Source of the DNA: Akkermansiaceae bacterium
Lineage (GTDB): Bacteria; Verrucomicrobiota; Verrucomicrobiia; Verrucomicrobiales; Akkermansiaceae
Length of the DNA stretch: 32,466 nucleotides
NCBI GenBank assembly: GCA_903878115.1
Contig: CAIRGO010000002.1
Coordinates: 1 to 32,466, forward strand
Direction: 5' to 3'
Below, piece after piece: positions 1 to 32,466 of the stretch. The notes beneath the pieces were generated by a model. That model did no database searches, was not told the origin of the DNA, and saw nothing but the letters and a program-made list of their open reading frames with translations. Made by a program: the position numbers and the translations under genes. Position 1 is the stretch's first letter, and the number at the start of each line of letters is the position of its first letter.

Positions 1-190
1 ACTTTTGTTCGAGTTTTTTCATCTCCACAAGTAATTTCTCGGTCACGGGCTTTGAGTCGGCTCGCAGTTTCGCATTGTATTGCTCTAGTAGATTTTTCAG
101 TTCCGCTGGGATCGACTCTTCCTCTGCGAAGGCAGAGGACAGAGCGAGCATAACAAGAACGATACAACTTTGTTTTAAAAGTTTTTTCAT
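1..190 (-). CDS. Exported protein of unknown function, N-terminal part only (runs off the left edge)
   Basis: Reading the minus strand from the ATG at 190 gives 63 open codons to the window edge. The N-terminus is a classic Sec signal peptide: MKKLLKQ, then a hydrophobic core (CIVLVMLALSS), then a likely signal-peptidase site after SSAFA, followed by EEESIPAEL. The mature part begins as a charged, probably helical segment rich in K, E and L. No family is recognisable from so few residues. It lies 163 bp downstream of the last gene of the polysaccharide operon, in the same direction, with no terminator visible between them, so co-transcription is possible but unproven. Confidence rests on the signal peptide and the open frame; the 3' end is not in the window. 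Confidence 0.6.
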   Translation of the reverse strand, partial: MKKLLKQSCIVLVMLALSSAFAEEESIPAELKNLLEQYNAKLRADSKPVTEKLLVEMKKLEQK

Positions 191-353
191 GGCTATGATG
201 GTTAGATTTCCAAAAAATGTTTGCAGCAAGATGCACTCGATGTTTTCCACGCAAGCGGAGCGTAGTTTGTTGTCAGACCTGCCAGGGTAGATCATTTCTG
301 AGGCAACACGGTGAGCAATTGGCAAATGCTATGCTGTATATACTCGTATTCTA

Positions 354-1121
354 TCAGTTTATTCGATCTTTGATTTGATAATAAAAGTACAGGGGGATAT
401 AAGTTGCGTAGCGCTTCCACAAACGACATGGCTCCATCAACACGCGGTAAAGCCATTCAAGTCCGAGCTTTTGAAATAGGAAAGGAGCGCGTTTCACATG
501 ACCGCCATGGAAGGCAAAAGCTGCGCCGACACTAAAGAATACTGCAGTTGGGAGTTGATAAAGATTTTCTCCAATCCAGAGTTCTTGCTTGGGACATCCC
601 AATCCAACCCATACACAGTGGGCTCCAGATTGCTCGATCAAACCCGTAATTTTTGCATTTTCTTCATCAGGCCATTGGCCAAAGGGGGGGGAATAAATTC
701 CGCCAATTACCACAGCTGGATACTTTTCCCGAAATACGCGACTGACGTCTGCAAGCAATGCCTCGCTCCCACCGAGAAAAAAGTGCACTAGGGGTTGTCC
801 CGATGTGCCTTTGCGGATGATCGTGTCCATCAATTCTGCACCACTGACGCGACCTGATAACTTTTGAGTTGGGTCAACTTGAGCATTGATATCCCAGACC
901 AATGGCATGCCATCAGGACAGACGAAATCAAAACGATGAAATGCAGTTCTGAATCGCTCTTCGTGCCGGGCACGGGTCAATACATGTACGTCCGTAAGCC
1001 CAACCGCATAAGGCCGTGATGCACTGCGGGCATATTGCACTGCCTGTTCTGCCGCCTGCTCAAGCGGCAGTATGCACACAGGTGTGTTTAGTAAGTTGAC
1101 GGTTGGTATTTGTCGATCCAT
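354..1121 (-). CDS. WecG/TagA/CpsF-family (GT26) glycosyltransferase
   Basis: A 255-aa protein of the family that transfers a sugar (ManNAcA in WecG, ManNAc in TagA) from a UDP donor to an undecaprenyl-linked primer at the cytoplasmic face of the membrane. Family blocks are clear: CPDGMPLVW at residues 68-76, RVSGAEL near 91-97, VWVGLGCPKQELW in the middle, and the C-terminal VGAAFAFHGGHVKRAP followed by GLEWLYR and EPCRLWKRY. Length is normal for the family. It is the last gene of the minus-strand polysaccharide operon, 9 bp after gmd. The family does not fix the sugar; a candidate donor here is the acidic UDP-GlcNAc(3NAc)A made by the Wbp enzymes of the same operon, which is inference. Family call very sure, substrate unknown. 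Confidence 0.93.
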   Translation of the reverse strand: MDRQIPTVNLLNTPVCILPLEQAAEQAVQYARSASRPYAVGLTDVHVLTRARHEERFRTAFHRFDFVCPDGMPLVWDINAQVDPTQKLSGRVSGAELMDTIIRKGTSGQPLVHFFLGGSEALLADVSRVFREKYPAVVIGGIYSPPFGQWPDEENAKITGLIEQSGAHCVWVGLGCPKQELWIGENLYQLPTAVFFSVGAAFAFHGGHVKRAPFLFQKLGLEWLYRVLMEPCRLWKRYATYIPLYFYYQIKDRIN

Positions 1122-1130
1122 TGTTAGATC

Positions 1131-2165
1131 TCAACGAATTTCAGGTAAATTCTTGCCTGAAGCTAGGGCGAAGTTTCTTTCATTCTTCGCAAGTTCTAGA
1201 TCTGCATCAGTCATGATTTGCACGAGCTCCTTAAATTTGACTTTTGGTTCCCAGCCGAGTTGTTTTTTTGCCTTTGCTGGATCACCGATGAGCAACTCGA
1301 CTTCCGCGGGACGCTCATAGCGTTTGTCGTAATCAACGTATTTTTCCCAATCGAGTCCGACGTGTTGAAAAGATTCTTGCACAAATTCTCTGACCGAATT
1401 TGTTTGATTGGTTGCCACCACATAGTCGTCGGGAGAATTTTGCTGTAGCATGAGCCACATCATTTCGACATATTCCTTTGCGTATCCCCAATCACGCTTT
1501 GCATCAAGATTTCCTAAAAACAGTTTATCCTGCAAACCCATCTTGATTTTTCCCGCAGCCCGCGTGATTTTTCGAGTCACGAAAGTTTCACCACGCCTCG
1601 GCGACTCATGATTGAACAAAATTCCATTGCTCCCGTGAAGTCCATAGCTTTCACGATAATTCACTGTTAGCCAATAGCCATAGACTTTGGCGCAACCATA
1701 AGGAGAACGTGGCCAAAAGGGCGTAGTCTCGGTCTGCGGAATTTCTTGAACTTTACCGAACATTTCAGAAGAAGACGCCTGATAGTAGCGTACTTTTTCA
1801 ATGATACCCGTTTGATGGATCGCTTCTAGCAATCGTTGCGTGCCTAGTCCGACAATATCACCGGTATATTCAGGCGCGTCAAAACTCACTCGAACATGGC
1901 TCTGTGCTCCTAAATTGTAAATTTCATCTGGTTCGATTTCATGCAACAATTTTGCGAGATTTGTTCCATCGGCAAGATCTCCGTAATGCAAAAATAAGCG
2001 AGTTCCGTCTTGATGAGGATCGCGGTAAATATGGTCGATACGATCCGTATTAAAAGTAGAGGCTCGACGTATAATCCCATGGACCTCGTACCCCTTTTCC
2101 AAGAGTAACTCTGTGAGATAGGAACCATCTTGGCCTGTGATGCCTGTGATTAATGCTTTTTTCAT
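1131..2165 (-). CDS. gmd: GDP-mannose 4,6-dehydratase
   Basis: Converts GDP-D-mannose to GDP-4-keto-6-deoxy-D-mannose, the first step to GDP-L-fucose, in the cytoplasm. It is an extended SDR enzyme of 344 aa: NADP-binding [11 protein letters not shown] at residues 7-17, SSSEMFGK at 131-138, the catalytic YGCAK (Y156, K160), and the Gmd-typical [16 protein letters not shown]. The ATG at 2165 is preferred because it places [14 protein letters not shown] at the N-terminus as in other Gmd proteins; an in-frame upstream start at 2189 would run back into the preceding gene. Only 4 bp separate it from the nucleotidyltransferase of module A, which lies between gmd and its pathway partner fcl, normally its neighbour. 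Confidence 0.96.
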
Positions 2166-2169
2166 ATTT

Positions 2170-2736
2170 TTAGTTTTGATCGAGAGCAACGACTACTTCG
2201 CTCCATGACTTGGTCAAATTGAGTTCCAATGCTGCTTCGGAAATCATAGCCATGTCCACTTGCTGCATGCGGCAGACTGCGACAATGTCTCTGATATGCT
2301 TGCCGTGTCCGCCTTCTTGATAGAAAGCCAGCTTATGTATGATCACATATTCAGGAGGCGCGACACTGATGGTTATGCCATCTTTGAAAAGTCGAATTTT
2401 TCGTTGTAATGCCCAAGCTAAGTAGGGATGATTTTTGGAAGGATAAATATCAGCTTTCATCCCTGAATCATGATGAATGATGTTGAAATGTCCGCGAATG
2501 CCTCGCTTGCATTCGATCTGAATCACATCGAGCGGTGGGAGATAATAGCTTTCCTCGGGAAAAATCGTTGGCAGCAACAAAATCTGAGCTGGATTGAGAA
2601 ATAAGGCAATGTCGATGTCAGCAGTGAAACGAGGTTCACCCAAAAGCGAGGTAGCAACGGAACCAGAGACGAGATACTCAAATCCCTCCTCCTCCAGGGG
2701 TGCGATAAAACAGCTAATGAGGTCAGGTGGTAGCAT
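2170..2736 (-). CDS. MNT/AbiEii-like nucleotidyltransferase-fold protein (module A)
   Basis: A 188-aa protein with the nucleotidyltransferase core: GS at residues 25-26 followed by TADIDIAL (D40, D42), a third acidic residue in KADIY (D96), and a C-terminal [10 protein letters not shown]...KHIRD block like that of AbiEii/MNT-type toxins. Active-site residues look intact. It is a full-length paralogue of the protein at 13275-13841, which has the same length and matching blocks such as IFPEE, YLPP and APPEYVI. The ATG at 2736 was chosen over an upstream start at 2811 because it matches the paralogue and overlaps the stop of the small upstream gene by 14 bp, suggesting translational coupling. 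Likely the enzymatic half of a toxin-antitoxin-like pair; the target (tRNA, protein or other) cannot be read from sequence. Confidence 0.85.
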
Positions 2737-2941
2737 GAAGAAAAATGTGGGCAAGTTCGCGTTTGACCTGTTCTTCGGTCCACTCGGGATGCTGATGCTT
2801 GAGCATCGCATATTTCATTTCACGTGCTTGGCGTTGGATACTGCAGAACAGTTCACATTTTTCTTGGAGGCTCATTTTTTTCCAAATCTCCATTTGTGCG
2901 GGATCTGGTAAATCATGGGATGAATGTGAGATTTTTTGCAT
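2723..2941 (-). CDS. Small helical partner of the module A nucleotidyltransferase (putative antitoxin)
   Basis: A 72-aa, probably all-helical protein. Its C-terminal half carries SLQEK, then AREMKYAMLKHQHPEWTEEQ, then a basic/acidic helix. The same pattern (SLxEK or TLxEK ... A..xK..ML[KR]..HP[DE]WTExQ) recurs in the small gene at 13834-14043, which also precedes a homologous nucleotidyltransferase. The shape resembles short proteins often annotated as Rv0078B-related antitoxins encoded beside nucleotidyltransferase toxins; that link is from memory and was not tested. It starts 24 bp after fcl ends and its stop overlaps the start of the nucleotidyltransferase by 14 bp. Existence is supported by the conserved pairing; the antitoxin role is inference. 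Confidence 0.75.
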   Translation of the reverse strand: MQKISHSSHDLPDPAQMEIWKKMSLQEKCELFCSIQRQAREMKYAMLKHQHPEWTEEQVKRELAHIFLHATT

Positions 2942-2965
2942 TATTATTCGGCATGCCAGTGCGTT

Positions 2966-3913
2966 TCACCCAACCCTTGCGCTACCATCTTGCAAAGACG
3001 AGAGGAAATCAGAATAAGCGGCTTTGAGCCCCTCTTGCAGCGATATTTGCGTGCGCCAACCAGAGGAGAGAATGAGTTGAGTGTCTAGGAATTTACGCGG
3101 ACAACCATCAGGTTTTGTCAAATCATTGACAATTTTGCCATCATATCCGACAGCTTTCGCTACCATTTGCGCAAGATTGGCGATACTAATTTCCTTGCCA
3201 GAGCCAACATTGATCCAATCGGGTGGATTTTCTAATTCTAACAAGTGGAAGCAAGCTTCGGCAAGATCGTCACAATGGAGGAATTCACGCAAGGGGGTTC
3301 CTGTTCCCCACATCGCGATCTCTTGATCACCATGTAGTTTTGCCTCATGAAAACGACGAATGAGCGCAGGGATAACATGGCTATTTTCCGCATGATAATT
3401 ATCGCCTGGACCATACAAATTGGTGGGCATGGCTGAATGATAGAGCAAGCCATACTGTTGACGATAAAACTGACACATTTTAAGACCCGAGATTTTTGCA
3501 ATCGCATAGGCCTCATTCGTAGGTTCAAGAGCGGCAGTATTCAATGCCTGCTCACGCACAGGTTGCTCAGCAAATTTAGGATAAATGCAAGAGCTACCTA
3601 AAAACAATAGACGTTTAACACCTGCACGTCGCGAACCTTCGATGAGATTGATTTCCAATGACAGATTGTCATAAATAAATTCTGCTGGATACTGTGAATT
3701 CGCCCAAATACCTCCCACTTTCGCGGCAGCAATGATCACACAATCTGGCTGATGTTTTTCCAAGTAGGAAAACACAGCCTGCTGATCCCGTAAATCAAGT
3801 TCATTACGATCGACCGTGATGATATTTTGATAGCCTCGCTGTTCCGCAGAACGCACCAGAGCCTTGCCAACCATACCTTTATGGCCACAGATAAATAATT
3901 TTTCTGATGTCAT
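2966..3913 (-). CDS. fcl: GDP-L-fucose synthase (GDP-4-keto-6-deoxymannose epimerase/reductase)
   Basis: Performs the 3,5-epimerisation and NADPH-dependent 4-reduction that turn the Gmd product into GDP-L-fucose. The protein is 315 aa: ICGHKGMVGKALVR at residues 8-21 binds NADP, AAAKVGGIWANS is typical of the family, GSSCIYP lies at 106-112, and the catalytic pair is Y136/K140 in YAIAK. The PTNLYGPGDNY and ENSHVIPALIRRFHEA blocks are also classic Fcl. The ATG at 3913 is chosen because it forms an ATGA overlap with the stop of the upstream glycosyltransferase; an upstream frame-open start at 3952 would add 13 unrelated residues. Module A separates it from gmd. Confidence 0.96.
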   Translation of the reverse strand: MTSEKLFICGHKGMVGKALVRSAEQRGYQNIITVDRNELDLRDQQAVFSYLEKHQPDCVIIAAAKVGGIWANSQYPAEFIYDNLSLEINLIEGSRRAGVKRLLFLGSSCIYPKFAEQPVREQALNTAALEPTNEAYAIAKISGLKMCQFYRQQYGLLYHSAMPTNLYGPGDNYHAENSHVIPALIRRFHEAKLHGDQEIAMWGTGTPLREFLHCDDLAEACFHLLELENPPDWINVGSGKEISIANLAQMVAKAVGYDGKIVNDLTKPDGCPRKFLDTQLILSSGWRTQISLQEGLKAAYSDFLSSLQDGSARVG

Positions 3914-5031
3914 GAAAATTTTTCTGTCATTTCGTTGATTTGATGATGCCATGCTTCTGCAAATACATGATCTGTAAAGTAAGCCTCATAGCGTCTCCGC
4001 GCAGCAAGACCCATGTCGGCGAGCTTGCTTCGATCTACTAACATTTCTCGTAATGCAGCACATAGAGATTCTGTGTTGGCTGGCTCACAAAAAACACCTT
4101 CTATACCCTCGCGCACCGCCTCACGAGTCGCCCCCACATCAGTTACGATTGAAGGAACTCCATAAGACATTGCGTCTAACAACGCCAGCGGAAATGCTTC
4201 CGTCCAAGAGGGAAGGCAAAAAATGTCGGCTTTTAGTAGAAGCTCCGATTTTTCCAATCCATACGCGGGTCCTTGATAGCAAATTCGTTCCGGAAACTTG
4301 CCAAGATCAAACTTCGCTTTCACTTCAGTTTCGATTTCATTGATGCCAATATTACCGCGAAACAGAAAGCGAACATCGGAAAACTCTGCGCACAGTATTT
4401 CTGCGGCATCGAACAATTCGCGCCAGCCTTTTTCTTGATCAATCACAGAAATGAACAGTGCATTAATTTCGTGATTCATTCCTGGCACTGCCTGTCGTGT
4501 CAAACAGCCGGCCGTATCTGAAATCCCATTCGCAATTTCTCTAATCGGCTTACTCTTCGTCCATGCTGGCCAAGTTCGTGAAAGTGATGGCGCGCAGGCA
4601 ACCCAACCTTCGATCGAACGCACTAAGAAGCGAGCGATTTCCTTGAACCAGAGCGGACGATTCTCTAGGTCTAGTCGATTCGGGTCCATGTGCACCCACA
4701 CCAGCACACGACAACCTAGAATCCACCGTGCAAAGAAAACCAAAGCACAGTCTTTTAGAAATGGTCCGGGAAAAAAGGCAAATGTAGTGATCAGTAGGCG
4801 CGCATTTTTATCGCAGACTAACCTTTGAAGCTCTAACAAGTATTGCCAGAATCTAGCGATTTTACCAAACGAAAACCCACGTAGTTTTGCGCGATCTTCA
4901 TCATACACTGCATTGATTGGATGAATGACAACATCATTCCACGAACGGCTTTGATTCAACAATACATTTGCCATCATCGCTTGACCATGAATGACAGGAT
5001 TGATGTGCGTGAATAAAATGGCGTTTTTCAC
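3910..5031 (-). CDS. GT4-type (GT-B fold) glycosyltransferase, group 1
   Basis: A cytoplasmic or membrane-associated glycosyltransferase of about 373 aa that probably adds one sugar of the repeat unit. The C-terminal half shows the Glycos_transf_1 signature: FISVIDQEKGWRELFDA, LLKADIFCLPS, then WTEAFPLALLDAMSYG, which is the EX7E donor-binding motif with Asp in place of the last Glu. The N-terminal half begins with NAILFTHINPVIHGQA, the usual first strand and Gly-rich loop. I take the GTG at 5031 as the start because it places this strand at the N-terminus; the longer frame from 5112 would overlap the end of wbpE. The 3' end overlaps fcl by 4 bp (ATGA). Acceptor and donor are not deducible; it is one of only two glycosyltransferases in the operon. 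Confidence 0.88.
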   Translation of the reverse strand: MKNAILFTHINPVIHGQAMMANVLLNQSRSWNDVVIHPINAVYDEDRAKLRGFSFGKIARFWQYLLELQRLVCDKNARLLITTFAFFPGPFLKDCALVFFARWILGCRVLVWVHMDPNRLDLENRPLWFKEIARFLVRSIEGWVACAPSLSRTWPAWTKSKPIREIANGISDTAGCLTRQAVPGMNHEINALFISVIDQEKGWRELFDAAEILCAEFSDVRFLFRGNIGINEIETEVKAKFDLGKFPERICYQGPAYGLEKSELLLKADIFCLPSWTEAFPLALLDAMSYGVPSIVTDVGATREAVREGIEGVFCEPANTESLCAALREMLVDRSKLADMGLAARRRYEAYFTDHVFAEAWHHQINEMTEKFS

Positions 5032-5062
5032 AACTGCGGAATGCCGAGCAAGACTTCGATGA

Positions 5063-6157
5063 CTAGGCCAACACGGCTTTGAACGCGTCGCACACTTGTT
5101 GCACTTCTGCATCAGCGAGATACGGATTCATCGGCAGGCTTAGGCCGTGACTGGCTACGCGCTCGGCGATAGGAAAATCACCTATTTGATGACCCAGATA
5201 CGCAAATACGGGTTGTAGGTGCAAGGGAACAGCGTAGTAACTGACGCTTGGCACGCCGGCCTTGGCCAGTGAGGCACTTAATTCATCGCGCTGTGGATGG
5301 AGAATCGTGTATTGCGCATAGACGCTGGTATTTCCGGGAGCGAGTCGCGGGATTTCCACTCCGAGAGGCGCTAGAGCAGCATTGTAGCGTTCTGCGACCA
5401 GTTGACGTTTGATGATTTCATCAGGAAAAATTTCCAATTTTTCTAACAAAATTGCCGCTTGCAGAGTATCGAGGCGGCCATTGATTCCGACGATAGGATG
5501 GTGGTGTTTTTTCGCCTGACCATGAACCCTAATTTGGCGCATGATGCCGGCTAAATGATCATCGTCTGTAAATAATGCACCGCCATCGCCATAACAGCCG
5601 AGAGGTTTCGAGGGGAAAAATGATGTGCTGCCGATAACAGATAATGCACAAGATTGTTTGCCGTAATGAGTAGACCCGAAGGACTGAGCCGCGTCCTCAA
5701 TAACAGGAAGATTGTATTTTGTAGCAATGGCATTGATCGCAGTCATGTCTGCGGTTTGCCCGTATATGCCGACGGGCATGATGGCTTTTGTTTTGGGAGT
5801 AATGGCAGCTTCCAACTGACTAGCGTCCATATTATAGGACACTGGGTCAATATCGACAAATACAGGAGTCGCATGAATCAGCGCAATCATTTCTGCGGTA
5901 GAAATCCATGTATAAGGAACTGTAATAACCTCGTCACCAGGCCCGATGCCCAATGCCATGAGGGCGATGAGCAAGGTATCTGTGCCACTAGCAGCTCCAA
6001 TGCAATGCTTTACCCCCACGTAGTCCGCAAGGCGTTTTTCTAACTCTTCTACTTCAGGCCCCATGATGTAGGCTCCGTGTTCGAGGACAGTTGCGATGCG
6101 ACGATCAATTTTTTCGCGAATGCGTTTCTGTTGTGATTTTAGGTCGATGAATTCCAT
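5063..6157 (-). CDS. wbpE: UDP-2-acetamido-2-deoxy-3-oxo-glucuronate aminotransferase (WbpE type)
   Basis: PLP-dependent DegT/DnrJ/EryC1 sugar aminotransferase that aminates C3 of the 3-keto sugar made by WbpB, using glutamate. The 364-aa protein begins MEFIDLKSQQ and carries GAASGTDTL, IPV-type strand IMPVGIYGQ, VIEDAAQSFG and STSFFPSKPLGCYGDGGA with the PLP lysine at residue 184. The last block matches Pseudomonas WbpE closely, as far as I recall its sequence. An open frame continues upstream to 6214, but the extra residues are encoded by the heptamer repeat, so the ATG at 6157 is preferred. It lies 59 bp after wbpD and 31 bp before the GT4 gene. Together with wbpA, wbpB and wbpD it completes the route to UDP-GlcNAc(3NAc)A. 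Confidence 0.94.
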   Translation of the reverse strand: MEFIDLKSQQKRIREKIDRRIATVLEHGAYIMGPEVEELEKRLADYVGVKHCIGAASGTDTLLIALMALGIGPGDEVITVPYTWISTAEMIALIHATPVFVDIDPVSYNMDASQLEAAITPKTKAIMPVGIYGQTADMTAINAIATKYNLPVIEDAAQSFGSTHYGKQSCALSVIGSTSFFPSKPLGCYGDGGALFTDDDHLAGIMRQIRVHGQAKKHHHPIVGINGRLDTLQAAILLEKLEIFPDEIIKRQLVAERYNAALAPLGVEIPRLAPGNTSVYAQYTILHPQRDELSASLAKAGVPSVSYYAVPLHLQPVFAYLGHQIGDFPIAERVASHGLSLPMNPYLADAEVQQVCDAFKAVLA

Positions 6158-6164
6158 GGTATTT

Positions 6165-6199
6165 GTATAGTGTTTAGTGACCAGTGAGCAGTGATCAGT
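6165..6199. repeat. Five imperfect 7-bp tandem repeats before wbpE
   Basis: On the plus strand five consecutive heptamers read GTATAGT, GTTTAGT, GACCAGT, GAGCAGT and GATCAGT, giving a consensus G-N-N-(C/T)-A-G-T. Seen from the wbpE direction they read ACTGATC, ACTGCTC, ACTGGTC and so on. The array fills most of the 59-bp gap between wbpD and wbpE and ends 7 bp from the wbpE start codon. Similar ACTG-type heptamer arrays occur in intergenic DNA of other bacteria; here the function is unknown. The array is seen directly; its number of copies may vary between strains. Confidence 0.75.
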
Positions 6200-6216
6200 T
6201 TTTGATAGGGTCAAAA

Positions 6217-6852
6217 TTATTTGAACTGATCATACGTTTTTTCACCTAGGGTGAGGTTCTCAGGTAAAGGAGCTTCCTCATCGAGATCGAGGCAACGGAC
6301 TTGATTGTTTTCTAACTGGTAGCGGAATGCCGATTCGGGGCAAATTGCCTGACCTGAATCGTCGAAGTGCAAAAGATGACCGTGTCGGCTCATCCAGCCT
6401 TTTTGTCTGCCAGGCACACCCATGATAAAACCGTAATCGGGCACATCTTTGGCAACTACGGCTCCTGCAGCAACGAAAGAATACCGGCCAAGTACAATTC
6501 CACAGACAATGGTAGCATTGGCACCAATCGTAGTGCCTCGTCGAATCAGAGTGGTTTCATATAGACTATGACGTTTTACCTGACTGCGCGGGTTGGTAAC
6601 ATTAGTGAGCACACAGGAAGGACCAAGAAAAACATCGTCCTCGATCGTAGTGCCCGTATAGATCGCGACGTTATTTTGCACTTTTACGTTAGATCCAATG
6701 ACGACATCGTTGGCGACCATGGTGTTTTGACCAAAAATGCAACGTTCCCCGATTACTGCACCAGAACAAATGTGGGCAAAATGCCAAATTTTTGTACCAT
6801 CGCCGATGCTTACATTGTCGTCGATAATGGCGGTGGAATGAACTTGGAACAT
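6217..6852 (-). CDS. wbpD: UDP-2-acetamido-3-amino-2,3-dideoxy-glucuronate N-acetyltransferase (WbpD/WlbB type)
   Basis: Acetyl-CoA-dependent N-acetyltransferase acting on the 3-amino group added by WbpE, giving UDP-GlcNAc(3NAc)A. The 211-aa protein is a left-handed beta-helix: residues about 7-150 are hexapeptide repeats (for example IGDGTKIWHFAHICSGAVIG, VQNNVAIYTGTTIEDDVFLG, IGANATIVCGIVLG), ending in FVAAGAVVAKDVPDYGFIMG. The block GPSCVLTNVTNPRS is typical of the WbpD/WlbB subgroup. A C-terminal tail with PESAFRYQL follows, often found in this subgroup. It follows the module C partner gene (30 bp gap) and precedes wbpE by 59 bp. Confidence 0.92.
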   Translation of the reverse strand: MFQVHSTAIIDDNVSIGDGTKIWHFAHICSGAVIGERCIFGQNTMVANDVVIGSNVKVQNNVAIYTGTTIEDDVFLGPSCVLTNVTNPRSQVKRHSLYETTLIRRGTTIGANATIVCGIVLGRYSFVAAGAVVAKDVPDYGFIMGVPGRQKGWMSRHGHLLHFDDSGQAICPESAFRYQLENNQVRCLDLDEEAPLPENLTLGEKTYDQFK

Positions 6853-6882
6853 GATTTCTTAGATTACAGTGATTTAATATAT

Positions 6883-7206
6883 TTACACAACAGTATGCTT
6901 ATTGTGACGACTGAAACGATGATCTAGTGCGTTTTCAAATTTTGTCATTCTCCCATTGTAAGCACGATACTGTGTATATGGGTCGTCATATTGTTTTGCT
7001 AACATCGCATATAGTTGAAGTTCGGCCTCTGCTGGCAACTCTGTATCTTGACAGTGCAATATCCCATATTTTCTGAGCCGATTGGATACGATTGCTACGA
7101 GAAGACTTTCGACAGTGATGCGTTTCGCTAGAAAATCATGGAGCCCTGGACGAATCAGTTCTTCGCCGGGTAGATTATTCAGCAAATTGTCACACTTAAT
7201 GTTCAT
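6883..7206 (-). CDS. Conserved partner of the module C nucleotidyltransferase, function unknown
   Basis: A 107-aa protein, probably mostly helical, with LPGEELIRPGLHDF near residues 13-26, SLLVAIVSNRLRKYGI at about 34-49 and a C-terminal YTQYRAYNGRMTKFENAL. I recall the general pattern (LPG..L...GL.D, a helix ending in RLR, then YN..I+RL.SFE.A) from small proteins encoded right beside DUF6036-type nucleotidyltransferases, but cannot check it here. Its ATG at 7206 lies inside the end of the nucleotidyltransferase gene (11-bp overlap), which suggests coupled translation. In contrast to modules A and B, the partner comes second. An antitoxin or accessory role is inference. Confidence 0.72.
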   Translation of the reverse strand: MNIKCDNLLNNLPGEELIRPGLHDFLAKRITVESLLVAIVSNRLRKYGILHCQDTELPAEAELQLYAMLAKQYDDPYTQYRAYNGRMTKFENALDHRFSRHNKHTVV

Positions 7207-7729
7207 CAGAGTTACAAAACGTATTTACTCTATCTATCAGAGCTTCTTGATCTAAAGCAGGATACTTCTCTAGCTGAGGAACCACCTCCTGAAATAGCTC
7301 GCGTAGTCGAGCACGTGTGATCAACTGAGATTGAATCATACCATTTACATCAATCAAATCCCTCGGATGCCCTCTAGAGATTTTTGCTAATGCTTGAGAG
7401 AAAAAATCAAAGTGATAGAAATTGACATTTTTTATACCCGCAATCCAGATACTGCGAGTTTGCCAACCAGGTAGCGCAGGCACAAACTGATCAGGACTAG
7501 CTAATTCTAAATTGACTTCTAATCGATTCTTCAAGTTCTGAAGAGTTTTATAAAAGCCATCTGGTTCTGGATCAGCTTTCATGTCGATATCGATAGTGCT
7601 AGAGCGCCAGCCATACATCACGGCACAGGCACCTCCAGTAAGATAGATGCTGCCCACACCCTTGGACTCCCGAAGAAACTCTTCGATGAATGATTTTAAT
7701 TTAGATTGATCTAGCGGCACCTTAGACAT
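7196..7729 (-). CDS. DUF6036-like nucleotidyltransferase-fold protein (module C)
   Basis: A 177-aa nucleotidyltransferase-fold protein. The core is YLTGGACAVMYGWRSSTIDI with GG at residues 32-33 and D47/D49, then ELASPDQFVPALPGWQ, then FYHFDFFSQALAKISRGH with the likely third acidic residue D108, and RDLIDV. These blocks fit the DUF6036 group and differ from modules A and B, although the fold signature is the same. The active-site carboxylates are present. It starts 15 bp after wbpB ends and overlaps the downstream partner by 11 bp, sitting between wbpB and wbpD of one biosynthetic route. A toxin-like or regulatory role is possible; the substrate is unknown. Confidence 0.82.
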   Translation of the reverse strand: MSKVPLDQSKLKSFIEEFLRESKGVGSIYLTGGACAVMYGWRSSTIDIDMKADPEPDGFYKTLQNLKNRLEVNLELASPDQFVPALPGWQTRSIWIAGIKNVNFYHFDFFSQALAKISRGHPRDLIDVNGMIQSQLITRARLRELFQEVVPQLEKYPALDQEALIDRVNTFCNSDEH

Positions 7730-7744
7730 GAGAAAAACTTAAAA

Positions 7745-8677
7745 TCACGAATCTATTCCCGCTAAAACACGCACAACATCTAGGCCATTTTTGCCACAGG
7801 ACCGTGGTGTTTCGCGGGTTTGGATACAGTGCATGAAATGTTGCATTTCAGCGGTGAGAGCTTGAAAGTTGGGAGGGGCCTGGAAAAGCAACTCTGTTCC
7901 TTGGTCCACATTGTTGAGTTGAGAGTCGATAGTTTTTTTTATAAGAGTTACCGTTTCCGCTTTCTCATCATAGACCAGCATCCCTTTTTCTCCAATCACT
8001 CGTAAGCCACGGCGATCTTCTGGCCAGAGCCAAGAGTTGTGCAAGTGTGCTTTGCAGCCATTCGCAAAGGTCATGTGCAAATAGGTATCATCCTCAATTC
8101 CTTGATTGAGAGCCGAATGCCCGCAAAAGAGAGAGCTAACAGGAGCCTCACCAACAATAAAAAGCAGCGCAGCAACATCATGCACACCAAGACTCCACAG
8201 CGCGTTCTCTACAGCACGCGCTTTTCCTAATTTCATGCGTTCTTGATGTAAGGTAAACAGTTTTCCGAGATAACCGTCGCGCAAATAATTCCGTATAAAT
8301 TCAACGGCGGGTTTGTAAAGTAACAAATGCCCAACCATTAGCAATTTCCCCTTAGCCGCTGCGTAGGCACAGAGTTTTTCTGCCTCGGCGACATTCAAAG
8401 TCAGTGGTTTTTCTACAAATACATCGAGGCCCGCATCCATCGCAGCCACCGCGATTGTGTAATGCGTGTGCGCAGGGGTTGCAATCACGACGGCGTTCAC
8501 ACCTGAATGCAGCAGCGGACGATAATCGTCAAACAACAATGCCTGCGGACAAACCTGTGCCGCGTTATCACGATTCTGCGACACTGCATCAGCGACGGCA
8601 TGCAAAGTGCCTAACTCTGCGAGAGTGCGCACGAGATTTTTGCCCCACGCACCTGCTCCTATGACTCCGATTTTCAT
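7745..8677 (-). CDS. wbpB: UDP-GlcNAcA 3-dehydrogenase-like Gfo/Idh/MocA oxidoreductase (WbpB/WlbA type)
   Basis: Expected to oxidise C3 of UDP-GlcNAcA with NAD, giving the 3-keto substrate for WbpE. The 310-aa protein has an N-terminal Rossmann domain (GVIGAGAWGKNLV), the family EKP motif in VFVEKPLTLN (about residues 88-97), and LGVHDVAALLF carrying the conserved His of the catalytic region; the C-terminal half is the usual alpha/beta dimerisation domain. The ATG at 8677 is used; an in-frame TTG at 8686 adds three residues. It directly follows wbpA (16 bp). The family is certain; the exact substrate rests on the company of wbpA, wbpD and wbpE. Confidence 0.88.
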   Translation of the reverse strand: MKIGVIGAGAWGKNLVRTLAELGTLHAVADAVSQNRDNAAQVCPQALLFDDYRPLLHSGVNAVVIATPAHTHYTIAVAAMDAGLDVFVEKPLTLNVAEAEKLCAYAAAKGKLLMVGHLLLYKPAVEFIRNYLRDGYLGKLFTLHQERMKLGKARAVENALWSLGVHDVAALLFIVGEAPVSSLFCGHSALNQGIEDDTYLHMTFANGCKAHLHNSWLWPEDRRGLRVIGEKGMLVYDEKAETVTLIKKTIDSQLNNVDQGTELLFQAPPNFQALTAEMQHFMHCIQTRETPRSCGKNGLDVVRVLAGIDS

Positions 8678-8693
8678 GCGTACCAATCAAAAA

Positions 8694-10016
8694 TTACGCC
8701 TTCACCAATTGGCCCAGATTCGGGATCAGTGAGGATTTTGCGAAGGCATTTCTCGTATCAATGATAAGAGGAGCCCATTCTTTTAACTCTAACAAATTCA
8801 CCGCATTGTGGTTTGTAGAAATCACAACGCAATCGTATTGGCTGATCGTTTGTTGATTCCAATCAACAGAGGTAACGCCAGTCCAATTCGCATGCTCCCT
8901 AGTTGGGGATACTACTGGGATATGCGGGTCATGGTAATCCACAGCAGCTCCTAAAGATTTGAATCCATCCAATAATTCAAAACTTGGTGACTCGCGCATG
9001 TCATCGACATTTTCTTTATACGCGAGCCCCAAAATAAGGATCTTACTACCCTTCACTGATTTGCCTTTATCATTGAGAGCTTCCATCGTTCGCTGAATCA
9101 CATAACGCGGCATCGAACGATTGATCTCTCCGGCAAGTTCGATGAATCGAGTATGCACACCGAATTCTCGGGCTTTCCACGTAAGATAAAATGGGTCAAT
9201 AGGAATGCAATGACCGCCCAAGCCCGGGCCAGGATAAAACGCTTTGAAGCCGAAAGGCTTGGTGGCAGCAGCATCAATGACCTCCCAAATATCGATGCCC
9301 ATGGCGTCAGCAGCAACCTTCAGCTCATTCACAAGACCGATGTTCACTGCTCGATAAATATTTTCTAACAATTTTGCAAACTCGGCCACTTGAGTAGAAC
9401 GCACTGGCACTACTTTTCCAAATACGGCACTATAAAGCGCGACACCTGCTTCTGCGCAAGCGGGTGTTGTGCCACCGACCACTTTGGGAATATTCAGTCC
9501 CGCAAAATCAGGATTACCCGGGTCCTCACGCTCGGGAGAATAGACAAGGAAAATGTCTTTGCCGACAACGAGCCCGCGGGCTTCAATGCGAGGACGAAGT
9601 TCTTCTTCTGTAGTGCCTGGATAAGTCGTGCTTTCCAAACTCATTATCTGCCCCGTTTTCAAATGCGGCACTATTGCATCCACCGTATTGATCACATAAC
9701 TTAAATCCGGTTCGAAATGTTTGTCCAAAGGAGTAGGCACGCAAATGATCAACGCATCGACTTCGCTCACGCGACTAAAATCAGCAGTGGCTTCTAGATA
9801 TCCAGCGTTTACTGCCTGCGCGATCGGGGCCTCAGCAATGTGCTCGATATAACTTTGACCAGCGTTAATGTGGTTGATTTTTTTTGCATCAACATCAAAG
9901 CCGATCGTCTTGTGATGTTTGTTGGCATATCCCAAAATCAAAGGAAGCCCCACATAGCCAAGTCCCACAACGCCAATAACTGCTTGTCTGTTTTGTATTT
10001 TTTGATTCGTATTCAT
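8694..10016 (-). CDS. wbpA: UDP-N-acetyl-D-glucosamine 6-dehydrogenase
   Basis: NAD-dependent four-electron oxidation of UDP-GlcNAc to UDP-GlcNAcA, first step of the Wbp route. The 440-aa protein shows three domains of the UDP-sugar dehydrogenase family: [12 protein letters not shown] near residues 15-26, the central dimer domain with [20 protein letters not shown], the catalytic [16 protein letters not shown] (C270), and a C-terminal Rossmann domain with [17 protein letters not shown]. The GGHCIPIDP form is the WbpA/WecC subtype and clearly differs from the Ugd at 11869-13257. Its ATG overlaps the stop of the SGNH gene (ATGA), indicating coupled translation. Confidence 0.94.
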
Positions 10017-10759
10017 TTCGTAATAATTTTTTCCGCTAGTTCTGTTGCCAAAATAGAGTAACCAGTTTGATTTAAGTGCAGTCCATCTTTACTATACTCA
10101 TTTTTTGTTCTGCCGTTCGGAGCTACGATTGCTGCTGCATCTAAAACGAAAACTCGATGTTGCATCTCGATAATTTTTTTATTAATTTCAATAACCGCCG
10201 CGTGCATTTCAGCAGTCCACAAAAAACGATCTCTTAAGGAGTTATTGCCCTTAGGAATTATGGTTGTTATCACAACTGAAACATTCCGATCTAACAGCAT
10301 CGTGACCATAGACTCCATATTTTCAACGATTTGTAATTTCACTGATTCGAGAACTGATGGATCATAGCCTGATGCTTGTATGTCGTTAATTCCACATTGA
10401 ATCACAGCATAACGAGGTGCTTCGCTCTTTGATAGATCGCCTTTCAGTTTTGTTAGCACTTCGCCACTTGTTAGGCCACTGACACCACAATTAAACCATA
10501 CGTCGTAAGGGAAATCATGAGGCTTATTCCACGCCTCCGCTCTTGAATCACCAATCATCCACAATACTGATTGATTTGGAAATGCTGGGAGTTGAGTCCC
10601 CTCGTATGCTGGATGATTCGCTAATTTGTATTTCCACAATCTGCCTTTGTAATCAATGACTTTTGCAAACAAGTATATTGAACTCAACAATAAGCATAAA
10701 TTGCTAATAATGAGAAGTGTAAGCCAAACATTTTTCGACTTTATGAATTGAAAACTCAT
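10013..10759 (-). CDS. Membrane-anchored SGNH/GDSL-family hydrolase-like protein
   Basis: A 248-aa protein with one N-terminal transmembrane segment (about residues 10-32) and an extracytoplasmic SGNH domain. All four blocks are visible: block I GDSRAEAW (S72), block II Gly in NCGVSG, block III CGIND (N125), and block V DGLHL (D225, H228). Family members are esterases or acyl/acetyl transferases acting on sugars. The gene follows the AT3 acyltransferase by 12 bp and overlaps wbpA by 4 bp. In OafA-like proteins an AT3 membrane domain and an SGNH domain are fused, with SGNH completing acyl transfer; here they may be the same machine split into two genes (inference). Alternative: a polysaccharide deacetylase. 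Confidence 0.85.
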
Positions 10760-10771
10760 TCGAAATTTTTC

Positions 10772-11851
10772 TTATCTAGCAATTTTACTATTGCACCAAT
10801 CTAACACATTTTTTTCAAACACCTTCCAAACAATCAAACAGGAAGCGAGTGTTAGCAATGCGTTTGAGCCCATCATCACATAAGGATAATCATGCAAAAT
10901 GGAAACTTTATGCAAAATTGTTTTGAAAACGGCTACAAAAATCAAATGAAACAAATAGATCGTATAGGAGGCATCTCCTATCATACGCATGAACGACGGC
11001 CAAACAAACGAAGAGTTCCGATCAAGAGAAACGGCCCCCCAGAGCAATAGACCAAATGCACTTCCCCAAAAGAGAGTTTTGATAGAGAGAAATTGATAGG
11101 CCCACTGATCTGTGAGAAAATGATTCGATGACGCGCTGCAAATCAGAATAAACGCGGGAATTATAAGCGAAGCTTGCCAAAGTTTATTTGAATAATTCCT
11201 AGCAACCAGCGCGATGAGAACACCGATAAAAAATTGCAAATTGTGTGGATGAAAGATAAAAGATAGCGCACCTTCAAATCTCTGATAATGGCCAGTAAAA
11301 TCTAAACCGAGTATCAATAAAACCCATGCAATAAAGAATGCCCAAAATACTTTTCTCCCTAGTATCACTCCAAACAAAAACACCATGTAAAACAACATTT
11401 CGTGGACCAAAGTCCATGCTCCACCTACAAATGTTGGTTTCGCGGGTAAGAGAAAAAGTGTGGAAAGTAATGCGTCCATTTGCAAATCCCCCTTCATCCA
11501 CAATGAACCTGCGAACATTGCTAATACGAATTTAAGAACTAAAGCGCCGAGTAAGACTGGATAAATTCTGGCCAATCGTTTCAACAAAAAGTATCTGCTT
11601 GTATCAGGTTTACCTAAATCTTTCTCATGAATCCAGAAGATGATAAAACCGCTGAGAACAAAGAAAAAGTCCACACCCAAGTGCCCAGCTTCCATATACC
11701 CTCCCAAAAAACGTTCAGAGAAGACTGGCTGTACCACTTCACCTTTCGTATCAGCTCTATACCTTCCATCAATATGATACAGAAGAACACATAAGGCCGC
11801 GATACCACGAAACACTTGTAGCGAACCAAGATTTTTTCGAATTGCATTCAT
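10772..11851 (-). CDS. Acyltransferase family 3 (AT3/OafA-like) membrane O-acyltransferase
   Basis: An integral membrane protein of about 359 aa with roughly ten hydrophobic segments. AT3 hallmarks are the N-terminal LQVFRGIAALCVLLYH, holding the R-X10-H motif (R15, H26), then GVDFFFVLSGFII, RLARIYPVLL and WTLVHEMLFYMVF. Such proteins carry acetyl or other acyl groups across the inner membrane and modify O-antigen, capsule or lipid A sugars. Start choice is uncertain: ATG at 11851, or an in-frame GTG at 11872 that would overlap the ugd stop by 4 bp and add seven residues. It sits between ugd and the SGNH gene. The acyl group and acceptor are unknown. Confidence 0.88.
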   Translation of the reverse strand: MNAIRKNLGSLQVFRGIAALCVLLYHIDGRYRADTKGEVVQPVFSERFLGGYMEAGHLGVDFFFVLSGFIIFWIHEKDLGKPDTSRYFLLKRLARIYPVLLGALVLKFVLAMFAGSLWMKGDLQMDALLSTLFLLPAKPTFVGGAWTLVHEMLFYMVFLFGVILGRKVFWAFFIAWVLLILGLDFTGHYQRFEGALSFIFHPHNLQFFIGVLIALVARNYSNKLWQASLIIPAFILICSASSNHFLTDQWAYQFLSIKTLFWGSAFGLLLWGAVSLDRNSSFVWPSFMRMIGDASYTIYLFHLIFVAVFKTILHKVSILHDYPYVMMGSNALLTLASCLIVWKVFEKNVLDWCNSKIAR

Positions 11852-11868
11852 GCCTGGTTTCTCATCAA

Positions 11869-13257
11869 TCACTTCTGACCATGCCCAATCGAATAGACTT
11901 CAAATCCCATCGTCTTCATGATCTCTTGCGGCAGGATATTTCTTCCATCAAAGGCGAAGGCAGGTTTGTGCATGTTTTGATAGATTTGTTCAAAATTTAG
12001 ATCGCTAAATTCATCCCATTCTGTGAGGACGACTAATGCATGTGCGCGATCGAGAGAGGAAACGGCACTCTGACAATATTCGAGATTTTTTTCCAGCGTC
12101 GCGACGGGCACACCAGCATTTGTTAAATCCTTTATCATACTTGCTATTGGCACCTTCGGATCATAGATGGCAACTTTGGCGTTTTCCATGAGTAAGTCCC
12201 GCACCACGTAGATGGCTGCTGACTCACGGGTATCGTTGGTGTCTTTCTTAAAAGCAAAGCCGAGGACTCCGATTTTTTTGCCGGAAACCGTATTGAAAAG
12301 AGTCTGTACGATGTTCTGCGAAAACCGTGACTTTTGCCAATCATTCATTCGGATGACTTGTTCCCAGTAAGCGGCGACTTCGGGCAGGCCGAAATGCTCA
12401 CAGAGGTAGACGAGATTGAGGATGTCTTTTTGGAAGCAGGAGCCACCGAAGCCGACGGAAGATTTGAGGAATTTGGGGCCGATGCGTGAATCGTAACCGA
12501 TCGCGCGGGCTACTTCATCAATATTGGCGCCGGTTTTTTCGCAGAGTGCGGAGATTGAGTTGATCGAGGAAATGCGCTGAGCAAGGAATGCGTTGGCAAC
12601 GAGTTTGGAAAGTTCCGATGACCAAGTATTGGTGATGAGAATTTTTTCGCGCGGAATCCAGTTGGCATAAACTTCTACCAAGCTTTCGATCGCAGCCAGT
12701 CCTTCTTCGGTTTGTTCACCGCCGATGAGGATACGGTCGGGATTTTCCATGTCTGTAATCGCGGTGCCTTCCGCGAGAAATTCAGGATTCGATAAGACCT
12801 GGAATTTTCCAGAAAGCGAGTTTGTATTGAGAATCGTGCTCAGGGCCTCAGCGGTGCGTACTGGAATCGTGCTTTTTTCTACGACGATCGTAGGACCTTG
12901 CGCCTCTTCCGCAATCAGCCTTGCGGCCGATTCCACGTAGCAAAGATCGGCGGCACGGCCCGCTCCCGCGCCATAGGTTTTGGTGGGGGTTCCTACCGAC
13001 ACGAATACCATATCAGCTTCACGAATTTTTTCGCGCACTTCGGTGGAGAAAAATAAATTCTTTCCTCGACTCGCCCGCACTACGTCATCAAGTCCGGGCT
13101 CGTAAACGGGGAGTTGATCGGAATTCCATGCGGCAATACGCGCTTCGTTGATATCGACAACATCGACGGTTATGTGCGGGCACTTGTAGGCAATCATCGC
13201 CATAGTAGGGCCGCCTACATAACCAGCTCCAATGCAACAGATTTTGGTAATTTTCAT
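11869..13257 (-). CDS. ugd: UDP-glucose 6-dehydrogenase, animal-type
   Basis: Oxidises UDP-glucose to UDP-glucuronate with NAD. The 462-aa protein starts [20 protein letters not shown] and contains [44 protein letters not shown] and the catalytic [20 protein letters not shown] (C274). The [14 protein letters not shown] start, GRAADL block and [13 protein letters not shown] are features of the eukaryotic UGDH subfamily rather than of the shorter bacterial Ugd. An in-frame TTG at 13278 overlaps the preceding gene, but the ATG at 13257 matches the family N-terminus. Product UDP-GlcA would feed the UDP-xylose synthase at 14897-15847; module B and the methyltransferase lie between the two. Confidence 0.95.
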
Positions 13258-13274
13258 GAGACTAACAGAAAATG

Positions 13275-13841
13275 TCAACTATTTGGCTTTGTTGCCTGAA
13301 CTCGATCCCAGGTGGAGCTTAGGTGACGCTGAGTAATTTGTTCTCGCAGGAATGTGAAGTCAATTTCGGAGCTCGTGCTATCAATGATGTTGGCTATATC
13401 GCGCAAGTGTTTCTCCGAGCCGCCTTCTTGGAAAAACTCCATTTTTCTCAAGATCACATATTCTGGCGGCGCGAATGAGACATGGATCTCAGACATTTGA
13501 ATCCGAACGGGTCTCGCCAAAGCCCAATGGTGGAGTGGATCATTTCCAGAGATGTAAACATCCGCTTTGAGCATACTTTCAAGGTGGATGATATTGAGAT
13601 GACCTCGTTGCGTTCTAATACACTCCGCTGTGATTACGTCAGCAGGCGGCAAATAGAATTGCTCTTCTGGAAAAATTTTGCATAACAGTGGAACCTGCAT
13701 TCTCGAAATTTCAACTATCAAATCAATATCATTGGTGAGACGAGGCTGGGCATAAGCGATCGAAGCAACAGAACCGGTGATCAAATAGCGGAACCCGCTT
13801 TTTTCCAGTGGCTGAACAAATGTTGAAATGAGGTCAATCAT
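13275..13841 (-). CDS. MNT/AbiEii-like nucleotidyltransferase-fold protein (module B)
   Basis: A 188-aa paralogue of the module A nucleotidyltransferase (2170-2736), identical in length. Core residues: GS at 23-24 in [20 protein letters not shown] (D38, D40), third carboxylate D94 in LKADVY, and the C-terminal [14 protein letters not shown]...KHLRDI block (K133, D148). [14 protein letters not shown] and GHLNIIH align with [14 protein letters not shown] and GHFNIIH in module A. Divergence between the two copies is substantial, so they are not a recent duplication. Its ATG overlaps the stop of the small upstream gene by 8 bp, and it ends 17 bp before ugd. Target unknown. Confidence 0.85.
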
Positions 13842-14043
13842 GCATCAAAAAAAGCATGCGCCGAGCCTCTTTCAGAAGTTGTGCTTCTGTCCAATCGGGG
13901 TGAGATCTGCGAAGCATTCCGATTTTTACAACTTTTGCCGTTTCATACAAAGCTTGAGCAATGTTTAGCTTTTCCTCCAGCGTAAGAACACGATGAGGCT
14001 GGAGTCTTAGGTTGGGATTTGCATTTCCCATTTTAGCTTTCAT
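13834..14043 (-). CDS. Small helical partner of the module B nucleotidyltransferase (putative antitoxin)
   Basis: A 69-aa basic, probably helical protein. After a short N-terminal tail it reads LTLEEKLNIAQALYETAK, then VVKIGMLRRSHPDWTEAQ and a final KEARRML helix. This aligns without gaps to the module A partner (2723-2941), sharing the L-EEK start, the ML-R/K-x-x-HP-D/E-WTE core and a downstream charged helix. The stop overlaps the start of the nucleotidyltransferase by 8 bp, and the gene starts 4 bp after the methyltransferase stop. The recurrence of a homologous small gene in front of a homologous enzyme is the best evidence that both are real and function as a pair. Confidence 0.76.
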   Translation of the reverse strand: MKAKMGNANPNLRLQPHRVLTLEEKLNIAQALYETAKVVKIGMLRRSHPDWTEAQLLKEARRMLFLMHD

Positions 14044-14047
14044 AACT

Positions 14048-14875
14048 TTATAAAACTTCTAAAACCCCCACCCTACCATCGGCCTCGAAAGAACGATAGA
14101 AACTTTGGTTACTATTTTCAAAAACTTGCTTGATCATTGGCCAGCCCTCGCTGACATCATCCATAAAAACAAAACCACCTTTGCGCATCAGTGGATAAAT
14201 TTTTCCCAATTCATTTTCTACATAAGCGGATTCATGATTGCCATCGATCAAGGCGAAATCAAACGATGCCACTTGAAGTTGTTTCAGGTTCTCGATGACC
14301 GAGTGAGGCGCATGCTCTTGGGCGATTTTTTGTTCCACTTCCTCTGACTCTAACAAGCGATAATTTTCCAAGTAATTTCGCCCGTCATTGCTCACATTTT
14401 TTTCGTGGGAGAATCCGCAGCAAATCATCACGTTGCCAGAAAGGCCGAAATGATCAAGCATGGAACAAACGTGGTCTTGTGGATGCTGAATGCCGCGATG
14501 TTCCAGATTGGGATCCACGGAAACAACAAGTGATGCTGCATGGATTTTGCGAACGACATCAGCCAAATAAGTTAGGGAAATTCCGAGAAAATTCCCCACA
14601 TGCAGACCGCGTAGACCACGCGAAGAGTCGCTGTATTGGACCAAGATGGATGCAAGAAATGCTAATGACGCCTCAGGCATGGTGCCTTCCCTGGCTTGTG
14701 TGCGATCGACGCCACGAGATACGACGAAATCTATCAAGGCTGTATGAGCGATGGGAGGAACAGAAGCATTTTTTCCTTGGATCGCAGCCCGTCCGCGCTG
14801 ATATCCTCGTTCCTGGCGAGTTTGCACTAGGCGCACTATGCCATGGGGAAGAATGTATTTTACCAATTGCTTCAT
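14048..14875 (-). CDS. Class I SAM-dependent methyltransferase-like protein
   Basis: A 275-aa protein of the Methyltransf_24-like type. The first Rossmann strand and loop read RGLHVGNFLGISLTYLAD (about residues 88-105), followed by the strand LVVSVDPN with the acidic residue at the end, and FDFALIDGNHESAYVENELG and KGGFVFMDDV near the C-terminus. The DGNHE/DD pattern is common in sugar O-methyltransferases and other cluster methyltransferases. The N-terminal 45 residues are basic and may be membrane- or partner-associating. It lies between module B and uxs in a polysaccharide operon, so methylation of a sugar of the repeat unit is likely; the substrate is inference. Confidence 0.8.
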   Translation of the reverse strand: MKQLVKYILPHGIVRLVQTRQERGYQRGRAAIQGKNASVPPIAHTALIDFVVSRGVDRTQAREGTMPEASLAFLASILVQYSDSSRGLRGLHVGNFLGISLTYLADVVRKIHAASLVVSVDPNLEHRGIQHPQDHVCSMLDHFGLSGNVMICCGFSHEKNVSNDGRNYLENYRLLESEEVEQKIAQEHAPHSVIENLKQLQVASFDFALIDGNHESAYVENELGKIYPLMRKGGFVFMDDVSEGWPMIKQVFENSNQSFYRSFEADGRVGVLEVL

Positions 14876-14896
14876 CGAACCAAAACAAGTGCGTAT

Positions 14897-15847
14897 TTAC
14901 TGCAAAACAAAATCACGAAAATAATCGATGGTTTGCTTGATTCCTTCATCAAACGCGACCACTGGCTCCCATTGCAGAATTTCTCTGGCCCGTGAAATAT
15001 CTGGCTGCCTTACTTTTGGATCATCAGGTGGCAAGGGGCGAGGATCAAGGATCAGTTCAATCTTGAAATGCCGTGCAATGGCTTCAGCAAATTGAAGAAT
15101 CGTCATTTCATGCGGATTGCCACAGTTAACCGGTTCATGAAAATTGCTATTGGCTAGACGCCAAATGCCTTCCACCAAATCCGTCACATAACAAAACGAG
15201 CGCGTTTGCGAACCGTCGCCAAACATCGTCATTGGCTCACCGCGCAGTGCTTGCCCGATGAAGGCCGGAACGACCCGTCCGTCATCGAGCCGCATGCGCG
15301 GACCGTAGGTATTGAAAATCCTAACAATTTTCGTATCGAGACCATGCATTCGATGATATGCCATGGTCACAGCTTCCGCATAACGCTTCGCCTCATCGTA
15401 ACAACTGCGCAAGCCAATCGAATTGACATTCCCCCAATACGTTTCTTGCTGTGGGTGAATTTCTGGATCTCCATATACCTCCGAGGTTGAGGCCACTAAA
15501 TAGACAGCATTTTTTCTCAATGCTAAATCAAGCGCGTTATGCGATGCATACGATCCTGCTTTCAATGTTTCAATAGGGATTTGCACATAGTCAATGGGAC
15601 TAGCGGGAGAAGCCATGTGAAAAACAAAATCAACATCGCCCTCAACATCGAAAGGGACAGATACATCATGTTCTATCAATTTAAAGTGATCATTATTCGA
15701 TAGGTGACTTACGTTTCGTGCATTGCCCGTCACAAAATTATCAAATGCGATGACACGTAATCCTTCAGCCAATAATTTATCTACCAAATGTGATGGAACA
15801 AATCCTGCTCCGCCGGTGACGACTGCCGTTTTTAGTGATTTTCCCAT
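14897..15847 (-). CDS. UDP-glucuronate decarboxylase (UDP-xylose synthase)-like SDR
   Basis: A 316-aa extended SDR. It resembles [23 protein letters not shown] (about residues 76-95), STSEVYGDP at 120-128, catalytic Y150/K154 in YDEAKRYAE, and [10 protein letters not shown] followed by [10 protein letters not shown]. It would convert UDP-GlcA from Ugd to UDP-xylose. The cofactor loop reads [11 protein letters not shown], with Pro where most relatives have the third Gly of GxxGxxG. A dTDP-glucose dehydratase-like function is less likely given ASPIDY. The end is 21 bp before the methyltransferase and it follows glf by 7 bp. Family call strong; product slightly less sure. Confidence 0.88.
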
Positions 15848-15854
15848 GCTGTGA

Positions 15855-17021
15855 TTATGCGGAGTATCGTTTGATCAAACGATCTGCTTCTGCGAGCGCC
15901 ATGCCAGTGACTTGATCCATGTTATAATATCGGTAAGTTCCTAAACGACCTATAAAAGATACATTTTCCTGCTGTTGCGCTAGAGCTTTGTAGCGCTCGT
16001 AAAGTTCAGCACTGGAAGATGTCGGCACTGGGTAAAATGGTTCTTTTTCAGGAGTCCACTCTTCAGGAAATTCTTTCACAATCGTGGTTGCGTCAATTTG
16101 CTGACCTGTGGCGTGTTTGATTTCTACAATGCGTGTATAGGGAACATCGAGATCAGGGAAATTCACTTGCATCGCTGGCTGCCAATGCCCTGGTTTACCA
16201 GAAATATTCTCTCTTTCGAGAAGTTGCTCTGCGGTAAAGCTTTCGTTTTCAAATCTCACCGAGCGATATGGTAAGGTACCGTAGCAGAAGTCAAAATACG
16301 CATCAATGGGACCTGTGAAAATCAAATGCTTGTATGACCAACGATCTTTTTCCGCCAAAAAATCAACCCCCAACTCGACACAGCTGTTAGGTGAGTGATC
16401 AATGATTTTTTGCAACATTGCTGTGTAACCAGCTACTGGTAAGGCCTGAAACTCATCGGTCAAATAACGGTCATCTCGATTATGCCGGATCGGGATGCGT
16501 CCACAAACTGAGGCGTCTAGCTCTTTGGGATGAAGCTGCCATTGCTTAATCGTATATTGTTCAAAAAACGCCCGATACAGCTCCCAGCCCACTTGGCTGA
16601 CGATGACTTCTTCTGAATTCGCGGGCGAATCAATCGGCACTTTGTGAGCATCCAACCATGACACCCACTCATCCTCGGTTGAAGCGCGACCTAACCATTC
16701 CTCAAACGTATTTAGATTGATCGGAAAACTCCAATACTTTCCTTGGGTGTAACTTTTGATCTGATAAGAAACGTGATGCCATTCGGTAAAGCGCGATAGA
16801 TACTCAACGATCCGCGGTGAATTCGTTCTAAAATAATGTGGTCCGTAGCGGTGAATCAAAACTCCTGACTCATCATATTCATCAAAGGCGTTACCAGCAA
16901 TGTGCGGGCGACGATCTAATACTTTACAACGAAACCCGGCAGCGCTGAGTCGCTCAGCAGCAATCAATCCTGAAAAACCAGCCCCGACGATAAGGAAATC
17001 AACTTGTTGAGAATGCGGCAT
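15855..17021 (-). CDS. glf: UDP-galactopyranose mutase
   Basis: Flavoenzyme that interconverts UDP-galactopyranose and UDP-galactofuranose in the cytoplasm, supplying Galf for surface glycans. The 388-aa protein begins with the FAD dinucleotide fold [17 protein letters not shown] (residues 9-25), then [14 protein letters not shown] and [37 protein letters not shown], and the C-terminal [16 protein letters not shown], all hallmarks of bacterial Glf. Length is normal. As the first gene of the polysaccharide operon it follows a 396-bp non-coding stretch that should hold the operon promoter. Confidence 0.96.
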
Positions 17022-17210
17022 GGAAAAACGTCAGCTGAGAATCGGAAATCGAAGAGTTAAAAATTTACCGGATTACACTCGAAAAATATTTTTCTCTGCG
17101 CTGCCGCCCTTGGTCGCATGCCGATTTTTCTCAGCAAAACCTTCCTAGATTTTCGGGTTGATATGGACGTGGAGCCATTGTAGCTCAAGGGTTTACACCC
17201 TCTCGACGTC

Positions 17211-17238
17211 AATGTAACACCACAGGCGCTTTGTTCAA
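17211..17238 (-). promoter_or_regulatory. Weak sigma70-like promoter candidate for the polysaccharide operon
   Basis: On the minus strand a -35-like TTGAAC (17238-17233) and a -10-like TACATT (17216-17211) are spaced by 16 bp. Each matches only four of six consensus bases. The placement fits, since it is after the upstream terminator and about 190 bp before the glf start, but other AT-rich hexamers nearby could serve as well. Confidence 0.25.
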
Positions 17239-17253
17239 GAAAAAATGAACAAA
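17230..17253. promoter_or_regulatory. Perfect 8-bp inverted repeat, possible operator
   Basis: TTTGTTCA at 17230-17237 and TGAACAAA at 17246-17253 are exact reverse complements separated by eight bases (AGAAAAAA). The left arm overlaps the -35-like hexamer of the weak promoter candidate for the operon. This is a plausible binding site for a dimeric regulator. A hairpin with an 8-nt loop is the alternative, but neither strand has the T-run expected of a terminator. Confidence 0.4.
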
Positions 17254-17354
17254 TTTTGCATATTTAGGGCTTAAACTCGTAATTCGGAAAAATCGGTCTC
17301 CCGCGCTGGAAATAGCCAATTCTACGGATTGTAGATAAAAAGCAATTTCACCAC

Positions 17355-17382
17355 AAAAAATGCCCCCGTTTGCGGAGGCATT
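17355..17382 (-). terminator. Rho-independent terminator after the Dabb gene
   Basis: Read on the minus strand, AATGCC (17382-17377) pairs with GGCATT (17364-17359), extended past one mismatch by CCG/CGG around a four-base loop, and the stem runs into six T residues. It begins 35 bp after the stop of the gene at 17418-17726 and lies upstream of the polysaccharide operon, so it separates the two transcription units. Confidence 0.8.
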
Positions 17383-17417
17383 GATCGAGTATTGAGAGCG
17401 CTAACTAGACGCACGTA

Positions 17418-17726
17418 TTAGCGATTTGGCTCGATATCTGTCACCAAAACACGTGCCCACTTTTCTTTATGTTTATCGATGAACACTTGATGTTCCGGAT
17501 GAACTTGATAGGCATCATGAGCTTCGACAGAAGCAAATGTGAACGATGTCCCATAATCCCAACTCAGATCTACGACTGGGCGAATCATTACAGCGGCAGG
17601 GCGACCCCAGAAGCCTTTTTCCAAACCTGGCACCGTTAATAAACTATCCAAACCTTGCTCGAACGAAGCGCGTGCATCTTCATTTTTATACTCATCTTTC
17701 AACCAAAAATATACATGATGTTCCAT
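17418..17726 (-). CDS. Dabb (stress-responsive alpha/beta barrel) domain protein
   Basis: A 102-aa protein. It begins MEHHVYFWLKDE, the typical first strand of the Dabb ferredoxin-like fold, and ends with a Dabb-like HPEHQVFIDKHKEKWARVLV block in which the HP..H helix and final strand are recognisable; YGTSFTFASVEAHDAYQVHP sits in the middle. Dabb proteins are small dimers with varied or unknown roles. The ATG at 17726 is used; a TTG at 17732 would add two residues. It is a single-gene unit followed by a clear terminator and divergent from the DOMON-like gene. Confidence 0.85.
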   Translation of the reverse strand: MEHHVYFWLKDEYKNEDARASFEQGLDSLLTVPGLEKGFWGRPAAVMIRPVVDLSWDYGTSFTFASVEAHDAYQVHPEHQVFIDKHKEKWARVLVTDIEPNR

Positions 17727-17850
17727 GCGCAATTATTTTCCTAGTGCCCGTTGCTGTCGAGACAAAAAATCCCTATCTTTGACATGATCAAGCAAATAGA
17801 GAGAACTTTCCATTTTCCTACTCGACCAAATGTGAGCAAAGCTTTAGTAA

Positions 17851-18456
17851 ATGCGTGTGCAGATTCTCCGAACAAAAAAAACACTACAGTGGGGAGAGCT
17901 TGATCTACCAATGTGGGGATTGGACAAAGATTGGCATGGAGAATCGATCGCTAATCGTCTGGTGTTTTCGTTAGCAATGGACGCACATCGTCTTTGGTTC
18001 ATCGCAGCAAGCGCACAGGCTGCGAAAATCCACCCAGCGGCTCGTCCAGGAAGTTTTACTGCGGAACTTTGGCGCTACGATTGCGCAGAAATATTTATCC
18101 ACGATCCTTCCAGTGGTAGGTATTTGGAATTCAATCTCGCCGCTAATAGCGCATGGTGGAGTTGTGAATTTGTCGCGCCGCGAGAACGAGCAGAGGAAAT
18201 AGATCTTGCATTTCCAGAGGTCGCTACCTTTGCCGACTTGTCCATTGATGGAGGTTGGATGGTTGCAATGTCAATCCCGTTAGACATACTAAGAGCTCGA
18301 GTGCAATTCGGGGAAGATTCGAAAATTAACGTCAATTTTATTACCGGTTCTCCAGTTCAACGATTCGTTAGCGCAACAAAAATGCCCGGCAGTGAGCCAG
18401 ATTTTCATCAACCTCAAAACTATTCCTCCGTGCGCTTTCACGATCTAACTGATTGA
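17851..18456 (+). CDS. DOMON/CBM9-like beta-sandwich protein
   Basis: A 201-aa protein with no clear signal peptide. Its body fits the DOMON-like / carbohydrate-binding family 9-like fold: RLWFIAASAQ, then ELWRYDCAEIFIHDPSSGRY, LEFNLAANSAWWSCEF, and later WMVAMSIPLDIL and FITGSPVQRFVSATKMPG. The ELW..D.AE.F...YLEFNL.....WW pattern is the most recognisable part. Members bind sugars or haem or have no known ligand. It begins 118 bp from the start codon region of the divergent Dabb gene and is followed, with a 20-bp gap, by a GT9 glycosyltransferase, suggesting an operon. Function unknown. Confidence 0.75.
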   Translation: MRVQILRTKKTLQWGELDLPMWGLDKDWHGESIANRLVFSLAMDAHRLWFIAASAQAAKIHPAARPGSFTAELWRYDCAEIFIHDPSSGRYLEFNLAANSAWWSCEFVAPRERAEEIDLAFPEVATFADLSIDGGWMVAMSIPLDILRARVQFGEDSKINVNFITGSPVQRFVSATKMPGSEPDFHQPQNYSSVRFHDLTD

Positions 18457-18476
18457 TTAAAACCACACCATTTCTC

Positions 18477-19508
18477 ATGTCGCATCCTGCACTAAATCCA
18501 GTCCCCAAACGCCCACCAGTGGGATTATACGGAGGAAATATTCTCTTCGCCGCGCCTGATCGTTGGGATGAAGCATGCTTTTCTGCTCCTGCTCTGCGGG
18601 CCATTCGTAGTGCACGCCCTACCTGCACATTAGGAGTCATTTGTCACGAACGACAACTGGAATTTTGGCAAAGCATCGATGGCATTAATCATATAATTAG
18701 CTACAATGATCGATCATCCACTCGCAGCATCATGCGCTCGCAAGCAGACGTCCGTTGCACTTGGGAGAGCGCGATCATCTGGCAAAAAAATCTCGGAGCT
18801 GAGTATTGTGCGGCCAGCAAAATCAAACAACGGCTTGGTTATCCAGCGAAAGAATTAAAAAAATATCTAACCGATAGCGTCATCATACCAGCAGCAGAAG
18901 GAGCACCCGACCATCGTGTGCAACATTATTTGCAATTGATGGAAAAACTTCACGTGCCAACACAAAAACCAGAATTGTTTGTCCCGGTGAACCTCGGGAT
19001 TTCGCAAACACCTGGAACGATTCTGCTCAGCCCAGAATCTGATTATGGTGGTCACTATCAATGGTCGATTGAAAATTGGGGTAAGGTAGTCGAATTAGTT
19101 GCGAATCGCTTGAGAGCAAAAGTGATCATCGCGGGACATCCCGACGCGAAAGTCCGTATCGCGGAAAAACTGGCTGCTGCGTATCCAGAGATTACTGAAT
19201 ATATTTTATTGAATCCGTTAGCCCCTGCATTGCCCATATTAGCAGCGCATTCTTTGGTCATCGCAGCAGATGCTAGTTTGTCGCATCTATCGGCTCATGT
19301 AGGCACAACTACAATCACTCTCTTTGGCCCCAATGATCCAGAATGGCGCAGACCACTTGGACGCCAGCATCTAATCATCCGCAGGAAAGTCGAATGCTCT
19401 CCATGCCTTCTACCGAAATGTTATTTTGATCTGCGCTGCCAAAAGGAACTATCGTTTGATCAAGTGGCAGCCGCGATCATGATGAAGTACATCATCCCCT
19501 GCTCTTAA
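18477..19508 (+). CDS. GT9-family (heptosyltransferase-like) glycosyltransferase
   Basis: A 343-aa GT-B enzyme of the ADP-heptose:LPS heptosyltransferase family. Visible: NILFAAPDRWDEACFSAPAL at the N-terminus (variant of the usual GDxxxxxP start), QRLGYPAKEL, ILLSPESDYGGHYQWSIENW matching the family strand plus K/R W loop, AAHSLVIAADASLSHLSAHV corresponding to the SD.G..HLA motif, TTTITLFGPNDPEWRRPLG, and a Cys-rich CSPCLLPKCYFDLRCQ near the C-terminus. The ATG at 18477 is preferred over an in-frame TTG at 18453 that overlaps the preceding stop. Likely an LPS-core transferase. It converges with ispG and shares the TTAA at 19505-19508 as both stop codons. Confidence 0.88.
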   Translation: MSHPALNPVPKRPPVGLYGGNILFAAPDRWDEACFSAPALRAIRSARPTCTLGVICHERQLEFWQSIDGINHIISYNDRSSTRSIMRSQADVRCTWESAIIWQKNLGAEYCAASKIKQRLGYPAKELKKYLTDSVIIPAAEGAPDHRVQHYLQLMEKLHVPTQKPELFVPVNLGISQTPGTILLSPESDYGGHYQWSIENWGKVVELVANRLRAKVIIAGHPDAKVRIAEKLAAAYPEITEYILLNPLAPALPILAAHSLVIAADASLSHLSAHVGTTTITLFGPNDPEWRRPLGRQHLIIRRKVECSPCLLPKCYFDLRCQKELSFDQVAAAIMMKYIIPCS

Positions 19509-21304
19509 GAAGCACTGCTTACAATTTCGGGAGCTGGAATCCACTTGCCATGCTCACGAATCAGATCAATCAATCGCTCCACTGCTTCATCTTCAGGAAT
19601 ATTAAATTTCACCGCTGTTTTACCAACGTATAGGTTAATCTTACTGGGGGCTCCACCCACGTAACCAAAGTCAGCATCTGCCATCTCCCCAGGCCCATTG
19701 ACAATGCATCCCATAACGGCAATGCGAACACCTTTCAAATGTCCTGTCGCCGCGCGAATTTTTTGCGTGGTCGATTGCAGATTGAAAAGCGTACGTCCGC
19801 AACTAGGGCATGCGACATAATCTGTTTTGAAAATCCTTACCCCAGCTGCCTGTAAGATATTATACGACAGCCGCAAACTTTGCCCGGGAGCATTTTCCCC
19901 TTGGATGATAATCGCATCACCTATGCCATCGCACAGCAATGAACCGATATTACGCGCACCTTCTAACAAAATCGCTTGGTAATCTACTTCGCCAACAGCT
20001 GGAATTAAGGTGTCTTTTAACAAAACGGGGTGACGTGCTTGAATCAGTGAAGCAAGCAAACGAAAGGCGTGAATCACTTCCATTTCTATACCATCTTTTA
20101 CCGTCACTAGAACAGGGTGAATGGAATCATTAATCGCAGCAATTTCCTCATTCATTCGTGGGTCTACCGCAACCACTCCAGATTTTTCCAAAATGATCTC
20201 AGGTTTGAAATCACCAAGCTCAGCGAACTTGTGTGCAACTGCATTCCATTTCTCTTGGGATGTGAAAACTCGTACCGGACGATCACTTCCCAGCTCATGT
20301 CCCATCACATTTAGAAGAGAACTACTACGTCTATCGTAGCTAAATGGGTCATACGATAACAACGCAGCCTTTACAGAACAACCTGGCCATTTTGCAAGTG
20401 AAGCATTTTGAAACGGAGCAGCCATCGCGCGTGCCACAGGAATTTCAAAAATAGCATCCTCAGTTAGCGAGACACGCACCGTATCGCCAATGCCATCCGC
20501 AAGCAATGAGCCCATGCCAATCGCGCTCTTGATTCTACCATCTTCACCATCACCAGCCTCTGTCACGCCCAAGTGAATCGGATAATTCCAATCTGCTCCT
20601 TCTTTTTCTAACCGAGCCACAAGCAAACGATAAGCCTCAATCATGACTTTTGGATTCGATGCCTTCATCGAAAACACAAATTGGTGGTAATTCATCTCAC
20701 GCGCAATGCGAGCGAATTCAAACGCACTTTCGACCATCCCCAGTGGCGTATCGCCGTAGCGATTCATGATGCGATCCGATAGTGATCCATGATTCGTACC
20801 GATGCGCATGGCACGCTTTTTATCGATGCACAGTGATACCAGCGGCATGAACTCTTCGCGAATTTTCAACAATTCATCTTCGTACTGCTCATCGGTATAT
20901 TCGCGAATTTCGAACTTTTTCTTATCGACATAATTCCCGGGATTGACGCGAACTTTTTCCACCCATTTTGCCGCTTCCATCGCCGCATCGGGCTTAAAAT
21001 GAATGTCTGCCACCAGCGGGACTCCGCAGCCAGCAGCACGTACCTCACGAGCTATATTTTCCAAATTGGCAGCGTAAATTTTTGTCTGGGCAGTGATCCG
21101 CACGATCTCGCATCCCGCAGCGGCAAGACCTAAAACCTCCTTCACACAGGCATCCGTATCACGAGTATCAGAGGTGATCATCGACTGAACACGAATCGGA
21201 TTATTACCGCCCACGCCTACATTGCCCACCATCACTTCACGTGAACTACGGCGGGTGTAGTGGAGCAAATCGGGACAGTATCTTAAAACCTCTGACGAAT
21301 TCAT
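19505..21304 (-). CDS. ispG: 4-hydroxy-3-methylbut-2-en-1-yl diphosphate synthase, long (three-domain) type
   Basis: Converts MEcPP to HMBPP, the penultimate step of the MEP isoprenoid route, using a [4Fe-4S] cluster. The N-terminal TIM barrel starts with VMVGNVGVGGNNPIRVQSMI and holds PLVADIHFKPDAAMEAA and VRVNPGNYVDKKKF; a roughly 200-residue middle insertion follows (from about residue 290), and the C-terminal cluster domain has CPSC (C499, C502) and GCIVNGPGE (C533, E540). At about 599 aa it is the long form known from Chlamydiae, Verrucomicrobia, Bacteroidetes and plants, versus about 370 aa in E. coli. The ATG at 21304 is preferred; an upstream GTG at 21376 would add 24 residues. Confidence 0.96.
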   Translation of the reverse strand: MNSSEVLRYCPDLLHYTRRSSREVMVGNVGVGGNNPIRVQSMITSDTRDTDACVKEVLGLAAAGCEIVRITAQTKIYAANLENIAREVRAAGCGVPLVADIHFKPDAAMEAAKWVEKVRVNPGNYVDKKKFEIREYTDEQYEDELLKIREEFMPLVSLCIDKKRAMRIGTNHGSLSDRIMNRYGDTPLGMVESAFEFARIAREMNYHQFVFSMKASNPKVMIEAYRLLVARLEKEGADWNYPIHLGVTEAGDGEDGRIKSAIGMGSLLADGIGDTVRVSLTEDAIFEIPVARAMAAPFQNASLAKWPGCSVKAALLSYDPFSYDRRSSSLLNVMGHELGSDRPVRVFTSQEKWNAVAHKFAELGDFKPEIILEKSGVVAVDPRMNEEIAAINDSIHPVLVTVKDGIEMEVIHAFRLLASLIQARHPVLLKDTLIPAVGEVDYQAILLEGARNIGSLLCDGIGDAIIIQGENAPGQSLRLSYNILQAAGVRIFKTDYVACPSCGRTLFNLQSTTQKIRAATGHLKGVRIAVMGCIVNGPGEMADADFGYVGGAPSKINLYVGKTAVKFNIPEDEAVERLIDLIREHGKWIPAPEIVSSAS

Positions 21305-21313
21305 TTCGCAGTC

Positions 21314-21342
21314 TTTATAAACACATTTCTTGCATCCCGCAA
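21314..21342 (-). promoter_or_regulatory. Candidate ispG promoter with very short leader
   Basis: On the minus strand TTGCGG (21342-21337) and TATAAA (21319-21314) are spaced by 17 bp. The -10 hexamer matches the consensus in five of six positions, the -35 in three. A start site 7 nt downstream would leave only a few bases before the ATG at 21304, that is a nearly leaderless message. It could equally be chance in an AT-rich divergent intergenic region. Confidence 0.3.
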
Positions 21343-21410
21343 TGCTAGGTGAAAAAAATCCGCAAATAATGAACACAAAAGGTGAATAGAATCGTTATCA
21401 CTAAGTGAAT

Positions 21411-22316
21411 ATGATCAAAGTTACGTTAATCGCCGTGGTGTTTTTCAGCGCGTTTTCATGTTTTGCACAACAAGCTGAGCCAGTTGAAAAGAAGCAAGAA
21501 TACATCCGCGTGACCGAGGACGAATCTCAAGCACGGTTGCAGACATCCATCACAACATTGGAAAAAGATGGCAAGCGCGTTGATCTCGTTGGGGCCATTC
21601 ACATTGCTGATGCCGCCTACTATGAAACGTTAAATGAGCGCTTCCCCGCATATGATCGCGTACTTTTTGAAATGGTCGGCGGTGAGAAAATCGGCCAATC
21701 ACAAGAAGAAAAAGACAAAGAATCCGAGCAGCCTGCCGAAAAGGGTAATCTTTCGGGACTCCGCGATATATACACCATGGTTGCAACCTTTCTTCAATTG
21801 AAAGGCCAATCAGAAACAATCGATTACAAAGCCAAGAATTTTGTTCACGCCGACCTAACGATGAAAGAATTTCAGGACAAACAAAAAGAGCGCAACGAAT
21901 CATTGTTAGGCCTAGCCCTTAAGGCAGGAGTGAATCCCGAGACGCAAAAAAATGTCAAACAACCCGATGCCACCAAGCTCATGCAAGCAATGCTTTCAGG
22001 GAACGGCAACATGATGAAATTAGAACTCATTCACACCCTTGGCGATGGCGACGATCAGATCGGCATGTTCGCAGGTGAGACCGTGATCCTTACAGACCGC
22101 AATGCAAAATGCATCGAAGTGCTCGATCAAGAAATTGCCAAGGGCCACGACAACCTTGCGGTGTTCTACGGCGCGGCCCATTTCAGTTCGATGGAAAAAT
22201 CTCTAACGGATAAAGGTTGGAAACGCACCAAAGAAGAGTGGCTTACAGCATGGGACATCCCGAAGGCCGTGAAAAAATTACCCGCAGAGAAACCTCCCGT
22301 TAAAAAGGCTACTTAA
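21411..22316 (+). CDS. Exported TraB/GumN (PrgY)-family protein
   Basis: A 301-aa protein with a Sec signal peptide: MIKVTLIAVVFFSAFSCFAQ, with cleavage likely after CFA. The body resembles the TraB/GumN family: KRVDLVGAIHIADAAYYETL and YDRVLFEMVGGE correspond to the family G.xH metal/hydrolase-like motif and the glutamate motif, and GHDNLAVFYGAAHFSSMEKS near the C-terminus carries the second GxxH motif. Family members are putative metalloproteases; GumN sits in xanthan clusters but has no fixed role. A basic Lys/Pro tail (KKLPAEKPPVKKAT) ends the protein. GTG at 21405 is an alternative start. Divergent from ispG, convergent with the deiminase-like gene (8-bp gap). Confidence 0.82.
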   Translation: MIKVTLIAVVFFSAFSCFAQQAEPVEKKQEYIRVTEDESQARLQTSITTLEKDGKRVDLVGAIHIADAAYYETLNERFPAYDRVLFEMVGGEKIGQSQEEKDKESEQPAEKGNLSGLRDIYTMVATFLQLKGQSETIDYKAKNFVHADLTMKEFQDKQKERNESLLGLALKAGVNPETQKNVKQPDATKLMQAMLSGNGNMMKLELIHTLGDGDDQIGMFAGETVILTDRNAKCIEVLDQEIAKGHDNLAVFYGAAHFSSMEKSLTDKGWKRTKEEWLTAWDIPKAVKKLPAEKPPVKKAT

Positions 22317-22324
22317 TGATAGTA

Positions 22325-23275
22325 TTATCGGAGAATCTGTTGCGTGATGCCATGCACACCTCCATCTCCTTTCGCTAGCATCCCTCCAGAAAGTGTCACG
22401 ATTTTCCTGCCTTGAAACTCCTCGCGCAAGATCGTAACTGGCACATCGTCCTGATTTTTATCACCTGAGACTGGAACAATCACCGCATTATTGCAAAGGT
22501 AGAAATTCATTTGCCCGACCTCATCTGCAAGCGGCAAATCGATCACTTCAAATTTTATTCCCTGCGCATCGACGCTATCGGTTAAAGTGCGTTTGCCATC
22601 GGCAAGTATTTTATGGTTAGGGTCGTTCTTATCAGCAACGTTATGAAGCAAGACGACGCCAGGCTTTGCAAATGCCGCCATTCCAGCAACTTGCTCATTG
22701 GTTACATGATCTGGCGTTAGACCACGGCCTAACCAAATCACTTTCTTAGCGCCGAAGCCTTCAAGCAAAAGTTTCTCAATCGTTGCTTTATCAAGCTTAG
22801 GGTTGCGATTTTTGTGCAATAAACATTCTTCCGTGACAATCAATGTGCCATCACCATCGACAAGCACCGCCCCCCCTTGTGAGACAACATCGATCGGATA
22901 GAATGGCAAATCCCATTTTTTGCAAAGACGCGCCTTCAGCAAAGTATCGGCAGAAAATGGTGGAAATTTGGCACCCCAGCCGTTTAACAAAAATCCCGCA
23001 GCTCTTTTTTCACCTTGCTCATTCACAAGAAAAAGTGGTGCCGTATCTCGAGCCCATCCGTCGTTCACTCGCATCTCGATGATTTCAATCGTGGAAGTTA
23101 ATACTTTTTTGGCCACTTCCAGATCACGAGGATGCACACACATCCGCACCTTTTCTTGCTCAGCTATGGCATGGGCGACATCGATCCATTCCTTGCACAC
23201 TCGATCAATCCCCGCTCTTTCCAATTTTGCTCCTGCGGAAATACCATAATGTGGCTTCGTGCTTTTTTTCTTCAC
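22325..23275 (-). CDS. Agmatine deiminase-family protein, catalytically degenerate, N-terminus in another frame
   Basis: A 316-aa frame that aligns with agmatine deiminase / PAD_porph from its residue 23 to the end: VNDGWARDTAPLFL (family DDaW.RDtgP), FLLNGWGAKFPPF, QGGAVLVDGDGTLIVTEE, CLLHKNRNP and VIWLGRGL. However, key positions differ from the family: Gln replaces Glu in the EGG motif (QGGAVLVDG), TNEQVAGMA replaces TdGHvDnia (His to Gln, Asp to Ala), and GGVHGITQQ replaces GG.HCITQQ, so the nucleophilic Cys is Gly (codon GGC, one base from TGC). The first 22 residues look non-homologous, while the proper N-terminal motif is found in an overlapping frame. The GTG at 23275 is therefore probably not the ancestral start. 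Either a pseudogene or a repurposed pseudoenzyme. Confidence 0.75.
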   Translation of the reverse strand: MKKKSTKPHYGISAGAKLERAGIDRVCKEWIDVAHAIAEQEKVRMCVHPRDLEVAKKVLTSTIEIIEMRVNDGWARDTAPLFLVNEQGEKRAAGFLLNGWGAKFPPFSADTLLKARLCKKWDLPFYPIDVVSQGGAVLVDGDGTLIVTEECLLHKNRNPKLDKATIEKLLLEGFGAKKVIWLGRGLTPDHVTNEQVAGMAAFAKPGVVLLHNVADKNDPNHKILADGKRTLTDSVDAQGIKFEVIDLPLADEVGQMNFYLCNNAVIVPVSGDKNQDDVPVTILREEFQGRKIVTLSGGMLAKGDGGVHGITQQILR

Positions 23276-23486
23276 CAGGCATGTGGAACCCTTCAGCTAA
23301 GGGAGTAGATTCGGTAATCAAGCGTGCGCCTATACTGCGATAATCCGGTCGACAATCAACTCCTTCGTTTTCATCACCATCTCCCTTAAGCTCATAAACA
23401 TTTAATGGATCTGCTGCACCACTAGGAAAACAGCCCGTAGCCAACTTACTTGCAACGCCACCTATGAATCGACGACGTTCAATGAT
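23205..23486 (-). pseudogene. Displaced N-terminal part of the agmatine deiminase-like gene, with Tat-like signal
   Basis: This frame encodes IERRRFIGGVASKLATG, a twin-arginine-like leader, then a linker and GFHMPGEEKKHEATLWYF (23291-23238), which matches the opening motif of agmatine deiminases (MPaEw.pHeaTw.awP). It then hits a stop. The third frame over 23237-23210 reads PQEQNWKERG, after which the main frame (22325-23275) continues with IDRVCKEWIDVAHAIAEQ. Two one-base losses, near the GG at 23237-23238 and the CCCC at 23210-23213 (plus strand), would restore one continuous protein. No ATG, GTG or TTG precedes the arginine motif in this frame (first TTG at 23444), so the start is also damaged or unusual. 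Confidence 0.55.
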
Positions 23487-23586
23487 TGTTCTCGAAGTTA
23501 TAGGTTTATATCCATATTCCCCTTTAGTTCTCTAAACATAATAAAAAATGACAGCAATGCAATTTTTCAGACGTAACTGTGACTTT

Positions 23587-24990
23587 ATGAAACTATTCAT
23601 CATCACACTCTGCTTTATACAATTCCTTTGTGCCGCTGAAAAACCTAACATCGTGGTGATATTTATCGACGACCTAGGTTACGCCGATATTGGTCCTTAT
23701 GGCGCGACAAAACAAAAAACACCGAACCTTGATCGCATGGCGGACGAGGGCATGAAATTAACTAGTTTTTACGCGGCACCAGTCTGCTCAGTATCAAGAG
23801 CGCAACTGCTCACTGGCTGTTATGGGGTGCGTATTTCTGTCCCTGGCGTATATTTTCCTGGCGACGCAAATGGACTCCATCCCAATGAAACAACCATTGC
23901 AGAACACCTCAAACAACAGGGCTACTCAACACAATGCATTGGCAAATGGCATGTCGGTGATCAACCAGAATTTCTCCCCACCAAACAAGGGTTCGATCAT
24001 TACTTCGGCATTCCCTATTCCAACGACATGCTAAAGAAATCAGCAAGCACTGGAGTGCCTGTCGTGCCGTTGATGCGCGATGACAAAGTCGAAGAACTAC
24101 TTCCTGAAGCTGCACAAAGCGAAATCGTAGAGCGCTACACCAAAGAAGCGACGGAGTTTATCCGCAAAAACAAAGACAAACCATTTTTTCTCTACTTGCC
24201 TCACACTGCCGTCCACACGCCGATCTGGCCTGGCAAGGCATTTCGCGGCAAATCGGGGAATGGAAATTTTGGTGACTGGGTAGAGGAAATCGATTGGAGC
24301 GTCGGGCGCATCTTTGAAACACTGCGTGAACTTGGAATTGATGAAAAAACATTGGTCGTTTTCACCAGTGACAACGGTCCTTGGCTTATCAAAGGAGCAG
24401 ATGGCGGCAACGCTTTGCCTTTGCGCGGCGGTAAAGGCAGCACCTGGGAAGGTGGCGTGCGGGTTCCTACAATAGCACGCTGGCCTAACAAAATCCCAGC
24501 CAAAAGCAACTGTGATGCAGTAGCCGGCACGATTGATTTGCTGCCAACATTTGTCTCCTTGGCAGGCGGTACTGTCCCAGAAAAACCAGTCATCGACGGT
24601 CATGATCTCACTCCCCTATTGTTCGGAAAAACCACAACTTCACCACGAGGCGAGCATTATTACTTCCACGGTTATCAACTGCAAGCGGTGCGCCAAGGAC
24701 CATGGAAACTAGCGATCGAAAAACAAAATGAGTCCATGGGTCAAAAGCTCAATGATGACTCTTTGATCACGCCTCGTCTCTACAATCTCACCGAAGACAT
24801 TGGTGAAAAAAGTAATGTCGCCGATCAACATCCTGACATTGTCGTATCTCTTCAAAATCTCGCAGCAAAAATGATTGCAGAAATAGGCGGTGCAAATCCA
24901 TCATCAAGACGCAAGGCTGGAATAGCCGAGCACCCAAAAACACTCTATCCGGTAGAAGCTAAAACAACTCCCCAAAAAAATAAAAAATAG
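23587..24990 (+). CDS. Secreted arylsulfatase-type sulfatase
   Basis: A 467-aa sulfatase with signal peptide MKLFIITLCFIQFLCAAE; an ATG at 23587 fits the signal peptide better than the upstream in-frame ATG at 23548. Domain hallmarks: metal-binding IFIDDLGYADIG (D28, D29), the formylglycine site APVCSVSRAQLLTGCYG (C67), CIGKWHVGD, HTAVHTP and FTSDNGPWL. The modification core reads C-S-V-S-R where CxPxR or CxAxR is most common. The enzyme hydrolyses sulfate esters, probably of sulfated glycans in the periplasm or outside the cell; no maturase is encoded nearby. Followed 70 bp later by a nucleoside transporter in the same direction. Confidence 0.93.
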   Translation: MKLFIITLCFIQFLCAAEKPNIVVIFIDDLGYADIGPYGATKQKTPNLDRMADEGMKLTSFYAAPVCSVSRAQLLTGCYGVRISVPGVYFPGDANGLHPNETTIAEHLKQQGYSTQCIGKWHVGDQPEFLPTKQGFDHYFGIPYSNDMLKKSASTGVPVVPLMRDDKVEELLPEAAQSEIVERYTKEATEFIRKNKDKPFFLYLPHTAVHTPIWPGKAFRGKSGNGNFGDWVEEIDWSVGRIFETLRELGIDEKTLVVFTSDNGPWLIKGADGGNALPLRGGKGSTWEGGVRVPTIARWPNKIPAKSNCDAVAGTIDLLPTFVSLAGGTVPEKPVIDGHDLTPLLFGKTTTSPRGEHYYFHGYQLQAVRQGPWKLAIEKQNESMGQKLNDDSLITPRLYNLTEDIGEKSNVADQHPDIVVSLQNLAAKMIAEIGGANPSSRRKAGIAEHPKTLYPVEAKTTPQKNKK

Positions 24991-25060
24991 CAGACAAAAT
25001 GGAATAAAAGACCAACGATAAAGGTCTTCCCAAGAGAAACATGCTGTGATACATAATGGA

Positions 25061-26272
25061 ATGTTTGGTCTGCTAGGTATTTTTTGCTTTCTTCTCATCG
25101 CTTGGATTTTCTGTGATCAAAAAAAAGCGATTCGCTGGCGCACTATTGTTGTGGCACTTTGCTTGCAGGTTGGCGTAGGTGCTTTAGTTTTTGGCGTCCC
25201 TAAAGGCAAAGAATTTCTCAATTGGCTCAGTGATCGTGTCACCGATGGCCTAGCAGCAGGAAAAACTGGTGTTGATTTTCTTTTTGGCCCACTAACTGCC
25301 GATGGTTCATCGATCGGTTTTGTATTCGCACTGCGCGTATTACCGATGATCATTTTCTTCTCATCGTTGATTGCAGTACTCTATCATTTAGGGATTATGC
25401 AATGGGTAATACGTTTGTTAGGGGGAGCATTGAAAAAAATGTTAGGCACTAGTCGCGCCGAATCATTATCCGCCGCAGCGAATATATTTGTCGGTCAGAC
25501 TGAAGCGCCCTTGGTAGTCAAACCCTACATCCCGGGCATGACTTCATCTGAATTGTTTGCCGTCATGGTCGGTGGCCTTGCTAGTGTCGCCGGATCAGTA
25601 TTAGCGGGCTACGCAGCCATGGGAGTTGAGATGAAATACTTATTAGCTGCGTCGTTCATGGCTGCACCCGGCGGACTACTCTACGCAAAACTGATGAAGC
25701 CAGAAATAGATACCCCGCAGGAATGCTCGCTCGCTTTCGCTGAAGGTGATGAAGCCCCAGCCAACGTTCTGGACGCAGCGGCCACTGGTGCCTCCACGGG
25801 TCTGTATTTGGCATTAAATGTCGGAGCAATGCTACTGGCATTTATTGGTTTGATCGCATTGCTCAATCTCACACTCGGCTGGATTGGCGATTTGATGCAT
25901 TATCCACATTTGAGTTTGCAGGGGATCTTGGGCTGGATCTTTTCCCCAGTGGCGTGGCTCGCAGGAATTCCGTCTAACGAAATGCAACAAGGAGGTAGTT
26001 TGATCGGACAAAAATTAGTCTTAAATGAATTTGTCGCATACGGTGAACTCGCAAAAGTTCAGGCGCTCATGTCAGACAAAACCCGCGCCATTTGCTCCGT
26101 TGCCTTGTGTGGGTTTGCCAACTTTTCCTCAATCGCCATTTTGTTAGGTGGACTAGGAGGAATGGCGCCGACACGCCGAGCTGAGATTGCCCGGCTTGGA
26201 TTACGCGCCGTGCTCGCTGGTACTTTATCCAATCTAACTAGCGCAGCGATCGTAGGTATGTTTATTTCCTGA
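25061..26272 (+). CDS. NupC-type concentrative nucleoside transporter
   Basis: Inner-membrane nucleoside:H+ or Na+ symporter of about 403 aa. The CNT family order is visible: N-terminal membrane helix ([17 protein letters not shown]), [12 protein letters not shown], the gate domain with [20 protein letters not shown], the first re-entrant region [20 protein letters not shown] followed by APLVVKPYI, then the [20 protein letters not shown] region, [17 protein letters not shown] and the C-terminal [20 protein letters not shown]. The GQTEAPL and GFANFSS motifs form the nucleoside/cation sites. The ATG at 25061 matches the family N-terminus; an in-frame GTG lies at 25046. A weak hairpin (AAGACC/GGTCTT, 25008-25028) without T-run lies just upstream. 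Confidence 0.94.
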
Positions 26273-26278
26273 AATCAA

Positions 26279-27592
26279 TTACTTGTTAGGCAATTGACTC
26301 ACATCAATGGCAGGCTTTTCCGTGGGCATTGCAGGGCGTGTGAAGGACTGGTTTTGCTTCACATTATCGTTAAAAAAACCGCCATTGCGTAAGAAAAATC
26401 CTTTTCCTGATAGACCTCCACTAAAGTCCAACCGGTGTCCATTGCCACCAGTGCCATCTACCGTGAAGTGAGCACCTGTCAATTCATACCATTGCCCTGC
26501 ATCATCGCAAAACCATTGATTTGTGAAGATCACTCGCCGTTCGAGGTAGCCAAGGCGATCACTAAAGCACTCTAAAAATGAATGAAATCCCGTGAGATAT
26601 TTATCTGTTTTAGGACGCTGAAATGTAGCAATAAGCTGCCATTCTGCTTTGCCAACTTCCCCGAACCATGCGCTGTAGATTGTATTTCCTTGTCCATCGG
26701 GTTTTACCGAATTGAGAAATTTATATGTCACCCCAGCCTTCCACGGATAGATCATAAAACTCTGACCACCAGAGCCTTCTCCACCAAAAGAACCATCGCG
26801 CACATCATTCCCCTTTGCTAGGAGTTTTACCCGGTGGTCTTCTGGTATGCTCTTCGGGTCATCAGTTGAAAATGGACTCCAGACAGAAAACAAAATCCAG
26901 CGTTCCGTTTCACTTTTCACTTGAATGCCAAAATAACCTTCACCAAATCCGTTAGCCATGAAATACGAACCTATCGGATCTTCTCCTTTCGGCACTGTAA
27001 GTTCATTATATGCATAGCAAATTTTTTTGCCGCGTGGCATTTGATAGCCTAAGTGAACCGAAGGGCCGCGATGCCCCCAGTAGAACATATTTCCTTTGTT
27101 ATCGGACACGTGGGCTATTTGTAAATTCGAAGTGGCCGATGAAACGATCAAATGTGAAACCTCAGCAAATACTGCGGTTGATTTGCGGATTCCTTGCAAA
27201 TCGACATGAATATATCCTGCCGCGCTTGCCGGAATTTTTCCCAAAGAAACGTCATGAAACTCTGGGCCATTGAGGGTGAGATCGATGGTTTTTCCTCCAA
27301 CACTAGCACGGATCTGTGACTCACCTTGCGGCACTTTTAGACGCAGCGACAATTCAAGCTCCGCCATCCGATCTGGCCTAAAATAGATCGAAAAAATACT
27401 CTTTTCATCCTGCCATCTCACAATGCCACTGTTTTGCACGCCATCTGCAGAATTTGCAATTTTACTTGTCAAAAATGCATTGCCACCCAGCGGGATTTCC
27501 CAATGGGACTTATCTTCCGCAAGTGCTAATGTCTGCATACCGCAGAATAAAACCACGAGATATCGCAGCCAGTAAAGTGTATCAAAAATCAT
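26279..27592 (-). CDS. Exported DUF3472/DUF5077-type protein
   Basis: A 437-aa protein with an N-terminal signal peptide (hydrophobic YLVVLFCGMQTLALAEDK, cleavage likely after ALA). Residues about 25-150 resemble the DUF5077 beta-sandwich often placed before DUF3472; the DUF3472 region has NMFYWGHRGPSVHLGY, PKGEDPIGSYFMANGFGEGY, FGIQVKSETERWILFSVWSP, GGQSFMIYPWKAGVTYKFL and TGFHSFLECF. These proteins are common in Bacteroidetes and Verrucomicrobia and are thought to act on or bind carbohydrates; no activity is assigned with certainty. It ends 6 bp from the nucleoside transporter stop (convergent) and starts 54 bp after pgi in the same direction. Confidence 0.88.
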   Translation of the reverse strand: MIFDTLYWLRYLVVLFCGMQTLALAEDKSHWEIPLGGNAFLTSKIANSADGVQNSGIVRWQDEKSIFSIYFRPDRMAELELSLRLKVPQGESQIRASVGGKTIDLTLNGPEFHDVSLGKIPASAAGYIHVDLQGIRKSTAVFAEVSHLIVSSATSNLQIAHVSDNKGNMFYWGHRGPSVHLGYQMPRGKKICYAYNELTVPKGEDPIGSYFMANGFGEGYFGIQVKSETERWILFSVWSPFSTDDPKSIPEDHRVKLLAKGNDVRDGSFGGEGSGGQSFMIYPWKAGVTYKFLNSVKPDGQGNTIYSAWFGEVGKAEWQLIATFQRPKTDKYLTGFHSFLECFSDRLGYLERRVIFTNQWFCDDAGQWYELTGAHFTVDGTGGNGHRLDFSGGLSGKGFFLRNGGFFNDNVKQNQSFTRPAMPTEKPAIDVSQLPNK

Positions 27593-27646
27593 GTCACATA
27601 TAGAAACGTCGGCGTAGCTCTCCTTGTTTCAAAAGTAGTCATGTTT

Positions 27647-29206
27647 CTACGAAAAAACAACAAAAGTATCCGCCGCGGCGTCAGATGCCATTGTCTGCTG
27701 AGCTTCACCATTTGCCGCTAAATGCGTTAGGCAGTGATAAACATCTTCCGCATTCGCACCGAGTTGAGTCGCAATTTCACCAGCGATTTGCGGCGAAGAA
27801 GTGAGATGAGCGCGCACGCCGTTAAGCACGTCGAGAAACGTAGCTGCTGCTTTTTTCCCCGCCTCAACACCGGGCTGATGGTAGGCGTTGACATTGACTA
27901 ATGATGCATAAAAAGACACAGCCCGCTCATAGAGAGCAATGAGCAAACCGACTTGAAATGGATTCACTTCAGGCAAGGAAAGCGTAATTGATTTACGGCC
28001 TGATTGATAAAGCGCACTTCTCGTGCCGCGCAGGAAACCTTGGAGATAATCCGCACACGTATTGCCTGGCTCCACTTCGAACCGTGCACCATCGCGACCC
28101 TTGCGAACCTCGATAAAGGTGGCAAAAAAGTTAGGCACACCATCGCGGAGTTGCTGCACGTATGCGTGTTGATCAGTGGAACCTTTATTACCATACACTG
28201 CAATGCCTTGGCAGACTTTATTGCCATCAAAATCCAACTCTTTGCCTAACGATTCCATGACCAATTGCTGCAAGTATTTTGACATCAAGCAGAGAGAATC
28301 TTTGTAAGGTAACACGACCATGTCCTTTTCGCCTTTGCCATTACAACCGTGATACCATGCAAGAGCGAGACGCATTGAAGCATTATTTTGCACGTCTTGC
28401 TTGCGCGTTTCGGCATCCATGGCGGCAGCACCAGCAAGCATTGCGTCGACATCAATTTCCTGCAAGGCTGCGGGCACAAGCCCCACGGTAGAAAGCACAC
28501 TAGTGCGCCCTCCCACCCAATCTTCCATCGGAAAACGAGCAATGAAGTGATGATCAATAGCATACTGATCAAGCTTCGATCCCTTTCCAGTGACCGCTGC
28601 GGTATGCTTGCCAAAATCAAGCCCTGCCGCATCATACGCAGCTTTTGCCTCCAGCATTCCATTACGAGCTTCTGGAGTGCCACCAGACTTTGAGATCACC
28701 AGTACCAGAGTAGTGGCAAGATTTTCTGAGCCGATCTGCGCCAACACGCGATCAATGCCATCTGGATCAGTGTTATCAAAGAAATACAAAGGCATTTTTG
28801 CATTGTGCCCAAGAGCCTCAGAAACCAATTGCGGACCGAGAGCCGAGCCACCGATGCCGATCAATAACACACGTTGAAAAGTGCCGCCTGCTGGAGTTTT
28901 TATCGCAGAGCTATGAATGTCATTCGCGAAGGATTTTAATGCCGCTAATGGCTCAGTGATCAACTTACGCAATTCATCCGTCGGAGCAAGAGCTGGATTG
29001 CGCAGCCAATAATGACCGACCATTCGTCCCTCATCAGGATTGGCGATGGCACCTCCTTCTAGTGCCACCATATCAGAAAATGCTTTTTGAATTTTGCCTG
29101 CCATTGATTCGTAAAAATCAGCAGGAATATCCATCAGCGATGTGTCTAACGAAAAACCTAATTCTGGGTAGCGCACCAATTCTTTTGCAAAGCGTTCAAA
29201 TGACAT
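27647..29206 (-). CDS. pgi: Glucose-6-phosphate isomerase
   Basis: Interconverts glucose-6-phosphate and fructose-6-phosphate, feeding glycolysis and, in this context, GDP-mannose and UDP-GlcNAc supply for the surface glycans. The 519-aa protein has the phosphosugar site [45 protein letters not shown] (SIS domain), [17 protein letters not shown] and the C-terminal [20 protein letters not shown]. The overall form resembles the cyanobacterial/chlamydial type. The ATG at 29206 gives [10 protein letters not shown]; a GTG at 29224 is possible. It follows the TPMT-family gene with a gap of about 120 bp that may hold its own promoter. Confidence 0.95.
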
Positions 29207-29328
29207 AACAGGGAAATCAAACACTTAAATTGAACCAACGAAAACACTAAAATTCACCATTTACTTCATAGCTCATGAAAGTCGTTCACTAAAGTCAACG
29301 ATCTACCTCATCACTTTCTCACTAAGAT

Positions 29329-29925
29329 CTAGATTTTCGTCATCACGATCACACGCTCTTCTCCTTGTCTCGAGGGGAAAGTAGCATGTGAGCCATCACC
29401 GATTTCGATAGCGAATGAACCCGCAAATCGTTGTTTTAACTCATCCAATTGGCAATTCCAAGGGGGACCGGATTTTTCGTCATCCATATCGGTGAAAAAC
29501 ACACCGCCGAGTATTCCGCCAGCAGGCAAAAGTTGGCTCACACTTTTTGCGTAATCATCACGCAATGCAGGTGGAATCGCACAAAAACAGGTGTGCTCCC
29601 AAATAGCACCCACCAAATAGTTACCTAACCACGAAGTGGTTTCGAAAAAGTCTGCGTGATGCACCTGCACATTTGGAAAATCAGCACACAATTCACGTGC
29701 CGCCAGCACAGCCGAAAGCGATAGGTCAACACCAATCAAAACACGTGCGGGAAATTCTTTCGCGAGCGCAAGCAGATCCCAACCTCGACCGCAGCCAGGA
29801 ACAATAATCGCAGCTTCATTTGTGGCAAATCGATGAATCAAGCCAGTGAGCGCAGGATGGCACTCGCCCTTATCCCATGGAGTATCGGCGTTTTGGTAGC
29901 GTGACTCCCAATCAACTTCGTTCAT
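29329..29925 (-). CDS. TPMT-family thiol/thiopurine S-methyltransferase-like protein
   Basis: A 198-aa SAM-dependent methyltransferase. The family start WESRYQNADTPWDKGECHPA is present, followed by the SAM loop IVPGCGRGWDLLALA, LIGVDLSLSAVLAARE, the HADFF strand, and GAIWEHTCFCAIPPALRDDY and PAGGILGGVFFTDMD typical of TPMT. Bacterial homologues methylate thiols, halides or chalcogens, or remain uncharacterised; the exact substrate cannot be told. It starts 5 bp after the coiled-coil gene stop, so the two are likely co-transcribed. Confidence 0.9.
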   Translation of the reverse strand: MNEVDWESRYQNADTPWDKGECHPALTGLIHRFATNEAAIIVPGCGRGWDLLALAKEFPARVLIGVDLSLSAVLAARELCADFPNVQVHHADFFETTSWLGNYLVGAIWEHTCFCAIPPALRDDYAKSVSQLLPAGGILGGVFFTDMDDEKSGPPWNCQLDELKQRFAGSFAIEIGDGSHATFPSRQGEERVIVMTKI

Positions 29926-29930
29926 AAATG

Positions 29931-30881
29931 TTATGACTCTTCTTTGCCTAACCCATCGCTAGCCTCTTGAATTTCTAGAAGTGCTGCAACTTCCTCAACG
30001 ACAGGAGTTGCCAAAACTTCTGCTTCAACGACTTTAGCTTCGGAAGCAGCTTTCACTTCTGCAGCATGCTCGGCTGCGGCGCGGATGGCCTCAGCTTTTG
30101 CCGTAGCTATGCGCTGAGCTTGGAGGCGGATCACTTCTTCTTTCGCTGCAATGACTCGTGGAGAATCACCAACTGGTGCGGCTGCGACGACCGCTTTAGC
30201 TAAAGTTTGTTGCGCAGGAACTGGAGCAAATAAAAGTTGAGCCTGTGCCTGTTGCAGAGCGATTTTACTAGCCTCAAGCTCTTCCGTTAGAGCTGTTTCG
30301 CGCTTTCTCATTTCACCTGCATAACGGGTGGCATTGCTGGTGCTTTCACGAAGGCGCTCCATTTCTGCACGTAGCTCGCTAGTATCATCTTTCCCAGAAC
30401 CTAGGCGGGCAATTTCTGAACGCGCTTGAGAAAGTTCATTTTCCAGTGCAAAATTACGGTCGCGCTGCTCTTTGGTTTCCGTATTCGATTTCGCATGAAA
30501 TGACCCAACAGTTTCTTTGGCTTTTTTCAAATCAGCTTCTAACGAATTTGCACGCAAGGTGGTCGCACTCAGATCAATTTGTAACGCAGAAAGTTGTTCT
30601 AACGCTTTTTCATGCACTAAATGATCGATCGATTTGGTTTGCGCGGTTTCCATATCCAATTTCAGCATTTTACTCGCTGACTCGGCCTTGTTAAGTTTTT
30701 CCTGCAATTTTTTGATGCGGCCAAGATCATCAGAATCGTGACTGTGAACAACTTCGCTATGATGCCCATGGCACTTACCGACTTTGCAGCGCAGATACCA
30801 ACCAATGAATCCGCCTATAATCGAGACGACTGCCAAGTAAGGTAGAATTTTTAGAATAAACCAGATGTTTCCTTGTTCCAT
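29931..30881 (-). CDS. Membrane-anchored coiled-coil protein, function unknown
   Basis: A 316-aa protein. Residues about 6-28 form one transmembrane helix (IWFILKILPYLAVVSIIGGF), followed by a short Cys/His-rich stretch (CKVGKCHGHHSE and HSHDSDD) and a long coiled coil from about residue 52 to 215 with heptad-spaced Leu, Ala and Glu. The tail is rich in Ala, Glu and Val (AKAEAIRAAAEHAAEVKAAS). Five kilobases of neighbours do not define its job, but it lies 30 bp downstream of the OmpA-family gene in the same direction; a partnership at the envelope is plausible. The CxxxxCHxHH patch could bind metal. No enzymatic domain seen. Confidence 0.75.
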   Translation of the reverse strand: MEQGNIWFILKILPYLAVVSIIGGFIGWYLRCKVGKCHGHHSEVVHSHDSDDLGRIKKLQEKLNKAESASKMLKLDMETAQTKSIDHLVHEKALEQLSALQIDLSATTLRANSLEADLKKAKETVGSFHAKSNTETKEQRDRNFALENELSQARSEIARLGSGKDDTSELRAEMERLRESTSNATRYAGEMRKRETALTEELEASKIALQQAQAQLLFAPVPAQQTLAKAVVAAAPVGDSPRVIAAKEEVIRLQAQRIATAKAEAIRAAAEHAAEVKAASEAKVVEAEVLATPVVEEVAALLEIQEASDGLGKEES

Positions 30882-30911
30882 AATATGTGTTGAGTTAAAA
30901 GTGATTAAAAA

Positions 30912-32466
30912 TTATTTCAGCATGACATCCACGCGTCGGTTGAGAGATCGTCCCGTATCATTTTCGTTAGGCGCAATAGGTTCTTTCGGGCCAGCTCCGC
31001 GCGCAGAAAGAAGTGCCGCATCGATGCCGGCAGCAGTCGCATAGGTGACAAAAGCATTGGCGCGGTCGAGACTTAGTTTGTTATTGGTTTCAGCTTTACC
31101 CACATTATCAGTGTGGCCCACGATTTCAAATTTTGCATTCGGCAAGAGCTCTTTTACGCGTTGCATTTGCAAAATGGCACGCTCTTGATCTTTGGAACGA
31201 TTGGAACCAGTCGGAAAATAAATCGAATGAATCACAGTGCTACGCCACACTTGTCCCGGCCTGGCAATTGCGATACCAGTCAAATTTTCTTGGAATTTCG
31301 GCATCGTATTGATCGTCATCGTCAGATCGGTGACATTCTTGATCAAGGGACTAACCGCTAATTGATCTTGAATCGCAAGGGTGGGATTGGCTGTTTTTAC
31401 GGCAGCTAAAAGCAATTGTTTGCTCGCCTCATCGGCAATTTCGCCCGCTAGAGTAATGGTTTTTCCATCATTTAACATATTGAGATAAGGATCATCGAGC
31501 TTGATGGTGCCCGCAGCAACTTGTGTGATCCGAAATGATTGTAGTGATTGAGCGATTTCTCCTTTCGCAAAAGATACAGCGGAAAAATCAGCCGCAATTT
31601 CTGAATCAAAGACGTCAGCACCATACGATTTCAGTTTTCCATCGAAGCCAAAAATGGCAACAAATGGTTGGTCATTTTTTGGCACGGTAAGTGTGGGCAC
31701 CACAGGCGAAGCCATCGTCCTTGTGTTCTCAATTCGCAATCCTGCATCATCAATTTTGCGACCTGTGAAAAGTGTTGCGGCATTAACACGGATCGCATTT
31801 TTCGTAGCTTCCGTCGGCACGGCACCGAAAATCGAGATCGATTTCGCATCACCGGCTAAGCCAAAATACGCAGCCGTTACGATAGGGGCCGTTGCTTTTG
31901 CGGATTGATCTTTGATTCCTTGCTCAGCTTGCTCTTTTGCCAAACGCTCTGCCTCTGCTTTCTTGGCGATTTCGGCTTTAGCGCTCATTTCGGCTTGTAA
32001 TTTGGCAGTTTGGTCCGCTTTTTCTTTGGCGATACGCGCTTGCTCTTTTTCATCATAAGTAAAGCGCAAGTCTTTCACCGCACGATTGACAACATCGGCT
32101 GACACCTTCGAGGAGGAAAGAAATTCAGCAATTTCCTCATTGGTTGAATCGGCAGTAAATGTTTTCCATACACCATCACAGTTCGTTGCGGCAATCACTG
32201 CTGCAGCTTTGCCTTGCTTCCCTTGCGTTAATTCAGAGAAATGAGGAATGGCAGAGATTGTTTTTTCCCAATCGCGTAACGGCAGAGATTTTTCTACTAC
32301 CATGACTTGATTATTCGTTGAGCGATTGGGACTCAAAGTTGACAGCGAAGAAAAAAACTGTGCCGATTGAGTAGCCGATTTCACATACCCATCGACGCGT
32401 TGCTGTGGACCATAGAGACTCACGATAAGCCATGGAGACTGGCGAAACGGAGCTTTATCGACGTTA
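30912..32466 (-). CDS. OmpA-family envelope protein, 5' end cut by the window edge
   Basis: The frame is open to the right edge: upstream of the GTG at 32423 it continues with KAPFRQSPWLIVSLYG, so the true start lies outside. The visible 517 residues comprise a helical region with an Ala/Lys/Glu-rich coiled stretch (KEKADQTAKLQAEMSAKAEI), two BON-like repeats (around SISIFGAVPTEATKNAI and TITLAGEIADEASKQLLLAA), and a C-terminal OmpA peptidoglycan-binding domain with SIYFPTGSNRSK, EIVGHTDNVGKAETNNKLSL and RANAF...GAGPKEPIAPNE...NRRVDVML. The D and R that bind diaminopimelate (HTDN, LNRRV) are present. Likely anchors the outer membrane to peptidoglycan; the N-terminal barrel or signal is not visible. 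Confidence 0.88.
   Translation of the reverse strand, partial: NVDKAPFRQSPWLIVSLYGPQQRVDGYVKSATQSAQFFSSLSTLSPNRSTNNQVMVVEKSLPLRDWEKTISAIPHFSELTQGKQGKAAAVIAATNCDGVWKTFTADSTNEEIAEFLSSSKVSADVVNRAVKDLRFTYDEKEQARIAKEKADQTAKLQAEMSAKAEIAKKAEAERLAKEQAEQGIKDQSAKATAPIVTAAYFGLAGDAKSISIFGAVPTEATKNAIRVNAATLFTGRKIDDAGLRIENTRTMASPVVPTLTVPKNDQPFVAIFGFDGKLKSYGADVFDSEIAADFSAVSFAKGEIAQSLQSFRITQVAAGTIKLDDPYLNMLNDGKTITLAGEIADEASKQLLLAAVKTANPTLAIQDQLAVSPLIKNVTDLTMTINTMPKFQENLTGIAIARPGQVWRSTVIHSIYFPTGSNRSKDQERAILQMQRVKELLPNAKFEIVGHTDNVGKAETNNKLSLDRANAFVTYATAAGIDAALLSARGAGPKEPIAPNENDTGRSLNRRVDVMLK

What the first reader, a model, noticed from the sequence alone, without database searches (positions are those of the whole stretch)
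2170..14043. Three nucleotidyltransferase modules, each splitting one sugar-nucleotide pathway of the operon
Modules at 2170-2941, 6883-7729 and 13275-14043 are each a nucleotidyltransferase-fold gene overlapping a small partner. They sit exactly between gmd and fcl (GDP-fucose), between wbpB and wbpD (UDP-GlcNAc(3NAc)A), and between ugd and uxs (UDP-xylose, with a methyltransferase also between). All are on the same strand and tightly spaced, so they are co-transcribed with the enzymes. Two readings: addiction modules that stabilise pieces of a mosaic glycan cluster, or modification enzymes tying glycan synthesis to defence or stress (phage receptors are often glycans). The pattern is seen; the role is inference.
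Basis: partly seen in the sequence, partly recalled or inferred. Interest (0 to 1): 0.78.

Follow-up and report, generated by a model that had tools for sequence, protein, structure and literature searches.

The report
Toxin-antitoxin cassettes inside glycan operons
Three small gene pairs, two of them related to a known toxin-antitoxin system, are wedged between partner enzymes of a bacterial sugar-coat operon, and their close relatives keep turning up in such operons in related species, which suggests toxin-antitoxin lineages specialised for living inside surface-glycan gene clusters.

Summary
Three nucleotidyltransferase (NTase) pairs sit, co-directional and with 4-30 bp gaps, between fcl|gmd (M1), wbpB|wbpD (M2) and uxs-methyltransferase|ugd (M3). 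M1 and M3 are MenAT1-like toxin-antitoxin (TA) modules by sequence: partners match the Rv0078B antitoxin family, NTases keep the MenT1 catalytic T/D/K/D pattern. M2 is a different NTase (DUF6036) with an undescribed conserved ~105-aa partner. No other copy was found in the 4.4-Mb genome. In the same bacterial family (Akkermansiaceae-like), 22 of 24 closest homologues lie within 4 kb of glycan or sulfate-activation genes, all co-directional, against 0/14 weaker homologues and 0/20 arbitrary regions; by a wider count without the sulfate genes, 20/34 against 2/24 PIN toxins. Junctions differ between species: uxs|ugd filled in one congener, empty in three; fcl|gmd filled by M1 here, by an M2-type pair in two other genomes, empty in four; cysD|cysN filled, empty, or holding antitoxin plus a gutted toxin. 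The modules are site-mobile but niche-restricted and under purifying selection. A role as operon locks is the likeliest reading, but inferred; passive accumulation in a high-turnover locus is the main rival. Toxicity is untested.

The parts
2723..2941 (-). M1 partner, 72 aa, MenA1-like (Rv0078B-related) antitoxin
   Evidence: PF18993 E 8e-5, 23.0 bits, below the cut-off of 27.1; all 14 aligned partners match PF18993 at E <= 0.01
2170..2736 (-). M1 NTase, 188 aa, MenT1-like; between fcl and gmd
   Evidence: AbiEii E 6.5e-4, below cut-off; 47% identical to the M3 NTase; catalytic residues conserved
7196..7729 (-). M2 NTase, 177 aa, DUF6036
   Evidence: PF19502 E 2.3e-7, above cut-off; family alignment
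6883..7206 (-). M2 partner, 107 aa, no family
   Evidence: no match in Pfam, PADLOC or NCBIfam; found beside the M2 NTase in 14 of 14 other loci examined; alignment
13834..14043 (-). M3 partner, 69 aa, MenA1-like antitoxin
   Evidence: PF18993 E 2.3e-7, 31.1 bits, above cut-off
13275..13841 (-). M3 NTase, 188 aa, MenT1-like; between the uxs-methyltransferase unit and ugd
   Evidence: DUF2204 E 4.1e-5, above cut-off; family profile finds MenT1 8an4 at E 0.0027
1131..2168 (-). gmd, GDP-mannose 4,6-dehydratase
   Evidence: PF16363 E 3.6e-145
2966..3952 (-). fcl, GDP-fucose synthase
   Evidence: Epimerase E 5.7e-64; synteny with congeners
6217..6852 (-). wbpD-like acetyltransferase
   Evidence: hexapeptide repeats; PDB 3mqg E 2.6e-65
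7745..8686 (-). wbpB-like Gfo/Idh dehydrogenase
   Evidence: PF01408; NCBIfam UDP-GlcNAc 3-dehydrogenase model below its cut-off; PDB 3c1a
11869..13278 (-). ugd, UDP-glucose dehydrogenase (ATG probably at 13257)
   Evidence: PF03721 E 1.8e-60; 77-81% identical single match in each of 9 congeners
14048..14875 (-). methyltransferase between M3 and uxs
   Evidence: PF13578; 73% identical beside the same module in G383
14897..15847 (-). uxs, UDP-glucuronate decarboxylase
   Evidence: PDB 4gll E 4.5e-103

Best explanation
M1 and M3 are MenAT1-like toxin-antitoxin modules (a small MenA1-like antitoxin followed by a MenT1-like tRNA-nucleotidyltransferase toxin); M2 is a second, unrelated NTase pair that probably works in the same way. 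They belong to NTase lineages that have become residents of surface-glycan operons in this bacterial family: they change junctions but stay inside glycan or glycan-sulfation clusters, in the direction of the operon. Likely mechanism (inferred): they are read mainly from the operon's transcript, so the antitoxin is supplied only while the operon is intact and expressed; loss, replacement or breakage of the operon lets the toxin outlast the antitoxin and stops translation by adding nucleotides to tRNA ends. The modules would act as locks on a locus that is often swapped and lost, and profit from its transfer. Shown: family by sequence, lineage-specific residence, filled and empty sites, purifying selection, toxin loss with antitoxin kept. 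Inferred: toxicity, tRNA target, co-transcription, locking. My estimates: MenAT1-like TA identity of M1/M3 0.85; lineage-specific glycan residence 0.95; lock role 0.4. The figure below is for the whole statement, taken loosely on the lock.
For: PF18993 match of both partners and of 14 of 14 aligned family partners. MenT1 residues T39/D41/K137/D152 (PMC10435456, passages) correspond to T36/D38/K133/D148 with spacings 2/95/15 against 2/96/15, kept in 57/56/57/57 of 57 rows. Family profile finds MenT1 8an4 (E 0.0027). Residence: two or more glycan genes within 9.5 kb for 20/34 close homologues of the family, against 2/24 PIN toxins (p 9e-5), 0/14 weaker homologues (p 9e-5) and 0/20 arbitrary regions (p 5e-6); with sulfate-activation genes added, 22/24 of the closest within 4 kb, 84 of 84 such genes co-directional. 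Filled and empty junctions. G313 keeps the antitoxin but has an in-frame deletion of the toxin core. Five of six MenT pairs have dN/dS 0.04-0.12, the sixth is saturated.
Against: No toxicity or transcription data. Promoter-like sites ahead of the M1 and M3 partners are not excluded. Homologues of 100-200 bits in the family are in such clusters in only 3 of 10 cases, close homologues in other families of the order in 2 of 23, and outside the order none of 25 lies in a glycan operon within 1.5 kb: the module does not need a glycan neighbour. Other small genes (PIN, MNT-HEPN, 23S_rRNA_IVP) also occur in these clusters. Congeners keep the operon without a module at the same junction. M2 against PIN is not significant at the stricter count within 5 kb (3/14 against 1/24 with two or more genes, p 0.13).
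Confidence: 0.55

Rival explanations
1. Passive accumulation: glycan clusters are a high-turnover region where small mobile TA modules and other small genes land and are carried along by recombination; these are ordinary TA systems with no tie to the glycan.
For: Positions vary between species. A 23S_rRNA_IVP gene fills cysD|cysN in two genomes; PIN and MNT-HEPN genes occur in the same clusters. An MNT-HEPN module inserted in a lysine operon of one Thermus strain and not another is in print (PMC2701414, passage).
Against: The habit follows NTase lineage, not genome: weaker homologues in the same bacterial family 0/14 and sampled PINs 2/24; five genomes of the family carry a sister-lineage NTase without glycan neighbours. 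Purifying selection as strong as on ugd.
Confidence: 0.3
2. Phage defence: the modules are abortive-infection systems placed in the operon that makes the phage receptor, so that defence and receptor are expressed and inherited together.
For: AbiEii-type and DUF6036 NTase similarity; surface glycans are common phage receptors (recalled). Weak PADLOC AbiEii match of M2 (E 7.9e-4).
Against: M1 NTase and all three partners have no PADLOC match, M3 NTase only E 0.011; no homologue in phage records; no phage data.
Confidence: 0.12
3. The NTases are glycan enzymes or regulators of the pathway, not toxins.
For: Residence between consecutive pathway genes of the same strand.
Against: No sugar-nucleotidyltransferase family match; congeners keep the same junctions without modules; unrelated modules occupy the same junction in different genomes; G313 keeps the small protein but lost the catalytic core.
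Confidence: 0.05

Closest known systems
MenAT1 (Rv0078B-Rv0078A) of Mycobacterium tuberculosis
   Same: Small antitoxin gene upstream of an NTase toxin; partner in the Rv0078B-related antitoxin family; catalytic residues and their spacing.
   Different: M1 and M3 are distant in sequence (8an4 found only by profile, E 0.0027) and sit inside glycan operons; PMC10435456 (section 6 read) describes no such setting for the 21 menA1 genes it surveyed.
MNT-HEPN TA modules
   Same: NTase plus small partner; insertion into a biosynthetic operon is recorded (PMC2701414, passage).
   Different: M2 NTase is DUF6036 and its partner lacks a conserved R-x4-6-H motif (motif recalled; alignment); M1/M3 partners are Rv0078B-like.
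AbiE type IV TA systems
   Same: NTase of the AbiEii superfamily (weak match for M1 and M2).
   Different: No AbiEi-type antitoxin: partners are 69-107 aa and match Rv0078B or nothing.

Membership tests
MenAT1 (M1, M3) | Rv0078B-related antitoxin (PF18993) encoded upstream of the NTase | tested here: met
   M3 partner above the cut-off, M1 partner below it (23.0 against 27.1 bits); 14 of 14 aligned family partners match at E <= 0.01; gene order
MenAT1 (M1, M3) | NTase of the DUF1814/AbiEii type related to MenT1 | tested here: inconclusive
   AbiEii matched by 12 of 24 members and DUF2204 by 9 of 24; 8an4 at E 0.0027 over positions 17-63 only
MenAT1 (M1, M3) | Catalytic T39, D41, K137, D152 | tested here: met
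   T36, D38, K133, D148 with matching spacing, 57/56/57/57 of 57 rows; no direct alignment to MenT1 over the whole length was made
MenAT1 (M1, M3) | Toxin arrests growth, antitoxin restores it; tRNA 3' extension; asymmetric 2:1 complex | not testable with these tools
   needs experiments
MNT-HEPN (M2) | Partner is a HEPN RNase with R-x4-6-H | tested here: not met
   no HEPN family match; spacing between conserved R and H differs across 8 aligned partners (motif recalled)
DUF6036 NTases (M2) | PF19502 match above the cut-off | tested here: met
   31.2 bits against 23.6
Sugar-1-phosphate nucleotidylyltransferases | Match to a sugar-nucleotidylyltransferase family | tested here: not met
   only AbiEii, DUF2204 and DUF6036 matched at E up to 1
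Transposon or integron cassette | Flanking repeats or recombination signals at the module ends | tested here: inconclusive
   no shared repeats at the module flanks in the window; repeats flank the G313 module, but the two repeat strings I counted are absent from, or sparse in, most of 11 loci

The most novel reading that the evidence does not exclude
A class of operon-integrity guards: MenAT1-like and DUF6036-type modules that settle in the gap between genes whose products must work together (fcl|gmd, cysD|cysN, uxs|ugd, wbpB|wbpD) in surface-glycan operons, so that a recombination, deletion or silencing that breaks the pathway releases a tRNA-modifying toxin. This would enforce all-or-none inheritance of glycan types and counter phage-driven loss of the glycan.
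Probability: 0.25. Interest if true: 0.87.

Novelty: new variant of a known kind. Interest (0 to 1): 0.7.

Why it matters
What chromosomal TA modules are for is a long-standing open question. Here is a natural set in which particular TA lineages are confined to one kind of operon, with matched filled and empty junctions in close relatives and with other NTase lineages and PIN toxins of related or the same genomes as controls. That makes the guard, hitchhiker and defence hypotheses directly testable, and it adds an undescribed NTase-partner pair (M2).

Tried and rejected
Fold comparison was given up: the AlphaFold models had mean pLDDT 43.7 and 50.0, so no fold search was run. Single proteins against solved structures found nothing useful; the profile of 14 antitoxins gave chance-like hits and did not find MenA1; the M2 NTase profile found nothing credible. 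Genome contigs searched with the two-sequence NTase alignment gave nothing. No insertion signature was found: the modules' flanks in the window share no repeats, and the longest repeat lies inside the two NTase genes. Ideas dropped: that the enrichment is a general habit of TA genes in this bacterial family; a single inherited insertion (neighbours differ, and M1-clade and M3-clade modules both occupy cysD|cysN).

Limits: the genomes are mostly fragmented. Glycan genes were called by similarity to 43 panel proteins from the window and the E. coli K-12 O16/colanic clusters, 40 of them counted, so unlike glycan genes are missed. One search uses 4 kb and adds CysC/D/N, which I chose after seeing them beside modules, so it is partly post hoc; (9.5 and 5 kb, no Cys genes) are not. 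PIN controls were not re-scored with Cys genes. Of 24 listed family hits of 50-100 bits only 14 were fetched; one left out (G301:C389:13840, partial) lies in a glycan cluster and is a truncated close relative, and some others left out are fragments. The 10 weaker homologues from other families are part of a capped list. Four of 83 rows were dropped from the tree for being under 140 aa. The 57 rows of the residue count include one weaker homologue (G268) that my script let in. Two weak M2 hits (G296, G298) were not examined. The 20 arbitrary regions were picked by me by contig number, not drawn by a program; one is 3.4 kb, one 6.7 kb. The 24 cysD|cysN loci are not a random sample: most were fetched because they had a module. 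In G269 (and G264) gmd reads in two frames.
Full report
WHAT IS THERE. The window is a whole 32,466-base contig of a 4.41-Mb, 331-contig genome. Its IspG protein is 84% identical to one in a record titled Akkermansiaceae bacterium UBA956, so I call the host Akkermansiaceae-like; its genus has no name here. On the minus strand, from about 17,000 down to 350, runs a glycan gene cluster: Glf, Uxs, methyltransferase, M3, Ugd, acyltransferase, GDSL protein, WbpA-like, WbpB-like, M2, WbpD-like, DegT, GT4, Fcl, M1, Gmd, WecG. Gaps between modules and neighbours are 4-30 bp if the ATG starts are right.

WHAT THE MODULES ARE. M1 and M3 NTases are 47% identical and their partners are related. The M3 partner passes Pfam's cut-off for the Rv0078B-related antitoxin, the M1 partner falls below it; all 14 family partners that I aligned match that model. 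A profile of 24 NTases finds a PDB NTase (5uvd, E 3.8e-7) and MenT1 (8an4, E 0.0027). MenT1 residues T39, D41, K137 and D152 were mutated in PMC10435456 (passages and section 6 seen). Here T36, D38, K133 and D148 have spacings 2, 95, 15 against 2, 96, 15 and are conserved in 57, 56, 57 and 57 of 57 rows. M2 differs: a DUF6036 NTase followed by a partner with no family in Pfam, PADLOC or NCBIfam; NTase and partner stand together in 14 of 14 other loci examined (one search lists 16), and a partner without a detected NTase occurs in G274.

HOW SPECIAL THE PLACE IS. In its own genome the M1/M3 NTase family has two members and the M2 NTase one, all in this window. I fetched flanks of all 34 other homologues of 100 bits or more in the bacterial family (260 genomes searched), 14 of 24 weaker ones (50-100 bits), all 23 homologues of 100 bits or more from other families of the order (189 genomes), 10 weaker ones from there, and 20 arbitrary regions of carrier genomes. 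Two or more glycan-panel genes within 9.5 kb: 20/34 (18/24 at 200 bits or more, 2/10 at 100-200), 0/14, 2/23, 0/10 and 0/20. A control of 24 PIN toxins, every fifth listed row (1 to 116) of a search of 20 genomes including this one, gave 2/24 (Fisher p 9e-5); within 5 kb it is 14/34 against 1/24 (p 0.0018). M2 homologues: 12/14 with at least one glycan gene within 9.5 kb against 4/24 PINs (p 8e-5); with two or more, 6/14 against 2/24 (p 0.034); within 5 kb with two or more, 3/14 against 1/24 (p 0.13). Several hits without panel genes lie between or beside cysD and cysN. Counting CysC/D/N too, 22/24 of the closest lie within 4 kb of such a gene and all 84 of these genes are co-directional; 3/10 at 100-200 bits, 0/14 weaker, 2/23 and 1/10 in other families, 0/20 arbitrary regions (made after I had seen the Cys genes). 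The two left are both on one 9.3-kb contig of G274, with an M2-type partner and an AbiEii-like NTase.

HISTORY. A tree of 79 NTases puts M1 in a clade of 16 rows (support 100/97) and M3 in one of 11 (99/96), with a third of three rows (96/96: G385 of this genus and two genomes of another family); a sister group of 23 rows (93/79), five of them from this bacterial family, has no glycan label. With the labels only the two G274 rows in the three clades lack a glycan or Cys neighbour; one weaker row elsewhere has one, on the other strand. The tree then needs 5 changes (4 forced by well-supported branches) against 23.8 for shuffled labels, none of 500 as low. Neighbours differ: methyltransferase|ugd (window), methyltransferase|fcl (G383), uxs|ugd (G140), GT4|fcl (G106), wbpA|DegT (G117), cysD|cysN (many). 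Residence is inherited; the exact junction is not.

FILLED AND EMPTY SITES. Uxs|Ugd holds a module in G140 and is empty (45-72 bp between alignments) in G386, G120 and G106. Fcl|Gmd is empty (5-48 bp) in G140, G383, G385 and G384, holds M1 in the window, and holds an M2-type pair in G269 and G315. CysD|CysN was read in 24 loci: empty (7-149 bp) in 6; a MenAT pair in 14 (M3-clade in G310, G311 and G269, M1-clade in the others; in G264 in tandem with an M2 pair, in G268 with a further ORF); MenA plus a broken MenT in 2 (G313: in-frame internal deletion that removes all four catalytic residues; G301: only the first 73 of 190 positions align); a 23S_rRNA_IVP gene in 2 (G304, G317). Loss of the toxin core with the antitoxin kept is what a TA pair predicts, though two cases are few.

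SELECTION. Of six MenT pairs five gave dN/dS 0.04-0.12 (M3 against G383 with dS near 3, so rough) and one was saturated; MenA 0.05 and 0.18; M2 NTase 0.14 twice; M2 partner 1.02 on very few changes, uninformative; ugd 0.09.

BEYOND THE ORDER. In a phylum sample of 387 genomes 30 had homologues at E <= 1e-25, 25 of them outside the order. In one 1.5-kb-flanked locus from each of these 25 the antitoxin stood beside the NTase every time, and no glycan operon did (one convergent Gfo/Idh gene); four loci read with 20 kb gave one WcaJ-like gene about 7 kb away, and in that locus (L239) no antitoxin was detected. No homologue in phage records at E <= 1e-5, six distant ones on plasmids. So the module exists without a glycan neighbour; only some lineages have settled there.

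MECHANISM. As in the best explanation. MenA1 blocks MenT1 by asymmetric binding (PMC10435456, abstract and passages) and induces its phosphorylation at T39 (PMC11375011, abstract and section 12); the conserved T36 fits this. Everything about toxicity, tRNA and locking in this organism is inference.

KNOWN OR NEW. Insertion of an MNT-HEPN module into an operon is in print (PMC2701414, passages). Seven library searches on TA or NTase terms with polysaccharide, capsule, LPS, Verrucomicrobia or cysDN terms (listings with the starts of abstracts, some lists capped) showed me no report of TA lineages confined to glycan operons; the library holds open-licence papers only. Term searches inside PMC3710099, PMC13174399 and PMC7356697 (passages) gave none either. 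I rate it a new variant of a known kind.

Noticed in passing
L163:11923-14924, L088, L090, L085 and other g4 loci: cysC, cysD and cysN follow Glf-Fcl-Gmd-WecG-Ugd in the same cluster, which suggests a sulfated glycan; sulfotransferases were not looked for.
   Followed up: partly
L090:1366-2105; L088:7604-8170; L163 near 9888: Other TA-like genes in the same clusters: an MNT-HEPN pair after cysN, an AbiEii-like NTase before cysD, a PIN gene between ugd and cysC.
   Followed up: partly
L081:1-9265 (G274:C239): One 9.3-kb contig holds two MenAT modules, an M2-type partner without a detected M2 NTase, and an AbiEii-like NTase.
   Followed up: no
L088:10337-11641: A 435-aa ORF with no Pfam match, between a MenAT module and cysN; similar ORFs lie beside modules in L077, L078 and L081.
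   Followed up: no
L233:7872-8505: Repeats of the CTGAAA/TTTCAG kind on both sides of the module with the gutted toxin in G313; 18 such hexamers in that gap, 0 to 8 in the 23 others. Possible substrate for excision.
   Followed up: partly
L082:3423-3779 and the cysD-cysN gap of L234: 23S_rRNA_IVP (PF05635) genes occupy the cysD|cysN junction in two genomes.
   Followed up: no
window 22325-24990: A peptidyl-arginine-deiminase-family gene and a sulfatase gene stand side by side outside the glycan cluster.
   Followed up: no

Follow-up and report, generated by a model that had tools for sequence, protein, structure and literature searches.

Two gene pairs in the window, the 32,466-nucleotide stretch of an Akkermansiaceae bacterium contig (CAIRGO010000002.1) analysed here, are very probably (at about 0.85) toxin-antitoxin modules of the MenAT1 type, in which a nucleotidyltransferase would add nucleotides to the 3' end of tRNA and would be blocked by a small MenA1-like protein. 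MenA1 and MenT1 are the proteins Rv0078B and Rv0078A, which were shown to act as antitoxin and toxin, respectively, in mycobacteria (PMC6504116, PMC10435456). The first-pass annotation, made from the sequence alone, had proposed a putative new toxin-antitoxin family. The toxin-antitoxin part of this proposal stays the best reading, but the novelty does not, as both proteins point by fold to the known MenA1/MenT1 complex and the small protein falls within PF18993. The pair is a well-supported addition to the MenAT1 kind, and not a new family or system.

Two gene pairs conserved as a unit

In both pairs the small gene comes first in order and the enzyme second, and the two reading frames overlap (Table 1), by 8 nt in the case of pair B (13275-14043). 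The coordinates, lengths, strand, 14-nt overlap and HPEWTEEQ core of pair A were all as the first-pass annotation had described them. It had also claimed that the same bicistronic design recurs in pair B with full-length similarity in both proteins. The recurrence holds, and so does the claim for the enzymes, whose alignment takes in 179 of 188 aa at 47% identity; that of the small proteins is confined to 40 aa, at 35% identity (E 1e-9), so that their similarity is not full-length. A search of the window's own genome for a third close copy of the pair found none.

Table 1. Features of the two gene pairs and of the genes that flank pair A
Feature	Coordinates	Strand	Description
Pair A small gene	2723..2941	-	72 aa; putative MenA1-like antitoxin, PF18993 family, below cut-off
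Pair A nucleotidyltransferase	2170..2736	-	188 aa; putative MenT1-like toxin; R36, T38, D40, D42, D96, K135, H147, D150
Pair A frame overlap	2723..2736	-	14 nt; same length in 63/80 homologous pairs
Pair B small gene	13834..14043	-	69 aa; PF18993, above curated cut-off
Pair B nucleotidyltransferase	13275..13841	-	188 aa
fcl-like gene	2966..3952	-	context, outside the module; ends 24 nt ahead of the pair A start
gmd-like gene	1131..2165	-	context, outside the module; ATG 4 nt past the pair A end

The same operon contains a third nucleotidyltransferase pair, at 6883-7729 (-), formed by a DUF6036 enzyme (7196-7729) and a 107-aa gene (6883-7206) that overlap by 11 nt. These two genes are kept side by side in locus L157, where they adjoin an RfbC-like gene as well as a MenAT1-like pair.

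Relatives of the pair A and B enzymes occur in 37 of 289 genomes of the phylum and in 21 of 57 nearer relatives. When the enzyme alignment was used to scan GTDB genomes, at least 517 relatives were returned; the best 80 loci among them, holding 81 enzymes, were analysed further. Judged by the names of the MAGs, these loci come from Verrucomicrobia, Lentisphaerae, Delta- and Betaproteobacteria, Acidobacteria, Fibrobacteres, Phycisphaerae, Hydrogenedentes, Ignavibacteriae, Anaerolineae and others. Across these phyla, the gene directly upstream of the enzyme is a small one that the small-protein profile recognises in 80 of the 81 cases, and the overlap within the 80 pairs measures 14 nt in 63, 17 nt in 9, 8 nt in 5 and 23 nt in 1, with two outliers. 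The reverse search took Pfam PF18993 as its only query and covered 188 genomes of the class; of its 27 matches, 25 had the enzyme or its remains adjacent. The gene-neighbourhood check that the first-pass annotation had suggested, with rarely adjacent homologues as the outcome that would speak against a functional unit, was thus run, and homologues turned out to be almost always adjacent. As had been argued, the small gene and the enzyme are a genuine, well-conserved unit. A published neighbourhood survey counted 21 menA1 genes, 15 of them adjoining a menT-like gene (PMC10435456).

The evolutionary distances of the two proteins correlate with r 0.73, a value inflated by shared species history, and the maximum reached in 1000 permutations was 0.12. 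Comparison of pair B with its counterpart in genome G294 gave dN 0.16 and dS about 2.9 for the enzyme, at which dS is saturated, and dN 0.24 and dS 1.4 for the small gene, and hence both genes of pair B are under purifying selection. With dN far below dS in both genes, and with the recurrence of the arrangement beside 80 of 81 homologous enzymes, a chance arrangement is excluded. Natural fusions of the small protein with the enzyme were looked for and none was found.

Fold and active site of the two proteins

At an E of 0.01 or lower, the PF18993 family ("Rv0078B-related antitoxin") is matched by 22 of 24 small proteins, which bears out the likeness that the first-pass annotation had put forward. 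This family is the only one matched by the 72-aa protein of pair A, at a score of 23.0 against a cut-off of 27.1. In its AlphaFold model (pLDDT 90), the small protein has helices at residues 14-22, 25-50 and 56-68, among which the MenA1-type shape is found, namely a long helix, a loop and a shorter C-terminal helix. The best match of this model among 350,542 chains is MenA1 (8an5_C), over 46 columns at 1.4 A and with a weak E of 1.2. A sequence search of the PDB with the small-protein profile gave chance matches only and no MenA1, and one with single sequences gave nothing useful. A separate branch of PF18993 (L162, L165, L169, L172, L175 and L184) combines enzymes bearing GIPRTTHDLDF with small proteins bearing QMTGEQRLAIALDLHE, in which the HP motif is without Trp.

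As for the enzyme, its model (pLDDT 95) was compared with the PDB, and the top four matches are all MenT1 chains (8an5, 8an4 and 8rr5; E about 1e-7), at 16% identity over the fold alignment. MenT1 is also found from sequence by the enzyme profile (E 8e-4). The searches with the enzyme and small-protein models therefore each reach a partner of one crystal, 8AN5, and this is the strongest single argument for the MenAT1 identity. Against it count the low identity to MenT1, the E value of the small-protein fold match and the Pfam score of pair A below the cut-off. Of the other families, AbiEii is matched weakly by the pair A enzyme (20.7, cut-off 22.5) and DUF2204 by the pair B enzyme at 23.7 bits, just over the cut-off of 20.3; a DUF2204 match is shared by only 6 of 23 relatives.

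The sequence EPRFTRDVD of MenT1 aligns with the family motif EPRxTxDID (EPRFTADID in pair A), and by this alignment T39, D41 and D43 of MenT1 become T38, D40 and D42 of the pair A enzyme. In MenT1, T39 is the residue phosphorylated upon MenA1 binding, and toxicity requires D41, K137 and D152 (PMC10435456); the counterparts of the last two, K135 and D150, were assigned by position and not by superposition. The first-pass annotation had noted that the enzyme keeps GS...DID and a third carboxylate, and these are indeed present as G25-S26, D40-I41-D42 and D96. All 82 paired enzymes carry R36, T38, K94, K135, H147 and D150, while D40 and D42 are each found in 80 of the 82 and D96 in 81.

Toxicity, the tRNA target, complex formation and autophosphorylation are features that we infer from MenAT1. 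The enzyme would bind a nucleoside triphosphate and a metal through D40, D42 and D96, together with K135 and D150, and when free it would add nucleotides to tRNA 3' ends, as MenT1 does, so that translation would be blocked and growth would stop. In MenAT1 the antitoxin spans two toxins and occludes the active site. Family and fold suggest that here, too, the long helix of the small protein covers the enzyme on its active-site face, which would keep it inactive. The small protein probably also promotes phosphate transfer to T38 (T39 in MenT1), to judge from the invariance of this residue and from MenAT1. Finally, the overlapping frames may couple the translation of the two genes. For the host, the module may serve to stabilise the locus or to defend against phages. 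Inter-protein covariation at the binding positions known for MenT1 is not significant (p 0.18), with position 37 (MenT1 F38) ranking 1st of 179. In the first covariation run the three strongest pairs lay inside the shared 14 nt, from which they arose, and the overlap was for this reason left out of the second run.

Polarity, target and genomic setting

The enzyme is repeatedly found broken with the small gene kept, which fits the enzyme as the toxin and the small protein as the antitoxin. In L171, from a single-contig genome (G088), the enzyme carries two stop codons and the small gene is intact; in L164 and L181 the enzyme is truncated or deleted, again beside an intact small gene. Some of these frame breaks may be assembly errors. 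One catalytic Asp is gone in the paired enzymes of L065, L067, L081, L138 and L096. An orphan enzyme without a small gene, at L155 7813-8355 (-) (genome G269, contig C73), has DIV in place of DID, the second Asp of the DxD being lost. Only one of 81 enzymes, L075 1123-1680 (+), lacks a small gene on its contig although its DxD is intact, an exception that may come from a chimeric MAG contig.

Some neighbourhoods of these loci were also recorded. L081 contains two MenAT1-like pairs within 9.3 kb (1115-1675 and 5563-6126, both +), one of whose enzymes has D40 replaced by G. The orphan enzyme of L155 sits between apparent NADH dehydrogenase (nuo) genes, and in L075 an efflux-pump-like gene ends just upstream of the enzyme.

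In HepT-MntA pairs it is the small protein that is toxic, with the nucleotidyltransferase serving as its antidote. This precedent could apply to the pairs described here, and the protein cluster of MenA1 was once labelled a SymE-like toxin (PMC6504116). However, Rv0078B rescues the toxicity of Rv0078A (PMC6504116), no HEPN family was matched, and it is the enzyme that is lost repeatedly, the small gene staying intact; a reversed polarity is the least probable of the explanations considered. A change of target, rather than of polarity, would make the enzyme a toxin of the same fold, blocked in the same way, but directed at a protein, a small molecule or some RNA other than tRNA. An identity to MenT1 of only 16% is compatible with such a change, same-fold enzymes such as ANT(2'')-Ia act on small molecules, and MenT toxins already vary in their tRNA and nucleotide preference (PMC10435456). 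Nevertheless, the catalytic set is conserved, including the phospho-acceptor Thr, and MenT1 is closer in fold than any aminoglycoside enzyme, and a target other than tRNA appears unlikely.

The setting of the pairs raises another explanation. In the window, the gene orders are MT-[B]-UGD and fcl-[A]-gmd, and the same operon is found elsewhere in the genus as MT-[pair]-fcl-gmd (L074), UXS-[pair]-UGD (L156) and GT-[pair]-epimerase (L154), and without a pair in L159. Strong marker genes adjoin 3 of the 4 pairs in other genomes of the genus versus 0 of 40 control stretches; two of these three may be orthologous, which limits their independence. The fourth pair (L157) adjoins an RfbC-like gene, as seen by sequence inspection. 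With both window copies and three of the four other pairs of the genus inside polysaccharide operons, the enzyme might be a working part of the pathway, for example in sugar modification or in the regulation of a pathway enzyme, with the small protein as its cofactor. This is highly improbable, since 65 of the 80 homologous pairs are without such genes within 5 kb, the operon occurs with no pair or with the pair at other joints, and the fold is MenT1-like.

Because the position of the pair varies within the genus, or the pair is absent, the MenAT1-type module appears to be a passenger with a preference for these operons in this genus, and not a pathway gene. The 15 of 80 pairs with polysaccharide genes within 5 kb belong nearly all to one clade, as counted with a marker set drawn from the window's own genes, by which other polysaccharide types could be missed; several of the 15 appear to have neighbours in common, in which case they represent a single event. 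A general link of the pair to polysaccharide genes was rejected, given the majority of pairs that show none. A narrower suggestion, tentative and on balance doubtful, is that in this Verrucomicrobia genus MenAT1-type modules land preferentially in surface-polysaccharide operons, between whose genes several insertions, moves or losses would have taken place. The modules might stabilise a locus that is exchanged horizontally, or tie it to the attack of phages on the cell surface. A search of phage records gave no match, and a plasmid search gave 5 distant matches at about 30% identity.

Comparison with known systems

The toxins of AbiE (AbiEi-AbiEii) and of MenAT3/MenAT4 belong to the same wider DUF1814/AbiEii nucleotidyltransferase superfamily as the enzyme described here, but their antitoxin is of the large, two-domain COG5340/AbiEi type, unrelated to the 72-aa protein (PMC10435456). 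Membership in AbiE (type IV) was rejected: the partner is a 72-aa protein that matches PF18993 only and not a two-domain AbiEi, and neither pair A nor pair B gave an AbiE match in PADLOC. The window's own genome does contain an AbiEii enzyme (109 bits) on contig C131, at L192 1438-2903 (-), where an AbiEi-like gene lies upstream and apparent phage structural genes are adjacent. DUF2204, which the pair B enzyme matches, and DUF6036 are labels of unknown function for nucleotidyltransferases.

Most work on MenAT1 has been done in M. tuberculosis; here, at least 517 relatives of the enzyme were found, and the best 80 loci extend across several phyla. Their near-fixed overlap, invariant phospho-acceptor Thr and natural catalytic-dead relatives provide a comparative set for the action of MenA1-type antitoxins in environmental bacteria.

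MenAT1 of M. tuberculosis resembles the pairs described here in having the small gene first, in its PF18993 antitoxin, in the fold of both proteins and in the catalytic and phospho-acceptor residues. The sizes are also close, 68 and about 190 aa in MenAT1 versus 72 and 188 aa in pair A. One residue that differs is R40 of MenT1, which is A39 in the pair A enzyme. Also unlike MenAT1, the 14-nt overlap is conserved in the set analysed here, and the copies in the window lie in polysaccharide operons.
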